A stretch of 64,000 nt of DNA from Streptomyces sp. HNM0575. Lineage in GTDB: Bacteria; Actinomycetota; Actinomycetes; Streptomycetales; Streptomycetaceae. The notes beneath the pieces are model-generated. The model ran no database searches, was not told where the DNA came from, and saw nothing but the letters and a program-made list of their open reading frames with translations. A program made the position numbers and the translations under genes. The stretch is taken from assembly GCF_012726265.1 (NCBI RefSeq), contig NZ_JAASAG010000009.1, positions 186,001 to 250,000 on the forward strand, read 5' to 3'. Positions 1 to 64,000 of the stretch are shown here, one piece after another; the first letter of the stretch is position 1; every line of letters begins with the position of its first letter.

Positions 1-180
1 ATCTTCGTCGAGCAGGCCAAGGGGGTGCTCGCCCAACGTCTGAAGGTGAGCGTCGATGAGGCGTTCTCATTGCTTCGTGGCGAAGCCCGCCTCCGGAACC
101 GGCGCTTGTCCGATCTGGCGCAGGCGATCGTCGACGGCTCCGAGCAACTTCCTGCCGCGCCGGACGACTTGACCCGCTGA
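1..180 (+). CDS. ANTAR-domain protein, C-terminal fragment
   Basis: The window opens inside a gene read in frame 1 to a TGA at 178-180; 59 codons are present. The residues contain the ANTAR signature (EQAKGVLAQRL, then VSVDEAF and a basic LRNRRLSDLAQAIVDG stretch), the three-helix RNA-binding module that prevents transcription termination at paired hairpins in the target leader. In actinobacteria ANTAR is usually C-terminal to GAF, PAS or receiver domains. The sensory part lies outside the window, so the input cannot be stated. The identification of the domain is good; the target RNA is unknown. Confidence 0.75.
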   Translation: MFVEQAKGVLAQRLKVSVDEAFSLLRGEARLRNRRLSDLAQAIVDGSEQLPAAPDDLTR

Positions 181-668
181 ACGGTCGGAAAGCTGCGGAG
201 AGTCCGCTCCTCCGGGCTTGGCCGGAGCGCCGCATCCGCCCCGCATAGCACAGCCGCCACCCACAGCGAAAGTCCCGTTACGGTGAGGCCGGGCCCGGGA
301 GTACTCTGACGGCCTGTCGCCCCAGACCCCGGTGGCATTCTGTCCGAAGTACGCCCGACGGCACGGGTGTTGCTGCCTCGCCCGACCGCTGCTCCGGGTC
401 GTGGGTCCGCTCGGCCCCCTCGACAGCACGCACCCACTGTCGCTGTGCGGCATGCCCGGTCATTTGCGTCTTCCCGCCTGCCCCGATCTCTCGCATTCCC
501 ACGGCGCACCTTCGCCGGCTCGCGGAGTGCGTCCAGTACGGGGGTGCTCGGCATGGGAAATGAGACGCAGGCACGCCGGCACGTCGTCCCCCAGTTCTGT
601 CCGCCGCATGCGGCGAATCCGCCGAGGAGCAGCAGCCAGAGCCGGGATCGCAGAAGGATGTGAGAGCG
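181..668. other. Intergenic stretch with no recognised gene
   Basis: About 490 bases between the ANTAR gene and the SsgA-like gene. Open frames exist on both strands, but their translations are arginine/proline-rich and resemble no family, as expected for non-coding high-GC DNA. A possible GCTCC...GGAGC hairpin just after the ANTAR stop could be a weak terminator, but it lacks a T-run. The Shine-Dalgarno of the next gene, AAGGA, lies at 654-658. Confidence 0.5.
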
Positions 669-1136
669 ATGAACACCACCGTCGACGACGGCGATGGCGG
701 CAGTGGCGGCGATGTCGAACGCCCCGGAAAAGCCTGCGTGATACGCGACTTGGAAGTCTTTCTGGTGCTCTCCGCAGAGTGCGCGGCACCGCTGCGCGCG
801 CGGTTCACCTACCGGGCCACCGACCCCTTCGCCGTTCAGCTCGACTTTCACCTGGCCACACAGAGTCCGGTCCGCTGGATCATCTCCCGTGAGTTGCTGA
901 CGACGGGCATGGTGCGACCCGTAGGACGCGGTGACGTGCGTGTGTGGCCCACACACGGAGACACGCAGATCAATCTGCGGCTGTACTCGCCGGACGGCGA
1001 CGCAGTGCTGGAGACCGCGGCGGGCCCACTGGCCGAATGGCTCGAGCGCACCTGCCTGTTGGTCCCGCCAGGGCATGAAGAGCGCTTCCTTGACACCGAC
1101 ACCCTGATCAAGGACCTGCTGCGGGAATCCCCGTAG
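669..1136 (+). CDS. SsgA-like (SALP family) sporulation/cell division protein
   Basis: A 155-residue protein of the SsgA-like family, found only in sporulating actinomycetes, where members guide septum placement and peptidoglycan processing at sporulation (known of the family). Recognisable parts are the LSAECAAPLRARFTY opening, YRATDPFAVQLDFH, RDL-like WIISRELLTTGM, GDVRVWP, and the C-terminal WLERTCLLVPPGHE followed by an acidic tail. The ATG at 669 is preferred because AAGGA (654-658) sits 10 bases upstream; an in-frame GTG at 660 is too close to that site. It stands alone between unrelated genes. Which paralogue (SsgA-G) it is cannot be decided; neither the ssgR regulator nor a cell-division gene is adjacent. 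Confidence 0.85.
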   Translation: MNTTVDDGDGGSGGDVERPGKACVIRDLEVFLVLSAECAAPLRARFTYRATDPFAVQLDFHLATQSPVRWIISRELLTTGMVRPVGRGDVRVWPTHGDTQINLRLYSPDGDAVLETAAGPLAEWLERTCLLVPPGHEERFLDTDTLIKDLLRESP

Positions 1137-1180
1137 CACGACTGCCCGGCCGGACGGGAACGGGCCGCCAGGACCCGGAG

Positions 1181-1220
1181 CAAGGCCGAGCCGGGGCGAG
1201 CAAGGCCGAGCCGGGGCGCG
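1181..1220. repeat. 20-bp tandem duplication
   Basis: The 20-bp unit starting CAAGGCCGAGCCGGGGCG occurs at 1181-1200 and again at 1201-1220, differing only at the nineteenth base (A versus C). It lies just after the SsgA-like gene. It has no dyad symmetry strong enough to call a terminator; most likely it is a replication-slippage duplication. Confidence 0.7.
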
Positions 1221-1262
1221 GGAGCGATGAACCGTACCGGCTGACGAGTCCCTTAATCTGCA

Positions 1263-1292
1263 AACTAGCTAGTTGCGAAAGTTGGCAACTAG
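1263..1292. promoter_or_regulatory. Candidate ArsR operator
   Basis: A perfect palindrome AACTAGCTAGTT (1263-1274) overlaps a perfect inverted repeat CTAGTTGC (1269-1276) / GCAACTAG (1285-1292) with an 8-base gap. It is AT-rich against a GC-rich background and lies 66 bases upstream of the ArsR-family gene. ArsR repressors usually bind such interrupted dyads over their own promoter, so autoregulation is the natural reading. Confidence 0.6.
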
Positions 1293-1357
1293 CGAGATCA
1301 TCTCTGGGACGTTGCAAGTGGCGGAGACCGTATGGCCCTTGAGATGAGGCACGAACG

Positions 1358-1777
1358 ATGGCGGGTGACAGGGCTGCGGCCGGTGGCGGGGAGCTTCGGG
1401 AGGCCGGTTCGGTGACGGCGCCCCTGTATCAGCTCAAGGCCGAGTTCTTCAAGACGCTGGGACACCCGGTCCGCATTCGCGTACTGGAGCTGCTGAGCGA
1501 GCGCGAGCATGCCGTGGCCGAGATACTGCCGGAGGTGGGGGTCGGTGCCCCGCATCTGTCCCAGCAGCTGGCCGTGCTGCGGCGGATGAATCTCGTCGTG
1601 ACCCGCAAGGAGGGGCCGACGGTCTATTACTCGCTGACCAGCCCCGAAGTGGCGGAGCTGCTGCGGGTGGCGCGGTCGATTCTCTCCGGAGTGCTGTCGG
1701 GACAGGTCGAGTTGCTGGCGGACCTGCGGTCGGCGGCCTCGGAGAAGGAGGAGGCCCCGGGCCGCGGCAGCACCTAG
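1358..1777 (+). CDS. ArsR-family transcriptional regulator
   Basis: A 139-residue winged-helix repressor. Residues about 27-115 carry the ArsR fold: LYQLKAEFFKTLGHPVRIRVLELL (start of the domain), the recognition helix APHLSQQLAVLRRMNLV and the wing TRKEGPTVYYSLTSPE. The canonical CxC metal-binding pair of ArsR/SmtB sensors is absent, so it is probably not an arsenic or cadmium sensor of the classic type. It is followed 108 bases later by a hydrogenase/complex-I-like subunit gene, so it may have controlled that locus, which is now broken. The operator-like dyad at 1263-1292 lies just upstream. The ATG at 1358 has no strong ribosome-binding site; a GTG at about 1411 just before the domain is an alternative start. 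Confidence 0.85.
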   Translation: MAGDRAAAGGGELREAGSVTAPLYQLKAEFFKTLGHPVRIRVLELLSEREHAVAEILPEVGVGAPHLSQQLAVLRRMNLVVTRKEGPTVYYSLTSPEVAELLRVARSILSGVLSGQVELLADLRSAASEKEEAPGRGST

Positions 1778-1885
1778 GGCGCCCATGTGCGGCGGTCGCC
1801 CCTTGTGAAGGACCCCTTGTGACGGGGCAGGGGGCGGCCGCTTCTCAGCTCGGTGGGATACGAGCCCGATGCTGAGGAGCATGTG

Positions 1886-2368
1886 GTGAGTCTGTTGCGC
1901 AAGATCCGCGGTACGGGGCGAGTGGCCGAAGAGACCCCGCCGCGGCCGCAGGGGGTCGTACCGGACGCGGCGCGGGAGTTGGGCGGCTCGGCGCAGGTGC
2001 GGTGCGTGGACGCGGGCTCGTGCAACGGGTGTGAGATCGAGATCGGTTCGGCGTTCGGCCCGGTGTACGACGTCGAGCGGTACGGAGCACGGTTGGTGGC
2101 TTCGCCGCGGCATGCGGACGTCGCGCTGGTGACGGGGCCGGTGACGCGCAATATGGCCGAGCCGCTGCGGCGTACGGTCGCGGCGATGCCTGAGCCCCGA
2201 GTGGTGGTCGCGGTGGGTGACTGCGCGCTGAACTGCGGTGAGTTCGCCGGGGGTTACGGGGTGGAGGGCGCGGTCGGCGACGTGGTGCCCGTCGATGTGA
2301 CGGTGCCGGGGTGCCCGCCGCGGCCCGAGGAGATCGTTGCGGCGCTGCGCACCGTGACCGGCCGGTGA
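1886..2368 (+). CDS. NADH-quinone oxidoreductase subunit B-like / HycG-type [4Fe-4S] subunit
   Basis: A 160-residue protein of the NuoB/HycG family, the small subunit that carries the N2-type [4Fe-4S] cluster in complex I and in group-4 membrane hydrogenases. Four cluster cysteines are visible: the SCNGCEIE pair, the one in VGDCALNCGEF and the one in VPGCPPRPEEI. GTG 1886 is preferred, with GAGGAG at 1874-1879 in front; GTG 1853 and 1883 are alternatives. It overlaps the next reading frame by 4 bases (GTGA), which indicates translational coupling with a proton-channel subunit. The other subunits (NuoH/HycD-like, HycE-like catalytic subunit) that normally complete such a locus are missing here, so the product is probably an orphan. 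Confidence 0.8.
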   Translation: MSLLRKIRGTGRVAEETPPRPQGVVPDAARELGGSAQVRCVDAGSCNGCEIEIGSAFGPVYDVERYGARLVASPRHADVALVTGPVTRNMAEPLRRTVAAMPEPRVVVAVGDCALNCGEFAGGYGVEGAVGDVVPVDVTVPGCPPRPEEIVAALRTVTGR

Positions 2369-3721
2369 ACTCGGTAGCGACCGTGCTCGCCGCGTCGACG
2401 GGATTCGCGGGAGCCGGCATCGGTGCCGGTCTGGCGAGTGCCGGTCGTGTGCGGGCGACCGCCGTGGGCATGTGTACGGGCGCGAGCGGTGTCTCCGGGG
2501 CGTGGGCAGGGGTGGCCGCATCCCTCGGCGACCGGTGGGCCGCCGATGTGCCGTGGCTGCTGCCCCTGGCCGGCGTCCGTCTGGAAGTCGACGCGCTGTC
2601 GGGGCTGTTCATGACGGTGGCGGGGGCCGTCGTCGCGGCCGTGTCGCTCTACGGGATCGGCTACACCCGGCACGGCGGGCACAGCGGGCACGGTGCGACC
2701 TCGCGCGGAGCGCACGGTGCGGCCTCGCGCGGAGCGCAGACCGTGCTGCCTCTCTTCGCGGTGACGCTCGTGCTGGTGCCGGTGGCCGCCTCGGTGTCGA
2801 CGTTCCTGCTGCTGTGGGAGGCGATGGCGCTCGCGTCACTGCTGTTGGTGCTCGCCGAGCACCGCGAGCGGTCCTCGGTACGGACTGCCGGGGTCTGGTA
2901 TGCGGTGATGACGCATCTGGGCCTCGTAGTGCTGCTGGTCGGGCTGGTGTGGTTCGCGGCGAGCGCCGGGGGTGAGGACTTCGCGGCGCTGCGGGACGGC
3001 GCGCCCGGGATGTCTCCGGCCACGCGCGGCGTGGTGTTCCTTCTGGTGACGGCCGCGTTCACGTCGAAGGCGGGCGCCGTGCCGCTGCATGCCTGGCTGC
3101 CGAGGGCACATCCCGAAGCGCCCAGCCACATCTCGGCGTTGATGAGCGCGGCGATGGTGAACCTGGGGATCTACGGCGTCGTCCGGGGGCCTGGACCTGC
3201 TGGGCGGCGGTGCGGGCTGGTGGTGGCTGGTCCTGATCACGTTGGGCGGGCTGTCGGCCGTGTACGGGATCCTTCAGGCCGCGATGGCCTCGGACCTCAA
3301 GCGGCTGCTGGCGTATTCGACCAGCGAGAACATGGGCCTGATCCTTGTCGGGGTGGGCGCTGCCGGGCTGTTCGCCGCGGCCGGCCGGGAGGCGCCGGCG
3401 GCCCTCGCGTTGGGAGCGGCGCTGCTCCACGTGGTCAACCACTCCGCGTTCAAGGCCCTGTTGTTCTGTGCGTCGGGTTCGGTGCTGCGTGCCACGGGAG
3501 TTCGCGATCTGGACCGGCTGGGCGGCCTGAGGGCGCGGATGCCTGTGACGGCGGGACTGTTCGCGCTGGCCGCGCTGGGCGCGGTGGCGCTGCCGTGGCA
3601 CGGGAGATGGCCCAGGATTACGTTCCTCAACGGCCTGCGACGTACTCGAAGTACCAGCCGTCCACCGCCGATCGGCGCTCATCCGCGGGCTTGGCCGTCA
3701 ACGGACTCTCCATTAAGTTAG
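2365..3721 (+). pseudogene. Broken HyfB/NuoL-type proton-translocating membrane subunit
   Basis: The 5' part (frame 1, to about 3189) encodes a hydrophobic Mrp/NuoL/HyfB-like protein, including TSKAGAVPLHAWLPRAHPEAPSHISALMSAAMVN, the conserved proton-channel core containing the key lysine. At a run of five G at 3185-3189 the frame changes: one extra G restores the sequence GVVRGGLDLLGG, and the family sequence continues in frame 2 (LSAVYGILQAAMASDLKRLLAYSTSENMG, then HVVNHSAFKALLF). Homology stops abruptly after GAVALP near 3597, about half-way through a typical HyfB, and unrelated sequence follows to TAG 3719-3721. So there is both a frameshift, which could be a sequencing slip in the G-run, and a real 3' truncation. 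The start is GTG 2365, overlapping the upstream stop. Confidence 0.75.
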
Positions 3722-3746
3722 CTTCTAACAAATGTTAGTAGCTAAC
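3717..3746. promoter_or_regulatory. 30-bp near-perfect palindromic operator for the TetR/monooxygenase operon
   Basis: GTTAGCTTCTAACA (3717-3730), two central A, then TGTTAGTAGCTAAC (3733-3746): 14-bp arms with a single mismatch. It ends seven bases before the GTG start of the flavin monooxygenase, covering the expected promoter/5' end, and is strikingly AT-rich. Size and symmetry fit a TetR-family dimer site; the TetR gene is the second gene of the operon, implying autoregulation of both. Confidence 0.7.
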
Positions 3747-3753
3747 ACGGGGA

Positions 3754-5349
3754 GTGGCGGTGGACCGTCCGGCTGTGATCGTGGCGGGGGCGGGACCGAC
3801 GGGGCTGACGCTGGCATGCGGCCTTCGCGCGGCGGGAATCCCGGTGCGGGTCGTCGACCGCGCCAAGGAACCGGCGCACACCTCCCGCGCGCTGGGACTC
3901 CAGCCACGGGGGTCCGAAGTCCTCGACCGTCTGGGCGCGTTGGAGGATCTGCCGGAGAACTCGATCCCCATCCGGCAGGTGATCACCCACGTCGACGGCC
4001 GGGCAGTCGCCCGGCTGAGAGTCGGGCGCCCCACGAAGCTGGTGACCCGGCCGGGTCTGCTCATCTCCCAGGCCGAGGTGGAGGCCCGACTGCGGCGTCG
4101 CCTCCTGGCCCTGGGCGTCGAAGTGGAGTGGGGACGCGAGGTGTTCACCGCCGAACAGGACTCCGACGGCGTCACCGTCGGAGTCGCCGACGGGCACATG
4201 CGGGGGCAGTGGCTCGTGGGATGCGACGGCGCCCACAGCCGCGTACGCCGGGCAGCCGGCATCGACTTCCCCGGCGTCGCCGTCATCGAACGCTTCCTCC
4301 TCGCGGACATCCGGGCAGAACTGCCGCTCCCCCGGGATGCCGCGTCGGTGTGGCTGCGGGGCGACCGGCTGTGCGGGGTCTTCCCGCTCCCCGGCGGGAT
4401 CTGGAGGGTGATGGCTCCCGCTCCCGCGGACTGTGCCCTTGAACTCGGCTCGACGGAACTGGTCGAGGTGCTCACCACGATCTTGCGGGAAGAGGCGGCG
4501 CTCACCTCCGTGCCCGTCCGGGAGACCCTGTGGACCTCCACTTTCCGCATCCACCGGCGGCTGGCGTCGACCTACCGCACGGGGCGCGTTCTCCTCGCCG
4601 GGGACGCCGCGCACATCCACAGTCCCCTGGGCGGCCAGGGCCTCAACACCGGGTTGGGCGACGCGGAGAACCTGGCGTGGAAGCTGGCGCTCGTCACCGC
4701 GGGCCGAGCGCACGAGGCGCTGCTGGACACGTACCAGACCGAACGCCGCCCCATCGCGAAGGAGGTGCTGGAGTCCACGAGCGCCATGACCCGCGTGGTG
4801 GCGGGACAGAGCGCACCGGCCCGGGGTCTGCGCGACCACGTGCTCGTACCGCTCATGAACCGGCCCGCGCTGCAACGACTGATCTGGGAGCAGGCATCCC
4901 AGTTGAAGATCAGCTACCGCGGCGGCCCCCTGGGAGACCGTTTCCCGAGTGCCTGGATCTCCCCGAGTGCCTGGATCACGCGCCGCCCACGGCCCGGCGA
5001 CCGCGTGCCCGACCTGGACTGCTCACGACAGGACGGCAGTCGTACCCGCCTGCACGCTGAACTCGGCGCCCGCTGGGCCCTGTTGACGCCCGGCTCAAAA
5101 GCAGCGGACTTCGTCGCCCTTGCGGGCCGGCGGCTCGGGGGCGCCGGCCAGGTCGCCGCTCTGACCCCCGCCTCGGTCACCGGGCGGCATGTGATGCTCG
5201 TGCGGCCCGACGCGCATCTCGCCTGGCGCGGCACCTCGTTGAGCGCGCTGGAGAAATGGCTCACGACCGCCCTGGGCGCCGAACCGGTCGCATGCCGCGG
5301 TGTGACGGCTGACGGGCGAGACCAGGACAGCGGAACACGACGGGAGTGA
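3754..5349 (+). CDS. FAD-dependent aromatic-type monooxygenase
   Basis: A 531-residue class A flavin monooxygenase (FAD_binding_3/PheA-TetX type), which uses NAD(P)H and O2 to hydroxylate aromatic or polyketide substrates. Motifs: GxGxxG dinucleotide fold VAGAGPTGLTLACGL near residue 10, the DG motif LVGCDGAHSRVRRAAGI near 155, and the GD motif LLAGDAAHIHSPLGGQGLN near 285. The C-terminal about 130 residues look like the thioredoxin-like third domain of the longer subgroup. An in-frame 18-bp duplication (4944-4977) gives PSAWIS/PSAWIT. GTG 3754 or GTG 3760 can serve as start with GGGGAG at 3749-3754; 3760 has better spacing. The gene runs into a TetR gene and lies behind a palindromic operator, so it is probably inducible by its substrate. 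The substrate cannot be read from sequence. Confidence 0.85.
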   Translation: MAVDRPAVIVAGAGPTGLTLACGLRAAGIPVRVVDRAKEPAHTSRALGLQPRGSEVLDRLGALEDLPENSIPIRQVITHVDGRAVARLRVGRPTKLVTRPGLLISQAEVEARLRRRLLALGVEVEWGREVFTAEQDSDGVTVGVADGHMRGQWLVGCDGAHSRVRRAAGIDFPGVAVIERFLLADIRAELPLPRDAASVWLRGDRLCGVFPLPGGIWRVMAPAPADCALELGSTELVEVLTTILREEAALTSVPVRETLWTSTFRIHRRLASTYRTGRVLLAGDAAHIHSPLGGQGLNTGLGDAENLAWKLALVTAGRAHEALLDTYQTERRPIAKEVLESTSAMTRVVAGQSAPARGLRDHVLVPLMNRPALQRLIWEQASQLKISYRGGPLGDRFPSAWISPSAWITRRPRPGDRVPDLDCSRQDGSRTRLHAELGARWALLTPGSKAADFVALAGRRLGGAGQVAALTPASVTGRHVMLVRPDAHLAWRGTSLSALEKWLTTALGAEPVACRGVTADGRDQDSGTRRE

Positions 5350-5354
5350 GGAGA

Positions 5355-5993
5355 ATGGCGCCGCCGGCCGACCACGCTCAGCCACCTGTTCAGGGACTGC
5401 GGGAACGCAAGAAGGCACAGACCCGCCGGACCATCCAGGAACACGCGTTGCGGCTCTTCCTCAGCGAGGGCTACGACGGCACCACCGTGGAGGACATCGC
5501 CACGGCTGCCGGGGTCTCCCACATGACGTTCTTCCGGTACTTCCCCACCAAGGAATCCGTCGTCGAATCGGACGACTACGACCCGATGATCGCCCGGCTC
5601 ATCGAAGAGCGGCCACCGCAGGAAGACGCCCTCACCGCCGTGCACCAGGCCCTGGCGGGCGGTCTGAAGAGCATCTACGAGACGGACCGGCGGGCACTGC
5701 TCGCACGCACCCGGCTGATCCTCACGACACCCGCGCTGCGCGCGCGCCTGTGGCAGAACCAGTCCGCGACGGAACAGCTCTTCACCGACGCGCTCACGGC
5801 ACGCGAACCGTCCGGGGACGCCTTCCGGATCCGGGTCCTGGCGTCCGCGTCGCTGGCCGCGGTGGCGACCGCGCTCACCGCATGGGTGGACGGTGAAGGC
5901 CGCGAGCACCTGCCGGCTCTCGTCGACGCGGCCTTCGCAGTGCTGCACGCGCCCGGCACCACCGGCCCGCCTCGGCAGCCGAACGGGAGCTGA
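5355..5993 (+). CDS. TetR-family regulator
   Basis: A 212-residue TetR repressor. The N-terminal helix-turn-helix is clear: RRTIQEHALRLFLSEGY, TTVEDIATAAGVSHMTFFRYFPTKESVV. The DYDPMIARLIEERPP segment and C-terminal helices match the MftR/AcrR-like TetR subgroup often found with flavin monooxygenases. ATG 5355 is chosen because GGGAG at 5342-5346 lies 8 bases upstream; a GTG at 5346 overlaps the stop of the monooxygenase. The two genes form an operon, and the 30-bp palindrome at 3717-3746 is the likely target. Confidence 0.85.
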   Translation: MAPPADHAQPPVQGLRERKKAQTRRTIQEHALRLFLSEGYDGTTVEDIATAAGVSHMTFFRYFPTKESVVESDDYDPMIARLIEERPPQEDALTAVHQALAGGLKSIYETDRRALLARTRLILTTPALRARLWQNQSATEQLFTDALTAREPSGDAFRIRVLASASLAAVATALTAWVDGEGREHLPALVDAAFAVLHAPGTTGPPRQPNGS

Positions 5994-6090
5994 GGACTCG
6001 CCCCCGGTACGAGGACTCACCCCGGTACTTGGCTCGGGTGCTCCGGCCGGTTCATCGCATGCCGCGCGGCCGGACCACGTAAGCCACGGT

Positions 6091-6144
6091 CGTCAAAGCC
6101 GCGTCAGGATCCCGCCTCGGGCCGTCAGGGCTTCGTCAAGGCGG
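6091..6144 (+). promoter_or_regulatory. Candidate KdpE site: two pairs of 11-bp direct repeats
   Basis: Four CGTCA(A/G) elements begin at 6091, 6102, 6123 and 6134, that is, 11, 21 and 11 bp apart, all on the same face of the helix. OmpR/PhoB-type regulators bind tandem half-sites with 11-bp spacing. The array lies 88 bases upstream of the first kdp-linked gene, while kdpE is the last gene of the same locus. The assignment to KdpE is inference from spacing and location. Confidence 0.5.
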
Positions 6145-6231
6145 GCTGCGCAGGGCTGTCCGGGGAGCTTTCCTCCCAGGTGAGCCCGCATCCGCGGGCG
6201 TACCTGTCCGAACTCTCCCGGGGAGCATGCG

Positions 6232-6315
6232 ATGGCCGACGTGGCTTTCGTCCTCACCACCGTCGCGGTGTTCGCGCTGGTGGCTCTCGTGGCCAAGGCG
6301 GTGACGAGGCTGTGA
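6232..6315 (+). CDS. 27-residue single-span membrane peptide preceding kdpF
   Basis: A small gene with ATG 6232 and TGA 6313-6315; the Shine-Dalgarno GGGGAG lies at about 6220-6225. The peptide begins MADVAFVLTTVAVFALV and ends VAKAVTRL: one hydrophobic helix with a basic C-terminal end, so Nin-Cout or Nout-Cin cannot be decided. Its stop overlaps the GTG start of kdpF (GTGA), a coupled arrangement that argues for real translation. I recall similar tiny proteins in this position in other actinomycetes, generally annotated as hypothetical. It could be an extra small subunit or assembly factor of the KdpFABC potassium pump; that role is inference. Confidence 0.65.
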   Translation: MADVAFVLTTVAVFALVALVAKAVTRL

Positions 6316-6401
6316 GCGCCGAGAACGTCGCCGGTCTGGTCGTTGCCGTTCCGGTGCTGGTCTATCTGGTCGTCGCGCTGGTCTTCCCGGAGAGGTTCTG
6401 A
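6312..6401 (+). CDS. kdpF: Potassium-transporting ATPase subunit F
   Basis: A 29-residue peptide starting at GTG 6312, with a single transmembrane helix ([24 protein letters not shown]). Length, hydrophobic profile and the ending LVFPERF are typical of KdpF, which stabilises the KdpABC complex in the membrane. It overlaps the preceding small gene by 4 bases and lies 7 bases before kdpA. The position leaves little doubt despite the size. Confidence 0.9.
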
Positions 6402-6408
6402 GCGCCCG

Positions 6409-8070
6409 GTGAACACGGTCCTCGCTGACGTGCTCCAGGTATCCGCGCTGATCGTCGCGCTGGTCCTGGTGCATCGTCCTTTCGGCGACTACATGGCCGC
6501 CGTCTACACCTCCTCCCGGCACCTGCGCGTCGAGCGCTGGATCTACCGGGCGGTCGGGGTGAGCCCCGGCACGGAACAGCGCTGGTCCGCGTATCTGCGC
6601 GGAGTCCTCGCGTTCTCGGCGGTCTCGGTCCTCTTCCTCTACCTGCTGGAGCGGGTGCAGAACCGGCTGCCGCTCTCGCTCGGCTTCGAGCCGGTCTCCC
6701 CGGACCAGGCGTTCAACACGGCGGCGTCGTTCGTCTCCAACACCAACTGGCAGTCCTATTCCGGTGAGACGGCCATGGGGTATCTGGTGCAGACGGGCGG
6801 TCTGGCGGTGCAGAACTTCGTGTCCGCCGCGGTGGGCATGGCGGTGGCCGTCGCGCTCGTACGGGGCTTCGCCCGCTCGCGTACGGGAGAGATCGGCAAC
6901 TTCTGGGCCGACCTGGTGCGCGGAGTCGTACGGGTCCTGCTGCCGGTCGCCGCCCTGGCGGCCATCGCACTGGTGGCCGCGGGCGCGGTGCAGAACTTCG
7001 CCTCCGCGCAGGAGGTCACCACCCTGACGGGCACGACTCAGCACCTTCCGGGAGGAGCCGTCGCCTCGCAGGAGGCGATCAAGGAACTCGGCACCAACGG
7101 CGGCGGCTTCTTCAACGCCAACTCGGCCCATCCGTACGAGAATCCCAGCGCCCTGACGAATCTCTTCGAGATCTTCCTCCTCCTGGTCATCCCGTTCTCG
7201 TTGCCGCGCACTTTCGGGACGCTCGTCGGCAGCGCGCGGCAGGGGTACGCGATCGTCGCCGCGATGGGGGCCGTCTGGCTGGGAGCCGTGGTCGCGGTGA
7301 CGGGGCTGGAGCTGGCCCATCCCGGCGCCGCCGTGCAGGCCGCGGGCGGGGCGATGGAGGGCAAGGAAGTCCGCTTCGGCGGGGGCGCCTCGTCCCTGTT
7401 CGCCGTCTCGACGACGATGACGTCGACCGGTGCCGTCGACGCCGCCCACTCCTCCTTCTCCGCGCTCGGCGGCGGGGTGCTGCTGCTGGGCATGATGCTC
7501 GGCGAGGTCGCGCCCGGCGGCGTGGGCTCCGGGCTCTACGGCATGTTGATCATCGCGATGATCGCCGTCTTCATCGCGGGTCTCATGGTCGGCCGTACGC
7601 CGGAGTACCTGGGCAAGAAGATCCGGCCCCGGGAGATGAAGCTGGCCGCCTGCTACATCCTCGTCACTCCCGCCCTCGCCCTGGCGTTCACCGGCGCGGC
7701 TATTGCATCGCCCACACCGGCGCACTCGATGCTCAACTCCGGCCCGCACGGCTTCTCCGAGGTGCTGTACGCCTACACCTCCGGGGCCAACAACAACGGC
7801 AGTGCCTTCGCCGGGCTGAGCGCGGACACGCAGTGGTTCAACACCACCATCGGCCTGGTGATGCTGCTCGGCCGGTTCCTGCCGATGGTCTTCGTCCTCG
7901 CCCTGGCGGGCTCGCTCGCTCAGCAGCGCCCCGTACCCGTGGGCGCGGGCACGCTCCGCACGCACAAGCCGCTCTTCAGCGGTCTGCTCGTGGGCGCCGT
8001 GCTGATCGTGGCCGGGCTGACGTTCTTCCCCGCCCTGGCGCTCGGTCCGCTCGCCGAGGGGCTGTCGTGA
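6409..8070 (+). CDS. kdpA: Potassium-transporting ATPase subunit A (K+ channel-like subunit)
   Basis: A 553-residue polytopic membrane protein homologous to KdpA, the K+-selective channel-like subunit of the high-affinity KdpFABC pump. The four selectivity-filter-type regions are visible: [30 protein letters not shown], the [16 protein letters not shown] region and [13 protein letters not shown]. The length matches the family (about 557). The start is GTG 6409, just after kdpF. Expression is expected only under K+ limitation or osmotic stress through KdpDE, encoded downstream. Confidence 0.97.
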
Positions 8071-8135
8071 GGACACGGACCGCTCGCACATCTGCTCCGT
8101 CAGACTTCGGAAATCAAGCGGAGGGCAGCACTGCC

Positions 8136-10265
8136 ATGCCGACCGTCGATGCTCCTGTCCGTACCGCCGCCCAGGCTGCGAGCACGCCCGCCGGACTGTT
8201 CGAGCCCCGGCAACTGCTGGAGTCGCTGCCGGCCGCCCTGCGCAAGCTGGACCCGCGGCTGATGGTCAGGTCACCCGTGATGTTCGTCGTCGAGGTCGGC
8301 TCGGTCCTCACCACCGTGCTCGCCGTCGTGGACCCCGGCTGGTTCGCCTGGTCGATCACGGTGTGGCTGTGGCTGACGGTCGTCTTCGCCAATCTGGCCG
8401 AGGCCGTCGCCGAGGGCCGCGGCAAGGCACAGGCCGACACTCTGCGCCGCGCGAGGACGGGCACGGTGGCACGCCGCGTGCCCGGAGGTGGTGCCGGAAC
8501 CTCGGGCGACGAAGCCGCAGTCGGGAGCGGGGCCGAGGAGCCGGTCCCCAGCAGCGCCCTGTGCGTCGGTGATCTGGTCGTCTGCGAGGCAGGGGACACC
8601 ATCCCCGGGGACGGCGACGTCGTCGAGGGCGTCGCCAGCGTCGACGAGTCGGCCATCACCGGTGAATCAGCCCCTGTGATCCGCGAGTCCGGGGGCGACC
8701 GGTCGGCCGTGACGGGCGGCACGCGGGTCCTCTCCGACCGCATCCTGGTGCGGATCACGGCCAGGCCGGGCGAGACCTTCCTCGACCGGATGATCGGGCT
8801 CGTCGAGGGCGCGGCCCGCCAGAAGACGCCGAACGAGATCGCGCTGAACATCCTTCTCGCCTCGCTGACGATCATCTTCCTGCTGGCCACCGTGACCCTT
8901 CAGCCCTTCGCGGTCTACGCGGGGGCCGAGCAGCCGATGACCGTACTGGTCGCCCTGCTGGTCTGCCTGATCCCGACGACGATCGGTGCGCTGCTCTCGG
9001 CCATCGGCATCGCGGGCATGGACCGGCTCGTGCAGCGCAACGTGCTCGCGATGTCGGGCCGGGCCGTCGAGGCGGCCGGGGACGTGTCCACGCTGCTGCT
9101 GGACAAGACCGGCACGATCACCCTGGGCAACCGGGAGGCGGCGGAGTTCGTGCCCCTCGGGAACACCGGCGCCGCCGAACTCGCCGATGCGGCCCAGCTC
9201 TCGTCGCTCGCCGACGAGACGCCCGAGGGCCGCTCCGTCGTCGTGCTGGCCAAGCAGCAGCACGGGCTCCGGGCACGGGACGAGGGCGAGCTGAGCGGCG
9301 CCGAGTTCGTCCCGTTCACCGCGCAGACCCGGATGAGCGGCGTCGACATCGCCGACGACAGCCGTACGTACCGCGTACGCAAAGGAGCCGCCGGGGCCGT
9401 GACCGCGTGGGTCGCAGAGCGCGGCGGCACCGTCCCCGGCGACGCCCGGCACGCGGTGGAGCAGATCTCCGCCTCGGGCGGTACGCCCCTTCTCGTGGCC
9501 GCCGAGGACCGCGAGGGCGCCCGCGTTCTCGGCGTCATCCACCTCAAGGACGTGGTCAAGCACGGCATGCGGGAGCGCTTCGCGGAGCTGCGCAGCATGG
9601 GGATCAAGACCGTGATGATCACCGGCGACAATCCGCTGACGGCGAAGGCCATCGCCGATGAGGCCGGCGTGGACGACTTCCTCGCCGAGGCCGCCCCCGA
9701 GGACAAGATGGCCCTGATCAGGCAGGAGCAGGGCGGGGGCAAGCTCGTCGCGATGACCGGAGACGGCACGAACGACGCTCCCGCTCTCGCCCAGGCCGAT
9801 GTGGGCGTCGCGATGAACACCGGCACCTCGGCCGCCAAGGAGGCCGGGAACATGGTCGACCTGGACTCCAACCCCACGAAGCTGATCGAGGTCGTCGGGA
9901 TCGGCAAGCAGCTGCTGATCACCCGCGGTGCGCTGACGACGTTCTCCGTCGCCAACGACGTCGCCAAGTACTTCGCGATCATTCCCGCGATGTTCGTCGC
10001 GGCCTACCCCGGGCTGGACGCGCTCAACGTCATGCGCCTGGCCAGTCCCCAGACCGCGATCCTCTCCGCTGTCGTCTTCAACGCCCTGGTGATCGTGGCC
10101 CTGGTGCCGCTCGCGCTGCGAGGCGTGCGCTACCGGCCGATGAGCGCCGACGGCATGCTCCGCCGCAATCTCGGCATATACGGCCTGGGCGGGCTGGTCG
10201 CGCCCTTCATCGGCATCAAGATCATCGACCTGCTCATCTCACTACTCTCCGGGACCGCATCATGA
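8136..10265 (+). CDS. kdpB: Potassium-transporting ATPase subunit B (P-type ATPase)
   Basis: A 709-residue P-type ATPase, the catalytic subunit of KdpFABC. Motifs: the TGES actuator loop ([10 protein letters not shown]), the phosphorylated aspartate D323 in DKTGTIT, the KGAAGA nucleotide-binding region, [10 protein letters not shown] and the hinge [23 protein letters not shown] 8136 is selected because GGAGGG lies about 10 bases upstream; a start right at the kdpA stop would add about 20 residues without a ribosome site. The segment around residues 110-145 carries an acidic/glycine-rich insertion ([17 protein letters not shown]), making it slightly longer than the usual 680-690. Its stop overlaps the kdpC ATG. 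Confidence 0.97.
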
Positions 10266-10867
10266 ACGCCGCAGTCCGTAACACCTCACGCCTCGCCGCG
10301 GCCGCCCTGCGGGCGCTGCTCGTCCTCACCCTGGCGACCGGCGTTCTCTACCCGCTGCTCGTCACGGGGATCGCCCAGGCCGCCTTCCCCGGCAAGGCCG
10401 ACGGCTCCGTGGTCAGGAGCGGCGGGAAGGAGGTGGGCTCGACGCTGATCGGCCAGAGCTGGAACGACAGGGACGGCGGACCGGCACGGCAGTGGTTCCA
10501 GCCCCGGCCGTCAGCCGGGAAGTACGACTCGCTCGCCTCCGGCGCCTCCAACCTCGCCGCGACCAGCCCGGAGCTGAGGAAGCAGGTCGAGGCACGCAGG
10601 ACGCAGGTCGCGGCCTTCAACGGCGTGCCGCGACCGGCCGTACCGGCTGACGCGGTCACCGCGAGCGCGTCCGGCCTCGACGCGGACATCTCACCTGCGT
10701 ACGCCCGGCTACAGGCCGACCGCGTCGCCGAGGCGCGGGGCCTCGACCGGGCCGAGGTCCGCGAACTGGTCGGGAGGCACATCGAGGGACGGGTCGCCGG
10801 GTTCTTGGGGGAGCCCTCCGTGAACGTCCTGGAGCTGAACCTCGGCCTGCGCGCGCTGCACGGCTGA
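10262..10867 (+). CDS. kdpC: Potassium-transporting ATPase subunit C
   Basis: A 201-residue KdpC with one N-terminal transmembrane helix and a periplasmic-side domain. Hallmarks: [38 protein letters not shown], the [12 protein letters not shown] motif and the C-terminal [13 protein letters not shown]. It starts with the ATG overlapping the kdpB stop (ATGA). KdpC helps K+ affinity and complex stability. It is followed by a 73-bp gap before kdpD, so the sensor genes may be co-transcribed or have a weak promoter of their own. Confidence 0.96.
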
Positions 10868-10940
10868 CCGTCCCAGGCGGCGTACGGGACCGCGCTCATC
10901 CGGCGCCCGTACGCCGCCCGACCTGAAAGACAATGGAGCC

Positions 10941-13502
10941 ATGGCCCGCGGCAAACTGCGCATCTACCTGGGCGTCGCCCCGGGTGTCGGCAAGACCTAC
11001 GACATGCTCTCCGAGGCGCACCGGCGCCTGGAGCGGGGCACAGACGTGGTCGTGGCCTTCGTCGAGTGCCACGGACGCCCCCGCACAGAAGTGCTGCTGC
11101 ACGGGCTGGAGATCATCCCGCGACGCGAACTCGCCCATCGGGGCGCCGGCTTGACGGAGATGGACCTCGACGCCGTCCTCACCCGCGCCCCCGCCGTGGC
11201 TCTCGTCGACGAACTGGCGCACACCAACGTCCCCGGTTCGCGCAACGCCAAACGATGGCAGGACATCGAGGAACTGCTCGACGCCGGCATCACCGTGATC
11301 TCCACGGTCAACATCCAGCACCTGGAATCCCTGACCGACGTCGTGGAGTCCATCACCGGCGTACGGCAGCGCGAGACCGTCCCCGACGAGGTCGTACGCC
11401 GCGCCGACCAGATCGAGCTGGTGGACATGTCCCCGCAGGCGCTGCGCAGACGCCTGGCGCACGGCAACGTCTACGCGGCCGACAGGATCGACGCTGCCCT
11501 CTCCAACTACTTCCGGCCCGGCAACCTCACGGCCCTGCGCGAACTCGCCCTGCTCTGGACCGCGGACCGGGTCGACGAGTACCTCCAGCAGTACCGCGCC
11601 GAGAAGGGCATCTCCTCGCCGTGGCCCGCCCGCGAACGCATCCTCGTAGGGCTCACGGGCGGCCCTGAGGGCCGCACACTGATCCGCCGCGCGACCCGGA
11701 TCGCCGCCAAGGGCTCCGGCAGCGAGATCCTCGCCGTCTACGTCTCCCGCAGCGACGGACTGACCTCGGCGTCGCCGGAGGAACTCGCCGTCCAGCGCAC
11801 CCTCGTCGAGGATCTCGGCGGTACCTTCCACACCGTCGTGGGCGACGACGTCCCCGAAGCCCTCCTCGACTTCGCCCGGGGCGTCAACGCCTCCCAGATC
11901 GTGCTCGGCATCAGCCGCCGCAGGACCTGGCAGTACGTCCTCGGTCCGGGAGTGGGTGCCACCGTCGCCCGGGAGTCCGGCCCCGACATCGACGTGCACA
12001 TCGTCACCCACGAACACGCGGCCAAGGGGCGGGGACTGCCTTCCGCCCGGGGAGCACGCCTGGGACGCGCCCGCATCGTCGCCGGCTGGCTGACCGGAAC
12101 CGCCGGTCCCGCGCTTCTCACGCTGCTGCTCGCAGCAGCGGGCCCGGGGCTGGGACTCGCGAACGAGATGCTGCTCTTCCTGACTCTGACGGTGGCGGCG
12201 GCCCTGCTCGGCGGCCTGCTGCCCGCTGTCACCTCCGCAGTCGTCGGCTCCCTGCTGCTGAACTACTTCTTCACCGCCCCGACGCACACCTGGACCATCT
12301 CCGACCCGCAGAACGTCCTCGCCATCGTGATCTTCGTGGTCGTCGGGATCGCCGTCGCCTCCGTCGTCGACCTGGCCGCCAGACGCACCCACCAGGCCGC
12401 CCGCCTCCGCTCCGAGGCCGAGATCCTCAGCCACCTCGCGGGCAGTGTGCTGCGCTCCCCGGCACAGCGGGAGGAGGGGACGGAGCTGACCGCACTGCTG
12501 GAGAGCGTCCGGCAGACCTTCGGCATGGAGTCCGCCTCCCTGCTGGAGCGCACGGAGGCCCGTGGCCGGTGGAACTGCGCCGACAGCGTCGGACCGGACC
12601 CCGCCACCCGTCCCGACGATGCCGACGTGGACGTACCGGCGGCGGAGACCACGACCCTGGCGCTACGGGGCAGAGTGCTGCCCGCCGAGGACCGGCGCGT
12701 CCTCGGCGCCTTCGCCGCCCAGGCCGCCGTCTTCCTCGAACGCCGGCGGCTGATCGGCGAAGCCGAACGCGCCCGCCGCCTGGAGGAGACCGACCGCATC
12801 CGCACGGCACTGCTGGCCGCCGTCTCCCACGACCTGCGCACACCGCTGGCCGCGGTCAAGGCAGCGGTGTCCTCGCTGCGTTCGGACGACGTCGCGTGGT
12901 CGGACGCCGACGAGGCGGAACTGCTCGCCGCCATCGAGCAGGGCGCCGACCGGCTCGACCACCTCATCGGCAACCTGCTCGACATGAGCAGACTCCAGAC
13001 CGGCGCCGTCGTCCCGCTGATGCGCGAGACCGACCTCGACGAGGTGGTGCCGCTCGCCCTCAGAGGCGTACCGGAGTCGGCCGTGACGCTCGACATCCCC
13101 GAGACGCTGCCGATGGTGACCGCCGACCGGGGCCTGCTCGAACGCGTCGTCGCCAACGTCGTCGAGAACGCCGTGAAGTACAGCCCGGACGGCAGCCGTG
13201 TGCTGCTGGCCGCCAGCGCCTTCGGCGACCGCGTCGAACTGCGTACGGTCGACCGCGGCCCGGGCGTACCGGACGCCGACAAGGAACGCATCTTCGAGCC
13301 CTTCCAACGCCAGGGAGACGCACCGCGCGGCGACGGCGTCGGCCTCGGACTCGCCGTCGCCCGGGGCTTCGCCGAGGCCATGGGCAGCACCCTCACCGCA
13401 GAGGACACTCCCAGCGGGGGCCTGACCATGGTCCTGACTCTCGCGACCGCCCCCGGCAGGCCCGTTGCCCGCCCCGACCTCCCCGCGGAGACGACCTCAT
13501 GA
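10941..13502 (+). CDS. kdpD: Osmosensitive K+ channel sensor histidine kinase
   Basis: An 853-residue KdpD. Order of parts: N-terminal KdpD domain with a Walker-A-like APGVGKT (about residues 13-19) and DELAHTNVPGS; a universal-stress-protein fold (about 230-365); four transmembrane helices (about 377-483); a GAF-like region; then the kinase core with phospho-accepting H630 in AVSHDLRTPLAA, the N box NVVENAVKYS, the G1 box DRGPGVPD and the G2 box GVGLGLAVARG. All catalytic elements are intact. GGAG just before ATG 10941 serves as ribosome site. It overlaps kdpE by 4 bases. Confidence 0.96.
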   Translation: MARGKLRIYLGVAPGVGKTYDMLSEAHRRLERGTDVVVAFVECHGRPRTEVLLHGLEIIPRRELAHRGAGLTEMDLDAVLTRAPAVALVDELAHTNVPGSRNAKRWQDIEELLDAGITVISTVNIQHLESLTDVVESITGVRQRETVPDEVVRRADQIELVDMSPQALRRRLAHGNVYAADRIDAALSNYFRPGNLTALRELALLWTADRVDEYLQQYRAEKGISSPWPARERILVGLTGGPEGRTLIRRATRIAAKGSGSEILAVYVSRSDGLTSASPEELAVQRTLVEDLGGTFHTVVGDDVPEALLDFARGVNASQIVLGISRRRTWQYVLGPGVGATVARESGPDIDVHIVTHEHAAKGRGLPSARGARLGRARIVAGWLTGTAGPALLTLLLAAAGPGLGLANEMLLFLTLTVAAALLGGLLPAVTSAVVGSLLLNYFFTAPTHTWTISDPQNVLAIVIFVVVGIAVASVVDLAARRTHQAARLRSEAEILSHLAGSVLRSPAQREEGTELTALLESVRQTFGMESASLLERTEARGRWNCADSVGPDPATRPDDADVDVPAAETTTLALRGRVLPAEDRRVLGAFAAQAAVFLERRRLIGEAERARRLEETDRIRTALLAAVSHDLRTPLAAVKAAVSSLRSDDVAWSDADEAELLAAIEQGADRLDHLIGNLLDMSRLQTGAVVPLMRETDLDEVVPLALRGVPESAVTLDIPETLPMVTADRGLLERVVANVVENAVKYSPDGSRVLLAASAFGDRVELRTVDRGPGVPDADKERIFEPFQRQGDAPRGDGVGLGLAVARGFAEAMGSTLTAEDTPSGGLTMVLTLATAPGRPVARPDLPAETTS

Positions 13503-14224
13503 CCGGATCGCAGGCAGCCACGCCGGACCGGCCTCCGGTCGGCCGGATGCCACGGGTGCTCGTCGTCGACGACGAGCCGCAGCTCGTCAGGGCTCTCACC
13601 ATCAACCTGCGCGCCCGCAAGTACCGCGTGGACTGCGCTCACGACGGTGCCTCCGCGCTCCAGCTCGCCGCCACCCGGCACCCCGACGTGATCATCCTCG
13701 ACCTGGGGCTGCCCGACATGGACGGCACCGAGGTCATCGAGGGCCTGCGCGGCTGGACCCGCGTACCGATCATCGTGCTCTCCGCGCGCCACGCCTCCGA
13801 CGAGAAGGTCGAGGCCCTCGACGCCGGCGCCGACGACTACGTCACCAAACCCTTCGGAATGGACGAACTCCTCGCCCGCCTGCGTGCGGCGACCCGCAGA
13901 GCCAGCCCCTCCGAAGAGGCCGACCTGGTCGTCCGGACTGAGGCCTTCACCGTCGACCTCACAGCGAAGAAGGTCCGCCGCGACGGCTCCGACATCCGCC
14001 TCACCCCCACCGAGTGGCACGTCCTCGAAGTGCTCGTACGCAACACGGGTCGGCTGGTCACCCAGGTACAGCTGCTGCACGAAGTCTGGGGCCCCACCTA
14101 CGGGACGGAGACCAACTACCTGCGCGTCTACATGGCCCAGCTCCGGCGCAAGCTGGAACCGGACCCCGCACACCCGCGGCACCTCGTGACCGAGGCCGGC
14201 ATGGGCTACCGCTTCGAGCGGTAG
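13499..14224 (+). CDS. kdpE: OmpR-family response regulator of kdp
   Basis: A 241-residue OmpR/PhoB-type regulator: receiver domain with the acidic pocket VVDDE, phospho-acceptor D68 in ILDLGLPDMDG, switch residues in LSARH and the KPF lysine; then a winged-helix domain (LTPTEWHVLEVLVRN, THYLRVYMAQLRRKLE-like NYLRVYMAQLRRKLE, GMGYRF). Starts at ATG 13499 inside the end of kdpD. Its probable site is the 11-bp direct repeat array at 6091-6144. Together with KdpD it should switch on kdpFABC when K+ is scarce. Confidence 0.96.
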   Translation: MTGSQAATPDRPPVGRMPRVLVVDDEPQLVRALTINLRARKYRVDCAHDGASALQLAATRHPDVIILDLGLPDMDGTEVIEGLRGWTRVPIIVLSARHASDEKVEALDAGADDYVTKPFGMDELLARLRAATRRASPSEEADLVVRTEAFTVDLTAKKVRRDGSDIRLTPTEWHVLEVLVRNTGRLVTQVQLLHEVWGPTYGTETNYLRVYMAQLRRKLEPDPAHPRHLVTEAGMGYRFER

Positions 14225-14263
14225 GCCCCATGGATCAGGGTCGCCTGACCCGGGTGACCTGTT

Positions 14264-14314
14264 GGTGCTCGGCTGCTGTCGGTGCTCGGCTGCCGTTGGT
14301 GCTCGGCTGCCGTT
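14264..14314. repeat. Three tandem 17-bp repeats between convergent genes
   Basis: The unit GGTGCTCGGCTGCYGTY occurs at 14264-14280, 14281-14297 and 14298-14314; the last two are identical. It lies between the end of kdpE and the end of the convergent permease gene. It has no strong internal dyad. Probably a slippage-prone spacer; no coding or protein-binding role can be supported. Confidence 0.7.
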
Positions 14315-14324
14315 GGCCGTCGTC

Positions 14325-15107
14325 CTACCGCGGCCCGGGGCGGTGCAGGCGTCCGCGGGCGATGAGTTCGAGGGTGAGGGCGGTGGCCAGGGCTTGGACG
14401 GCCATCAAGGCGATGAGGACGAAGAGTTGGACTGCGCCCGCGGACAGGGGGCCGGCGCCGCCGAGGAGCATTCCGACGAAGGCTCCGGGAAGGGTCACCA
14501 GGCCGACGGTGCGGGTCTGGTCGAGGCCCGGGATCAGCGCGTCGGACGCGGAAGGCCGGGCGATCTCCAGGCGGGCGTCCCGCTCGCTCAGCCCGAGGAC
14601 CAGCCCCGCTTCCACCTCGCCGTGCCGGTGGTCGAGTGCGTCCAGCGCGCGGCGTCCTGCCAGGGAGGTAGCGGTCAGCGCCCCGCCGATGAGGATGCCC
14701 GTCACGGGGATAAGAACGATGCCTTTGAAGGGGACCAGTTCGGTGAGCAGGAGCGCGGCGACGACGGGCAGCACGGGCGAGGCGATCGGTATCGCGGCCG
14801 TCCACCAGGAGCGGTCAGCGGTGATGCGGCGTCCGGCGGTGCGGACGGCCACGGCCAGCATCAGCAGCAGAAAGGCGAGCGTGGCGAGGAAAGAGCGGAC
14901 CACCCAGACGATCACTGCGGAGACGGCGGCGAGTTGAACCGTGGCCCGCACGCCGGCCAGCAGGATCTGGCGTACGCGGCTGCCGCGCCCACCGTCCGGT
15001 GCCAGGTGGAAGACGGCGGCGATGCCCGCGGCGGCAAGCAGAAGGGCGACGAGGAGGACCGCCAGGGTCGCGTTGACCGGCAGGAGCGAGGCTGCGCTCA
15101 GCTGCAT
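14325..15107 (-). CDS. FetB/YbbM-like (UPF0014) ABC transporter permease
   Basis: A 260-residue polytopic membrane protein of the UPF0014/FetB family; E. coli FetB with the ATPase FetA exports iron. Features: about seven hydrophobic segments, VRATVQLAAVSAVIVWVV, PVTGILIGGALTATSLAGRRAL, and the loop LGLSERDARLEIARPSASDALIPGLDQTRTVGLVTLPGAFVGMLLGG that contacts the ATPase. No ATPase gene is adjacent, so the partner is elsewhere or the gene is orphaned. ATG 15107 is chosen over longer in-frame starts because the family length is about 259 and the extra N-terminus is not hydrophobic. Confidence 0.85.
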   Translation of the reverse strand: MQLSAASLLPVNATLAVLLVALLLAAAGIAAVFHLAPDGGRGSRVRQILLAGVRATVQLAAVSAVIVWVVRSFLATLAFLLLMLAVAVRTAGRRITADRSWWTAAIPIASPVLPVVAALLLTELVPFKGIVLIPVTGILIGGALTATSLAGRRALDALDHRHGEVEAGLVLGLSERDARLEIARPSASDALIPGLDQTRTVGLVTLPGAFVGMLLGGAGPLSAGAVQLFVLIALMAVQALATALTLELIARGRLHRPGPR

Positions 15108-15258
15108 GGGGCGAGTGTCCTTCCCGGCAGGACCCGCGTCCAGGGCTTCCAGAGCGGCGGAATGAGCGGCGGTTCTGTGGAGGGGACGGCGGCCACGGGC
15201 GCTAAACGTTCGCTCTATGTGCGGGAACCGCAAACGGCGGCCCTGGCCGTATCCGGAT

Positions 15259-16518
15259 CTACTTCAAGAGGTCCTCTTCGAACGGAAAGCGGGAGAGAAT
15301 CTCTCTGCCGGTCTCGGTGATCAGAACTTGCTCTTCAAGCTTTACCCCCTCGGCTCCGCCCTCCAGGCCGATATAGCTCTCCACGCAGATCACCATGCCG
15401 GGCACGATCTCGCCGTCGTACCCGGAAGCAGGGAAATCGCCTTCGTGATACAGGTACGGATACTCCCCGGTCATGCCACAGCCGTGTGCCGAGAGGTAGT
15501 ACCGGTTCGCGTAGTAATCCTCGGGAATCTCCCAGGCTTCTCTCGCGTAATCCCGAAAACTCATGTGGGGACGCAGGATCGACATGTTGTGATGAAGCTG
15601 CTCGTACGCGACCTTGTAGAGCTTCCTCTGTTCCCGGGACGGCGTCCCCGGCCCCGAGTGGAAGGTCCTGGAGAAGTCCGAGTAGTAGCCGTGGCAGCCC
15701 ACGACGTCGGTATCGAGAGCGATCAACTCGTCGGCCCCGACGATGTTCCCGCCCGTCTCCTGGAACCAGGGATTGGTCCGCTGCCCGGCGTTCAGCAGTC
15801 GCGTTTCGATGTAGTCGCCGTTCTGGGCGATGACCGACCGATGCAGCACCGACCACAGTTCGGCTTCGCTCAGGCCCGGCTCGATCGCCTCGCGGAGTGC
15901 GCCCACGCCGATCTCGGTTGCCCGAAGCGACGCAGCGACACACTTCAGCTCTTCGGGCGATTTCACCGATCTCGCGATCTCCACCGCATGCTGGGCGTCG
16001 ACTACCCGGATTCCACTGCCGTTCAGTTCGATCGCAGCCCCTGCGTTCAGCCTCTCGAGGCCGACCGTTGCGCGGTCTCCGGCAAGCCGGGAGATCTCCT
16101 CCGCCATCTCCTGTGCCCAGGCACGCTCGGACGCGGCGATTTGAGGTCCCGCGGCGACGAAGCTGGCGGTCCTGGCGGGCCGGACTTCGTCGATGGTCTC
16201 AAGACCTTCGGCGAGGTGCATGCAGCCGGTGAACTCGTAGAGAATCGAGTGGTCCTGAGTGAGAAGCAGGTATCGCGCCGGGGCGTTGCGCATGGAGAAG
16301 ACCTGCATGTTCCGCGCTCCGGTCGCATAGCGGATGTTGACCGGATCAGAAAGGATCACTGCGTCCACGCCGAGTGCCGCCATCCGGGATCGGACTCTGC
16401 TCAGCCGGTACCGTCGCACGGCGACGAGATCGATCCCCTGGTCGGCAGCAGGTTCGCGATCCAGCTGCGCAAGGCCTTCCAGATCTCCGCGTTCTGCGTG
16501 CCAGTCCAGTTCCGTCAT
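15259..16518 (-). CDS. M24-family metalloprotein, DddP-like (possible DMSP lyase) or Xaa-Pro peptidase
   Basis: A 419-residue creatinase/aminopeptidase P-fold protein with N-terminal creatinase-like domain (about 25-185) and pita-bread domain (190-410). Metal ligands are readable: D271, D281 (DVVGCHGYYSDFSRTF), H345 (SAHGCG), E380 (ICVESYIG) and E395 (GVKLEEQ), plus an extra D269. As I recall them, the ligands of the dimethylsulfoniopropionate lyase DddP are D295, D297, D307, H371, E406 and E421; the spacings (2, 10, 64, 35, 15) are identical here. Other shared-looking stretches are TNPWFQE and YEQLHHNMSILRP. So a DddP-like lyase is a serious alternative to peptidase. AGGAAGAGGAA precedes ATG 16518. 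The family is certain; the reaction is inference. Confidence 0.7.
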   Translation of the reverse strand: MTELDWHAERGDLEGLAQLDREPAADQGIDLVAVRRYRLSRVRSRMAALGVDAVILSDPVNIRYATGARNMQVFSMRNAPARYLLLTQDHSILYEFTGCMHLAEGLETIDEVRPARTASFVAAGPQIAASERAWAQEMAEEISRLAGDRATVGLERLNAGAAIELNGSGIRVVDAQHAVEIARSVKSPEELKCVAASLRATEIGVGALREAIEPGLSEAELWSVLHRSVIAQNGDYIETRLLNAGQRTNPWFQETGGNIVGADELIALDTDVVGCHGYYSDFSRTFHSGPGTPSREQRKLYKVAYEQLHHNMSILRPHMSFRDYAREAWEIPEDYYANRYYLSAHGCGMTGEYPYLYHEGDFPASGYDGEIVPGMVICVESYIGLEGGAEGVKLEEQVLITETGREILSRFPFEEDLLK

Positions 16519-16559
16519 TTCCTCTTCCTGATCGATTTCTCTTCCTGATTCAGGACGAG

Positions 16560-16643
16560 CTAGCCGGTCCGTTCACGGTCATGTCGAGGCCGGCCATGAG
16601 GGAAGAACATGATGACCAGCAGAATCGCGATCACTGAAGTCAC
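16560..16643 (-). pseudogene. 27-codon membrane-protein tail, possible remnant of an ABC permease
   Basis: Starting at a GTG that overlaps the stop of the FAD monooxygenase (GTGA) is a short frame, VTSVIAILLVIMFFPHGR followed by basic residues and TAG. The hydrophobic segment ending in FFPHG resembles the last helix of branched-chain amino-acid-type permeases (LivH/LivM), which often end in a helix plus F-P-x-G. It could therefore be the 3' scar of a permease once located before the M24 gene, or a short coupled peptide. Evidence is slight. Confidence 0.25.
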
Positions 16644-17824
16644 GGGGGTGTCCAGGAGAAGGTGCCGGCGGAGGTGTTGAGGAAGAGAGCGGTCGGGACG
16701 AGGGTGGCGACCAGGTCACGCGCGGCGGCGGCGATCGGGCTGCGAGCCTGGGCGATGCGCCCGGCCTTGGCGGATGTGCGGACTAGTCTCTGCGTGCGGG
16801 GGCGGCGCTCCTGGTCGTAGCGGCCGAGCCCGGTGTCGACTTCGGTGTCGGAGCGGGCGGGTCCGGCGTGGACGGCGAGCGTCACCGCGTCTTCGAGAGC
16901 GAGTGCGGCTCCTTGGCCGAGGTCGGGAGTCATGGCGTGCGCGGCGTCGCCGAGCAGTACGACTCGCCCACGCACATAGGACGGCAAGGGGGTCGCCTGC
17001 GTATAGACGTCGGTCCGGATCAAGGCGGATTCCGGCGTGGCCGCGAGCAGTTGCGGAATGGGTGCGTGCCAGTGGCGGACGCGGTGGGCGAGGTCCGTCA
17101 CCCGGATCTGCTGCTGTGAGCCCTCGGGGGCGGATTCGCAGAAGAACCAGTAGACGCGGTCGTCGGGAAGGGGCACTACCCCCACCCGCCGTCCGCGGCC
17201 CCAGGTTTCGACGACTGCCGTCTCAAGGCTGATCCCAGCGGTGCGCTGAGCGGGGACGATGCCGCGCCAGGCGACGTATCCGGCGTATTCGGGCTGAGGG
17301 TGGCCGGGGAAGGCCACCGTGCGGAGGGCGCTGCGGAGGCCGTCGGCTCCCACCACGAGATCGGCCTGTGCGGTCGTGAGACCGTCGGGCCCCTCGAACG
17401 TCACGGTGGCACGGTCGGTGTCGGCGGTGACTGTGACGGCCCGGTGCCCTGGGTGCAGCGTCACGTTGCCGTAGGACTCGAGTCCGGCCATCAAGAGCTG
17501 GTGCACGTCCGCACGATGCAGTACGAACGCCGGCTCACCGAACCGCTCTTGAAGGTCTGCGAGACGTGTCCGCATCAGCCAGCGCCCCCGTGCGGTCCGC
17601 AGTCCGGCTGATCCCTGTCTCATCCCGTGGGCGCGCAACCCTTCGCCGAGGCCGAGCCAGTCCACGGCGCGTACCGCGTTGGGCTCGATGGCCAGGCCCG
17701 CTCCGATCGCGCCGAACTGCCCTGCGCGTTCATGGACCCTGACTCGCCATCCGGCACGGGCCAGACCCCGCGTCACCGCGAGGCCGCCGATCCCGGCGCC
17801 GACGACGATCGCTGAGCGTTCCAT
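16640..17824 (-). CDS. FAD-dependent monooxygenase (salicylate hydroxylase/zeaxanthin epoxidase-like)
   Basis: A 394-residue flavoprotein monooxygenase of the shorter UbiH/NahG type. Motifs: GxGxxG in IVVGAGIGGLAVTRGLARAG (residues 5-24), VGADGLRSALR for the DG motif, and LLGDAAHAMTPDLGQGAALALEDA for the second FAD site. No membrane anchor or signal. Start ATG 17824 with GAGGTGAGG just upstream; an in-frame extension of about 105 codons further upstream is not similar to flavoenzymes. It probably hydroxylates or epoxidises a small aromatic or olefinic compound; the substrate is unknown. It is followed immediately by the small remnant frame and then the M24 gene in the same direction, so the three may be co-transcribed. 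Confidence 0.85.
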   Translation of the reverse strand: MERSAIVVGAGIGGLAVTRGLARAGWRVRVHERAGQFGAIGAGLAIEPNAVRAVDWLGLGEGLRAHGMRQGSAGLRTARGRWLMRTRLADLQERFGEPAFVLHRADVHQLLMAGLESYGNVTLHPGHRAVTVTADTDRATVTFEGPDGLTTAQADLVVGADGLRSALRTVAFPGHPQPEYAGYVAWRGIVPAQRTAGISLETAVVETWGRGRRVGVVPLPDDRVYWFFCESAPEGSQQQIRVTDLAHRVRHWHAPIPQLLAATPESALIRTDVYTQATPLPSYVRGRVVLLGDAAHAMTPDLGQGAALALEDAVTLAVHAGPARSDTEVDTGLGRYDQERRPRTQRLVRTSAKAGRIAQARSPIAAAARDLVATLVPTALFLNTSAGTFSWTPP

Positions 17825-18357
17825 CGCCTCACCTCTTCTGAAGCGTTCGTCTTGAGCGAGCGTACTGATGCCGATGCCGGCGAAAGCCCGTGGGCGACGA
17901 GATCCGACCGGTGCGCACGGCTCACGGCTTCCACGCCGGGAGCCCCGCGGCCTCCCGAGACGATGCAGGCCGGTAACGGAGCAGGCGCCTTCTAAGCGCT
18001 TGGCCGCAGAGTCGAACTCTGCCGACGTCGCGTGTGGCCGAACCAGGTAGACGCCCGTGGCGGTCACCACGCTGACGGGGCGGCCGGGCCGCGTCGCCAT
18101 TCCCACGTGGCCGCATCGCAGATGTCCGGTGTTGTCCACGTTGTCCGTGACTTCGATGTGGACGTGTTTGCCTCGGGCTACCAGGAGTCAACGCACTGTG
18201 CTGTCATGACTTCCAGCGCAGTGCGTCGCTGGTGCCCATACGGCGTCCACGTCGGAAGTGGCTCTTTCGGGAAGGGAGGGCCGGTCACGGCACCGCCGGG
18301 CCCGACCGACCCGACACGCGTGGCCCACACCCCCTCAGAGATCGCAGGAATGACGAC
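17825..18357. other. Intergenic stretch between divergent genes
   Basis: About 530 bases hold the promoters for the FAD monooxygenase (leftward) and the sigma/LamG fusion gene (rightward). A minus-strand frame through about 18000-18100 has plausible codon use (VSVVTATGVYLVRP, then TSAEFDSAAKRLEGAC) but no recognised family and no convincing start. A perfect 7-bp inverted repeat GCAGAGT-CGA-ACTCTGC is at 18006-18022. Nothing else stands out. Confidence 0.4.
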
Positions 18358-20301
18358 TTGTCCGAACGATGGCAAGACACCGGCGCCGCGCCGGGCGACG
18401 GCAATGGGTCACTCTCCGACCTGGACGACATCGCCCTGGTCAAGAGAGCGGCGCGGGAACCCGAATCGGTCGAGCACGTCGTGGAGGAGCTGAGCGCACG
18501 CCACCTCCTGGCGGTGACCGCCTACGCATCGCTGTGTGCCTCTGCGGAGGGCGGCGCCGAGACCCTGGCGGCCGCGGGGATCCGATCGGCCGTGCTGGAG
18601 GCGGAACCCGCCACACCGGACGAGGCGTTGCGGCCGAGGCTGCTGGCCGCCGTGCTGGAGGTGGCCAGGTTGCGGTGGGCGGACTCCGACTCGGACTCCG
18701 ACCGCCGCGAGGAACTGAGCGCCGACCTCCGGGACTGGCTGGAGAGCGGCCCGGATGACGTACCCGAGGACGCGGGGTCCAACAACGCACCGGGGGCCGG
18801 CAGCGCACCCGGGGCCGTCGACCCTGGCCCGGCCCTGCTGCGCAGCACCTTCAGCGGTCTGCCGGTCCATCTCCAAGTCGTGCTGTGGCACGACGTGGTC
18901 GAGCGCGAGGAGCCCGCCGCCATCGGCCGTCTGCTGGGCGCATCGCCCGACACCGTCCGAGGCTGGCGCGGAAGCGCCCGCGCCAAGTTCCGGGATGCCT
19001 ACCTGCGGACGTACGCGGACACGGGCGACAGCGAGTGCCGCCCCTTCGTGCGGCTGGTCGAGGCCGCCGCGGAGACGCGGCACATATCCCCCGCCGGCGA
19101 CGTGGACGACCACCTCGCCGGCTGCGCCTACTGCCGACGGGCCTTCGAGGACCTGTCCCGCATAGAGGACGACTGCGACACCCTGCTCGTGGAAGGTGTG
19201 CTGGCGTGGGGCGGGGCGCGCTACGTCGCGGCGCGGCTGGGCTCCGGTGCGAAGTCCGCCGGCGCGCGCGAGCAGGCGCCTGAGGGTCCGGAGTCCGGCG
19301 CCACGGAGCTCGGCGCGAAGCCAACCGGGCAGGAACCGACGGATGAACTGGGTATGCCCGCCCCGGCGCCGCACACCCCCGGCCCCAACGACCGCGGGGG
19401 CAGCCGCAGACGGCGCACCACACAGGTGGCGATCACCTCGGCCGCCGTCGGGCTGGCGGTCATCGCCGCCGCGGCGTTCTTCGCTTCCGGCTCACACGAC
19501 GGCGCACCGCAAGGCCGCGAAACGGCCCGGTCCCAGGCCGGTCCTACGGTGTCCGTACCGAGCCGTTCCCCGAGCCCGTCCGCCTCCTCCGAGCACGCCA
19601 AGCCGCCGGACAAGAAGACGAAGAAGCCCACCCCCTCCCCGTCGAAACCCCCGAAGCCGGCGGTGAGCGGCGCCGCCCTCCAGTGGAACTTCGACGAGGA
19701 GTCCGGCGGTGCGGCCGTTCGCGACACTTCCGGCCGCGGCAACAACGGCACGGTGACGGGAAGCGGCGCCCTGAGCCGAGGCCACGGCGGGTCGCTCTCG
19801 CTGAACGGGTCCCAGTACGTCGAAGGGGCCGCGGGAACGATCGACACCACGCGGAGCTACACCGTCTCCGCCTGGCTCAACCTCGCCTCCAAGCAGGACT
19901 TCTCCACGGCGATCAGCCAGGACGGCCAGGAGATCAGCGGCTTCTTCCTCCAGTACGACAACTCCATCGACCGCTGGCGGCTGGCGGTCGGCTTCGACGA
20001 CTCCTCCGAGTTGGACGAGGACGAGGCGGTGTCGGCCGCGAGTCCCGTGCTCGGCAGGTGGCAGCACGTCGTGGGGGTCTACGACGCGCCCGCCCGCGAG
20101 ATCCGGCTGTACGTGGACGGACAGCTCCAGGACACCACCCGGCACACGCCGGTGTGGTCGGCGAGCGGCAAGTTCGCGGTGGGGCGCGGCTGGTGGGAGG
20201 GCGAGGTGGCCGACCGCTTCCGCGGCGGTATCGACGCGGTCAGCGTGTTCCCGCGGGCGCTCTCCTCGTCCGAGGTCGCCACCCTGGCCCGTACCGCGTG
20301 A
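18358..20301 (+). CDS. Membrane protein fusing a sigma4-like domain, zinc-finger, transmembrane helix and extracellular LamG domain
   Basis: 647 residues from TTG 18358 (CAGGAA 8 bases upstream). Order: helical region about 15-135; sigma region-4-like helix-turn-helix about 160-222 (GLPVHLQVVLWHDVVEREEPAAIGRLLG-type, SPDTVRGW); an anti-sigma-like zinc finger with H252, C256 and C259 (DHLAGCAYC); linker; one transmembrane helix about 356-377; a Ser/Pro/Lys wall-spanning linker 392-435; and a C-terminal concanavalin/LamG-type domain 438-645 (LQWNFDE, DTSGRGNNGTV, YTVSAWLN, GRWQHVVGVYD, IRLYVDGQ). The topology puts DNA-binding inside and sugar/ligand-binding outside, as in a one-component membrane regulator. 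A sigma2 domain is not evident. Function unproven. Confidence 0.75.
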   Translation: MSERWQDTGAAPGDGNGSLSDLDDIALVKRAAREPESVEHVVEELSARHLLAVTAYASLCASAEGGAETLAAAGIRSAVLEAEPATPDEALRPRLLAAVLEVARLRWADSDSDSDRREELSADLRDWLESGPDDVPEDAGSNNAPGAGSAPGAVDPGPALLRSTFSGLPVHLQVVLWHDVVEREEPAAIGRLLGASPDTVRGWRGSARAKFRDAYLRTYADTGDSECRPFVRLVEAAAETRHISPAGDVDDHLAGCAYCRRAFEDLSRIEDDCDTLLVEGVLAWGGARYVAARLGSGAKSAGAREQAPEGPESGATELGAKPTGQEPTDELGMPAPAPHTPGPNDRGGSRRRRTTQVAITSAAVGLAVIAAAAFFASGSHDGAPQGRETARSQAGPTVSVPSRSPSPSASSEHAKPPDKKTKKPTPSPSKPPKPAVSGAALQWNFDEESGGAAVRDTSGRGNNGTVTGSGALSRGHGGSLSLNGSQYVEGAAGTIDTTRSYTVSAWLNLASKQDFSTAISQDGQEISGFFLQYDNSIDRWRLAVGFDDSSELDEDEAVSAASPVLGRWQHVVGVYDAPAREIRLYVDGQLQDTTRHTPVWSASGKFAVGRGWWEGEVADRFRGGIDAVSVFPRALSSSEVATLARTA

Positions 20302-20340
20302 CCCCCGGTCAACTCGGGCGCTCCACCGCGCAGGGCGCGG

Positions 20341-21213
20341 TCAGGGCAGGCTCGAACCTCTCTGGGCTTGCCAGGCGTCGCCTGCGTCGTCCGCGTCGGT
20401 GCTGCGGCTGAGAGCTTCCCATCGGCCGTCGTTCTCGACGCGCTTGCTCCAGATCTCGCGTCCGTATTCGTATGCGTCGCTGCCGGCGAGAAGACGGAGG
20501 GGAGGCTCGTCGAGGTCCGCGACGCGCAGCACGAGCGCGGCGACCTTCGCCGGGTCGCTGTTGGCGGTCTTCGCGAAGTCCGTCATCGCCCGCATCGAGG
20601 CGCCCACCGTCTCCTCGTAAGGTTCGCTGATCGGTGGCGTGGTCATCGAGGTGCCTGCCCAGTCGGTACGCATGCCGCCGGGTTCCAGCACCGTCACCTT
20701 GATTCCCAGGGGGCCGACCTCCGCGGCCAGCGCCTCGCTGAAGCCGCCCACCGCCCACTTCGCCGACTGGTAGGCGGTCATCCCCGGGGTGCCGACGCGG
20801 CCGCCGAGCGAGGAGACCTGGACGATGCGCCCTCCTCCTTGGCTGCGCAGCACGGGGACGGCCGCCTTGGTGACGTGGACGGTCCCGAGGAAGTTCGTCT
20901 CGACCTGGCGGCGGAAGGCGTCCAGCGTCGTGTCCTCAAGGGATGCACGGTCGCCCTGACCCGCGTTGTTGACGACGACGTCGATGCGCCCGAAGGCACG
21001 GACACCGGCCTCGACAGCTGCCTGCGCGGCCTCGGAGTCGGTGACGTCCAGAGCCCGGGGGAGGATCCGGTCGCCGTGGCGTTCGACGAGTGTCTTCAGT
21101 GTCTGCGGGTCGCGCGCCGTGGCGACGACGCGGTGGCCGGCCGCGAGCGCCTGCTCGACGATCTGCCGCCCGAGCCCTCTGGACGCCCCGGTCACGAAGA
21201 ACACCTTGCCCAT
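20341..21213 (-). CDS. Short-chain dehydrogenase/reductase
   Basis: A 290-residue classical SDR. NAD(P)-binding GASRGLG motif at the N-terminus (FFVTGASRGLGRQIVEQAL), NNAG in VVVNNAGQG, catalytic S-Y-K as VSSLGG...YQSAKWAVGG (Y and K separated by three residues). The C-terminal part with PYEETVGASM resembles the oxidoreductase/retinol dehydrogenase-like subgroup. ATG 21213 was chosen because the Rossmann fold starts immediately after it. It is divergent from a TetR gene, with shared operator-like repeats between; so it is most likely the repressed target. Substrate unknown. Confidence 0.88.
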   Translation of the reverse strand: MGKVFFVTGASRGLGRQIVEQALAAGHRVVATARDPQTLKTLVERHGDRILPRALDVTDSEAAQAAVEAGVRAFGRIDVVVNNAGQGDRASLEDTTLDAFRRQVETNFLGTVHVTKAAVPVLRSQGGGRIVQVSSLGGRVGTPGMTAYQSAKWAVGGFSEALAAEVGPLGIKVTVLEPGGMRTDWAGTSMTTPPISEPYEETVGASMRAMTDFAKTANSDPAKVAALVLRVADLDEPPLRLLAGSDAYEYGREIWSKRVENDGRWEALSRSTDADDAGDAWQAQRGSSLP

Positions 21214-21233
21214 GTCCTGTCCCGCCTCTCGCG

Positions 21234-21304
21234 TAACGCAATCGCTTTGCGTAGAGAGAGCACGGTAGGTCCGCGACCCGCAGTACGTCAAACGGCTTGC
21301 GTTA
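21234..21304. promoter_or_regulatory. Operator repeats between divergent SDR and TetR genes
   Basis: TAACGCAA at 21234-21241 and its exact reverse complement TTGCGTTA at 21297-21304 bracket the intergenic space. In addition ACGCAA (21236-21241) and TTGCGT (21247-21252) form a close dyad with a 5-base gap. The TTGCGT dyads lie next to both starts, as expected for a TetR-type repressor acting on both promoters. Confidence 0.55.
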
Positions 21305-21316
21305 AACTCGGGCGCC

Positions 21317-21982
21317 ATGGCATCCACCGCTCGTCGCGCCCGGTCCGAGGAGGCCAAGGGGGCACGCATCGCCGCGTTCCTCGACGCCGCTCGCGAGATA
21401 GCAGCTCGGGACGGCGTCCGTCACGTCACCCTGACCGCGGTGACGGCACACGTGGGCCTGCATCCCTCGGCACTGCGCCGCTACTTCGAGTCCACCGAGG
21501 AACTCCTGCTGGAACTCACCGAGCGGGGCTGGGGCGAGTGGCGCGACGAACTGCTCGCCCAACTGAGCGGCGCCCACGGCCTCGACGCGTCCGCCGCCGC
21601 CTCGGCCGTCACGACGTCGCTGGTGAGGCTGCCGGTCTTCTGCGATCTGCTCACCCACGCGGCGCTCAGCCTGGAGGGGGCCGTCCGCCTCGAGCGGGCC
21701 CGGCAGTACAAGCGCGCGGCGACCGTCGCCTACGAGGAGATGCTCGACGCGCTCACCGGCAGCGTCGAGCGCCTCGAGATCGAGGGGGCGCGGACGGTGC
21801 TCACCACGGCGATGGGCACCGGCGGCTTCCTGTACCAGCTGTCCCGGCCGACCCCGACACTTCGGCAGCTGTACGCAGAGGAACCGCGCTGGGCCCACTC
21901 GGCACTGCGCTTCAACGAGCAGTTGACGGCGGTGCTCACGGCAACAGTCCGCGGTGCACAGCGTCCTGGCACATCCGGCTGA
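21317..21982 (+). CDS. TetR-family regulator
   Basis: A 221-residue TetR protein with the N-terminal helix-turn-helix (IAAFLDAAREIAARDGVRHVTLTAV, HVGLHPSALRRYFESTEELLLEL) and a C-terminal domain with a TetR_C-like aromatic/hydrophobic ligand pocket (FLYQLSRPTPTLRQLYAEEPRW). It starts at ATG 21317, 12 bases after the TTGCGTTA element. It is divergent from the SDR gene and probably represses both. No other gene follows in the same direction for 2 kb. Confidence 0.85.
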   Translation: MASTARRARSEEAKGARIAAFLDAAREIAARDGVRHVTLTAVTAHVGLHPSALRRYFESTEELLLELTERGWGEWRDELLAQLSGAHGLDASAAASAVTTSLVRLPVFCDLLTHAALSLEGAVRLERARQYKRAATVAYEEMLDALTGSVERLEIEGARTVLTTAMGTGGFLYQLSRPTPTLRQLYAEEPRWAHSALRFNEQLTAVLTATVRGAQRPGTSG

Positions 21983-22115
21983 CCCAAACCGCCACCCCGT
22001 AACCGAGGCGGCCGGGGCATCCGGCGGGAGCGATGACGACCTCACTGATGTGGTGGCGTTCCTCGAACGGCGCCCGGTACGGGGCCCGGTACCCGGGCAC
22101 GTTGCAGCGACGTGA

Positions 22116-22139
22116 TCGAGTCCGGTCTCGAGTCCGGTC
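22116..22139. repeat. 12-bp tandem duplication
   Basis: TCGAGTCCGGTC occurs at 22116-22127 and 22128-22139, in the non-coding stretch between the TetR gene and the convergent GMC oxidoreductase gene. No regulatory function is evident. Confidence 0.6.
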
Positions 22140-22174
22140 TCATCACAGCCGTGGACGACGGGCGGGACGAAAGC

Positions 22175-23689
22175 TCATGTGGTCAGCAGGCGACTGGCGA
22201 ATTCACCGATCATGACGGTTGTGGCATGCGGATAGGAGCTGACGAGCGTCGGCATGACGGACGCGTCCGCGATCCGGAGGCCGTCGACACCGTGGACGCG
22301 GAGTTCGGCGTCCACCACCGCTCCCATTGCACAGGTGCCGACGGGGTGGAAGTAGGGCGTGGCCGCGTCCCGGATGAATGACACGGTCTCGGAACGCGTC
22401 ATGCTCTCCCCCGGTGCCACCAGTCTCTTGGTGATCTCGCGGAAGCCAGGACCGGCTGCCATGTCGAAGCCGATCTCCACGCCCCTGACGAGTGCCGCGA
22501 CATCCGCCTCGTCCTGCAACATGTTCGGCTGGATCTCCAGCTCGCCGCCCTCCCGAATTCTGACGTATCCGCGGCTCTGGGGTCTCGACAGGCCGGGCGC
22601 GATGCTGAAGGAGTTCGGAGGGACGGTGAACCGAGCACCGATCTCGGGGGTGACGTACGGGATTTGCAGTGCCACGAACATCAGGTCCGGCCTGCCGACT
22701 TCGGGCCGGCTCCGGCAGAATGCGACGCTGCCCTCCAGGTTGTTGTTCAGCGGCGGGAGCGAGGCGTTCGCCTCGAAGCACAGGCTCGCAAGGATCGGAT
22801 GCTCCTGGAGATTCCGTCCTACGCCGGGCAGGTTCACCTCCGCATCGATGCCGGCCTCTCTCAGATCGCTCGCCGGTCCGATCCCGGAAAGCATCAGCAG
22901 TCTCGGGGTGTCGATCGCTCCGGCGCTGAGCACCACCTCGGTGAGCGCGGACACCCGGACTGGTTCGCCGTCCACGACGTACTCCACGCCCGTGCAACGG
23001 CCCCGCGACACAAGGACTTTCCGCGCCTTCGCGCCCGTCACGACGGTCAGTCTGCTGCTGTCCTCAAGAGCGGTGACGTAGGCATCCCACGGATTGACCC
23101 GCCGGCCATGACGGACGTTCAGGTTCACGGGACCGACCCCTTCAGGAGCCGCGACGGTCACGTCGTCCAGATAGGGCATACCCAACGACCGCCCGGCGTC
23201 GATCAGCGCTGTCGCGACCGGATGCAGATCCTTCGCGCGCTCGACATGCACCGGCCCGCCTGAACCGCGGAGCCGGCTCTCGCCGTCCTCCCAGTCCTCA
23301 CTGCGCTTGAAGAGGGGAAGGACGGATTCGAAGTCCCAGCCGGTGTTTCCCGCGGCGGCCCACTCGTCGTAGTCCGCCTCGTGGCCTCGCGTCCAGACGA
23401 GCGCGTTGATGGCACCAGATCCCCCCAGCAACTTCCCTCTGGAGAGAGGGTGTTGCCGGTCATGGGTCGACGGGTGGGGTGAGTAGCCGTAGCCGTAGTC
23501 GAAAGACGAGCCGATGTTCTCAACCCAGCGTGCCGGATAGTAGAGGGTCGGCGCGTCCGTATCGGCGCCGCCGTTCTCGAGAACCAGAACACTGGCGTCG
23601 GTCTCCTCGACCAGACGCCGAGCCACCACGCTTCCCGCGGAACCTCCACCGACAATCACGAAGTCGAAGCTCGATTCGCTCTTTCTCAT
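22175..23689 (-). CDS. GMC-family oxidoreductase (choline dehydrogenase-like)
   Basis: A 504-residue glucose-methanol-choline flavoprotein. FAD-binding GxGxxG in FVIVGGGSAGSVVARRL near residue 10, the ADP-binding LVLENGG, the GMC signature KLLGGSGAINALVWTRGHEADYDEWA, second signature GAIDTPRLLMLSGIGP, and the C-terminal active-site pair in YFHPVGTCAMG and SYPHATTVMIGE. In many relatives the second position is Asn; here it is His, as in the choline oxidase-like His/His or His/Asn variants. ATG 23689 with GGACGGAAG upstream is favoured; GTG 23725 would add 12 residues. It likely oxidises a primary alcohol. No transporter or aldehyde dehydrogenase is adjacent. Confidence 0.85.
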   Translation of the reverse strand: MRKSESSFDFVIVGGGSAGSVVARRLVEETDASVLVLENGGADTDAPTLYYPARWVENIGSSFDYGYGYSPHPSTHDRQHPLSRGKLLGGSGAINALVWTRGHEADYDEWAAAGNTGWDFESVLPLFKRSEDWEDGESRLRGSGGPVHVERAKDLHPVATALIDAGRSLGMPYLDDVTVAAPEGVGPVNLNVRHGRRVNPWDAYVTALEDSSRLTVVTGAKARKVLVSRGRCTGVEYVVDGEPVRVSALTEVVLSAGAIDTPRLLMLSGIGPASDLREAGIDAEVNLPGVGRNLQEHPILASLCFEANASLPPLNNNLEGSVAFCRSRPEVGRPDLMFVALQIPYVTPEIGARFTVPPNSFSIAPGLSRPQSRGYVRIREGGELEIQPNMLQDEADVAALVRGVEIGFDMAAGPGFREITKRLVAPGESMTRSETVSFIRDAATPYFHPVGTCAMGAVVDAELRVHGVDGLRIADASVMPTLVSSYPHATTVMIGEFASRLLTT

Positions 23690-24140
23690 GCTTCCGTCCG
23701 ATCGTTGTGTGACAGCTGAACTCACCTGTTCCGGACGGGAGGGCAGCCGTGGTCGCGGTGCCTCGGGCAGCGAACCGGAATTCGTGCGGGACCACCGGGC
23801 AAGCGATGTGCATCGCGTGGACCGAGGCTGTCAGCGCATCGACGGAAGAGCGCGCTTGTAGTGCGCGCAAGCCTGCTGAAATCACCCTGATACACGAAAT
23901 GATGCTACGGATCGGAGGTTCATCGTGAGCTTGGTAACGTCCGCCGGTCGCCGAACGGAGGCCCTGGCCTTGGGGTGACGAGCCGCATGCCATCGGCCGC
24001 ATGCAATGAGAAAAATCCCTATTCCGGGCATGGGAGATTGCCGGCAGGCAAAGTCGATTGCCGCTCTATGGCGAGGAGTTGACAAAGGATTGACTGCCGG
24101 AAGGGAAAAGTCCAAGGACCGGGGCCTTAGTTTCTTCCGC
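23690..24140. other. Intergenic stretch between divergent genes
   Basis: About 450 bases that are less GC-rich than the surroundings (for example 24000-24130 with AGAAAAATCCCTATTCC). It must hold promoters for the GMC gene and for the putative oxygenase. An in-frame upstream ATG at 24006 exists, but the region it would add is basic and not family-like. Nothing further is recognised. Confidence 0.4.
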
Positions 24141-24812
24141 ATGCCCCCACAGTCTTCGAATCTCCCGGTCCTGCCTTACCGGAAACCCACACGCGACCGC
24201 GACTATTGGCTACTGGACGACGTCCTTCCGAACGTCGACGACGTGCGCGCCCGTTGCCTCGCCAAGGACGACTGGCTCGAGGGCTATCCGTACAGGCGCG
24301 AGAGCTGGCCCGGACTGCGGACCATGCCCGGACTCGAACCGGCCGAACTCGCCCGCATCGAAGGCCTGGTGAGGAAGAGCACGGGCGCGAAGAAGCTGTG
24401 GCAGGAGGTCGCTCCGGGCGGTGGCACTCTCAACCACAACTGCATCCAGGTCGTCGGCAAGGACGAGGGCGAGCCCCGCCCGCACACCGACTCGCGCAAC
24501 CTGTGCCGCTACGCCGCGGTGCTCTACCTGAGCCCTGACGCACCGAAGGACTGCGGAACCAGTTTCTACAGGCAGAGTCTTCCGGGAGGCACCCTCGGCG
24601 GAAACATGGTGACGGCGCCGCACAACAACATGGTCGACGCCCTGGGCACGCGCCTCGTATCGCCCGACGCCTTCGTCGAGGACGTGCGCATACCCCACCG
24701 TTACAACCGGCTGCTCCTCTACACCGCGAACATGATGCACACCGCCACCGGCTACTGCGGCAGCACTCTGGAAGACAAGCGCATGACAGCCGTCTTCTTC
24801 TGGATGGCGTGA
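24141..24812 (+). CDS. Putative 2-oxoglutarate/Fe(II)-type oxygenase (DUF6445-like)
   Basis: A 223-residue protein. It contains an HxD pair, H115-T-D117 (RPHTDSRNLCRYAAVLYLSP), a distal H200 (YTANMMHTATGYCG) and a following basic K213-R214 (DKRMTAVFFW), the order expected for the iron triad plus 2-oxoglutarate-binding Arg of a double-stranded beta-helix oxygenase. The N-terminal YWLLDDVLPNVDDVRA looks like the lead-in of a prolyl-4-hydroxylase-like family that I associate with DUF6445; the number is from memory. The start is uncertain: ATG 24141 lacks a good ribosome site, and ATG 24006 would add 45 residues. Its role is unknown, possibly tailoring of a small molecule or peptide. Confidence 0.6.
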   Translation: MPPQSSNLPVLPYRKPTRDRDYWLLDDVLPNVDDVRARCLAKDDWLEGYPYRRESWPGLRTMPGLEPAELARIEGLVRKSTGAKKLWQEVAPGGGTLNHNCIQVVGKDEGEPRPHTDSRNLCRYAAVLYLSPDAPKDCGTSFYRQSLPGGTLGGNMVTAPHNNMVDALGTRLVSPDAFVEDVRIPHRYNRLLLYTANMMHTATGYCGSTLEDKRMTAVFFWMA

Positions 24813-24913
24813 CCATGACGCGCCATCCAGGAGCACCACACCGTGTGGCTTTCGTCGGGCCGGCCCGGTAGAGTGTCCGCATACCCCACCGGGTCTGAGA
24901 AGGCCCGGCCAGA

Positions 24914-24938
24914 CGGCCCCTCACGAGGGGCCGTTTTT
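24914..24938 (+). terminator. Intrinsic terminator / leader attenuator before the NYN gene
   Basis: Perfect 8-bp stem CGGCCCCT (24914-24921) / AGGGGCCG (24926-24933) with loop CACG, followed by TTTTTGT: a textbook rho-independent terminator, rare in streptomycetes. It lies 102 bases after the oxygenase gene and 39 bases before the NYN start. A -10-like TAGAGT at 24869-24874 upstream suggests it may also terminate the NYN leader early. Confidence 0.75.
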
Positions 24939-24976
24939 GTATCGCTGCGGCCGACCGCAGAGCAGGAGCCATCACC

Positions 24977-25591
24977 TTGCCTCTCGTCGTGTACGTCGAC
25001 GGTTTCAATCTGTACAACGGCATCAAGAGCGCCTACGGCCGCCGCTTCCTGTGGCTGGACCTCGTCCAGCTGGCCCGTCGCCTCCGGCCCAGAGAGTCGA
25101 TGATCACGGTCAAGTACTTCACCGCCGCCGTACTCGACGAGCCCGGCGCCGCCAGTCGGCAAAGCACCTACCTCAAGGCGCTCTCCGCGCACTGCGGAGA
25201 GCAGATCGAGATCATCATGGGCCGTTACCAGCGCAAGACGATGCGCTGCCGCAACTGCGGTGAGACGTGGACCAGTTATGAGGAGAAGGAAACCGACGTC
25301 AACATGGCGGTCCACTTGGCCGCTGATGTGACTGCCGGACACGCGAACTCGGCTCTGATCATCAGCGCTGACTCCGATATGTGCCCCGCCGTGCGCACAG
25401 CGCAGCAGACTGCGCCAGGAGTCAACATCGTGGCCGCGTTTCCTCCACGTCGGCAATCCGCGGAACTGCGCAAGCTTCTCCCCCGCTCCTTCACCATCGG
25501 CCGCGGACGACTTGCGCAATCCCAGCTACCGCCTGCCGTGCCCGACCCGGCCACGGGCAGGCACCTTCGTCGCCCGAAGAAGTGGAGCTGA
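24977..25591 (+). CDS. NYN-domain (PIN-like) putative ribonuclease
   Basis: A 204-residue protein starting at TTG 24977, with AGGAG 8 bases upstream. NYN domain: N-terminal VVYVDGFNLYNGI with D8, central KETDVNMAVHLAAD with D107, and ALIISADSDMCPAVR with D132/D134; these acidic residues form the PIN-like metal site. A two-cysteine knuckle, CRNCGETW (C91, C94), sits before the second acidic motif. NYN proteins (LabA/YacP/Marf1-like) are RNA-acting nucleases. The C-terminus is basic (GRHLRRPKKWS), which fits nucleic-acid binding. The gene is monocistronic behind a strong leader hairpin, so autogenous RNA-level control is conceivable but unproven. Confidence 0.8.
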   Translation: MPLVVYVDGFNLYNGIKSAYGRRFLWLDLVQLARRLRPRESMITVKYFTAAVLDEPGAASRQSTYLKALSAHCGEQIEIIMGRYQRKTMRCRNCGETWTSYEEKETDVNMAVHLAADVTAGHANSALIISADSDMCPAVRTAQQTAPGVNIVAAFPPRRQSAELRKLLPRSFTIGRGRLAQSQLPPAVPDPATGRHLRRPKKWS

Positions 25592-25701
25592 CATCCGCTG
25601 GCCGGCATCGCCTCGGGCAAGCCCACATTCCTCCCCGCCGCCCAGGGCCGCACGGACCGCGGGTCGCCGAACGTTGAGTCGGAAGCCGACGCTCAGGAGC
25701 G

Positions 25702-26754
25702 TCAGGCAGCGGCCTGGTCGAGGTCGGAGAGGTCCAGGACGAAGCGGTAGCGGACGTCTCCTCGGCCCAGGCGGGTGAGGGCTTCCTGAACGCGGGCCGA
25801 GGGGAGCACTTCCACGTCCGCGGTGATGCCGTGTTCTGCACAGAAGGCCAGCAGTTCGGCAGTATGCAGCCGGCCACCCGTGCCTGCCGATGTCAGCTTC
25901 TTGCGCCCCTGGACGAGGTCCAGGATCTTCACCGTGGCCGGGAGTGGGAAGCCGAGCACGGCCAGCGTGCCGTCCAGGGCCGCCATCCGCAGCAGCGGGG
26001 AGAAGTCGTGCGGAGCGGGAATGGTGTCCAGGATCAGGTCGAAGGAGTCGCGCGCCTGCTCGGTCTGCTGCTCGTCGGTGGTCAGCACCAGGCCGGCGCC
26101 GCCGAGTGCGCGGACGTCACCGGCCTTGTCCTGACTGCGGCTGAGGACTGTGACCTCGGCGCCGAGAGCGGCGGCCAACTTCACCGCGAGGTGCCCTAGA
26201 CCCCCCAGGCCGGCAACGGCGACCCGGCTGCCCGGCCCGATCCCGGCTGCGCGCAGAGGCTCCCACACCGTGATGCCGGCGCACATGAGGGGAGCGGCGG
26301 CGGACGGGTCAAGCGCCTCGGGCAGGCGGTAGGCGAACTTCTCGCGCAGCACGTACTCGCGACTGTAGGCGCCCTTGGTCTTGGTGCCGTCCACACGGTC
26401 GGTGCCGCCATAGGTGGTGGTCGGATGCTCGTAGCAGAAGTTCTCCTGCCCGGCCTCACACATCGGACAGGCCCCGCAGGAGTCGACGATGGTCCCCACT
26501 GCCACCCTGTCGCCGAGAGCGAAGCAGGTCACAGCGGATCCGAGCGCGGTGACCGTGCCCGTGAACTCGTGGCCCGGGACCAGAACGCCCTCATTCAGAG
26601 TTCCCTGGATTCTGTGCAGGTCGCTGCCGCAGACACCACAGAAGTCGATGCGCACCGCAATGTCGTCGGCGCGCAGCTCGCGTCGCTCGACCACGGCTCG
26701 CTCCAGCGCGGTAGAGCCGTCGGCGGTGCTCTGCCAGCCAAGGGTGGTGCGCAT
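25702..26754 (-). CDS. Zinc-dependent alcohol dehydrogenase (CAD/YahK-like)
   Basis: A 350-residue medium-chain dehydrogenase. Catalytic zinc site CGVCGSDLH plus PGHEFTG and a distal Cys (LMCAGITVWEPL); structural zinc cysteines in CGACPMCEAGQENFC; Rossmann motif VAGLGGLGHLAVKLA. The arrangement LMCAGITVW with Cys-Ala-Gly is typical of the cinnamyl-alcohol dehydrogenase/YahK NADP-dependent aldehyde reductase group. ATG 26754 has GGAGGG a few bases upstream. It is divergent from a TetR gene; palindromes flank both promoters. Likely an aldehyde-detoxifying reductase under TetR control. Confidence 0.9.
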   Translation of the reverse strand: MRTTLGWQSTADGSTALERAVVERRELRADDIAVRIDFCGVCGSDLHRIQGTLNEGVLVPGHEFTGTVTALGSAVTCFALGDRVAVGTIVDSCGACPMCEAGQENFCYEHPTTTYGGTDRVDGTKTKGAYSREYVLREKFAYRLPEALDPSAAAPLMCAGITVWEPLRAAGIGPGSRVAVAGLGGLGHLAVKLAAALGAEVTVLSRSQDKAGDVRALGGAGLVLTTDEQQTEQARDSFDLILDTIPAPHDFSPLLRMAALDGTLAVLGFPLPATVKILDLVQGRKKLTSAGTGGRLHTAELLAFCAEHGITADVEVLPSARVQEALTRLGRGDVRYRFVLDLSDLDQAAA

Positions 26755-26767
26755 GGACCCTCCAAGT

Positions 26768-26834
26768 AGAAAAACTTTTCTGTCTTCATTCGACCCTACA
26801 GCTGCTCGACGGAGGCGCAAACAGAAGATTCTGT
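26768..26834. promoter_or_regulatory. Two operator palindromes between divergent ADH and TetR genes
   Basis: AGAAAA-AC-TTTTCT at 26768-26781 lies 13 bases before the alcohol dehydrogenase start, and ACAGAA-GA-TTCTGT at 26821-26834 lies 16 bases before the TetR start. Both share an AGAA-N(2-4)-TTCTGTC core, and both are AT-rich. This suggests the TetR protein binds twice and shuts both promoters. Confidence 0.55.
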
Positions 26835-26850
26835 CTGTAGCATTGACGGC

Positions 26851-27435
26851 ATGCCTGGACTGCCGAGCACCCAACGTGGAGCCGCGACGAGCCGGCGCAT
26901 CCTCGACGCCGCCGCCGAGGAGTTCGCGCGGCACGGCATCGCCGGCGCCCGGATCGAGCGCATCATCTCCACCGCGCGCACCAACAAGGCACAGGTCTAT
27001 GGCTACTTCGGCAACAAGGAGGGTCTGTTCGATGCAGTCGTCGCCGACTGCGTCGACCAGAGCACCGCCGCGTTGCCCTTCGACGCCGACGACCTGCCCG
27101 GCTGGGCGGTGCGGCTGTACGACGAGAACCTGCACCGCCCGAATCTGGTGCGACTCATCGCCTGGATCCAGCTGGAACGGCGCCCGGCCGGACGGTGGTT
27201 CGACAGCTCTCAGCACGAGCACAAGATCGCGGCCATCGCCCAGGCCCAGGCCGCGGGCCGGCTGCGCCCCGGTGACCCCTTCGACCTGCTGACCCTGGTC
27301 ATCGCCATGGCGAACGCCTGGTCGCCGACCAGCAGCGTCTACACCGCCACCGAGGCGGACGACCCCGCCGAACACGAGCGCCGCCGGACCCTGCTGCATG
27401 ACTTCGTCGCCCGCGCCGTGACGTCGACGCCTTGA
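26851..27435 (+). CDS. TetR-family regulator
   Basis: A 194-residue TetR protein: helix-turn-helix TSRRILDAAAEEFARHGIAGARIERIISTARTNKAQVYGYFGNKEGLFDAVV (given by its parts: RRILDAAAEEFARHGI, then NKAQVYGYFGNKEGLF), with a C-terminal ligand domain that includes RLIAWIQLERRPAGRW. It is divergent from the alcohol dehydrogenase gene and has a palindrome 16 bases in front of ATG 26851, so it is likely an autoregulated repressor of that gene. Confidence 0.85.
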   Translation: MPGLPSTQRGAATSRRILDAAAEEFARHGIAGARIERIISTARTNKAQVYGYFGNKEGLFDAVVADCVDQSTAALPFDADDLPGWAVRLYDENLHRPNLVRLIAWIQLERRPAGRWFDSSQHEHKIAAIAQAQAAGRLRPGDPFDLLTLVIAMANAWSPTSSVYTATEADDPAEHERRRTLLHDFVARAVTSTP

Positions 27436-27642
27436 TGCAGCCGCAGGGGCAGGCACACGCTGCGCGGTACGGGCCTGCCGGGGTGCGCGGACGCCCCCGC
27501 TCGTTGCCCTGCTTCTCAGGGAGAATGTGCTGCGCGCCGGGCCGACGATCGACGAAGAGCGAAACGGCTTGGCTGACGCCTTTCGTGGTCGGGGTAGTGC
27601 GCACGGTCCTCGTGGCCGTGTAGGAGGTGAGGAGTATCGCGG

Positions 27643-29476
27643 ATGGGCCCGGCTGACCGCCCGAGAGTACAAGTGCCGGTGGGCGAAGACTCCGAGCGCT
27701 GGAGCAGCCGGAGGGCTCAGCGGCGCGTGCTCGTCGTCGTACACAACGTCACCTCGGCCGGGCGTCTGCTGGATGTCCTGCCGCTGTTCCACGACGACTT
27801 CCGCGTCCAGTTGATCGTGACGTCGACAGGGTCCTCCGCTTTCCAGAGCGGCATCGAGGACCTGTTCGGCGAGCTTGGTCTGCCCGTGCTGCCCTGGAGG
27901 CAGGCGCTGAGGACCCCGGTCCACCTGGCCGTCTCCGCCAGCTTCGGGGGTCAACTCCACGCGATACGTGGCAAGTTGGCCATACTGTCACATGGAGTTG
28001 GATATACTAAGAAGCTGGCTACGCCGAACGCCGAACGCCGAACGCCGAACGCCGAACGCCGAACGCCGAACGCCGAACGCCGAACGCCGAACGCCGAACG
28101 CCGAACGCCGAACGCCGAACGCCGAACGCCGAACGCCGAACGCCGTCCCGACGTTCGGGCTTTCGCCCGACTGGCTGCTGGTGGACGGCAAGCCTTTCGT
28201 CGACGCGCTCGTTCTGTCTCACCCCGAACAGCTGGAGCGGTTGTGCAGGGTGTGCCCGGAGGCCGCGGAGTCAGCGGTACTCGCCGGGGATCCTTGCTTC
28301 GACCGCATGCTGGCCGCGCGCCCCTATCGGGAGCGCTACCGTCGAGCCCTCGGAGTGCGGCGCGGGCAGCGTCTCGTGGTCCTCAACTCGACGTGGAACA
28401 CGGAGGGTTTCTTCGGCGACGGCGGCGATCAGGACCTCCTGCCGGGTCTGCTGCCCAGGCTCACCGCCGAGTTGCCCGCCGACGACTTTCGGCTGGCCGC
28501 GGTACTGCACCCCAATATCTGGCACGGCCATGGGCCAGGGCAGATCCGGGCCTGGCTGGACCGGGCGCGGAGAAGTGGGCTGACGCTGATCGATCCGGTG
28601 CACGCGTGGCGTCAGGCGCTCCTCGCGGCGGACGTGATCCTCGGGGATTTCGGCGCGGTCTCCTACTACGGGGCTGCTCTGGGCACCCCTGTACTGCTCG
28701 CGTCTTCCACGCAGGAGGGGCTCGACCCCGAGGCACCGCTGGCGTCGTTCGTCCGGAACGCCCCGCGGCTCGATCTGCTCGCCTCGCTGCGGGGGCAGTT
28801 GGAGAGGTTGCTGAGTCGGCACCGCCCGCTCGCGGGCCCTGCGGAGTTCGCCAGTTCCAGCCCCGGCGCCTCTGCGGCGCTGCTGCGACGGCACTTCTAT
28901 GCCCTGATGGACCTGCCCGAGCCGCCCGGCCCCGCGCTGCTGGAGCCGTTGCCGCTGCCGCAGTATGAACCGCCTCGGCGTACGGCGCCGATGCGCGTCC
29001 GTACGCGCATCCACGGTGAGGAAGTCACAGTGGAGCGCTCCACGAGGATCCCGTACGGAGCCGCCGGTGACACGCACCTCGCCGTACACGAGGACACCCG
29101 GGATCCCGGTGATCTGGCCCTGGCCGACGTCATCTGGCGCGAGGGCCGGCCGGACGATCCGCGCCTCGGGGGCCCCGCCAACTGGAGCGCAGAGGTGCTG
29201 AGTCGGCACCCGCACTGCGTCATGGCCGCGTACGTGACCGGGCCGGACACATGCACCATAGGCACCCGACGGCACGGCGTTCTGCAAGTGTCCGCGGGCC
29301 CCGGAGCGGACGCCGACCCTGCGGCATACGTCTCAGCCCTGTATGCGTGGCTGGGCAGCGACGGGACGGTGCCGCCCGACGGAGCGACCCTCCGGGTGTG
29401 CACAGCCGGCGAAGTGCACCCGGTGTCGGTGACGCCTGCTATATCGCAGCCTCGCAGCGCTCCCGCAGACCGGTGA
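27643..29476 (+). CDS. Phase-variable GT-B-like transferase (CDP-glycerol glycerophosphotransferase-like), currently out of frame
   Basis: The two halves are in different frames, separated by a 7-bp repeat tract (28021-28145). The 5' half (frame 1) from ATG 27643, with GAGGTGAGGAG upstream, gives RRVLVVVHNVTSAGRLLDVLPLF and KLAILSHGVGYTKKLA. The 3' half (frame 2) gives FGLSPDWLLVDGKPF, DALVLSHPEQLERL, VLAGDPCFDRMLAARPYRERY, AAVLHPNIWHGHGPGQIRAWL, ADVILGDFGAVSYYGAALGTPVLL. These look like the two domains of a GT-B/TagF-like enzyme acting on an envelope polymer. The tract reads TPNAERR in the upstream frame but exits out of frame here. Losing one repeat unit, or gaining two, would join both halves in frame (TPNAVPTFGLSPDW). 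The 3' end overlaps the convergent STAND gene by 38 bases. Function is inferred from general fold-like motifs. Confidence 0.7.
28021..28145 (+). repeat. Heptanucleotide microsatellite, (ACGCCGA) x 17.9
   Basis: Seventeen perfect copies of ACGCCGA (28021-28139) followed by six of seven bases of an eighteenth. The unit length is not a multiple of three, no stop codon occurs in any frame of the tract, and three units encode the heptapeptide TPNAERR. It lies inside a coding sequence whose 5' and 3' parts are in frames 1 and 2. Such tracts mutate by slipped-strand mispairing, giving on/off switching of the gene. Confidence 0.95.
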
Positions 29477-31565
29477 GGTACGCCAGGTGCGGAGCAGCCT
29501 TCTCGGGGGCGAGCAGGCGCTCGGCCACAGTGATCTTCGCCAGCGCCGCAGAGTTGTCGCCTGCCTCGTGCAGGGTGTCGGCAAGGTCGGTGAGGGCGCG
29601 GGCCTGGTTGTACGCCTCCCCTTGTGCGGCGAACCAGTCCTGTACGGACTCCAGGCGGCTGCGGGACTCTTCCAGCCGTCCCAGACCGCGCAGGGCCCGC
29701 GCTTGGTGGCGTTCGGCCAACGTGAGAGCACGCGGGAGATCGTCCACGCCCTTCTGGCCGGGCGTGATGCTCCGGTAGATGCGCTCCGCCTCGATGAACT
29801 GCTCGTACGCCGCCGGGTACTTCCACTGGTTCAGGTGCAGCAGACCGAGTAATTCCACGGAGGACGCCTCTCCCCGTACGTGGCCGGCCGCACGCTCGCA
29901 TGCGACGGCGTCGCGCGCCTGCTGTTCGGCCTCCTCCCCGCGCCGTAGCTCGCCGAGGCAGTGGGCGAGCTGGAAGTGCAATGCGCCGGCCATCCGGGAG
30001 CTTGACTGGTGTTCGTCGGCGCAGCGGGCGGCAAGCCGGAGGGCCGGCAGCAGCTCGTCCCAGCGACCGGCCTTCAGCTGAAGCGGCCACAGCGCGCGGG
30101 CCAGGCGCAGGACCGTGCCGTACTGCTGGTATTCCTCGGCGACCGAGACCGCCCGAACCAGATTGCCGAGGTCGGCCAGCAGAGCCGCCATGCCCTCGGC
30201 CTCGTCGCGGTACGGGCTCCCCTCGGCCGGGGCGAGCTCCACCACCCGCCAGCTCTTCGGCAGTGCGGCGCACGCGGCGTGCAAGGCCCGCTCAAGGAGC
30301 TCGCCGAGCACTCGTGAGACGGCGGCCGAACACTCCGGAATTCCGTGCTCCGGGCCTGCTTCATCCTCCAGATGACGGCGAACCTCTGGGCGGAAGCGAT
30401 AGCGGCCGTCGCCCAAGCGCTCCATCAGCTGCACCTCCGCCGCCTTGGCCAGCATCCGGCCGGCTTCCTGCGGGGTGACGTCCGCGGCCCGTCCGCCCAG
30501 GGTGGCGTCGACGGAAGGCCAGCCGCCCAGGGCGGCGAGCCGGCAGAGCCGTGCCGCATCGGGCCCGAGGCGGTGGACGGCGTCCCGTGTGACAGCACGT
30601 ACGGGATCGTTTGCCGTGGCTCCGTCCACGGAGCTCGGGAGGGTTGGATCCCCTGCCAGCAGACGCATCGCCGCTGCCTGCAACGCGAAGGCGTTGCCTT
30701 CGCAGCGAGCCACCGTTCCCGACACCTCGGCCGCGGGCCAGGACACCCCGTACCGCGTGGCCACCTTCTTCAGCATCCGTTTCGCGTCCCGCTCCTCCAG
30801 CTTGGGCACCTCGATCAACTCCGCCTCCAGCGTGAAGGCGGGACCCGAGGAGACGACCAGCAGGAAGACCTCCGGCGCGGATGGGATCAGGGCACGCACC
30901 TGCGCGGCCGTGGTCGCGTGATCGACCACGATCAGAGCCCTGCGACCCGCCGTCAGACTCCGGTAGAGCGCTTCCCGACCCGTCTCCGTGGACGGCATCT
31001 GCTCCGGGTCGACGTCCATCTGCTGCAACAGAAGCTGAAGGACGGTGGCCGGATCCGGTCCGAGCTCCCCCGCGGCGCCGCGGAGGTCGATGTAGAACTG
31101 TCCGTCGGGGAACCGGTCGATGCAGAGGGAACCCCAGTGCAGCGCCACCGCGCTTGTGCCCATGCCCGGCCGCCCGTACAGCAGCGCGGCCCTCGGCCGA
31201 CCCGCAGCCGGGCGCGTGGCCTCGCGCCGAAGCAGCTTCACGACCCTGGCGCGGTCGGTGAAGTCCCGCGGAGCGGGCGGGAGACCCGGCCCCGGCCGCA
31301 GCGTCGGCGCAGCATCCGACATGCTCCGCATGAGGTGGGTGAACTCGGTGTTCTGCCGGGGATCCTCGGACAGGCGCCGGTGCACCTGACGCGCCAGGAT
31401 CTCCCACCCCTCCGTGGTGTCCGGTAGCGGCGTCTCCCGCCCCAGGCAACGCCGTACCTGGGCACCGGTCGACAACAGGATGTGCTTGCCCATCTCCCCC
31501 GCGGCGCCGTTCCCCACCGCAGTCAGAAACGCGGTCAGCGCTCCCACCGTCACGACCTCGAACAC
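29439..31565 (-). CDS. STAND-type NTPase with TPR-like C-terminus and degenerate P-loop
   Basis: A 708-residue protein from GTG 31565 (GGAGGGG upstream). N-terminal hydrophobic segment FEVVTVGALTAFLTAVGNGAAG (residues 2-23) followed by GKHILLSTGAQVRRCL, a start shared by many actinobacterial NB-ARC proteins. NB-ARC-like NTPase about 100-380: P-loop GRPGMGTS at 131-138 where the usual Lys is replaced by Thr, Walker B-like LIVVDHATTAAQVRALIP, winged-helix-like region to about 450. The C-terminal 250 residues are helical repeats of TPR character (ALHFQLAHCLGEL, SSVELLGLLHLNQW, RHQARALRGLGRLEES, RALTDLADTLHEAGD). Such STAND proteins act as signalling switches or defence/regulatory hubs. The lost Lys suggests weak or absent ATP hydrolysis. 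It converges on the phase-variable gene. Confidence 0.75.
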   Translation of the reverse strand: MFEVVTVGALTAFLTAVGNGAAGEMGKHILLSTGAQVRRCLGRETPLPDTTEGWEILARQVHRRLSEDPRQNTEFTHLMRSMSDAAPTLRPGPGLPPAPRDFTDRARVVKLLRREATRPAAGRPRAALLYGRPGMGTSAVALHWGSLCIDRFPDGQFYIDLRGAAGELGPDPATVLQLLLQQMDVDPEQMPSTETGREALYRSLTAGRRALIVVDHATTAAQVRALIPSAPEVFLLVVSSGPAFTLEAELIEVPKLEERDAKRMLKKVATRYGVSWPAAEVSGTVARCEGNAFALQAAAMRLLAGDPTLPSSVDGATANDPVRAVTRDAVHRLGPDAARLCRLAALGGWPSVDATLGGRAADVTPQEAGRMLAKAAEVQLMERLGDGRYRFRPEVRRHLEDEAGPEHGIPECSAAVSRVLGELLERALHAACAALPKSWRVVELAPAEGSPYRDEAEGMAALLADLGNLVRAVSVAEEYQQYGTVLRLARALWPLQLKAGRWDELLPALRLAARCADEHQSSSRMAGALHFQLAHCLGELRRGEEAEQQARDAVACERAAGHVRGEASSVELLGLLHLNQWKYPAAYEQFIEAERIYRSITPGQKGVDDLPRALTLAERHQARALRGLGRLEESRSRLESVQDWFAAQGEAYNQARALTDLADTLHEAGDNSAALAKITVAERLLAPEKAAPHLAYLTGLRERCEAAI

Positions 31566-32091
31566 GCCTGCCCCTCCCCCAAGTCCGGCTCCAGGCCCGA
31601 CTGTATCGGTCCGGATCTGCGGAGACTCCAATTCCGTTGCGCAGCAGGGCACTTGGGCCGGGTCACTTCACCGGCGCCACCCTGGCGGACTCTTGATCGT
31701 CGCGTTCAGGCGCACCAAGTCCCGCGCATAAGGGCAGTCTGCGGCGGCATCAAAGCGGCCCGGCATGCGTGCACTTGGGCAGGTCTCGATTCGCGGCTTC
31801 TGGATCGGCAGCGGCTCCCGTGCGCCCCGATAGCGGAGGCCGCGCGTGACGCCTGCACCTGCGGCCGGATCCATGTAGCAGACATCGTTTCCCAACAGCC
31901 GGCAACACCCGTGCGACGCGCGGGTGTTGCCGGTCATGACTTGGCCAACCCGTTCCCGCACGTTGGCCACATGTTCGCCGGGCATCCCTGACGCGCCTCG
32001 CCGTCGCGGGCGGAAGGTGATCGGCGGCCCCGCCTGCATCCGGGCCGGCGCGGTCACCGGAGATCCCTCTCTCGCTCAAGAAGGGACCGTC
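31566..32091. other. Intergenic stretch with one strong hairpin
   Basis: About 525 bases between the divergent STAND gene and phosphoesterase gene, holding both promoters. A perfect 13-bp stem CCGGCAACACCCG / CGGGTGTTGCCGG (31899-31911 and 31921-31933, loop of nine) is the only notable structure. Open frames across the region look non-coding. Confidence 0.45.
31899..31933 (+). promoter_or_regulatory. 13-bp stem-loop upstream of the phosphoesterase gene
   Basis: Arms CCGGCAACACCCG (31899-31911) and CGGGTGTTGCCGG (31921-31933) pair perfectly around a 9-base loop. There is no T-run after it. It is 158 bases upstream of ATG 32092, so it may be a leader structure, a large operator or a terminator for readthrough transcription. 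Confidence 0.4.
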
Positions 32092-33519
32092 ATGGCTGAG
32101 TTGACACGCCGTAGGCTTCTCGGTTCGGCAGCGGGGACGCTGGGCGGCGCCGCTGCCCTCTCGCTCCTCCCGCCGAGTGTCCAGAAGGCCGTCGCCGCCG
32201 AGCCGCCCAAGCACGGCTCGCTGCGCGACGTCGAGCACGTCGTCATGCTGATGCAGGAGAACCGGTCGTTCGACCACTACTTCGGCACCCTGTCCGGTGT
32301 CCGCGGCTTCGACGACCCGCGGGCCCTCAAGCTGGAGAACGGGCGTTCCGTCTTCTACCAGCCCGACGAGGAGAACCCGAAGGGGTATCTGCTGCCCTTC
32401 CACCTGGACACCCACAAGTCGAGCGCCCAAGCCATCCCGTCCACCAGCCATGCCTGGTCCGTGCAGCACCAGGCGTTGAACGGCGGCAAGATGGACCGGT
32501 GGTTGCCGGCCCACCGCGAGGCGGACGGCGTCAACGGCCCCTATGTGATGGGGTATTACACGCGCGAGGACATTCCGTTCCAGTTCGCGCTCGCCGACGC
32601 CTTCACCGTCTGCGACAACTACTACTGCTCGGTCCTCGGCCCCACCTGGCCCAACCGCCTGATGTGGATGACCGGTTCCATCGACCCGGGCGGCACCCGG
32701 GGCGGCCCGGTCATCAGCAACGTCGCGCCCTCGCCGTACCGCTGGAAGACCTATGCCGAACGTCTTCAGGAAGCCGGCATCAGCTGGAAGGTGTACCAGC
32801 AGGACGACGACTACGAGTGCAACATGCTGGAGCAGTTCGCGACGTTCCGGAACGCGCAGCCCGGCTCCGAGCTGTACGAGCGGGGCGTACGCCCGCAGCC
32901 CGAGGGCACCTTCGAGGACGACGCCCGCAACGACCGCCTCCCGGCGGTGAGCTGGATCATTCCGACGACCGACCAGTCGGAGCACCCCGACTACCTGCCG
33001 GCGGCCGGAGCCGACTACGTGGCCTCGAAGATCGAGGCGATCGCGTCGAACCCGAAGGTGTGGCGCAAGACCGCCTTCATCCTCAACTACGACGAGAACG
33101 ACGGCCTGTTCGACCACGTCGCCCCGCCGACCGCTCCGGCGGGAACGCCCGACGAATACGTCCAGGGGCTGCCGACAGGCGCCGGCTTCCGGGTCCCGGC
33201 CATCGTCATCTCGCCCTGGACCGTGGGCGGTTGGGTCGCATCGGAGGCATTCGACCACACCTCCGCCCTGCTGTTCCTGGAGCGCTTCACCGGGGTGGAG
33301 GAACCGAACATCAGCGAATGGCGGCGCGCCACCTTCGGCGATCTCACGTCCGCCTTCCGCTTCCCCGACGCCCGCCCCCGCTCGCCGCGGCTCCCCGACG
33401 ACACGGAGGAGCAGCTGGAGAAGGCGAGGGAGGAAGTGGCGAACCTGCCGAAGCCGACGCTCCCCGGAGCGGACCAGACCCTCCCGCACCAGGAGAAGGG
33501 CCGGCGTCCGCACGTATGA
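32092..33519 (+). CDS. Tat-exported phosphoesterase / phospholipase C family
   Basis: A 475-residue enzyme of the bacterial non-haemolytic phospholipase C/acid phosphatase family (PF04185). Twin-arginine signal TRRRLLGSAAGTLGGAAALS at residues 4-23 with a likely cut near AVAAE. Catalytic landmarks: VVMLMQENRSFDHYFGTL near residue 47, SHAWSVQH, the NYYCSVLGPTWPNRLMWMTGS loop, WIIPTTDQSEHP and YDENDGLFDHVAPP (metal ligands). Such enzymes hydrolyse phosphatidylcholine or other phosphate esters outside the cell, often under phosphate limitation; no clear PHO box was found. AAGAAGGGA precedes ATG 32092. It is shorter than the three-domain PlcH type, lacking the C-terminal repeats. Confidence 0.9.
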   Translation: MAELTRRRLLGSAAGTLGGAAALSLLPPSVQKAVAAEPPKHGSLRDVEHVVMLMQENRSFDHYFGTLSGVRGFDDPRALKLENGRSVFYQPDEENPKGYLLPFHLDTHKSSAQAIPSTSHAWSVQHQALNGGKMDRWLPAHREADGVNGPYVMGYYTREDIPFQFALADAFTVCDNYYCSVLGPTWPNRLMWMTGSIDPGGTRGGPVISNVAPSPYRWKTYAERLQEAGISWKVYQQDDDYECNMLEQFATFRNAQPGSELYERGVRPQPEGTFEDDARNDRLPAVSWIIPTTDQSEHPDYLPAAGADYVASKIEAIASNPKVWRKTAFILNYDENDGLFDHVAPPTAPAGTPDEYVQGLPTGAGFRVPAIVISPWTVGGWVASEAFDHTSALLFLERFTGVEEPNISEWRRATFGDLTSAFRFPDARPRSPRLPDDTEEQLEKAREEVANLPKPTLPGADQTLPHQEKGRRPHV

Positions 33520-33589
33520 CACACGCCCCGTGGGAGCGGCGATCCCGCCACCGCCGGTGCCGCGCGCGGGGTGACCTGAAGGCCCGTGG

Positions 33590-33814
33590 TCAGTCCGCGC
33601 CGCCCTGCATCGGGGCCCAGAACTCCTCGAACGACATCGTGCCGTCGCCGTCCGTGTCGAGTACGTCGATGAACTGCTGCGCCTGCTCGTCGGTGAGGTG
33701 CTCGCCGCGCAGCTCGGCGACGACCTGCTGGTATTCCTTGGCCGTTATCCGCCCGTCGCCGTCGAGGTCGTACGTATCGAAGACCTTGCGCGCGGCCGCT
33801 TTCATGTCCACCAC
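33590..33814 (-). CDS. Small EF-hand calcium-binding protein
   Basis: A 74-residue protein with two EF-hand loops, DLDGDGRITAKE (about 17-28) and DTDGDGTMSFEE (about 53-64), each with the Asp/Asn, Gly and Glu positions needed to bind Ca2+. This is the calerythrin/CabD-like pattern found in many streptomycetes. No signal peptide, so it works in the cytoplasm as Ca2+ buffer or sensor. The start is a GTG at 33814 with AGGCGAG in front (GTG and ATG further inside are alternatives). A 15-bp repeat lies directly upstream. Confidence 0.88.
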   Translation of the reverse strand: MVDMKAAARKVFDTYDLDGDGRITAKEYQQVVAELRGEHLTDEQAQQFIDVLDTDGDGTMSFEEFWAPMQGGAD

Positions 33815-33830
33815 GTGAACTCGCCTTTCC

Positions 33831-33862
33831 TCGTTGGATGTCGGGACTCGTTGGATGTCGGG
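33831..33862. repeat. 15-bp direct repeat upstream of the EF-hand gene
   Basis: TCGTTGGATGTCGGG occurs at 33831-33845 and 33848-33862, separated by two bases (17-bp period). It lies 17 bases before the GTG start of the EF-hand gene, covering its expected leader or promoter. A regulator site is possible, but duplication by slippage is equally likely. Confidence 0.55.
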
Positions 33863-33917
33863 CGATGCTACTGCGCACTGATCGCCTGAAGCACACCGAA
33901 GAGGGACGAGCGCCGGG

Positions 33918-34943
33918 TCAGCGTTCGTTGGCCAGGTTCCCGCTGTGCAGGTTCTTGTTGACGAGCGCCGGCAGCCGCTTGAGGAACGCTTCCTTGTCCG
34001 TCACCACGTGGTCGAGGTACGAGTCGACGTTGCCCTTCGTGATCGGCGGCATGACATACGTGTAGTGCTTTCGAACCGGCTTGTCCTCGGCGACGCGACG
34101 AGCCACCGCGAGGCCTTCCGCGAGCTCGACCCTGCCGTGTTGCAGAGACGAGCCGATGAACTTGCCGCTCTTCACCGCGCGCAGCCCGTCCTCGATCCCG
34201 TCGATGCCCACCACCGGGAGCTTCTTCCCTCGCTCCTTCAGCGCCTGCGCCGCGCCCAGGCCCATGTCGTCGTTCTCGGAGACGACTCCGTCGATCTTTC
34301 CGCCGAAGCTGGACAGCCAGTTCTTGGTCTTGTCGACGGCCTGGTCCCGCTTCCAGTTGGCTGTGTCCTTGGCGAGAACCTTGATGCCGGGATGCTTCTC
34401 GAGCACGTTCTTGATCCCGCGTGTGCGGTCCAGCTCGGGTGACGATCCGAGCGGGCCCTGAAGGATCACGATGTTGCCCTTGCCGCCGAGTTCGTCGGCC
34501 ATCATCCGCATCTCCTGCTCCCCCGCCCTGACGTCGTCGGGGAGAACCGTGGCGGCCAGTCCGGAGGAGCGCTTGAGCGTGGTGTTCACGGTCACCACGG
34601 GGATGTGCTTCTCCTTGGCCTTGGCGATCTGCGGCGCGAGCGAGTCCGCCTCGACGGGGACGATGACGATGGCGTCCACACCGGAGTTGATCAGCTGTTC
34701 GACCTGGCTGGCCTGGGTGCTGACGTCGCCGCCGGCCGAATTCCACGCCAGCTCCACGTTGTTGGCCTTCGCGAAGGCCTGCATGCCTTCCTGGCCCTGG
34801 CTGATGAAGGAGGACATGTCGTAGACGGCGACGCCCACGCGGAGCTTGCCGGCGTTCGGATCACCGGCACCGCACGCGGTCGTCGTCAGCAGTACGGCCG
34901 CACAGGCTGCGGCTCCCGCAAGGCGCGCTATTCGTCGGGGCAT
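33918..34943 (-). CDS. Sugar ABC transporter substrate-binding lipoprotein (ribose-type)
   Basis: A 341-residue type 1 periplasmic-binding protein. N-terminal signal with basic RRIARLAG, hydrophobic core and lipobox-like LLTTTAC (Cys at about residue 24). Then the RbsB-like fold: [88 protein letters not shown]. This is the ribose/xylitol/erythritol class. It is the last gene of a leftward operon: kinase, isomerase, dehydrogenase, ATPase, permease, binding protein. AGGAAAGGTGG precedes ATG 34943. Confidence 0.92.
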
Positions 34944-34971
34944 GGGAGAACCACCTTTCCTTTCGGGGTGA

Positions 34972-35991
34972 TCAGCGGCGGCGGCTGTTCGCCCAGACAT
35001 CGATCGAGACGGCGGCGACGATGAGCGCGCCCTTGATGACCTTCTGCCAGTAGGCGGGGACCACGAGGATGTCGAGGCCGTTGTTGAGGGTCTGCATCAG
35101 GAACAGGCCGAGGACGGTGCCCCAGATCGTTCCGCGGCCGCCCATCAGGCTCGCGCCGCCGATGACGACCGCGGCGATCGCGTCGAGTTCGAATCCGGTG
35201 CCCAGGGTGGGCGGCCCGGACAGGACGCGCGAGGCGAGGATGACGCCGGACAGGCCCGCGAACAGACCGCTGAGGGCGTAGACGCTGAACAGCACGCGGT
35301 GTGTCTTGATGCCGGCGAGTTCGGCGGCGGTCCGGTTGCCGCCGACCGCGTAGATCCGCATCCCGTACGCGGTGTACCGCATGACCACGGCGAGGACGAC
35401 GATGCCGAGGATCATCACCACCACGGGCAGCTGAAGTCCCAGGACGCTCGTGTTCGCGATCTTGTTGAAGTTCGAGGGCAACCCGTTGATCGGGGCGCCC
35501 TTGCCGATGACGAAGGCCATGCCCGAGGCCGCCGTGAGCATTCCGAGCGTCACCACGAACGGCGGCACGTTGAGCCAGGACACCAGCGCCCCGTTGATGG
35601 AGCCGGCGGCCAGACCGACGGCCAGGCCGACCAGCAGGGCCAGCCAGAGCCGTTCGGGATGTCCCGCGACGGTCGCGGCCGCCGCCATGGCGCTCGCGGC
35701 GATCACGCTGCCCACCGACAGGTCGATGCCGCCGGTCAGGATGACCAGGGTCTGCCCGAGAGCGATGAGCGCGAAGGGTGCCGCGGCGACGGCGATGGTC
35801 TGGAAGTTGCCGACCGTGCTGAACGTGGCGCTGCGGTAGCTGAAGTAGACGACCACGAGCAGCATCACGATGACCATGGCGTGACGGAGTGCGAACTCCC
35901 GTAGCCACGCTGCGCTGAGACGGGAAGCCGGGGCCGCCGCCTCGGGGTGGTCTGCCGAGGTGTCGGGCTTGGTCTGCTGAAGGGCTGTCAT
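34972..35991 (-). CDS. Sugar ABC transporter permease (RbsC-like)
   Basis: A 339-residue inner-membrane permease of the BPD_transp_2/RbsC family with about eight to ten hydrophobic segments. Family marks: [63 protein letters not shown], the EAA-like [36 protein letters not shown] 35991 overlaps the stop of the ATPase gene by 4 bases, and the binding-protein gene follows after 28 bases. It forms the membrane channel of the importer. Confidence 0.94.
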
Positions 35992-37535
35992 GACGCGCCG
36001 TCCTGGATGAGCGAAACGCTGGCGGAGGCCTCGCCGTCGAGTCCGGCGGCGAGGTGGAAGATGCGACGCTGGGCGTCGGAGGCGGAGAGTTCGTCGCGGC
36101 CCAGGGTCCCGGCGATGGCGCCGTCACGTATGACGTGTACGCGGTGCGCGAGCCCGAGGATCTCCGTCATGTCCGAGGAGGCCATGACGACGGTCATGCC
36201 CGAGGCGGCGAGTTCGGTGATGATGCGGTAGATCTCGCTGCGGGCGCCGACGTCGACGCCGCGGGTGGGCTCGTCGAGCAGCAGCACCTTGACGTGTCCG
36301 GTGAGCCAGCGGGCGAGTACGACCTTCTGCTGGTTGCCGCCGGAGAGCGTGCCGGCCTGCTGGCCGAGTCCCTTGCTGCGCAGGTGGACTGAGGACATCG
36401 CCTGCCCGACGGTCCCGGTGCGTTGCCTGTTGCGCAGCCAGCCGCCGAGGCTGAAGTGGGACAGGCGCGGCAGCGTGCCGTTGTCGAGCACGCTCATTCC
36501 GAGGACCAGTCCGGCTCCCTTGCGGTCCTCCGGGACGAGCGCCATGCCCGAACTGATCGACGAGCCGGTGGAGTTGCGGCGCACGGAGGTGCCGGCCACC
36601 GTGATCTCGCCGCCGGAGCTGGAACGGGCGCCGAAGAGGGCTTCGAGCAGCTCCGTGCGGCCGGCGCCGACCAGCCCGGCGAGGCCGACGATCTCGCCGG
36701 CGCGGGCGTGGAGGCTCACCGGCTCCGAAACCCCCGCCACCTGTAGCCCGTCGACGCGCAGAGTCGTCTGATCGCCCGGCTCGGGCAGCGCGGGAAAGAG
36801 ATCCTCCAGCTCGCGGCCGATCATCGCGTGGACGATCTCGTCATCCGTGATGTCCTCGCGAGGGCTGTCCACGACGAGTTCGCCGTCCCGCAGGACGACC
36901 ACACGGTCGGCCAGTGCCCGGATCTCCCCCATCTTGTGAGTGGTGTAGAGCATGGCGACGCCCCGGTCGCGCAGCTTGTTCACCACTCCGTACAGCCGCT
37001 CGGCTTCATGCCCTGATATGGCGGAGGTCGGCTCGTCCAGCAGCACCACGCGGGCGCCCCATGAGGTGTTCTTGACGATCTCGACGATCTGCCGCAGCGC
37101 CACGGTGAGTTCGCGCATGGGGACGTGGGGGTCGATGGCGACGCCGAAAACCTCCAGCAGTTCGCGGGCGCGGGCCGCCATCCGGTTGCGGTCGAGCAGG
37201 CCCGATCGACGGCGCAGCTCGCGGCCGGCGAAGAGGTTCTCGTAGACGGTCATGTCGAGGATCGGTGCGAGCTCCTGCGGCACGATCCCGACGCCGCGGC
37301 CCCGGACGAGCTGCGGGTCCGGGTGGTGCAGCGTCTCGCCGTCCACCATGAGGTCTCCGGCGTCCTGACGGACCTGCCCGGACATGATCTTCATCAGGGT
37401 CGACTTGCCGGCGCCGTTCTCACCGGCCAGTGCCGTGACGGTGCCGGGCTCCAGGGCCAGGGATATCCCGCGCAGCACGGGAATCCCTCCGAACGCCTTG
37501 ACCACGCCCCGGCATTCGAGGGCGGTGTTCGTCAT
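35988..37535 (-). CDS. Sugar ABC transporter ATP-binding protein (RbsA-like, two ABC domains)
   Basis: A 515-residue double ATPase. First domain: Walker A GENGAGKSTLMKI near residue 37, Walker B VVLLDEPTSAIS. Second domain has a degenerate start (GLVGAGRTELLEALFG, no GKST) and signature LSGGNQQKVVLARWL with Walker B VLLLDEPTRGVDVGA, exactly as in RbsA/XylG/AraG. ATG 37535 with GGGAGG upstream. It powers import of the operon's sugar or polyol. A 170-bp gap separates it from the upstream dehydrogenase gene. Confidence 0.94.
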   Translation of the reverse strand: MTNTALECRGVVKAFGGIPVLRGISLALEPGTVTALAGENGAGKSTLMKIMSGQVRQDAGDLMVDGETLHHPDPQLVRGRGVGIVPQELAPILDMTVYENLFAGRELRRRSGLLDRNRMAARARELLEVFGVAIDPHVPMRELTVALRQIVEIVKNTSWGARVVLLDEPTSAISGHEAERLYGVVNKLRDRGVAMLYTTHKMGEIRALADRVVVLRDGELVVDSPREDITDDEIVHAMIGRELEDLFPALPEPGDQTTLRVDGLQVAGVSEPVSLHARAGEIVGLAGLVGAGRTELLEALFGARSSSGGEITVAGTSVRRNSTGSSISSGMALVPEDRKGAGLVLGMSVLDNGTLPRLSHFSLGGWLRNRQRTGTVGQAMSSVHLRSKGLGQQAGTLSGGNQQKVVLARWLTGHVKVLLLDEPTRGVDVGARSEIYRIITELAASGMTVVMASSDMTEILGLAHRVHVIRDGAIAGTLGRDELSASDAQRRIFHLAAGLDGEASASVSLIQDGAS

Positions 37536-37589
37536 GGTGCCTCCCGCTGCTGCTGGACTGCCGTGTCCCTGGCGCACGTTGGGGTCATG

Positions 37590-37634
37590 GGTGCGGTCTG
37601 CATCGGTGCGGTCTGCGTCGGTGCGCTCTTGTGC
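37590..37634. repeat. 15-bp tandem repeat (about 2.5 copies)
   Basis: GGTGCGGTCTGCATC (37590-37604), GGTGCGGTCTGCGTC (37605-37619) and a partial GGTGCGCTCTT copy from 37620. It lies in the 170-bp gap inside the leftward operon, upstream of the RbsA-like gene. It may mark a secondary promoter region, but no consensus can be named. Confidence 0.5.
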
Positions 37635-37705
37635 GCGTCTCTACTGCGGCTGACGGCCGTACCGCTGCCGTGGACTCCCCCGCCCTGTGCGACGCACGGC
37701 ATGAG

Positions 37706-38809
37706 CTAACGCTCCGTCAGGGCGTGCGGCAGGGCGTGTGGCAGGGCGGCCCGGGCGAGCGCGAGGGACAGTTCCTCGCCACGGCGGGGGGACCGCCCGT
37801 CGAGCAGCCGGGCGATCTGCCGCAGCAGCGGCAGCCCGGACCAGTCCGGCAGGGCACCGGCACGTATCAGCTGATCGACGAGTTCACAGGCGAGCCGGGC
37901 GGCGGGGACGCCTTCGACGGTCTGGCCCGCCGCCTGCATCGCCTGCATCGCCTCGTACGGATGCTCGCCGCCGCCGACACGGGTGCCGTAGACGCGGTTG
38001 CGGCCGGAGAGCCCGGTGACCTCCAGGTCTCCGACGCCGGCGAGACCGGTGACGGTCTCGGGACGCCCCCCGAGCGCTTCGGCGATCCGGATCATCTCGG
38101 TGACGGCCTGGGCGAACGCGGCGGCCTGTAGGTCGTGGTAGGGCTCGCCACCGTGCTGGGCCAGGCCCTGGCAGACGCCCAGCGAAACGGCGTACACGTT
38201 CTTCAGCGCGGCGGAGACCTCCACGCCGACGGGGTCCTCGCTCACCTCCACCGCGTAGGCGCCGGTGGCGAACAGAGCGCGCGAGCGCCCGGCGACCTCG
38301 CGTGAAGCGCAGGCGTGCACGGCGGCGGTGGGCCTACGGGCCGCGACCTCGTTGGCCTTGCACGGACCGCCGATGGCGACGAGCGACAGGTCCAGGGCCG
38401 GTGCGGCCTCGCGCAGCACCCCGGCCACGGCCTCGGGCAGGGTGACGACCCTGTCGCCGCTGCGGACGAAGCCCTTGGTGGTGATGGCCAGGGTCTGGCC
38501 GGGGCGCAGGTACTCGGCGGCCTCGCGCAGGACTTCCATGACGCCGTCGGAACTGATGGACAGCACCACGTACGTGGCTTCCGCGAGGGCTTCTGCCAAC
38601 TCGCCGCTGCGGTAGGTCTTCACCCGGGAGTCGAGGGGGACGCCGGTACGCGGATGAGAGCGGCCCTGCTCGACCGCGTCCAGCAGCTCGTCGTCGAGCC
38701 AGGTGCCCCACACCCGGACCTCGTGGCCGTTGTCGGCCGCCGGAGAGGCGAGCGCGCTGCCCATCGCGCCCGCGCCGAGGATGGTCACCGTCTCAGTGGG
38801 CCGGCTCAT
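37706..38809 (-). CDS. GpsA-like NAD(P)-dependent glycerol-3-phosphate (polyol-phosphate) dehydrogenase
   Basis: A 367-residue protein of the NAD-dependent glycerol-3-phosphate dehydrogenase fold. Rossmann motif TILGAGAMGSALASPAADNGHEVRVWG, the loop LAITTKGF, GGPCKANEVAARRPT (compare SGPSFA in GpsA) and the C-domain VSAALKNVYAVSLGVCQGL with the catalytic Lys, then GVGDLEVTGLSGRNR. The altered substrate loop (GPCKANE instead of GPSFAKE) and its position between a polyol-kinase and an RpiB gene argue for a different phosphorylated substrate than glycerol-3-phosphate, for example a tetritol or pentitol phosphate. Overlaps the RpiB-like gene by 4 bases. Confidence 0.8.
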   Translation of the reverse strand: MSRPTETVTILGAGAMGSALASPAADNGHEVRVWGTWLDDELLDAVEQGRSHPRTGVPLDSRVKTYRSGELAEALAEATYVVLSISSDGVMEVLREAAEYLRPGQTLAITTKGFVRSGDRVVTLPEAVAGVLREAAPALDLSLVAIGGPCKANEVAARRPTAAVHACASREVAGRSRALFATGAYAVEVSEDPVGVEVSAALKNVYAVSLGVCQGLAQHGGEPYHDLQAAAFAQAVTEMIRIAEALGGRPETVTGLAGVGDLEVTGLSGRNRVYGTRVGGGEHPYEAMQAMQAAGQTVEGVPAARLACELVDQLIRAGALPDWSGLPLLRQIARLLDGRSPRRGEELSLALARAALPHALPHALTER

Positions 38810-39276
38810 GCGAACTTCTTCGCCTCGTGCGCGGCGAGCTGGCGCTGCTCGACCTCTTGGATCTTGCGGACCTTGGGCAGGGAACGGCCACCGTCGAATT
38901 CGGAGGCGACCCAGTGATCGAGGCAGACCTTCGCCTGCTCGATGCCGAGGGTGCGGGAGCCGAGACAGGCGATCTGCGCGTCGTTGGACTTGCGGGCCCG
39001 CTCGGCGCTGTAGGCGTCGGCTATCTGCGCGGCGCGCACCCCGGGCACCTTGTTGGCGGTGATCGCAACGCCGATGCCGGTACCGCAGACGAGAACGGCG
39101 CGGTCGTGCCTGCCGTCGGCGACGGCCACGGCGACGCGTTCGGCAACGTCCGGGTAGTCCTCGTCCTCGCCCGATCCGTAGTCCGTCACGTCGTGGCCCT
39201 TCGCGATCAAGTGGTCGCGCAGGGCGTCCTTCATCGCTGCGCCTGCGTCGTCAGAGCCGATGGCGATGGTGCTCAT
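38806..39276 (-). CDS. RpiB/LacA-family sugar-phosphate isomerase
   Basis: A 156-residue aldose-ketose isomerase of the RpiB/LacAB family. Motifs: TIAIGSDDAGAAMKDALRDHL at the start, the substrate/catalytic loop VLVCGTGIGVAITANKVPGVRAAQI with the active Cys, and NDAQIACLGSRTLG. Family members interconvert ribose-5-P/ribulose-5-P or, in polyol pathways (EryI, LerI, DerI), erythrulose/erythrose phosphates. With kinase, dehydrogenase and ABC importer alongside, it is part of a sugar or polyol catabolic route. ATG 39276 with GGAGACGAG in front. Confidence 0.9.
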   Translation of the reverse strand: MSTIAIGSDDAGAAMKDALRDHLIAKGHDVTDYGSGEDEDYPDVAERVAVAVADGRHDRAVLVCGTGIGVAITANKVPGVRAAQIADAYSAERARKSNDAQIACLGSRTLGIEQAKVCLDHWVASEFDGGRSLPKVRKIQEVEQRQLAAHEAKKFA

Positions 39277-39323
39277 CTCGTCTCCAGGTGTGGTGCGGGG
39301 TGTGAAATCGCATGGGCCGGCCG

Positions 39324-40895
39324 TCAGTTGGGAGGATCGGCGCTCTCCTCGGCCCGGGGCGCCCCGCCGGCCGCCCCGGAGGCGGCGAGCAGCGGCGGGA
39401 AGAGGTCCTTCAACGCCGGATACAGGCGGCGGTAGACGCCGTAGAGGTCCTCGTAGCGGGGTCGCGCGCCCGGGTCGGGGTCGACGGTGCCCCTGCTCCT
39501 GGCCATCCGGCTCACCGTCTGCCCGATGTCGTGCACCCCGCCGAGACCGACGGCGGCCGCCGCAAGGACCGCCGCACCCAGTGCCGTGGTCTCGGTTTCG
39601 GCGCACACGGTGACGGGACGTCCGGTGACGTCGGCGACGATCTGGGTCCACAGCCGGCTGCGCGAGCCGCCGCCCATCGCCAGGTACCGCTCGACGGGGA
39701 CACCGGTGTCGTCGGCGACGCCGTCCGTGGTGAGCCGCAACTCGAAGGCGATGCCCTCGAGAAGGGCCCGGTACAGGTGCTCTCTGCCGTGGAATCCGGA
39801 CCAACCGATGATCGCGCCACGGGCGTCGGGGTCCCAGTACGGTGTCTGCGCGGCGTTGAGGTACGGCAGTGCCATCAGCCCGTCCGCACCCGGAGGGACC
39901 TTGGCGGCCGCGGCCTCCATGATCTCCTCGGCGGTCAGCTCCAGCCCCAGGCCCGGCAGCGCGCCGAACTTCTCCATGAACCAGCTGATCAGATAACTGC
40001 CGGACGACAGCAGGGTCTCCAGCGTGTACGTGCCGGGGACCGGGCCGCCCAACGTACGGAAGGCACGGGACCAGCGGTACTCGTCCGACCACGTGCCGGC
40101 GGCGAGGGCGGTGCCCATGTTCGTGTACATCAGGCCGGGACGGGTGACACCTGCGCCGAGGCCGGCGCACTGGCCGTCCCCCGCACCCGCCACGACCGGG
40201 ATGCCCTCGGGGAGGCCCAACTCGGCCGCGACATCGCGGCCCAGCACTCCGAGCACGGCACCGGGCGGCACCAGCTCCGGCAGCTGATCCTCCGTCAGTC
40301 CGACGGTCTCCAGCAGTTGCCGCGACCATGTGAAGGAGGCCATGTCGACCAACCCGAGCGGGTCGGCCGAGGCCCAGCTGGTGCGCCACTGGCCCGTGAG
40401 CTTGTGGGTGAGGTAGGTGGCGACGTCCACCACGCGGGCGCTGTCGCGCAGGGTGTCCGGTTCGTTCTCGCGCAGCCACATCAACTTGTAGAAGGCAGGG
40501 GTGACGTCCGGCGGCTTGCCGGACGTCTCATGCACGGACGGGCTGCCGTACTCGGCGATCTGCTTCCCCGCCCGGCCGTCGAGCCAAAGGATCGCCGGGC
40601 GCAGTTCGTTGCCCTGCCCGTCCAGGCAGACGAAGCTCTCGCGCTGGTGGGTGATGCCGATGGCGGCGATCTGCGAGGCGTCGACCTGCGAGGCCGCCTC
40701 GCCCAGCGCGCCGCGCGTGGAGTCCCACCAGTGCCGGGCGTTCTGCTCGTGCCACCCGGGATACGGGCGCCGCAGCGGGAACGTGCGACGTCCTTCACCG
40801 ACGGCGTGGCCGGCGTCGTCGAACACGACGGCCTTGGTCGCGGTCGACGAGCTGTCGACGCCGATGACGTACCTGCCGGCGCTGCTGCGTTCCAT
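39324..40895 (-). CDS. FGGY-family carbohydrate kinase
   Basis: A 523-residue kinase of the FGGY family (xylulokinase/glycerol/erythritol kinase type). N-lobe: YVIGVDSSSTATKAVVFD (phosphate 1 motif), PYPGWHEQNARHWWDST, IAAIGITHQRESFV. C-lobe: PVVAGAGDGQCAGLGAGV, GLMYTNMGTALA, and LAMGGGSRSRLWTQIVADVTGRPVTV with the adenosine motif. The substrate (a pentulose, tetrulose or polyol) is not defined by these motifs. The Shine-Dalgarno GGAGGGGAGG precedes ATG 40895. It is the first gene of the leftward operon, with DeoR divergent. Confidence 0.9.
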   Translation of the reverse strand: MERSSAGRYVIGVDSSSTATKAVVFDDAGHAVGEGRRTFPLRRPYPGWHEQNARHWWDSTRGALGEAASQVDASQIAAIGITHQRESFVCLDGQGNELRPAILWLDGRAGKQIAEYGSPSVHETSGKPPDVTPAFYKLMWLRENEPDTLRDSARVVDVATYLTHKLTGQWRTSWASADPLGLVDMASFTWSRQLLETVGLTEDQLPELVPPGAVLGVLGRDVAAELGLPEGIPVVAGAGDGQCAGLGAGVTRPGLMYTNMGTALAAGTWSDEYRWSRAFRTLGGPVPGTYTLETLLSSGSYLISWFMEKFGALPGLGLELTAEEIMEAAAAKVPPGADGLMALPYLNAAQTPYWDPDARGAIIGWSGFHGREHLYRALLEGIAFELRLTTDGVADDTGVPVERYLAMGGGSRSRLWTQIVADVTGRPVTVCAETETTALGAAVLAAAAVGLGGVHDIGQTVSRMARSRGTVDPDPGARPRYEDLYGVYRRLYPALKDLFPPLLAASGAAGGAPRAEESADPPN

Positions 40896-41229
40896 GTGAC
40901 CTCCCCTCCTTCTCCGTCGGGTCCGTGACGCCGACGCCGCCGCCCGCTTCGATCCCGTCCCGGACCTGCTGCTGGTATCGGGCTGTCCCGTCTCATCTCG
41001 GTGAGGGAGCCACCGGGCGGGCGGCCGCCTCGACCGCGGCCGGGCACCGGTCCTCGACCTCTCAGGTTTCCTGTTCGTTAAGACGATGCTCGCGCCCGAA
41101 CTAACATGTCAAGTGTTCGTTCCAACATTGCCTACGTAAGAAAGACGGCTCGGTGGTAGCCGGTGAGACGCTCACGACTAGGCTGGCAAGGCACTGAAGC
41201 GGCTCGGCACCTGACAGGAGGCAACACCG
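40896..41229. promoter_or_regulatory. Divergent promoter region of the polyol operon and DeoR gene with repeated operator elements
   Basis: Within 334 non-coding bases, TGTTCGTT occurs at 41072-41079 and again at 41114-41121. The second copy forms an inverted repeat GAACTAACA (41098-41106) / TGTTCGTTC (41114-41122) with a single mismatch and a 7-base gap. The elements are AT-rich and centred between the two divergent starts, a typical position for DeoR-family operators spaced for cooperative binding. Confidence 0.55.
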
Positions 41230-42051
41230 GTGGGTGAGAGTGACGACCTCGTGGTCGCAGAGGAAACCGACAACCAGGGACCACTACGGCCGTCGCAACG
41301 TCAGCAGCAAATCCTCATGCAGGTCATCGACCAGGGTTCAGTGAGGAACGAAGACCTCGCCGAGCGCTTCGGGGTCAGCGTGATGACGATCCTGCGCGAC
41401 GTGACCGCACTGGACCGTCAGGGCCTGCTGCGCCGGACCCGCGGTGGTGCGAGCGTGCAGCCGTCGGCGCTCTTCGAGAGCAGCGTGACCGTACGACTGG
41501 AGAGCCAGGCCGCCCACAAGCGCACCATCGCCCGGGCCGCCCTGAGGCATGTCGAGCCGGGTCAGGCGATCCTGCTCGACGACAGCACCACCGGCATCCA
41601 CTTCGCCCGGCTCCTGCGGGACGCCGGGCCCGCCACTGTGATCAGCAACTTCCTGCCCGTGCTCAGTGAACTCAAGGGCGGTCAGGGCATCCGCCTGATC
41701 GGCCTCGGCGGCACTTACCACGAGGCCGGCGACGCCTTCCTGGGCGGGATGACGGTCGACGCCATCCGCAGCCTCTCGGTCGACCTCGCCGTGCTCTCCA
41801 CCTCCGCCATCACGGCCGGGACCTGCTACCACCAGACACATGACACCGTGTCGTTCAAGCGCGCCATGATGGACGTCGCGGCCAAGCGGATCCTGTACGT
41901 GGACCATACGAAGTTCGAACGCCGGGCCCTGCACGCCCTGGCTCCACTCACCGACTTCGACGTCGTCATCGTGGACGAGCGCACCCCGGAGCCGGTCCTC
42001 AAGGAGCTGCACGAGCGTCAAGTGACCGTTGAGGTGGCCAAGGCCGGCTGA
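41230..42051 (+). CDS. DeoR-family transcriptional regulator
   Basis: A 273-residue DeoR/GlpR repressor. N-terminal helix-turn-helix RPSQRQQQILMQVIDQGSVRNEDLAERFGVSVMTILRDVTALDRQGLLRRTRGGA, given by parts: QQQILMQVI, EDLAERFGVSVMTILRDV, LLRRTRGGA. The effector domain has the sugar-phosphate-binding ILLDDSTTGIHFAR and VISNFLPVLSEL, DLAVLSTSAITAG and RILYVDHTKFERRALHAL. It starts at GTG 41230 with AGGAGG 8 bases before. DeoR proteins usually respond to a phosphorylated pathway intermediate, so it should control the divergent kinase-isomerase-dehydrogenase-ABC operon. Confidence 0.92.
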   Translation: MGESDDLVVAEETDNQGPLRPSQRQQQILMQVIDQGSVRNEDLAERFGVSVMTILRDVTALDRQGLLRRTRGGASVQPSALFESSVTVRLESQAAHKRTIARAALRHVEPGQAILLDDSTTGIHFARLLRDAGPATVISNFLPVLSELKGGQGIRLIGLGGTYHEAGDAFLGGMTVDAIRSLSVDLAVLSTSAITAGTCYHQTHDTVSFKRAMMDVAAKRILYVDHTKFERRALHALAPLTDFDVVIVDERTPEPVLKELHERQVTVEVAKAG

Positions 42052-42220
42052 CGCCTGAGACCGCCGATCGGATCGGGGCACACGGCGGCCTCGGAATGCC
42101 CCGGCCCCCGGAACCAGAGCCCGGGTGCGGCCAGTTGACCCACCAGGAGCTTGGACATGGCCGGTCGTCGGAGCGCGCGTCGAGCGGCCGGTTGTCTGGG
42201 GTATCAGACCGGCTGGGGCA

Positions 42221-43009
42221 TCAGGCCGGCTTGCGGCCCCATGCGGTGATCATCGGTGCGAGCATAAGGTCCAGGCCGCCGTGCGCGAGGTTCGCGAGAT
42301 GCGTCTCGATCTCCTCGGGCGTCGCCAGTTCCGCGGCCAGGAGCTGATCGCGGACGTGCTGGAGCGTGGCCGCCTCCAGGACCGCGCACGCGCGTGACGC
42401 GACGGGGAAGTAGGCCTCGGCGCCGACGTCCGTCAGATCCGACTCACGCAGCAGCCGGGGCAGCGTGCGACCGTATGCGAGGTCCGCCCCGCGCTCGGCC
42501 ATCAGTTGCCGCATCCGGGCGCGCAGCCGGTTCGCCAACTCCTCGTCGGGGCCGCGTTCGTCGGGACAGGCGAGTGGTTGCAGGGCCGGGTCCCCGTCCT
42601 CGATCACCAGCCATCCGCCCGGCCGGAGCGCATCGGTCATGACGCGCATCGCGGCCGCGCGATCCTTCAGGTGGACCAGGACCAGCCGGGCGTGGACCAG
42701 GTCGAACGTCTCCGCCGGCGGTGGGTCGCGGAGCACGTCGTGCCGGCGTACCTCCAGCGCGCCGCCGGCCGCGGGCTCGGCCCACGACACGTCGATGTCC
42801 GTGGCCAGCACCCGGCCGCCGGCCCCCACGCGCTCCGCCAGGCCGCGCGGCACCGAGACGCCGCCGGCGCCGACCTCCCAGCACCGCCATCCTTCACCGA
42901 GCCCCAGGTCGTCGAGGTGACGGAAGGTCCACGGGTCGAACATCTCGGCAAGCGCCGCGAACCGCTCGCCGGCCTCCGGACGACGGTTGTCCAGCAGATA
43001 TCGGTTCAC
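42221..43009 (-). CDS. SAM-dependent methyltransferase
   Basis: A 262-residue class I methyltransferase. SAM-binding motif I WRCWEVGAGGVSVPRGLAERV, motif II acidic LATDID, and post-motifs TFDLVHARLVLVHLKDRAAAM and LRPGGWLVIEDGDP. The GTG at 43009 (VNRYLLDNRRPEAGERF) is chosen from the usual start of this family; an ATG at 43045 would add twelve residues, and neither has a clear ribosome site. It is a stand-alone gene in the opposite direction to DeoR. Substrate unknown. Confidence 0.8.
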   Translation of the reverse strand: MNRYLLDNRRPEAGERFAALAEMFDPWTFRHLDDLGLGEGWRCWEVGAGGVSVPRGLAERVGAGGRVLATDIDVSWAEPAAGGALEVRRHDVLRDPPPAETFDLVHARLVLVHLKDRAAAMRVMTDALRPGGWLVIEDGDPALQPLACPDERGPDEELANRLRARMRQLMAERGADLAYGRTLPRLLRESDLTDVGAEAYFPVASRACAVLEAATLQHVRDQLLAAELATPEEIETHLANLAHGGLDLMLAPMITAWGRKPA

Positions 43010-43174
43010 CGCATCAGTATGGCCCGGTCGACGTCGTCCAGTCATGGCGCCGAGGCGCGGACCTGCACACCAACTGCCTTGCGCCGCTTGGCCGCGCCAA
43101 GGGCGCCTTCGACCCGGGCCGGGGGCCGACCGGCCTCCGGCCCGGTCAACTGCCCGACGCGCACCGGTACATGA

Positions 43175-44155
43175 TCAAACGGTGATGACGACCTTGGCGC
43201 GGGCGTGTTCGACCTCCATGTAGCGGACGGCCTCGGCGGCGTCCTTGAGCGGGAAGACCCGGTCGACGACCGGGGTGAGGGAGCCTGATCCGACGAGTGC
43301 CGAGAGCTCGCCCAGGTTCCGGGCGCTCGGCTCGGCCTCGGGGACGATCAGGCGGAGCCGGGTGAGGCGCGCCAGCAACTGGCCGCGGATCAGCAGGCTC
43401 ATGGGGCCGATGATGCGGCCCTCTCCCGAGACCCCGCCGCCGGAGAGCACGATGCAGCCGCCCGGCGTCAGCACGTGGCGGAGGTCACACAGGGACCGGT
43501 TGCCCACCAGGTCGAGCACGAGATCGTACCGCCGGGCGGACTTCGCGAAGTCCTCGCGTCCGTAGTCGACGACCACGTCGGCGCCGAGGGAGCGTACGAG
43601 ATCGGCGTTGCGGTCGCTACAGACGGCAGTCACCCGCGCGTCCCAGGACTTCGCGAGCTGCACGGCGAACGTACCGACGCCCCCGGACGCGCCGTTGATC
43701 AGCACGGCCTGTCCCGCCTTCAGGCCGCCTTCGCGCAGGCAGACCAGGGCGGTGTTGGCGGCCAGGGGCATCGCGGCCGCCTCCTCGAAGGTGAGAGAAG
43801 CGGGCTTGGCCGCCACGACTTCCGCGGGGGCCGCGACATACTCCGCGAACGCCCCGGCAGACTCGCCGTACACCTCGTCGCCGGGCCGCCACGCGGTCAG
43901 GCCCGGCCCCACCGCCTCGACGATCCCCGCGAAGTCGGTGCCACGGACTCTCGACCTCGGCCCGGTCCGGCCGAAGTCCGAACCGGCCAGACGTGCCAAC
44001 CGCGGCTCGCCGCGCATCAGATGCCAGTCACGGGCGTTGACGGAGGCCGCGTGGACTCGGACGAGCACTTCTCCCGCACCGGCGGCGGGCACCGGGATGT
44101 CCTCCACCCGCAGCACATCGGGTGAACCGTAGTGATCCTGAACGAGCGCCCTCAT
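43175..44155 (-). CDS. Zinc-independent quinone oxidoreductase-type alcohol dehydrogenase
   Basis: A 326-residue medium-chain reductase of the quinone oxidoreductase (zeta-crystallin-like) class: MRALVQDHYGSPDVLRVEDIPVP, VLVRVHAASVNARDWHLMRG, RGTDFAGIVEAVG, GGLKAGQAVLINGASGGVGTFAVQLAKSW (NADPH motif), C-terminal PVVDRVFPLKDAAEAVRYMEVEHARAKVVITV in parts. It lacks the zinc cysteines of ADHs. ATG 44155 has GGAGG 6 bases upstream. A reductase for quinones or unsaturated ketones. It is a separate transcription unit, similar in type to the partial gene at the end of the window. Confidence 0.9.
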   Translation of the reverse strand: MRALVQDHYGSPDVLRVEDIPVPAAGAGEVLVRVHAASVNARDWHLMRGEPRLARLAGSDFGRTGPRSRVRGTDFAGIVEAVGPGLTAWRPGDEVYGESAGAFAEYVAAPAEVVAAKPASLTFEEAAAMPLAANTALVCLREGGLKAGQAVLINGASGGVGTFAVQLAKSWDARVTAVCSDRNADLVRSLGADVVVDYGREDFAKSARRYDLVLDLVGNRSLCDLRHVLTPGGCIVLSGGGVSGEGRIIGPMSLLIRGQLLARLTRLRLIVPEAEPSARNLGELSALVGSGSLTPVVDRVFPLKDAAEAVRYMEVEHARAKVVITV

Positions 44156-44578
44156 CCGGCCTCCTTCGGGGAGCGAAGGCCGGAGGCCTCCGTCTGCGGC
44201 CACGATAGAGCCGATCCACGAGGGAGGAATCGGGGAAATCCCGGATATCGCCCCAGAATCACGGCCGCCCGCCCACCGGGCGGCGACGGCCAACCGATCA
44301 CCGCCCAGTGAGATGCCGTCAGACCGCACTTGGTTCCGTTCCGCGAGCCCCCCAACCACCGCCCCCAGCGGCGAGTTGAAGCTTCTGCCCGTCCGGACAC
44401 CGTCCTCCGGCCCAACTGCCCGCCCGACCGGGGTTCATGATTCCTGCGCTGTACGGGGGAACTTGGTCGTCCGTGTGCATTACGGCGACTGAATTCACCT
44501 CTGGAATACGACCCTTCCCCATAAGGTGACGGGCGAAATCGGGTGCCTGAACCGGGGGATGAAACGAGGAGTCAACTG
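44156..44578. other. Intergenic stretch between divergent genes
   Basis: About 420 bases containing the promoters of the quinone oxidoreductase (leftward) and the secreted Ig-like protein (rightward). The part from 44440 to 44530 is somewhat AT-richer. No repeat, hairpin or known site was recognised. Confidence 0.35.
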
Positions 44579-45073
44579 ATGAGGTTCGCGCAAAGCCGCA
44601 AGACATGGAAGATGGCCGCCTGTGCGGCAATTGCGATGGTATTGGGTTTCGCGGCGCCGGCCGTGGCCGAGGAGCCTTCGTCGACGACAGTCCAGGCGAC
44701 TCCCGCATCAGTGGCCGTGGGCGATCCCGTGACCTTGAACAGCCAGGTCACTTGTACGGCCGACCCGAGCGGGCAGTTGGGCGTGACGTTCTTCGACGGA
44801 GGCGAAATCCTGGCCACCGTGCCCGTCGCCCCGGACGGAAGCGCTTCCGTCACTGCCGTCTTCCAAACCGTCGGAACGCACACGATCACCGCGAGCTACA
44901 ACGGAAACGACAACTGCTTTGCGTCCAATGACACCACCACGGTGCAGGTGAGTCAGGACGGCCCGACACCCCCGTCCGGCGGCGGTCTGACCCTCATCTA
45001 CACCAACAACGAGAACGCCGGGAGCAACAACTCCATTCACGATGAGAACAACATCACGGTGACCAACAACTGA
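44579..45073 (+). CDS. Secreted Ig-like (Big_3_5-type) domain protein
   Basis: A 164-residue exported protein. Sec signal: basic RFAQSRKTWK, hydrophobic MAACAAIAMVLGFAAPAVA, cut near AVA-EE (about residue 32). One bacterial Ig-like domain follows (TTVQATPASVAVGDPVTLNSQVTC, GQLGVTFFDGG, VTAVFQTVGTHTITASYNGNDNCFAS), then a Gly/Asn-rich tail. Two Cys (around residues 56 and 108) could form a disulfide. GAGGAG 8 bases before ATG 44579. A strong terminator follows, so it is transcribed alone. Likely adhesive or structural at the cell surface; no wall anchor (LPxTG) is present. Confidence 0.8.
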   Translation: MRFAQSRKTWKMAACAAIAMVLGFAAPAVAEEPSSTTVQATPASVAVGDPVTLNSQVTCTADPSGQLGVTFFDGGEILATVPVAPDGSASVTAVFQTVGTHTITASYNGNDNCFASNDTTTVQVSQDGPTPPSGGGLTLIYTNNENAGSNNSIHDENNITVTNN

Positions 45074-45091
45074 CCGCGTCGAGAACACCGG

Positions 45092-45125
45092 CCGCCCCCA
45101 CGCAGCACACGCTGCGTGGGGGCGG
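45092..45125 (+). terminator. Strong transcription terminator after the Ig-like protein gene
   Basis: A perfect 15-bp stem CCGCCCCCACGCAGC (45092-45106) / GCTGCGTGGGGGCGG (45111-45125) with tetraloop ACAC starts 19 bases after the stop codon. No T-run follows, which is usual for streptomycete terminators. It insulates the next gene. Confidence 0.8.
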
Positions 45126-45839
45126 TGCTATGCAACTCGGATGTGATTCCCAGTAATTGGGACGGCGAAAAGAGCCTGGTGGTTGGCGCGGCGACGAACT
45201 CGACGTCAGCGGCGGCCGGTTGATCCTGAAACGGTCGGGTCCGGTCAACTCCAGTGACGCCGGTGAATGGATCCGGCGACTGTTCCAGTCATAGTGGTCG
45301 TCCGGCGGTCAGCCATGAAGTCATATCCATATACGTAAAATGAACTCTCTAATACGTCTTTCGAGTGATGGATTCGTCAACCCCCTTGTCTCTGCTTGGT
45401 ACTTATGGCCTACTGACTGAAGTCCGATCAAGTGAGCTGCTCTTCCCCTCCGTTGAGGCGTCGGGTGGCCCGTATCACGGTCTTCATGACGTCCCGCTCA
45501 GCAACGTTGTCACGGGCGTCTTCAACGGAGGAGACCGGATTCACCGACTGGCCTTTCTTTAGCAGTCGGCACCAGCTGGAAGCTACGACAAGCGACTCCG
45601 GCCGACTCTCCGAATCCAGCAAACCCAGCCGTCAAAATCCGTACTGGCACGGACAGTTCAGCTCGCCATGCCCGCGGAGCAGACGTCCGCAGATCCTGCA
45701 CGGCCCGTCCCAGACCACCACGGCCCACCGCGGCGCATGCCAAAAGCGCCATAGGCCCCACCGCCTTTCACCGTTGGGCGCACAGCACAGCCGATTGAGC
45801 CAGCGCAACCCAGTGGAGTACCTCAACGAAGGAGTTCAG
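45126..45839. other. Long non-coding, relatively AT-rich stretch before the IPT/TIG genes
   Basis: About 715 bases, conspicuously AT-rich at 45310-45370 (ATATCCATATACGTAAAATG), which fits a promoter region or imported DNA. A minus-strand frame (about 45428-45550: LKKGQSVNPVSSVED, then RDNVAERDVMKTVIRATRRLNGGEE) has protein-like composition but no start or homologue that I recognise; it may be a gene fragment. The ribosome site GAAGGAG for the next gene lies at 45829-45835. Confidence 0.4.
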
Positions 45840-46631
45840 ATGCCAACCATCACCTCGCTCAGTACCACCCAGGGCAAGGGCGGTGATCCCCTGTCCATCA
45901 CGGGTTCCGGATTCGGAACCGGCACGGTGAACGTCAGCGTGGGCAACAAGACCGTAGCCGGAACAGCCGCCGGCACCACCGTCTCCACCACAGTCCCCTC
46001 CGCGTGCGCCGGGCAGGTCAATGTCACGGTGACCGCGGCCGGATCCATCAGCAACGGCAAGGCCTTCTTCTACGTTGCCGTCCCGGAGTGCACGGGCCTC
46101 AGCGTCACCACCGGCCCCGAGGCCGATGCACCGAACACCACCATCACCGGCAGCGGCCTCGCCTCTGCCACCGCCGTGGCCTTCGGTGGCACCGCCGGCA
46201 CCGTGGTCAGCCACAACGGCGACTTCGGGCTCACCGTCACGCCACCGGACAATCCGGTCACGGGCGCCCCCGTCACCGTCGATGTCACGATCACCAGCCC
46301 GGGCGGCACCAGCACCCCGAGCGGGGCTTCCTCGCAGTACACCTACTACGACACTCCGACCGTCAGCAGTGTCTCCCCCGGCACCGGAACGGCCGGCGAG
46401 GAAGGCGTCCTCGTCACCGGCACCGGTCTCTACGACGTCACCGGCGTCACGTTCACCGATCCCACCACCACGACCGACTACCCCGTGTCCGACTTCGCAG
46501 GGCTGAGCGACACACAGGTGCTCGTGACCACGCCCGCCACGCTCCCCGCGGCGACGGCGTTCGACGTCACGATCACCAACCCCGGTGGCACGACCGCCGT
46601 CAACCCCGCGGCCACCTTCACCACCACCTGA
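45840..46631 (+). CDS. IPT/TIG-domain protein, three repeats, no signal peptide
   Basis: A 263-residue protein made of three IPT/TIG Ig-like beta-sandwich repeats: PTITSLSTTQGKGGDPLSITGSGFG (about 2-83), CTGLSVTTGPEADAPNTTITGSGL (about 84-168) and PTVSSVSPGTGTAGEEGVLVTGTGLYD (about 170-260). ATG 45840 with GAAGGAG upstream. There is no N-terminal hydrophobic segment, so export would need a non-classical route, or the protein acts inside. It is followed by a hairpin and by another IPT/TIG protein. Possibly a structural or fibre component; no partner gene tells more. Confidence 0.75.
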   Translation: MPTITSLSTTQGKGGDPLSITGSGFGTGTVNVSVGNKTVAGTAAGTTVSTTVPSACAGQVNVTVTAAGSISNGKAFFYVAVPECTGLSVTTGPEADAPNTTITGSGLASATAVAFGGTAGTVVSHNGDFGLTVTPPDNPVTGAPVTVDVTITSPGGTSTPSGASSQYTYYDTPTVSSVSPGTGTAGEEGVLVTGTGLYDVTGVTFTDPTTTTDYPVSDFAGLSDTQVLVTTPATLPAATAFDVTITNPGGTTAVNPAATFTTT

Positions 46632-46649
46632 CCCGGACGTCCGGCCCCT

Positions 46650-46677
46650 GTGTGCTCTGGCCCAGGCCAGAGCACAC
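46650..46677 (+). promoter_or_regulatory. 13-bp stem-loop between the two IPT/TIG genes
   Basis: GTGTGCTCTGGCC (46650-46662) and GGCCAGAGCACAC (46665-46677) are perfect reverse complements with only two bases between, so the real loop will be a few bases larger. It begins 18 bases after the first IPT stop. It can be a terminator or an mRNA-stabilising hairpin that sets unequal expression of the two genes. Confidence 0.55.
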
Positions 46678-46763
46678 TGTGCAGCGCCGGTCCGGGAGGC
46701 GAAGAACAAGCCTTACGGGCATCCCCGTCCGAACGACGGCAACCAGCGAGAGAGGCCCGCTCC

Positions 46764-47768
46764 ATGCAACCGGTGATCAGTGCGCTCAATCCCGCTCAAG
46801 GCCCCGCCGCCGGCGGGAATCAGGTCGTCATCTCCGGCAACAGCCTAGTCGGCGCCTCCGCCGTGCGCTTCGGCGGAACAGCCGCCGGATACACCGTGAG
46901 CAGCAGCTCCTCGATCAGAGCCACCGCGCCGCCGGGTTCGGGCTCGGTACCGGTCACCGTCACCACTCCAGGCGGTACGAGCAACGCCCTCACATACGCC
47001 TACCTGGCAGCCCCCGCCATCACCGGGCTCAATCCGGGCCAAGGCCCCACCAGCGGCGGCAATCAGGTCGTCATCTCCGGCACAGGCCTCGGCGGCGCCA
47101 CAGCCGTCCACTTCGGCGCGGTGAGCGCCGGCTACGTCAACGTGAACGACACGCAGATCACCGCCACGGCACCGCCCGGCCAGGGCGCCGTCCCCGTCAG
47201 CGTGACGACCGCCGCGGGCACCAGCAACAGCGTCACCTACGCCTACACCACGGCGCCGGCGCCCACCCTCACCGATCTCAATCCGCATTACGGGCCCATC
47301 GGCGGCGGCAACACCGTCATCATCACCGGGACGAACCTCTCCGGCACGACCGCCGTGCACTTCGGCGCCGAGGCCGCCACCGGCATCGACGTCCAGGGCG
47401 ACGCCCAGATCACGGTCACCGCACCCGCCGGCACCGACGCCGACACCGTCGAGGTCACGGTCACCACTCCGGCGGGCACAAGCGAACCCACCACCGGCAA
47501 CCCGTACTACACCTATCTCCACCAGCCCGCCATCACGGCACTCACCCCGGACTCCGGTCAGGCCGCCGGTGGTACCAGCGTCACCATCAACGGCACGGAC
47601 CTCACCTACACCGACGAGGTCCTCTTCGGCTCGGCTTCCGCCGGCTATGCCGCCGTCTCCGACGCCATCGTCGTGGCGACCGCGCCCCCGGGGACCGGAA
47701 CGGTTCCCGTCACCCTCCACACGCCCGGCGGCACCAGCAACGCGCTCAGCTACACCTACGAGGCGTGA
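46764..47768 (+). CDS. IPT/TIG-domain protein, four repeats, no signal peptide
   Basis: A 334-residue protein consisting almost only of four IPT/TIG repeats of about 82 residues, each opening with a P-x-I/L-x-x-L-x-P-x-x-G-x-x-x-GG pattern: PVISALNPAQGPAAGG, PAITGLNPGQGPTSGG, PTLTDLNPHYGPIGGG, PAITALTPDSGQAAGG. The first two share long identical stretches (NQVVISG; VTVTT/VSVTT with GTSN), suggesting recent internal duplication. Starts at ATG 46764. No signal peptide, anchor or enzyme domain. It resembles the preceding protein and probably arose from it by tandem duplication. Confidence 0.75.
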   Translation: MQPVISALNPAQGPAAGGNQVVISGNSLVGASAVRFGGTAAGYTVSSSSSIRATAPPGSGSVPVTVTTPGGTSNALTYAYLAAPAITGLNPGQGPTSGGNQVVISGTGLGGATAVHFGAVSAGYVNVNDTQITATAPPGQGAVPVSVTTAAGTSNSVTYAYTTAPAPTLTDLNPHYGPIGGGNTVIITGTNLSGTTAVHFGAEAATGIDVQGDAQITVTAPAGTDADTVEVTVTTPAGTSEPTTGNPYYTYLHQPAITALTPDSGQAAGGTSVTINGTDLTYTDEVLFGSASAGYAAVSDAIVVATAPPGTGTVPVTLHTPGGTSNALSYTYEA

Positions 47769-47952
47769 GGCCGTGCCGTCCGCATCCTCAACACCACTGG
47801 CAGCAGGCCCATATCCGTAGACACTGCCCCTGCCTGGACCGCGAACGCGTCCACGCAGCGCCCCCTCTCTCCGGACCCGCGACTGCGACTGCGACTACGA
47901 CCCGACCGCGACCGCGCGTCGCCCGAGGCGGTGCCCCTTTCGCGCCGGGCGT

Positions 47953-49521
47953 TCAGTTGCCGGTGAGTGCCGTGGCCGGCTCCGGATCCTGGTCGTGCCG
48001 GGGCGGCGGGGCCGCCGGTGAATGCCGGGGAAGGAAGGAGGCGAGGGCGAGGGCGGTCAGGGCCGCGCACGCACCGATCGCCATGACGGTGCGGAATCCG
48101 TTCTGGGAGGGCACGGCCAGCGGGCCGAACGGCATGGTCATCTGTGCCAGGACGACTCCCGCGACGGCGCTGGAGACGGAGGTCCCGATGGCGCGCATCA
48201 GCGTGTTGAGGCTGTTGGCCGCCGCTGTCTCGGAGACCGGCACGGCAGCCATGATGAGGGCCGGCATGGCGCCGTACGCCAGTCCGATGCCGCCGCCGAT
48301 CACCGCGGAGACCAGCACCAGGTGCCACAGGGCCGACATCATCGCGATGCTCATGCCGTATCCGGCGGCGACCACGAGCGCCCCGGTCATCAGCGTCACC
48401 TTGGGGCCCTTCGTACGGGAGACGGCCGCGGAGACGGGTGCCATCGCCATCATGACCAGCCCCGAGGGCCCCATAACCAGGCCGACGGTCACCATGGAGG
48501 CACCGAGTCCGTAACCGGTGGCCTCCGGGAGCTGGAGCACCTGCGGCAGCACGAGCGACATCGCGAACATGGCGAAGCCGAAGACGGCGGAAGCGGCGTT
48601 GGTGAGCAGCACTTGACGGCGCGTGGTGGCCGCCAGGTCCACCAGCGGTCGCGCCACGCGCCGCTCCCACCGGGTCCACAGCAGCAGTACGGCGACGGCA
48701 ACGGCGATCAGCCCCGTCGTGCTGCCGCTGGTCCAGCCCCAGTCGGCGCCCTTGGAGATCGCGAGCAGCAGGCAGACCAGCACGGTGGAGAGTCCGGCGG
48801 CGCCTATGACGTCGAAGCGTCCGCCGGTGCGGACCGGGGATTCCGCTACGACGCTCACCACCAGCACGGTGGCCAGGGCGCCCATGCCCGCCGCGGCCCA
48901 GAACAGCATGTGCCAGTCGATGCGTTGGGCGAGGAAGGCGACCGCCGGCAGCCCGAGGGCGCCGCCGACGCCGAGTGAGGCGCTCATCAGCGCGGTCGCC
49001 GATCCGAGCCGGTGGGCGGGGAGTTCGTCGCGCATGATGCTGATGCCGAGCGGGATGACGCCCGCGGACAGACCCTGCAACGTCCGTCCGGCGACCATCG
49101 GCAGCAGGCTGTCGCTGAACGCGCAGACCACCGATCCGCCCACCAGCAGGGCGAGGCTGAGCAGCAGCATGCGGCGCTTGCCGTACATGTCGCCGAGCCG
49201 TCCCATCACGGGTGTGGCGACGGCGCCCGCGAACAGCGTGACGGTGATCGCCCAAGCGGCGTCCGCCGCCGAGGAGTTGAGGAGCCGGGGAAGCTGCGGC
49301 ACCAGCGGGATGACGAGGGTCTGCATCAGTGCGACGGCGATGCCCGCGAAGGCGAGCACCGCCACCATGGCGTTCGCTCGTGCCCGTCGGGCGGGTCCGG
49401 GGCTCCCGTCGAGTGGACTCCCGTCCTGTGGGCTCCCGTCCTGTGGGCTCTCGTCAGGCGGGCTCTTGTCGGGCCCCGGCTCCGGGCTCTCGTCGGGCGG
49501 CGCGGCAGGAGTGGACGCCAC
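47953..49521 (-). CDS. MFS drug exporter, DHA2-type (14 TMS)
   Basis: A 522-residue major facilitator with about 14 hydrophobic segments. MFS signatures: GRLGDMYGKRRMLLLSL (loop 2-3 motif), GRTLQGLSAGVIPLGISIMRDE (motif C-like region and helix 5), LMSASLGVGGALGLP. Drug efflux by proton antiport is the family role. The cytoplasmic N-terminus has a pentapeptide repeat (SPxDG/E) encoded by five degenerate 15-bp units at 49411-49485. The start is GTG 49521 with GGAGGACC upstream. It is divergent from the P450 cluster, so it could export its product or a toxic substrate. Confidence 0.9.
   Translation of the reverse strand: MASTPAAPPDESPEPGPDKSPPDESPQDGSPQDGSPLDGSPGPARRARANAMVAVLAFAGIAVALMQTLVIPLVPQLPRLLNSSAADAAWAITVTLFAGAVATPVMGRLGDMYGKRRMLLLSLALLVGGSVVCAFSDSLLPMVAGRTLQGLSAGVIPLGISIMRDELPAHRLGSATALMSASLGVGGALGLPAVAFLAQRIDWHMLFWAAAGMGALATVLVVSVVAESPVRTGGRFDVIGAAGLSTVLVCLLLAISKGADWGWTSGSTTGLIAVAVAVLLLWTRWERRVARPLVDLAATTRRQVLLTNAASAVFGFAMFAMSLVLPQVLQLPEATGYGLGASMVTVGLVMGPSGLVMMAMAPVSAAVSRTKGPKVTLMTGALVVAAGYGMSIAMMSALWHLVLVSAVIGGGIGLAYGAMPALIMAAVPVSETAAANSLNTLMRAIGTSVSSAVAGVVLAQMTMPFGPLAVPSQNGFRTVMAIGACAALTALALASFLPRHSPAAPPPRHDQDPEPATALTGN
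49411..49485. repeat. Five degenerate 15-bp repeats inside the MFS gene
   Basis: Units such as GGCTCCCGTCCTGTG (49441-type copies; units start at 49411, 49426, 49441, 49456 and 49471) encode, on the minus strand, the SPxDG/E pentapeptide at the cytoplasmic N-terminus of the transporter. The unit length keeps the frame. Probably length-variable between strains. Confidence 0.6.
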
Positions 49522-49672
49522 GGAGGTCCTCCGTCTCTCTCGTCCGCGCGCTTACGGGCGCGGAGCAGGCAGGTCGGTATCGGGGCACGGAACAATTTAA
49601 GTCACGCGCTTGACTTACCTTAGCGGACGGCGTTCACTGACCACCTCGGTCCCGGGTCGAAGGGAGAGCGTG

Positions 49673-50905
49673 GTGAGCAGCGAGACAGCGGTGAGCGACA
49701 ACGGCCGTGGCAGCGCGCTGAGTTACCCACTGCCGTTGGAGGAGGCGCTGGAGCCGCCCGCGCAGTGGGCGGTGCTGCGCGAGGAGTCCCCCATCGCGCC
49801 GGTGGTGCTGCCCAGCGGGGACGGGGCGTCGCTCGTGACGCGGTACGACGACGTGAAGCAGGTGCTGTCCGAGCCGCGGTGCACACGGCAGCTCGACGCG
49901 GACGACGCGGCGCGGGTGTCGGCCAACGAGTCCGGCGGGGTCTTCAACGACTCCATGGCCGAGTCGCTCGCCGGGGCCGGACAGCAGCGCTGGCGGCGGA
50001 TGCTGACCAGGTGGTTCACCGCGAAGCGGATGACGATGCTGCGTCCGGGCATCGAGGCGATGACGGGCCGGCTGGTGGACGAGATGGTCGAGCGCGGCCA
50101 CCCGGCCGACCTCAAGGCGAGCGTCGGTTTCCCGCTGCCGGTGTGGGTGATCTGCGACCTGCTGGGCGTGCCGGACTCCGACCGGGACCGCTTCGCCCGC
50201 TGGTCCGACATGCTGCTCAACCTCACCCGGTACGGCCAGGAGGAGATCGACGCGGCGCAGGCGGAGTTCCACGCGTACATGGCCGGTCATCTGGAGGCGA
50301 AGCGCCGCGACCCCGGTGACGACCTGCTCAGCACGCTCATCACCACGACGGACACCGACGGCGGACGGCTCACCGACGGCCAACTCGCGGCCACCGGACA
50401 GGCGTTGCTCATCGCCGGGCACGAGACCACCGCGAACATGATCGGCAAGATGACGGCGATGCTGCTCTCCGACCGGACCCGGTGGGAGCGCCTGGTGGCC
50501 GACCGCTCCCTCGTCCGTACGGCCGTGGAGGAAGTGCTGCGGTTCGACGCGAACCCCGGCTTCGGCATGCCCCGCTATGTGAAGGAGGACGTCGAGGTCG
50601 CCGGAGCCGAAGTTCCCCGCGGCAGCACGCTGGTGTGCAGCATGGCCGCCGCCAACCGGGACGAGGCGGCCTTCGAGGACGCCGGCCGGATGCGGCTGGA
50701 CCGCAGCCCCAACCCTCATCTGGCCTTCGGCGCGGGACCGCACTCCTGCCTCGGCCAGTCACTCGCCCGTACGGAGTTGCAGACCGTGCTCGACGTGCTG
50801 CTGCGCCGCCTGCCCACCCTCGAACTCGCCGTTCCGCCCGAGGAGTTGCGTCCGGTCGAGGGGCTGGTCGTCGGCGGTCTGCGCGAAGTCCCGGTGAGGT
50901 GGTGA
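49673..50905 (+). CDS. Cytochrome P450
   Basis: A 410-residue soluble bacterial P450. I-helix oxygen-activation motif LLIAGHETTANMIG (A-G-x-x-T, about residue 245), K-helix ExxR in EEVLRFD, meander RLDRSPNPH, and heme loop FGAGPHSCLGQSLART with the Cys ligand. GTG 49673, or GTG 49670, lies behind AGGGAG. It is followed by TetR, ferredoxin and ferredoxin reductase genes in the same direction, which gives a complete three-component system. Substrate unknown. It differs clearly from the second P450 in the cluster. Confidence 0.93.
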   Translation: MSSETAVSDNGRGSALSYPLPLEEALEPPAQWAVLREESPIAPVVLPSGDGASLVTRYDDVKQVLSEPRCTRQLDADDAARVSANESGGVFNDSMAESLAGAGQQRWRRMLTRWFTAKRMTMLRPGIEAMTGRLVDEMVERGHPADLKASVGFPLPVWVICDLLGVPDSDRDRFARWSDMLLNLTRYGQEEIDAAQAEFHAYMAGHLEAKRRDPGDDLLSTLITTTDTDGGRLTDGQLAATGQALLIAGHETTANMIGKMTAMLLSDRTRWERLVADRSLVRTAVEEVLRFDANPGFGMPRYVKEDVEVAGAEVPRGSTLVCSMAAANRDEAAFEDAGRMRLDRSPNPHLAFGAGPHSCLGQSLARTELQTVLDVLLRRLPTLELAVPPEELRPVEGLVVGGLREVPVRW

Positions 50906-50907
50906 CG

Positions 50908-51579
50908 ATGACCCCGAGAGCAGCCCGCTCCGAGAATCCGGGAACGGCCCGTTCGGAGAAGGTGTCCGCGACACGGGAGGCGATCCTCACTGTCGCCGAG
51001 CGGATGTTCGCCGAGCACGGTGTGTTCACCGTCTCCAACCGGCAGATCAGCGAGGCCGCCGGGCAGGGCAACAACGCGGCCGTCGGATATCACTTCGGCA
51101 CCAAGACCGATCTGCTGCGGGCCATCGTCCGCAAACACGGCGACCGCATCGACGAGCTGCGCGACGCGATGCTGGCCGAGGCCGGCGACTCCGCCGACGT
51201 ACGGGACTGGGTGGCCTGCCTGGTGCGTCCCAGCACCCGGCATCTGACGGAGCTGGGGTGCCCCACCTGGTACGCGCGGTTCGGCGCCCAGCTCATGACC
51301 GATCCGGTGCTCCGCGAGCTGATGGTCGACGAGACGTTCGGGCCGTCGATCCAGCGGACCATGGACGGGCTCAACCGCTGTCTGCCCGAACTGCCGCTGC
51401 CCGTAAGGATCGAGCGCGGCGACATGGCACGCCATCTGCTGGTGCACACCCTGGCCGAGCGCGAACGGGCGCTCGCGGACGGCGCCCACACCGCGCGGCC
51501 GGACTGGGACGCGCACGCCACGGGCCTCATCGACGCGATCACCGGGCTGTGGCTGGCGCCGGTGACCACCGGGCCGTGA
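50908..51579 (+). CDS. TetR-family regulator within the P450 operon
   Basis: A 223-residue TetR protein. N-terminal helix-turn-helix: TREAILTVAERMFAEHGVFTVSNRQISEAAGQGNNAAVGYHFGTKTDLLRAIV in parts (AILTVAERMFAEHG, QISEAAGQGNNAAVGYHFG). The C-terminal domain starts CLVRPSTRHL. The start ATG 50908 is 2 bases after the P450 stop, with GAGGTGG upstream, so translation is coupled. It probably controls the P450-ferredoxin-reductase operon and perhaps the divergent MFS exporter. Confidence 0.88.
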   Translation: MTPRAARSENPGTARSEKVSATREAILTVAERMFAEHGVFTVSNRQISEAAGQGNNAAVGYHFGTKTDLLRAIVRKHGDRIDELRDAMLAEAGDSADVRDWVACLVRPSTRHLTELGCPTWYARFGAQLMTDPVLRELMVDETFGPSIQRTMDGLNRCLPELPLPVRIERGDMARHLLVHTLAERERALADGAHTARPDWDAHATGLIDAITGLWLAPVTTGP

Positions 51580-51646
51580 CCGCCGCCGCCCTCCGCGGTC
51601 CCGCTCCGTTACGGGACCGCCTCCCCCAAGACGAAGGAGACACTGC

Positions 51647-51844
51647 GTGAAGGTGACCGTGGACGAGGACAAGTGCTGCGGTGCCGGGGCGTGCGTCCTG
51701 GCCGCCCCGGACGTCTTCGACCAGCGTGACGACGACGGCATCGTCGTCCTGCTCGACGCCGGGCCAGACGCCGCGGAACAGGCGGCGGTGCGCGAGGCCG
51801 CCGAGGTCTGCCCGGCCGGAGCCATCACCGTGAGCGGCTCGTGA
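51647..51844 (+). CDS. [3Fe-4S]-type ferredoxin
   Basis: A 65-residue ferredoxin from GTG 51647 (AAGGAGA in front). Cluster residues are visible in KCCGAGACVLAAP and the C-terminal VCPAGAI: first Cys, the Cys six residues later, and the CP motif; the usual second Cys of 4Fe ferredoxins is replaced by Ala/Gly, typical of the single-cluster [3Fe-4S] proteins that serve streptomycete P450s. It overlaps the reductase gene (GTGA). Transfers electrons from the reductase to a P450. Confidence 0.93.
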   Translation: MKVTVDEDKCCGAGACVLAAPDVFDQRDDDGIVVLLDAGPDAAEQAAVREAAEVCPAGAITVSGS

Positions 51845-53115
51845 CCGTGCCCGCCTCCGTCCTGGTGGTCGGCGCCTCCGCCGCCGGACTCGCCACCGCC
51901 GAGATCCTGCGCCGGCGCGGCTACCAGGGCACGCTGACCGTGCTCGGCGAGGAGCCTCACGCGCCGTACGACCGTCCGCCGCTTTCGAAGCAGGTGCTGG
52001 CCGGGCACTGGGAGCACGAGCGGGCCGCCCTCCGGGACGAGGCTCAACTGGCCGCGCTGGGCGCGGAGTTCGTACTCGGCGAGCGTGCCGTCGGACTCGA
52101 CGCCGGGGCACGGACCGTCCGCACCGCCACCGGACGCAGCCTGTGCGCCGACGCCGTCGTGCTCGCCACCGGGGTACGGGCGAGAAGGCTCCCCGGACAG
52201 CCGGACCTCGCCGGGGTGCACGTGCTGCACACCCTGGACGACGCGCTGGCACTGCGCGCCGATCTGCTGGCGCGGCCCGGGGCGGACCGGCCGAACTCAC
52301 CCGGGACAACGGGGAACTCACCCCGGACAACGGGGACATCGGGCTCGCCGGACGCCTCGGGGAAGCGGCTCGTCGTCGTCGGGGACGGCGTGCTCGGCTG
52401 TGAAGTCGCCGCCACCGCACGGCAGATGGGCGCGGAGGTCACCCTGGCGGGCCCGCAGCCCGCGCCGATGGCGGCACAGCTCGGCCACGGCGCGGCGGGG
52501 CTGCTGGCCCGGCTGCACGCCTCCCGCGGCGTACGGCTGCGGCCCGGCGCCGCCGTGGAGAGCCTGACCGGCGAGCGGGGGCGCGTCACGGGGGTCCGGC
52601 TGGAGACCGGTGAGACGCTGCCCGCCGACGTGGTCGTGGTCGCGCTCGGCGCCGTACCCGCCACGGACTGGCTGGAGGGCAGCGGGCTGCCCACGGACGA
52701 CGGAGTGGTGTGCGACTCCCGCTGCCGGGCGGCCGACGGCGTCTACGCCGCGGGAGACGTCGCACGCTGGCACCACGAAGTGCTCGAAGCCCATGTGCGC
52801 TTGGAGAACCGCACGAACGCCACGGAACAAGCACTCGCCGTGGCCTCGGTGCTCCTGGGCGGGGACCGGCCCTACCGTCCGGTGCCGTACTTCTGGACCG
52901 ACCAGTTCGACGTCAAGGTCCAGGTCCACGGACGACCCGCCGGCGACGACGAATTCACCGTCGTGGAAGGGGACATGGCCGACGGACGCTTCGTCGCCCT
53001 CTACCGACGCGGCGGTGCGACCACCGGCGTCCTCGGCTGGAACATGCCGAAGCAGACGCTTCCGTACAGACGGGAGCTCGTGAAGGCCTACTCCGCGCTC
53101 ACTCCGGCGCCCTGA
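51841..53115 (+). CDS. NAD(P)H ferredoxin reductase for P450
   Basis: A 424-residue class of putidaredoxin-reductase-like flavoprotein: FAD motif VLVVGASAAGLATAEILRRRGY, NADH motif VVVGDGVLGCEVAATARQMG, the active-site-like ATGVRARRLPGQ, and the C-terminal GDVARWHH...NATEQALAVA and PYFWTDQFDVKVQVHG. Between the FAD and NADH domains it has an unusual NSPGTTGNSPRTTGTSG insert, encoded by a 21-bp tandem duplication (52293-52334). GTG 51841 overlaps the ferredoxin stop. It completes the electron chain for both P450s. Confidence 0.92.
   Translation: MTVPASVLVVGASAAGLATAEILRRRGYQGTLTVLGEEPHAPYDRPPLSKQVLAGHWEHERAALRDEAQLAALGAEFVLGERAVGLDAGARTVRTATGRSLCADAVVLATGVRARRLPGQPDLAGVHVLHTLDDALALRADLLARPGADRPNSPGTTGNSPRTTGTSGSPDASGKRLVVVGDGVLGCEVAATARQMGAEVTLAGPQPAPMAAQLGHGAAGLLARLHASRGVRLRPGAAVESLTGERGRVTGVRLETGETLPADVVVVALGAVPATDWLEGSGLPTDDGVVCDSRCRAADGVYAAGDVARWHHEVLEAHVRLENRTNATEQALAVASVLLGGDRPYRPVPYFWTDQFDVKVQVHGRPAGDDEFTVVEGDMADGRFVALYRRGGATTGVLGWNMPKQTLPYRRELVKAYSALTPAP
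52293..52334 (+). repeat. 21-bp in-frame tandem duplication in the ferredoxin reductase gene
   Basis: Two copies of GAACTCACCCSGGACAACGGG at 52293-52313 and 52314-52334 differ at one base; they encode NSPGTTG and NSPRTTG. It extends a loop before the NADH-binding domain. Frame is kept, so the protein remains intact. Confidence 0.85.
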
Positions 53116-53246
53116 CCCCTGCGCCCCTTCCCCACTTTCCACTCCGTAGCCGAACGCCCCCGCACAGCCCGGCCCGACCGCGCCCTGCCCGTACGCCCGA
53201 CGGCGTCGTCAACGGCGAAGCGGGCCATCCGAGTTGAGAGGACGAC

Positions 53247-54470
53247 ATGACCGGAACGCTCTCCCCGGCCGAACGGCAACAGGCCGAGATCCCCGAATAC
53301 CCGATGCCACGCGCGGCGGCCTGCCCGTTCGACCCGCCGCCGGAACTGCGTGAACAGCAGGAGAAGGGCGCGCTCACCAAGGTCCGCCTGTGGGACGGCA
53401 GTACGCCGTGGCTGGTGACGCGGTACGCCGACCAGCGGGCACTGCTCACCGACCCCCGGGTCAGCGCGGACATCACACGCCCCGGATATCCCAGCCAGGC
53501 CGCGAGCCGGACCAACAACATCGGCTTCATCCTGATGGACGACCCCGAACACGCGCGGCTGCGGCGGATGGTGACCGCGCCCTTCACCATCAAACGCGTG
53601 GAGAGCCTGCGGCCGAGGGTCCAGCAGATCGTGGACTCCCTCATCGACGACATGCTCTCCGGGCCCCAACCGGTGGACCTGGTCGAGGCCTTCGCCCTGC
53701 CCGTCCCCTCGCTGGTCATCTGCGAACTGCTCGGAGTCCCCTACGCCGACCACGACTTCTTCCAGGAGAACAGCCGGACGATCATCAACCGCCACTCCAC
53801 CGTCGAGGAGCGGGGCGCCGCCCTGGGCCGCCTGTCGGAGTATCTGGACGCGCTGGTGGGCGAGAAGACCGGCAGCCCCGCCGAGGACCTGCTCTCCCGG
53901 CTCGCGGAACGCGTGAAGGACGGCGAGCTGGCCCGGCCCGAAGCGGCACGCATGGGCGTGCTGTTGCTGATCGCGGGCCACGAGACGACGGCCAACATGA
54001 TCGCGCTGGGGACGCTCGCCCTGCTGGAGAACCCGCGCCAACTCGACGCGCTCCGCGAGACGACCCACCCGAAGCTGATCGCCGGAGCAGTCGAGGAACT
54101 GCTGCGCTACCTCCACATCACCCACAACGGACGGCGCCGCGTGGCGCTGGAACCGATCGAGATCGACGGGCAGTTGATCGAAGCCGGTGACGGACTGGTC
54201 ATCCCCAACGACATCGGCAACCGCGACCCTGAGGCCTTCGCCGACCCCGACCGCCTGGACATCCGCCGCGACGCCCGGCACCACGTCGCCTTCGGCTTCG
54301 GCGTCCACCAGTGCCTGGGACAGCCCCTGGCACGGATGGAACTCCAGGTCGTCTACGGCACCTTGTACCGCCGCGTCCCCACCCTGCGTCTCGCCGCCGC
54401 GCTGGAGGACGTCCCGTTCAAGCACGACGGCTCGGTCTACGGCGTGTACGAACTGCCGGTCACCTGGTGA
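53247..54470 (+). CDS. Cytochrome P450 (CYP105-like)
   Basis: A 407-residue P450. N-terminal YPMPRAAACPFDPPP as in CYP105-type enzymes; I-helix LLIAGHETTANMIA; ExxR in EELLRYL; heme loop FGFGVHQCLGQPLARMELQ. Typical members oxidise drugs, sulfonylureas, steroids/vitamin D or polyketides; no finer call is possible. It is preceded by 131 non-coding bases and followed 75 bases later by its own ferredoxin gene, the classic P450-ferredoxin arrangement. Confidence 0.93.
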   Translation: MTGTLSPAERQQAEIPEYPMPRAAACPFDPPPELREQQEKGALTKVRLWDGSTPWLVTRYADQRALLTDPRVSADITRPGYPSQAASRTNNIGFILMDDPEHARLRRMVTAPFTIKRVESLRPRVQQIVDSLIDDMLSGPQPVDLVEAFALPVPSLVICELLGVPYADHDFFQENSRTIINRHSTVEERGAALGRLSEYLDALVGEKTGSPAEDLLSRLAERVKDGELARPEAARMGVLLLIAGHETTANMIALGTLALLENPRQLDALRETTHPKLIAGAVEELLRYLHITHNGRRRVALEPIEIDGQLIEAGDGLVIPNDIGNRDPEAFADPDRLDIRRDARHHVAFGFGVHQCLGQPLARMELQVVYGTLYRRVPTLRLAAALEDVPFKHDGSVYGVYELPVTW

Positions 54471-54545
54471 CTTCGGCGCCCCGTCCTCCCACACCACCGT
54501 CCCCCGGCCCGGAAGCCGGGCGGGTCCTCTCGTAAGGAGTGCAGC

Positions 54546-54740
54546 GTGAAGGTCATCCTCGACCAGGACAAGTGCGTCTCCTCGGGCCAGTGCGTCATGG
54601 CCGCCCCCGGGGTGTTCGACCAGCGGGACGACGACGGCATCGCGGTCCTGCTCGACGACTCCCCCGCCCCCGCGGACGCGGAGGACGTGCAGCACGCCGC
54701 GGCGGTCTGCCCCGCCGTGGCCATCCGCATCGAGCAGTGA
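54546..54740 (+). CDS. [3Fe-4S]-type ferredoxin
   Basis: A 64-residue ferredoxin from GTG 54546 (TAAGGAG upstream), similar to the one at 51647 (shared FDQRDDDGI). Cluster motif KCVSSGQCVMAAP and VCPAVAI. It sits directly after the CYP105-like gene, as in the suaB/subB type pairs. Two ferredoxins with one reductase suggest that each P450 has its preferred partner. Confidence 0.93.
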   Translation: MKVILDQDKCVSSGQCVMAAPGVFDQRDDDGIAVLLDDSPAPADAEDVQHAAAVCPAVAIRIEQ

Positions 54741-54794
54741 TCGCGGCCTGCCGGCTCAAGCTGCCGGGGCCACCCATCAGCACGGCCTGCCGTA

Positions 54795-55478
54795 TCAGTA
54801 CGGCAGGCCGCCCGCTGCCGCCTCTAGGGCGACGTGCAGGGATGCGGCAAGCGTGCTCTGCGAGGTGTCCGCGTCGTCGTCCGTGCAGTGCAGCGCGAAG
54901 TCCTCGGCCGCAGCGCGCAACGCCCCGTTGATCGTGGCGGCGTGCACCTTCACCCGGAGATCGTCGGAGGGCTTTCCGGCCCGCCGGGCCAGGAGTTCGG
55001 TGAACACCGGCAACGCGTCGTCGTGGGCCTGGAGCCACACGGCTCGCAAGGCGGGCTCGGTCCGGGTCATCCGGATCAGGTGCAGGACGGCGGCGTCGGG
55101 CGGTGCGAAGTTGCCCTGCCGGCAGGTGGCCGTGAGGTAGTCCACCAGGCCCGTCTCCCGCGGCCAGTGATGCAGGTGGTCGATCGCGACCTCCAGGCCG
55201 GCCGTCAGGAGCGGGCGTATGCAGCTCTCCTTGTTGGGGAAGTGGCGCCACAGAGTGCGGGCCGATATGCCCACGCTCTGTGCGATCTCCTCGCCGGTGG
55301 TGGGTGTGACGCCCTGCGCGGCGAAGAGGCGGACGGCTTCCCGGGCGATGTCGAGCCGGAGCGCGTCCCTGCGGCGGTCGGCGAGTGACGGCCGATGATC
55401 GGAGGGCCGGACCGCCGCCGGGTTCCGTGCCGCTCTGTCGTACACGTCCGTCCGCCCCTCCAACATGTGTCCGATCAC
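54795..55478 (-). CDS. TetR-family regulator
   Basis: A 227-residue TetR protein: DIAREAVRLFAAQGVTPTTGEEIAQSVGISARTLWRHFPNKESCIRPLL in parts (AREAVRLFAAQGV, EEIAQSVGISARTLWRHFPNKE). The C-terminal domain has the TetR_C_7-like FAPPDAAVLHLIRMTRTEPALRAVWL character. Starts: GTG 55478 or ATG 55466; neither has a good ribosome site. Its upstream region holds dyads of GTGTCA/TGACAC. It separates the P450 genes from the cholesterol-oxidase-like gene and is divergent from the latter, so either may be its target. Confidence 0.85.
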   Translation of the reverse strand: MIGHMLEGRTDVYDRAARNPAAVRPSDHRPSLADRRRDALRLDIAREAVRLFAAQGVTPTTGEEIAQSVGISARTLWRHFPNKESCIRPLLTAGLEVAIDHLHHWPRETGLVDYLTATCRQGNFAPPDAAVLHLIRMTRTEPALRAVWLQAHDDALPVFTELLARRAGKPSDDLRVKVHAATINGALRAAAEDFALHCTDDDADTSQSTLAASLHVALEAAAGGLPY

Positions 55479-55490
55479 GGCAGCATACGA

Positions 55491-55533
55491 GACACCGATG
55501 TGTCACATGAAGACGCCTTGTCACTGACTGACA
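55491..55533. promoter_or_regulatory. Paired GTGTCA/TGACAC dyads between TetR and GMC oxidase genes
   Basis: GACAC-CGAT-GTGTC (55491-55504) and TGTCA-CTGAC-TGACA (55519-55533) are two perfect dyads sharing the TGTCA half-site, spaced about 28 bp centre to centre. They lie 13 to 55 bases before the TetR start and in the promoter region of the divergent oxidase gene. A TetR-dimer pair binding here is the likely explanation. Confidence 0.55.
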
Positions 55534-55774
55534 CGGCCTTCTAGACTCCCGCCCGTACCACCGGTAACTACTCGGTTTCCGGGGGGACTTACACGCGCGC
55601 CGCACAGAACGGGACCCCGTCCATGTGCGGTTCAGGTCGCTCCAGGTCGCTCCAGGTCACATCACCCCTCGACCGCATGCGCTGCGCGACTCCGGCTCAC
55701 ACCCCCGGACCGGGCGCCCAATCCCGGTCCGGCTCCTGCCTGTTCCCTCATCAAGCCTTCCGAAGGAGTTGCCC

Positions 55775-57370
55775 ATGGCCACCACACGGCGCACCGTGCT
55801 CGCGGGCGCGGCCGGACTCGGAGCAGCGAACCTGTTCGCCGCTCCCGCCGCCGCGACCTCACCGGCACGCGTGAGGCTGACGAGGGAGGAACACCGTGCC
55901 GTCGTCATCGGCTCGGGATTCGGAGGCGGTGTGGCGGCCCTGCGGCTGGCGCAGGCCGGAGTACCGGTCACCGTCCTGGAGCGCGGACGGCGCTGGCCGA
56001 CCGGCCCGGACGCCGAGACGTTCCCCAGCATGGCGAGCCTGGACAAGCGCGCCCTGTGGTACGGCACCGTCCCGGAAGCCCTCCGGCCGCTGGCGCGGCT
56101 CGCCGGCGCTCCGCTGGACTTCCAGCCCTACGTCGGACTTCTCGAACCGGTGCTCGGCGAGAACATCCTGGCCATGTGCGCGGCCGGAGTCGGCGGCGGC
56201 TCGCTGGTGTACCAGGGCATGACGCTGGAGCCGTCGGAGGCCGTGTTCAACACCTGGCTGCCCGAGGAACTGGACTACCGGCGCATGCACCGCGTGCACT
56301 ACCCGAGGGTCGCGAAGATGCTGCGGGTCGCCACGGCGCCGCAGTCGCTGATCCGTACCCCCAACTACACCGCGTCGAGGTTCTTCGCCGAGCGCGTGCG
56401 GGAGGCGGGCTACGGACTGGAGAAGATCCCCATGCCGATCGACTGGGACTACGCCCTGGCCGAGTTGCGCGGCGAGATGAAGGCCTCCTACACCAACGGA
56501 GACTGCGCGCTCGGCGTCAACAACGGCGGCAAGCACTCCGTCGACGTGACCTATCTGAAGCAGGCCGAGGCGACGGGAAGGGTCACCGTCGCCACCCGCC
56601 ACCACGTCACCGGCATCGCCCGCGCCAAGGACGGCCGCTGGCGAGTGCACGTCGACAGGACCGACGACACGGGCCGCGTACTCGAGCAGAAGATCCTCAC
56701 CACGCGGGCCCTCGTCATGGCGGCCGGCAGCCTCAACACCAGCAAGCTCCTCGTACGCGCGGGCGCCACGGGCGCGATCCGCGACCTGCCGACCGGACTC
56801 GGCGAAGGATGGGGAACCAACGGCGACCGGATCTACGCCTGGACCAGCCTCGACGAGGACTTCGGCGCCGAGCAGGGCGGCCCGGTGGTCTACGGCAGCA
56901 AGGCCTGGGACGAACCGGCGACCGCCAACACCATCATCCAGGCCTCGGTGCCCCCGCTGGGACTCGATGCGAGGACGACCATGCTGGTCGGCTTCGGGGT
57001 GAGCGCCGACCGGGGCCGCTTCCGGTACGAGCCGGCCACCGATTCCGTCGCGCTCCACTGGCCCCGCAACGGCGACGAGGCCAGCCACAGCCATATCCAC
57101 CGGCGGATCTCGAAGGTCTCCCGAGGGCTCGGCACCCTCACCGACACCAACCGGCTGGTCAACAGCACCTGGCACCCGCTCGGCGGCGCCTCCATGAAGA
57201 CCGTCTGCGACCTCGAAGGCAGGGTGCACGGCCAACGCGGCCTCTACGTACTCGACGGCGCCCTCATCCCCGGCACCACAGGAGCGTGCAACCCGTCGAT
57301 GACCATCGCCGCCGTGGCAGAACGCGCGATGGACACCATCCGCGCCCAGGACATCGGCACCGTCATCTGA
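55775..57370 (+). CDS. Tat-exported GMC oxidoreductase, cholesterol-oxidase-like
   Basis: 531 residues. Twin-arginine signal TTRRTVLAGAAGLGAANLFA at 3-22, cut near AAA-T. Flavin motif VVIGSGFGGGVAALRLAQAG at 43-62, GVGGGSLVYQGM at 138-149, active-site H467 (STWHPLGGASMKT) and N506 (TGACNPSMTIAAVAER), as in class I (non-covalent FAD) cholesterol oxidases such as Streptomyces ChoA. By eye-alignment, the catalytic base Glu of ChoA (LETW) is Asp398 here (LDAR), which may change the isomerase step. Start ATG 55775 with AAGGAG. A secreted sterol or steroid oxidase, or a related alcohol oxidase, is likely. The P450s to the left could act on the same class of compounds. Confidence 0.8.
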   Translation: MATTRRTVLAGAAGLGAANLFAAPAAATSPARVRLTREEHRAVVIGSGFGGGVAALRLAQAGVPVTVLERGRRWPTGPDAETFPSMASLDKRALWYGTVPEALRPLARLAGAPLDFQPYVGLLEPVLGENILAMCAAGVGGGSLVYQGMTLEPSEAVFNTWLPEELDYRRMHRVHYPRVAKMLRVATAPQSLIRTPNYTASRFFAERVREAGYGLEKIPMPIDWDYALAELRGEMKASYTNGDCALGVNNGGKHSVDVTYLKQAEATGRVTVATRHHVTGIARAKDGRWRVHVDRTDDTGRVLEQKILTTRALVMAAGSLNTSKLLVRAGATGAIRDLPTGLGEGWGTNGDRIYAWTSLDEDFGAEQGGPVVYGSKAWDEPATANTIIQASVPPLGLDARTTMLVGFGVSADRGRFRYEPATDSVALHWPRNGDEASHSHIHRRISKVSRGLGTLTDTNRLVNSTWHPLGGASMKTVCDLEGRVHGQRGLYVLDGALIPGTTGACNPSMTIAAVAERAMDTIRAQDIGTVI

Positions 57371-57719
57371 ATCGGGGTTTCAACGGATCGGTTTCCACCG
57401 ATCGGACACCACGTCCCGAATGGTGAGAACAGGTTGTGCGGGCGGGGAAGTTCGGACAGGGTTCTGCGCATGCCGCGACACCACCTCCCCGAGCGCACCG
57501 CCTACCGGCTCGTGCTGCTCGGCGTGAGCGAGCACGCGGTCTCCGACATCCACTGTCGCTGAGCCTTTCCCGGGCTCGCCGAGGCACTGCGCCCCGAGTC
57601 CGGCGTCCCGACCAGACGCAGGTCTCCCTTCCCTCGTCGTCGGAAGCGCGCGCGGGTACGGCTCAGGGCCCTTCCGGCTGCCTTCTGACGGCAATTCAGC
57701 CCGAAAGGCCCCGTCCTCG
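57371..57719. other. Intergenic stretch with a small hairpin
   Basis: About 350 bases between the oxidase and the peptide ABC operon. A 7-bp hairpin GATCGGT-TTCC-ACCGATC at 57386-57403 right after the oxidase stop could be its terminator. The rest must hold the ABC operon promoter; no known box was recognised. Confidence 0.45.
57386..57403 (+). terminator. Possible terminator after the GMC oxidase gene
   Basis: GATCGGT (57386-57392), loop TTCC, ACCGATC (57397-57403): a perfect but short stem starting 16 bases after the stop codon, without T-run. It is weak on its own. Confidence 0.4.
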
Positions 57720-59450
57720 ATGCGTTACGACAGACCGATATCACGCCCTGCCGTCACCACGGCCGCCGCAGTGGTCCTCCTGACGGGGGTCTCCGCCTGC
57801 GCCGGGCCGCAGAACTCCGGTGACGGCCCGGGCGACGGAAAACCCGCAAGAGGCGGCGAACTGACCGTCCTCAACGCCGATCCGCAGACGAACTCCGACC
57901 CCGCACGGCTCTACACCTCCGGCGGCGGCAACGTCCCCTCGCTCGTCTTCCGTACGCTCACCACCCGCCACCGCGCCGACGGCGCCGCGGGAACGAAGGT
58001 GGTGCCGGACCTGGCCACCGGCCTCGGCACTCCGAGCAAGAACGCCACGGTGTGGACCTACAAGCTGAAGAAGGGCCTGAAGTACGAGGACGGCTCCTCC
58101 ATCACCTCCTCGGACGTCAAGTACGGCGTGGAGCGCTCCTTCGCCGCCGAACTCTCCGGCGGCGCACCGTACTTGCGGGACTGGCTCATCGGCGGCGAGA
58201 AGTACGAGGGCCCCTTCGGGAAGGGGAAGCAGGGCAAGGGCGCATCCCTCGACTCCATCGAGACGCCGGACGAGCGCACCGTCGTCTTCCGGCTGAAGAA
58301 GCCCGTCGGGGACTTCCCCTTCCTGGCCACGCAGACGCAGTTCGCGCCGGTGCCGGAGAAGAAGGACACAGGCACGGAGTACGAGAAGCGCCCGCTCTCC
58401 TCGGGTCCGTACAGAGTGGTCAAGAACACCGGCGACGGCGAGCGGCTGCAACTCGCGCGCAACCCGCACTGGTCGGCGAGCACCGACAGGGAGCGCAAGG
58501 CCTACCCGGACAGGATCGATGTGCGGTCCGGACTGGACGAGGCCGTGGTCAACCAGCGGCTGTCCACCAGCTCGGGCGCCGACGCGAAGGCGATCACCAC
58601 CGACGTGAACCTCGGCCCCGCCGAACTCGCCCGGCTGAAGGACGACGAGGGGCTGAAGGACCGTGTCGGCGTCGGCCACTTCGGCTACACCGACTACCTC
58701 GCGTTCAACCCCGAGGTGAAGCCGTTCGACGACCCCAAGGTGCGGCAGGCGATCAGCTACGCCGTCAGCCGCAAGAGCGTCGTCAACGCCGCGGGCGGCT
58801 CCTCTCTCGCCGAGCGCGCCACCACCTTCCTGCCGAACCAGAAGGCGTTCGGATACAGGCCGTACGACCACTTCCCGGCGGGTGCCGACGGGAACCCGGC
58901 CAAGGCCGGGAAGCTGCTGAAGGAGGCCGGGCACGGCGACGGCCTGACGGTCACCCTCACCCACTCCACGCAGCGCAACCGCGAGACGGGGCCCGAGATC
59001 GCCACCGCCGTGCAGGAGTCCCTGAAGAAGGCCGGCATCAAGGTCAGGCTGCGGGGGCTGGAGGACAACGACTTCTACGAGGAGCGCACCGGCGTCAAGG
59101 GCGAGCCGGGATTCTTCCTCTCCCGCTGGGGCGCCGACTGGCCCGGCGGCCAGCCCTTCCTCGCGCCGATCTTCGACGGGCGCCAGATCGTCAAGGACGG
59201 CGCCAACTTCAACCACGCGCACCTGAACGACCCGGAGATCAACAAGGAGTTCGACGAGGTCGGCAGCATCACCGATCCCGATGCCGCCGCGAAGCGCGGG
59301 GGTGCGCTGGATGAGAAGATCGGCGCCAAGGCCCTCAGCGTGCCGCTCTTCCACCCCGTCTACCGGCAGTTGGTCGGCAAGGACGTCAAGAACGTCGTGA
59401 TCAGCAACTGGACGGGCGTGCTGGACATCTCGCAGGTGGCGGTCAAGTAG
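57720..59450 (+). CDS. Peptide/nickel ABC transporter substrate-binding lipoprotein
   Basis: A 576-residue SBP_bac_5 (DppA/OppA) family lipoprotein. Signal with lipobox VLLTGVSAC (Cys at about residue 27). Domain marks: GGELTVLNADPQTNSDPARLY, TVWTYKLKKGLKYEDGSSITSSDVKYGVERSF, the DPKVRQAISYAVSRKSVV segment and GADWPGGQPFLAPIFDG. Captures oligopeptides or similar ligands outside the membrane. ATG 57720 starts a five-function operon in which the next gene overlaps by 1 base. Confidence 0.94.
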   Translation: MRYDRPISRPAVTTAAAVVLLTGVSACAGPQNSGDGPGDGKPARGGELTVLNADPQTNSDPARLYTSGGGNVPSLVFRTLTTRHRADGAAGTKVVPDLATGLGTPSKNATVWTYKLKKGLKYEDGSSITSSDVKYGVERSFAAELSGGAPYLRDWLIGGEKYEGPFGKGKQGKGASLDSIETPDERTVVFRLKKPVGDFPFLATQTQFAPVPEKKDTGTEYEKRPLSSGPYRVVKNTGDGERLQLARNPHWSASTDRERKAYPDRIDVRSGLDEAVVNQRLSTSSGADAKAITTDVNLGPAELARLKDDEGLKDRVGVGHFGYTDYLAFNPEVKPFDDPKVRQAISYAVSRKSVVNAAGGSSLAERATTFLPNQKAFGYRPYDHFPAGADGNPAKAGKLLKEAGHGDGLTVTLTHSTQRNRETGPEIATAVQESLKKAGIKVRLRGLEDNDFYEERTGVKGEPGFFLSRWGADWPGGQPFLAPIFDGRQIVKDGANFNHAHLNDPEINKEFDEVGSITDPDAAAKRGGALDEKIGAKALSVPLFHPVYRQLVGKDVKNVVISNWTGVLDISQVAVK

Positions 59451-60442
59451 TGGCCGCACAGGACCTGTTGGCGCCTCTCCCGCCCGGTGCGGCGCCGGGC
59501 CCCGCCGCAGGCGGGAGGGGCGTCGGGCGCAGACTGCTCGCCCGGCCCGCGGCCGTCGTCTCGGCCGCGGTACTGGCGGTACTCGTTCTGGCGACGCTCG
59601 CGGCGCCACTGCTGACGGCGCTCGGCGGCCAGGACCCGTTCACCTACCACGACGATCTGATCGACTCGGCGAGCGGCGGTGCGCCGCTGGGCGCCTTCGG
59701 GGGCGCCGGGGCGGAACACTGGCTGGGCGTCGAACCGGGCACGGGACGCGACCTGTTCGCGCGACTCCTCCATGGAGCGCGGGTCTCGCTGCTGGTGGCG
59801 GTCGGCTCCACGACGCTGCAAGTCGCGGCCGGCGTCGTCATCGGACTCACCGCGGCGCTCGGCAGCCGGTGGGCCGACCAGGTCCTCGGCCGGATCACCG
59901 ATGTGATGGTGGCCTTGCCGATGCTCATCCTGGCCGTCGCCCTCACGGCCGTGGTGCCGGAGGACTTCCCGCGCCCCGCCCTCCTCATCCTCGTCATCGG
60001 CCTGCTCGGCTGGGGCGGCACGGCACGCGTCGTACGGGCTCAGACCCAGGCGCTGTGGCGCCTCGACCACGTCGAGGCGGCACGGCTCGGCGGCTCGGGG
60101 CCGTTGCGCATCGCACGCCGGGAGCTGCTGCCGTCGCTTGCCGCGCCCGTCATCACCTACGCCGCGATCCTGCTGCCCACCAACATCGTCGTCGAGGCGT
60201 CCCTGTCGTTCCTCGGCATCGGCGTGCAGCCGCCCACGCCCTCCTGGGGGCAGATGCTCTCCACCGCCACCACCTGGTTCCGCGCCGACCCGATGTACGT
60301 GCTGCTGCCCGCCGGGTTCCTGTTCGTCACCGTGCTGGCCTTCACGGTGCTGGGCGACGCCGTGCGGGCTGCGCTCGACCCCCGCGAAGCCGGCCGGTTG
60401 CGTGCGGGCACCCGCAGGGAGAAGACGGAGAAGCCCGCGTGA
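59450..60442 (+). CDS. Peptide ABC transporter permease (DppC-like)
   Basis: A 330-residue permease with one N-terminal helix, a periplasmic loop and five further helices. LGVEPGTGRDLFARLLHGARVSLLVA is the typical start of the BPD_transp_1 domain of DppC/OppC; EAA loop EAARLGGSGPLRIARRELLPSL; C-terminal LSFLGIGVQPPTPSWGQML. GTG 59450 overlaps the lipoprotein stop. In most dpp operons DppB comes first; here the order is C then B. Confidence 0.93.
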   Translation: MAAQDLLAPLPPGAAPGPAAGGRGVGRRLLARPAAVVSAAVLAVLVLATLAAPLLTALGGQDPFTYHDDLIDSASGGAPLGAFGGAGAEHWLGVEPGTGRDLFARLLHGARVSLLVAVGSTTLQVAAGVVIGLTAALGSRWADQVLGRITDVMVALPMLILAVALTAVVPEDFPRPALLILVIGLLGWGGTARVVRAQTQALWRLDHVEAARLGGSGPLRIARRELLPSLAAPVITYAAILLPTNIVVEASLSFLGIGVQPPTPSWGQMLSTATTWFRADPMYVLLPAGFLFVTVLAFTVLGDAVRAALDPREAGRLRAGTRREKTEKPA

Positions 60443-61434
60443 ACCTCGTCCGGTTCGGAGCCAGGCGGCTGGCGGGGGCCGTGCTCGTGCTCCTCGCGCT
60501 CAGCGCCGCCGTATACGCGCTGTTCTATCTCGCGCCCGGCGACCCGGCGCGGCTGGCCTGCGGGGAGCGGTGCAGCCCGACGCAGGTCGCCCTCGTGCGT
60601 CACCAACTGGGCCTGACGGAACCGGTGTTCACCCAGTACCTGCACTTCCTACAGGGCGTCGTGGCCGGCCGCGACTTCTCGGCGGGCACCTCCGTCCTGC
60701 ACTGCGACGCGCCCTGCCTCGGGATCTCCTACCGCAACGACCAGCAGGTCACTCACCTTCTGCTGGACCGGCTGCCGGTCACCCTCTCCCTCGCCGTGGG
60801 CGCGATGGTGCTGTGGCTGCTGCTCGGTGTCGGTACGGGCCTGCTGTCGGCGCTGCGCCGCGGCGGACTGACCGAACGCACCCTCACCGTTCTCACGCTG
60901 GTCGGCAGCAGCACTCCGGTCTTCATTCTCGGCCTGCTGCTGATGATGGCGGTCTGCGCCTACCTCCAGTGGCTGCCCTTCCCCACGTACGTGCCACTCG
61001 GCGAGGACCCGGAGCAGTGGGCCTGGAACATGCTGCTGCCGTGGACGACGCTCGCGCTGTTCGAGAGCGCCAAGTACGCGCGCCTGACCCGCTCTTCGAC
61101 CCTGGAGACGCTCGCCGAGGACCATATCCGCACCTTCCGTGCGTACGGGGTGAGCGAACGGGCCGTCGTCGCCCGGCACGCGCTGCGCGGAGCGCTGCCC
61201 CCGGTGATCACCCTCACCGCGCTGGACCTGGGCACGATGCTGGGCGGCGCGGTGCTCACCGAGACGCTGTTCGGACTGCCGGGGCTCGGTCACCTGCTCA
61301 TCGACGGTGTACGCGTCGTCGATCTGCCGCTGGTCGTCGGGATCGTGCTCGTCATCGGAGCGGCCGTCGTCGCCGCGAACGCCGTCGCGGACGTCGTGCA
61401 CGCCCTCGCCGACAGAAGGGTGTCCCTTCCATGA
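60439..61434 (+). CDS. Peptide ABC transporter permease (DppB-like)
   Basis: A 331-residue permease with the DppB/OppB layout: N-terminal helix RFGARRLAGAVLVLLALSA, ALFYLAPGDPARL, RLPVTLSLAVGAMVLWLLLGVG, EAA loop YARLTRSSTLETLAEDHIRTFRAYGVSERAVVARHALRGALPP in parts, and GAVLTETLFGLPGLGHLLIDGV. A pair of Cys-rich stretches (CGERCS; LHCDAPCLG) in the extracytoplasmic loop is unusual and may form disulfides. GTG 60439 overlaps the previous stop by 4 bases. Confidence 0.93.
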   Translation: MNLVRFGARRLAGAVLVLLALSAAVYALFYLAPGDPARLACGERCSPTQVALVRHQLGLTEPVFTQYLHFLQGVVAGRDFSAGTSVLHCDAPCLGISYRNDQQVTHLLLDRLPVTLSLAVGAMVLWLLLGVGTGLLSALRRGGLTERTLTVLTLVGSSTPVFILGLLLMMAVCAYLQWLPFPTYVPLGEDPEQWAWNMLLPWTTLALFESAKYARLTRSSTLETLAEDHIRTFRAYGVSERAVVARHALRGALPPVITLTALDLGTMLGGAVLTETLFGLPGLGHLLIDGVRVVDLPLVVGIVLVIGAAVVAANAVADVVHALADRRVSLP

Positions 61435-63128
61435 CCCGGCCCCTCCCCCTCATCGAAGTCGCGGACCTGACCGTCGACTTCTTCGTGGGCACCGAGACCG
61501 TCCGGGCCGTGGAAAGGCTCACCTTCGGGCTGGCGCACGGGGAGGCGCTGGGCATCGTGGGCGAGTCCGGCTCCGGCAAGTCCACCGTGGCGAGCGCCCT
61601 GCTCGGCCTCCACCGGGGCACCGGGGCACGGGTCACGGGCCGTGTCCAAGTCGACGGCACGGACGTGCAGAGCGCATCCGCACGCGAGTTGAGGCGGCTG
61701 CGGGGCGGCACGGCGGCGATGGTCTTCCAGGACCCGCTCTCCTCCCTCGACCCCTTCCTCGCGGTCGGCGACCAGATCGCCGAGGTCCACCGCGTGCACA
61801 CTCCGGGCGCCACCCGCAGGTCCGCACGGCAGCGCGCGGTCGCCGTGCTGGACCGGGTCGGCATCCCGGAGGCGGCCCGCCGATCGCGGTCGCGGCCGCA
61901 CGAGTTCAGCGGCGGCATGCGGCAGCGCGCGCTCATCGCGATGGCGCTGGCGTGCGAGCCGCGTGTCCTGGTCGCGGACGAGCCCACCACGGCCCTGGAC
62001 GTGACCGTGCAGGCCCAAATCCTGGACCTGCTGCACGAGTTGCGCACCGAGAGCGGCCTGGGCCTGGTGCTGGTCTCGCACGACCTCGGCGTGATCGCGG
62101 GCAGCGTGGACCGGATGCTCGTGATGAAGGACGGGCGTGAAGTCGAACAAGGCCCCGTGCGCCGGACGTTGAACTCCCCGTCGCAGCCTTATACGCGCCG
62201 CCTGCTGGACGCGGTCCCGCGGATCGACGCCGCGGTCCCGGGGATCGAGGCGCCGCTCGCGGCTCCCTCCTCCCCGCCGGACGGCGAGGCCCTGCTCGAA
62301 GCCGTGGCCGTGCACAAGGAGTTCGGGCGCCGCACGTCCCGCACGAAGGCGGTGGACGGTATCTCCCTGAGCGTCCGCGAGGGCGAGACCCTCGGCGTCG
62401 TCGGCGAGTCCGGCAGCGGAAAGACCACGCTCGGGCGGGTGCTCGTACAGCTCCTGCGGCCCAGCAGCGGCCAAGTGCGCTACCGCGGCAGGGAGTTGAA
62501 CGGCATCAGCCGGGACCTTCAGATGGTCTTCCAGGACCCGCTCTCCTCGCTCAACCCGCGCCGCAGCATCGGGGAGTCCGTGGCCGACCCGCTGCGCGCC
62601 GCCAGGACGTCGACCGACCGGGAGATCACCGCCCGCGTACGGGAGTTGCTGGAGCGGGTGGGGCTGGATCCCGGCTGGTACCACCGTTATCCGCACGAAC
62701 TCAGCGGTGGCCAGCGCCAGCGCGTGGGCATCGCCCGCGCCCTCGCCCCCTCCCCGAAGGTCGTCGTGTGCGACGAGCCCGTCTCGGCGCTCGACGTCAC
62801 CACACAGGCCGAAGTGCTCGACCTGCTCGCCGGATTGCAGCGCGACCTGGGGCTCTCGATGGTCCTGATCGCGCACGATCTGGCGGTGGTGCGCCAGGCC
62901 AGCAACCGGGTCGCGGTCATGCGCGACGGACTCGTCGTGGAGGAGGGCCCGGCGGAGGCTCTCTACGCATCGCCGCAGAACCCCTATACGAAGGCCCTGT
63001 TGGCAGCCGTGCCGGTGCTGGACCCGGACGAGGCGGCCATACAGCGGTCGGCACGCGGTGCGGCACGCGCGGAACCCCCGGGCGCGCCAACCGCCGTCGG
63101 CACCCGCCCCGCCGCCGGGAGGCGGTGA
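61431..63128 (+). CDS. Fused peptide ABC transporter ATPase (DppD-DppF)
   Basis: A 565-residue protein with two full ABC domains. Domain 1: Walker A GESGSGKSTVAS near residue 45, Q-loop MVFQDPLSSLDPF, signature FSGGMRQRALIAMAL, Walker B VLVADEPTTALDV. Domain 2 from about residue 285: GESGSGKTTLGR, MVFQDPLSSLNPRRS, LSGGQRQRVGIARAL, VVVCDEPVSALDV. Both halves are intact, corresponding to the separate DppD and DppF of many bacteria joined in one chain. ATG 61431 overlaps the DppB stop. Confidence 0.94.
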   Translation: MTRPLPLIEVADLTVDFFVGTETVRAVERLTFGLAHGEALGIVGESGSGKSTVASALLGLHRGTGARVTGRVQVDGTDVQSASARELRRLRGGTAAMVFQDPLSSLDPFLAVGDQIAEVHRVHTPGATRRSARQRAVAVLDRVGIPEAARRSRSRPHEFSGGMRQRALIAMALACEPRVLVADEPTTALDVTVQAQILDLLHELRTESGLGLVLVSHDLGVIAGSVDRMLVMKDGREVEQGPVRRTLNSPSQPYTRRLLDAVPRIDAAVPGIEAPLAAPSSPPDGEALLEAVAVHKEFGRRTSRTKAVDGISLSVREGETLGVVGESGSGKTTLGRVLVQLLRPSSGQVRYRGRELNGISRDLQMVFQDPLSSLNPRRSIGESVADPLRAARTSTDREITARVRELLERVGLDPGWYHRYPHELSGGQRQRVGIARALAPSPKVVVCDEPVSALDVTTQAEVLDLLAGLQRDLGLSMVLIAHDLAVVRQASNRVAVMRDGLVVEEGPAEALYASPQNPYTKALLAAVPVLDPDEAAIQRSARGAARAEPPGAPTAVGTRPAAGRR

Positions 63129-63197
63129 GGGCGAGCTGCCCGAGCGCGGAGACGGAGGCCGGGAATGCCGTGCCGGCGAGGCAGGTTGCACCGCGGT

Positions 63198-64000
63198 ATG
63201 AAGGCAATCGGTCTCCACGACTTCGGCGGTCCGGAAGTGCTGCGGGCACTGGAGCTGCCCGAACCGCAGGCGGGCCCCGGTGAGGTCCGCATCCGCGTGC
63301 ACGCGGCGTCGGTGAACCCGACCGATGTCCTGCTGCGGACCGGCGGCCACGCCGTCCGCATGACCGGCCGTCAGCCCCCGTTCGTGCCCGGCATGGACGC
63401 CGCCGGCGTGATCGACCAGCTCGGTCCCGGCGCCGACGGCCGGCTCGCCGTGGGCCAACGGGTCGTCGCCATGGTGCTGTTCAGCGGTCCGCACGGCGGG
63501 GCCTACGCCGAGCAGGTCGTCGTGCCCGCCGCCTCGGTGGTGCCGGCGCCCGAGGGGGTGGACTTCCCCGCCGCGTCCACCCTGCTCATGAACGCCATGA
63601 CAGCGCGCCTCGCCCTGGACGCGCTGGCCCTGCCGCACGACGCGACCGTCGCCGTGACCGGTGCGGCCGGCGCCGTCGGCGGGTACGCGGTCGAGCTGGC
63701 CAAGGCCGACGGGCTGACCGTCATCGCGGACGCCGCCCCGCACGACACCGGCCGGGTGCGCGGCTTCGGCGCCGACCACGTCGTCGAGCGCGGCCCCGAT
63801 GTCGCCGCTCGCATTCGCGCACTGGCACCCCACGGTGTTCCCGGCCTCGTCGACGTCTCGACGCAGACCAGCGAGACGGTGCCCGCCGTCGCGGACGGCG
63901 GAACGCTGGCCGAGCTGCGGGGCTGGTCCGGCCCGGCCGAACGCGGCGTCCGCGTGCGCCCGGTGATGGTGACGGACGGCATCACCGACACCGAGGGGCT
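63198..64000 (+). CDS. Quinone oxidoreductase-like reductase, truncated by the window end
   Basis: The first 267 residues of a medium-chain NADPH:quinone reductase: MKAIGLHDFGGPEVLRALELP, RIRVHAASVNPTDVLLRTGG, FVPGMDAAGVIDQLG, and the nucleotide motif VAVTGAAGAVGGYAVELAKADG. No zinc ligands. It begins 69 bases after the ABC operon with ATG 63198 and continues past 64000. Related in class to the gene at 43175-44155. Confidence 0.88.
   Translation, partial: MKAIGLHDFGGPEVLRALELPEPQAGPGEVRIRVHAASVNPTDVLLRTGGHAVRMTGRQPPFVPGMDAAGVIDQLGPGADGRLAVGQRVVAMVLFSGPHGGAYAEQVVVPAASVVPAPEGVDFPAASTLLMNAMTARLALDALALPHDATVAVTGAAGAVGGYAVELAKADGLTVIADAAPHDTGRVRGFGADHVVERGPDVAARIRALAPHGVPGLVDVSTQTSETVPAVADGGTLAELRGWSGPAERGVRVRPVMVTDGITDTEG

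Follow-up and report, generated by a model that had tools for sequence, protein, structure and literature searches.

The closest described systems belong to group ECF52, whose plan joins an ECF sigma factor, a zinc finger, a transmembrane (TM) helix, a proline-rich region and a carbohydrate-binding domain, and SCO4117 is the one studied member of these fused ECF/anti-sigma/lectin proteins named in the reviews consulted (PMC5826349, PMC8999054). According to the same accounts, proteolysis or a conformational change has been proposed to release the sigma factor of ECF52 proteins, and a mutant of SCO4117 with a truncated sigma domain is less severely affected than the knockout (PMC5826349, PMC8999054). 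The carbohydrate-binding domain of SCO4117 is given as smart00776. Predicted glycosyl hydrolase and carbohydrate-binding domains are reported for some ECF52 and ECF53 proteins (PMC10766802), and for ECF53 and ECF48 a C-terminally fused ZAS-type zinc finger with one or two TM helices is described (PMC8999054). Searches of the literature outside subscription journals found no account of ECF relatives that carry a LamG or ricin head.

Two further systems resemble parts of this plan. The sigma-like domain of PhyR, a sigma mimic of Alphaproteobacteria, is described as an ECF fold in which the core- and promoter-binding regions have degenerated, and PhyR itself as a response regulator that contains a receiver domain (PMC8103513); the first trait resembles the protein studied here, the second sets PhyR apart from it. 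IutY of Pseudomonas putida likewise holds a sigma factor and a membrane anti-sigma in one chain, which is cut to free the sigma, but it is presented as a working sigma that answers aerobactin (PMC8999054). The Pfam result for the protein studied here contains no receiver domain. PhyR is soluble and is not known to have a ZAS domain, TM helix or lectin head, nor is IutY known to carry a lectin head.

The window analysed here is a stretch of 64,000 nucleotides from the genome (7.38 Mb, 32 contigs) of Streptomyces sp. HNM0575. The gene under study (18358-20301, forward strand) is a single open frame of 647 aa with a TTG start and the TGA stop included, and its product joins an ECF sigma-like part, a ZAS-type part, TM, Pro-rich spacer and lectin-type head in one chain (Table 1). 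As in ECF52 and SCO4117, sigma-2 and sigma-4 folds (here predicted), a zinc-finger anti-sigma part, a TM helix, a proline-rich region and a carbohydrate-binding-type head follow each other in one polypeptide, and the protein is homologous to SCO4117-type relatives along the whole N-terminal half. The architecture is therefore not new, because the ECF52 description has the same plan. The preliminary description had proposed direct outside-to-inside coupling by a one-piece protein; this fits the anatomy and matches the ECF52 proposal, although the idea is not original to it. A frameshift fusion was dismissed, as most of the relatives fetched have the same plan in one frame. The differences from ECF52 and SCO4117 lie in the head, which is LamG and not NPCBM, in the decayed sigma-2 and sigma-4 sequence with its region 2.2 motif, and in the position of the protein outside the SCO4117-type clade (100/100). 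A fused ZAS and TM are also shared with ECF53 and ECF48, a comparison made by description only. The NCBIfam and Pfam scans of the family showed no match to ECF53, and that the ricin-headed relatives are ECF53 is a guess.

Table 1. Features of the gene and its product, in window coordinates
Feature	Residues (aa)	Position	Strand	Basis or remark
Upstream stretch that accompanies the gene in L145 despite different neighbours		18154..18357	+	AGGA at 18346-18349
Whole gene	647 aa	18358..20301	+	start favoured by homologue L145
Sigma-2-like domain (decayed)	20-118	18415..18711	+	AF2 model, 5wuq_B Z 8.8, profiles; 1.4 bits
GAET at place of DAED (region 2.2) motif	66-69	18553..18564	+	
Inter-domain linker	119-151	18712..18810	+	aa 138-152 modelled with pLDDT <50
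Sigma-4-like domain with HTH	152-222	18811..19023	+	AF2 model; 3hug_K Z 7.5
ZAS-type anti-sigma domain	223-295	19024..19242	+	C227, H252, C256, C259; conserved WGGxxY helix; weak RsiW 5wuq_D fold match
Juxtamembrane linker, RRRR near end	296-355	19243..19422	+	
Single transmembrane helix	357-375	19426..19482	+	hydropathy
Pro/Ser/Lys-rich spacer	377-435	19486..19662	+	extracellular site inferred from RRRR before helix
LamG / concanavalin-like head	436-647	19663..20301	+	Pfam core aa 483-641 = 19804-20280

Initiation at TTG 18358 is favoured over a longer frame from GTG 18232, because the full-length homologue L145 (Streptomyces sp. NEAU-Y11, 65% identity) starts with GTG at the equivalent position, preceded by an identical GCAGGAATGACGAC; the AGGA lies eight bases ahead of the TTG. 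The codon at 18232 is also GTG in L145 and the frame is open in both. Between 18232 and 18358 the two sequences differ by indels of 4 and 1 bases, summing to 3, and by mismatches at 7/41, 10/40 and 7/41 of the three codon positions, without codon-position bias; over the initial 100 codons downstream of 18358 the corresponding counts are 13, 21 and 30 per 100. A blastn search with window positions 10001-30000 delimited the region common to L145 to 18154-20291, which takes in the gene plus some 200 bases ahead of it; the latter are a probable promoter or 5' region. An imperfect inverted repeat, GGAGTCA...TGACTTCC, is seen at 18184-18214 in a stretch largely conserved with L145 and is a possible operator. 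The four neighbouring genes scanned encode an FAD monooxygenase, an SDR, a TetR regulator and a GMC oxidoreductase; in view of these identities and of the narrow region shared with L145, the idea of a common pathway was dropped. Elsewhere in the window (6409-14224, forward strand) the open frames, read by eye, resemble a kdp potassium-transport operon, with genes for a sensor kinase and a response regulator after it. A DNA search of the plasmid collection found nothing, and the protein search of the same collection gave partial matches only (0/88 records at 80% coverage).

The C-terminal part was readily assigned. Laminin_G_3 covers residues 483-641 (E 2.9e-28, 99.4 bits against a cut-off of 27.6) and is the sole Pfam family over its cut-off in the lone window sequence. 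A match of Toxin_R_bind_N to part of the LamG stretch (E 0.064, 13.4 bits against a cut-off of 23.8) was taken as chance or fold-level similarity, and NCBIfam returned sub-cut-off matches only for the lone protein. Residues 357-375 reach a Kyte-Doolittle value of 2.29 (best outside, 1.08) and come after RRRR; because this basic cluster stands before the TM helix, the spacer and the LamG head are predicted to lie outside the cell. The LamG lectin head and the one membrane span of the preliminary description are thereby borne out. A LamG member from the same genome (L004:1051-3396, reverse strand) carries a Gly/Ala-rich insertion within its LamG head.

The zinc motif lies on the N-terminal side of the membrane span. 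The canonical ZAS zinc-ligand pattern is (H/C)-x~25-HxxxCxxC, and C227, H252, C256 and C259, which are among the invariant residues of an alignment of 36 sequences, correspond to it; the HxxxCxxC noticed earlier is thus real (H252, C256, C259) and is completed by a fourth invariant residue, C227. The four ligands are kept in 70/70 proteins, including those of the decayed clades defined below, and C-x22-34-HxxxCxxC is present in 111/115 sequences of the wider set. In Pfam, zf-HC2 matches the homologue L042 at 1e-4 and is absent from the window protein. Modelled in isolation, the ZAS domain is weakly predicted (pLDDT 69.6); its top Foldseek match is RsiW 5wuq_D at a non-significant E of 7.4 (VIA Z 5.0, rmsd 4.8, 68 residues).

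The lone window sequence matched neither sigma-4 nor a zinc finger in Pfam up to E = 1, a result that the preliminary description had named as one that would refute it; the homology rests on family profiles and on the predicted fold. The AF2 model of residues 1-295, built on the alignment of 36 relatives, has a pLDDT of 86.4 and a pTM of 0.82. Residues 22-115 of the model align with SigW (5wuq_B; Z 8.8, rmsd 3.6, 90 residues) and residues 152-222 with region 4 of M. tuberculosis SigL (3hug_K; Z 7.5, rmsd 3.3, 71 residues), VIA Z values of 7-9 being middling by the tool's own note. No Foldseek match of this model fell under E 0.001, the best being 0.073, but most rows of the Foldseek and VIA lists are sigma factors. 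The wider family profile matches M. tuberculosis SigE across both sigma domains (9m9d_F, E 1.7e-7). The LamG-clade profile alone gave sub-threshold sigma-4 matches only against PDB sequences (best E 0.18), so that the sigma homology is argued from the broader family and from comparison of profiles, in which 11 LamG-clade cores match the SCO4117-type profile over sigma-2, sigma-4 and ZAS (probability 100, E 1.8e-38) and a set of 15 ordinary ECFs from this genome with a probability of 95.8 (E 8e-9). Moreover, the segment of L042 equivalent to the window sigma-2 matches Pfam Sigma70_r2 at E 1.4e-13. Taken from these comparisons, the N-terminal half appears homologous to ECF sigma plus ZAS along its whole length. 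The sigma-4-like part proposed earlier is thus sustained by fold and family profiles, in spite of the missing lone-sequence Pfam match, while the earlier statement that no sigma-2 domain is apparent is contradicted by the sigma-2 fold at residues 20-118 and by L042.

This N-terminal half was matched in 245/249 genomes of the taxonomic family, with 0 to 9 copies per genome in that search and up to 11 in another; the genome of the window holds seven members (E at most 3.1e-81; next match 3.3e-5). The LamG-type N-terminal profile matches 378/392 genomes of the genus at E 1e-30, and matches below 1e-80 occur in G000 (6) and G216 (5) only, partly by construction, as the profile contains members of both. 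Some 9 kb separates two LamG members of G000, and the genes in this interval look like Hen1/Pnkp RNA repair genes (L141:7244-19983); in G216 a LamG member adjoins two similar genes (L143:11306-17610), the names being assigned by eye. Two members with in-frame TGA stops (G094:C78:83099-83803 and G079:C1:1613665-1614360) are probably pseudogenes.

The heads of 73 proteins, typed by BLAST to example heads, comprise 44 ricin-type, 12 LamG, 8 NPCBM, 6 none and 3 others; one of the latter (L088:592-2229, reverse strand) has a CBM6 head. The tree contains 72 rows (L052 was left out of tree and groups) and is rooted on the SCO4117-type rows, which were recognised by NPCBM and plan, SCO4117 itself being outside the tree set. 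These 10 rows (8 with NPCBM) separate from the other 62 at 100/100. All 12 LamG rows form one clade (98/83; 99% of 200 bootstraps), in which the window protein clusters with L093, L100 and L103 (100/95) at the end of a long branch (0.7). L019 and L088 are omitted from the group table, and L091, a shorter frame without zinc motif, was set aside.

Fifteen ordinary ECF sigmas from the genome of the window supplied a sigma-2 and a sigma-4 profile (30 sigma-2 places, from which 20 frames were picked and 5, non-ECF or odd, dropped). Median sigma-2 scores are 52.7 bits in the 10 SCO4117-type rows (range 44-69) and 43.3 in 22 basal rows, and fall to 7.2 in 13 ricin-type rows adjoining LamG, -1.1 in 14 ricin-C rows, 4.3 in the 7 main LamG rows and 3.3 in the 4 window-type rows, referred to here as decayed clades. 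Shuffled sequences reach 1.8 bits at 95%, 4.4 at 99% and 6.3 at most. The window protein scores 1.4 bits for sigma-2, at shuffle level, and 6.3 for sigma-4 (shuffle maximum 7.2). Scored apart, L019 gave 19.4 and 11.8 bits with TAED kept, and L088 gave 19.6 and 17.1 bits. Independently of the own-genome profile, Pfam at E 0.01 found Sigma70_r2 in 6/36 members and Sigma70_r4_2 in 9/36, and none of the seven family members is among the 30 Sigma70_r2 places of the genome. Sigma-2 scores are bimodal across the 115 distinct sequences fetched, a non-random sample, with 58 below 15 bits, 41 at 35 or more and 16 between. Against a reading of these scores as loss of function stands the choice of the profile members by SCO4117-type match, which may favour that type, and a low HMM score denotes divergence and would not by itself imply loss of activity.

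The decay is also seen at the residues expected to contact RNA polymerase. The DAED motif of region 2.2 is described as contacting the beta'-clamp and as essential for holoenzyme formation (PMC8103513, PMC8999054). All 10 SCO4117-type rows and 20/22 basal rows retain its D, which is missing throughout the four decayed clades (0/13, 0/14, 0/7 and 0/4, or 0/38, with E instead in 5/38); the following E is present in 10/10 and 22/22 of the former versus 3/38 decayed rows, plus 2 with D. The place of DAED is taken by GAET in the window protein and by GAAT in L145. In addition, VRR is changed to VLE in the window protein, and the net charge of regions 2.3-2.4 is -1, versus 3 to 5 in the SCO4117-type proteins. 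From its sequence, the window protein is probably no longer a working sigma. The main rival, a working though strongly diverged ECF sigma that an outside glycan would free from its own ZAS by proteolysis or a change of shape, has the attraction that the plan is that of SCO4117, for which such a release is proposed in the accounts cited (PMC5826349, PMC8999054). Both sigma folds are predicted confidently by AF2, R92 and W107 are retained, and the sigma-4 recognition helix is still basic (net +3) and mostly kept in L145, which also weighs against loss of sigma function. The shuffle-level scores, the loss of both acidic residues and the reversed charge nevertheless make this rival somewhat unlikely.

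The threonine at the decayed motif admits another explanation, in which phosphorylation of T69 would restore the lost charge and switch the sigma on. EcfP of Vibrio parahaemolyticus, where DAED is likewise absent, is described as having STTA there and as being activated by the Ser/Thr kinase PknT through phosphorylation of the second Thr (PMC8999054). A Thr stands at the same place as T69 in L145, but T69 occupies motif position 4 and not 3 as in EcfP, the other three window-type rows have Leu and the 14 ricin-C rows Met, and no Ser/Thr kinase is found among the four neighbouring genes scanned; we regard this mode of activation as very improbable for the window protein. As a general model it was rejected, the other decayed-clade members having Leu, Met, Gln, Arg, Ala or Glu at this place.

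In 11 genomes, 52 members were scored (G128, with 11 matches, was unscored and two G518 matches were left out), and 32 of them fall below 15 bits. One SCO4117-type member at 47-56 bits is present in 8/11 genomes (in G340 its head was not recognised) and none in G000, G216 and G212, and the proposal that every pseudo-sigma genome keeps a canonical member was not upheld. The proteins nearest to the SCO4117 type in G000 and G216 (L009 and L248) have lost the region-2.2 D and show EA for ED. The genome of the window also has no SCO4117-type sigma that could serve as partner of a pseudo-sigma, a point against such a role, though 30 other sigma-2 places exist.

Selective constraint was estimated as pairwise NG86 omega, which gives rough figures for these short GC-rich segments. 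The sigma-2-like part has values of 0.15-0.35 in 9/10 decayed-clade pairs, with linkers at 0.25-0.88 over the ten; in the tenth pair (L012/L013) sigma-2 is at 0.53 and the linker lower, at 0.31. The sigma-4-like part is looser in three LamG pairs (0.48-0.66), and five SCO4117-type or basal pairs gave 0.13, 0.24, 0.88, 0.38 and 0.12 for sigma-2. Between the window protein and L145, omega is 0.55 for sigma-2, 0.55 for sigma-4, 0.44 for ZAS and 0.45 for LamG (identities 67, 75, 79 and 78%), and 1.53 for the inter-sigma linker, 0.79 for the juxtamembrane linker, 0.45 for the Pro-rich spacer and 2.0 for the 19 codons of the TM helix (48, 43, 56 and 68%). The sigma-like parts thus seem to drift less than most linkers, from which strong constraint in the window lineage does not follow: the constraint between the window protein and L145 appears modest and extends beyond the sigma part, the spacer too giving 0.45, which counts against the pseudo-sigma reading. 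The same figures bear on two other proposals. That the ZAS domain acts only as an anti-sigma upon another sigma, with the sigma-like part as a structural relic or lid, is favoured by invariant zinc ligands beside decaying sigma motifs; but the sigma-2-like part does not drift freely in the decayed-clade pairs, and we hold this proposal to be distinctly unlikely. A surface lectin whose cytoplasmic part decays with no regulatory role would agree with the LamG head, the best kept portion of the four window-type proteins, and with the variable copy number; given the invariant ligands and cytoplasmic domains that change more slowly than most linkers, it is barely credible.

The reading that we put forward, with about even confidence, is that of a membrane-anchored ECF52-type relative whose sigma part is now a pseudo-sigma, forming with its own ZAS a glycan-gated partner switch that does not transcribe by itself. 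It is proposed because the sequence for RNAP and promoter contacts has decayed while the ZAS ligands are intact and these parts change more slowly than the linkers. The earlier suspicion of an activator or a sigma trap gains from this decay in so far as an ordinary sigma is doubted, but its premise, a missing sigma-2, was wrong in fold. In such a switch the pseudo-sigma would be held under the membrane by its own ZAS domain, and binding of a glycan or wall fragment to the LamG head, or cleavage of the chain, might loosen the pairing and leave one half free to pair in trans. The ZAS domain could then capture a real ECF sigma, or the pseudo-sigma could capture another anti-sigma and free the sigma of the latter, as PhyR does with NepR. 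The outcome would be an adjustment of other sigma factors with no transcription of genes by the protein itself.

Extended to the family, and more tentatively, streptomycetes may carry a large, repeatedly duplicated class of membrane-anchored, lectin-headed pseudo-sigmas of ECF52-like origin that no longer bind RNAP and tune real ECF sigmas by glycan-responsive partner switching, a form of sigma mimicry in which anti-sigma and sensor would be part of the same chain. If many of the paralogues are pseudo-sigmas, counts of streptomycete sigma factors would include, where these are recognised at all, some that drive no transcription, and the route of glycan sensing may be to mimic and titrate other sigmas. 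The paralogues with swapped heads (NPCBM, ricin, LamG, CBM6) offer a set for linking glycan to response.
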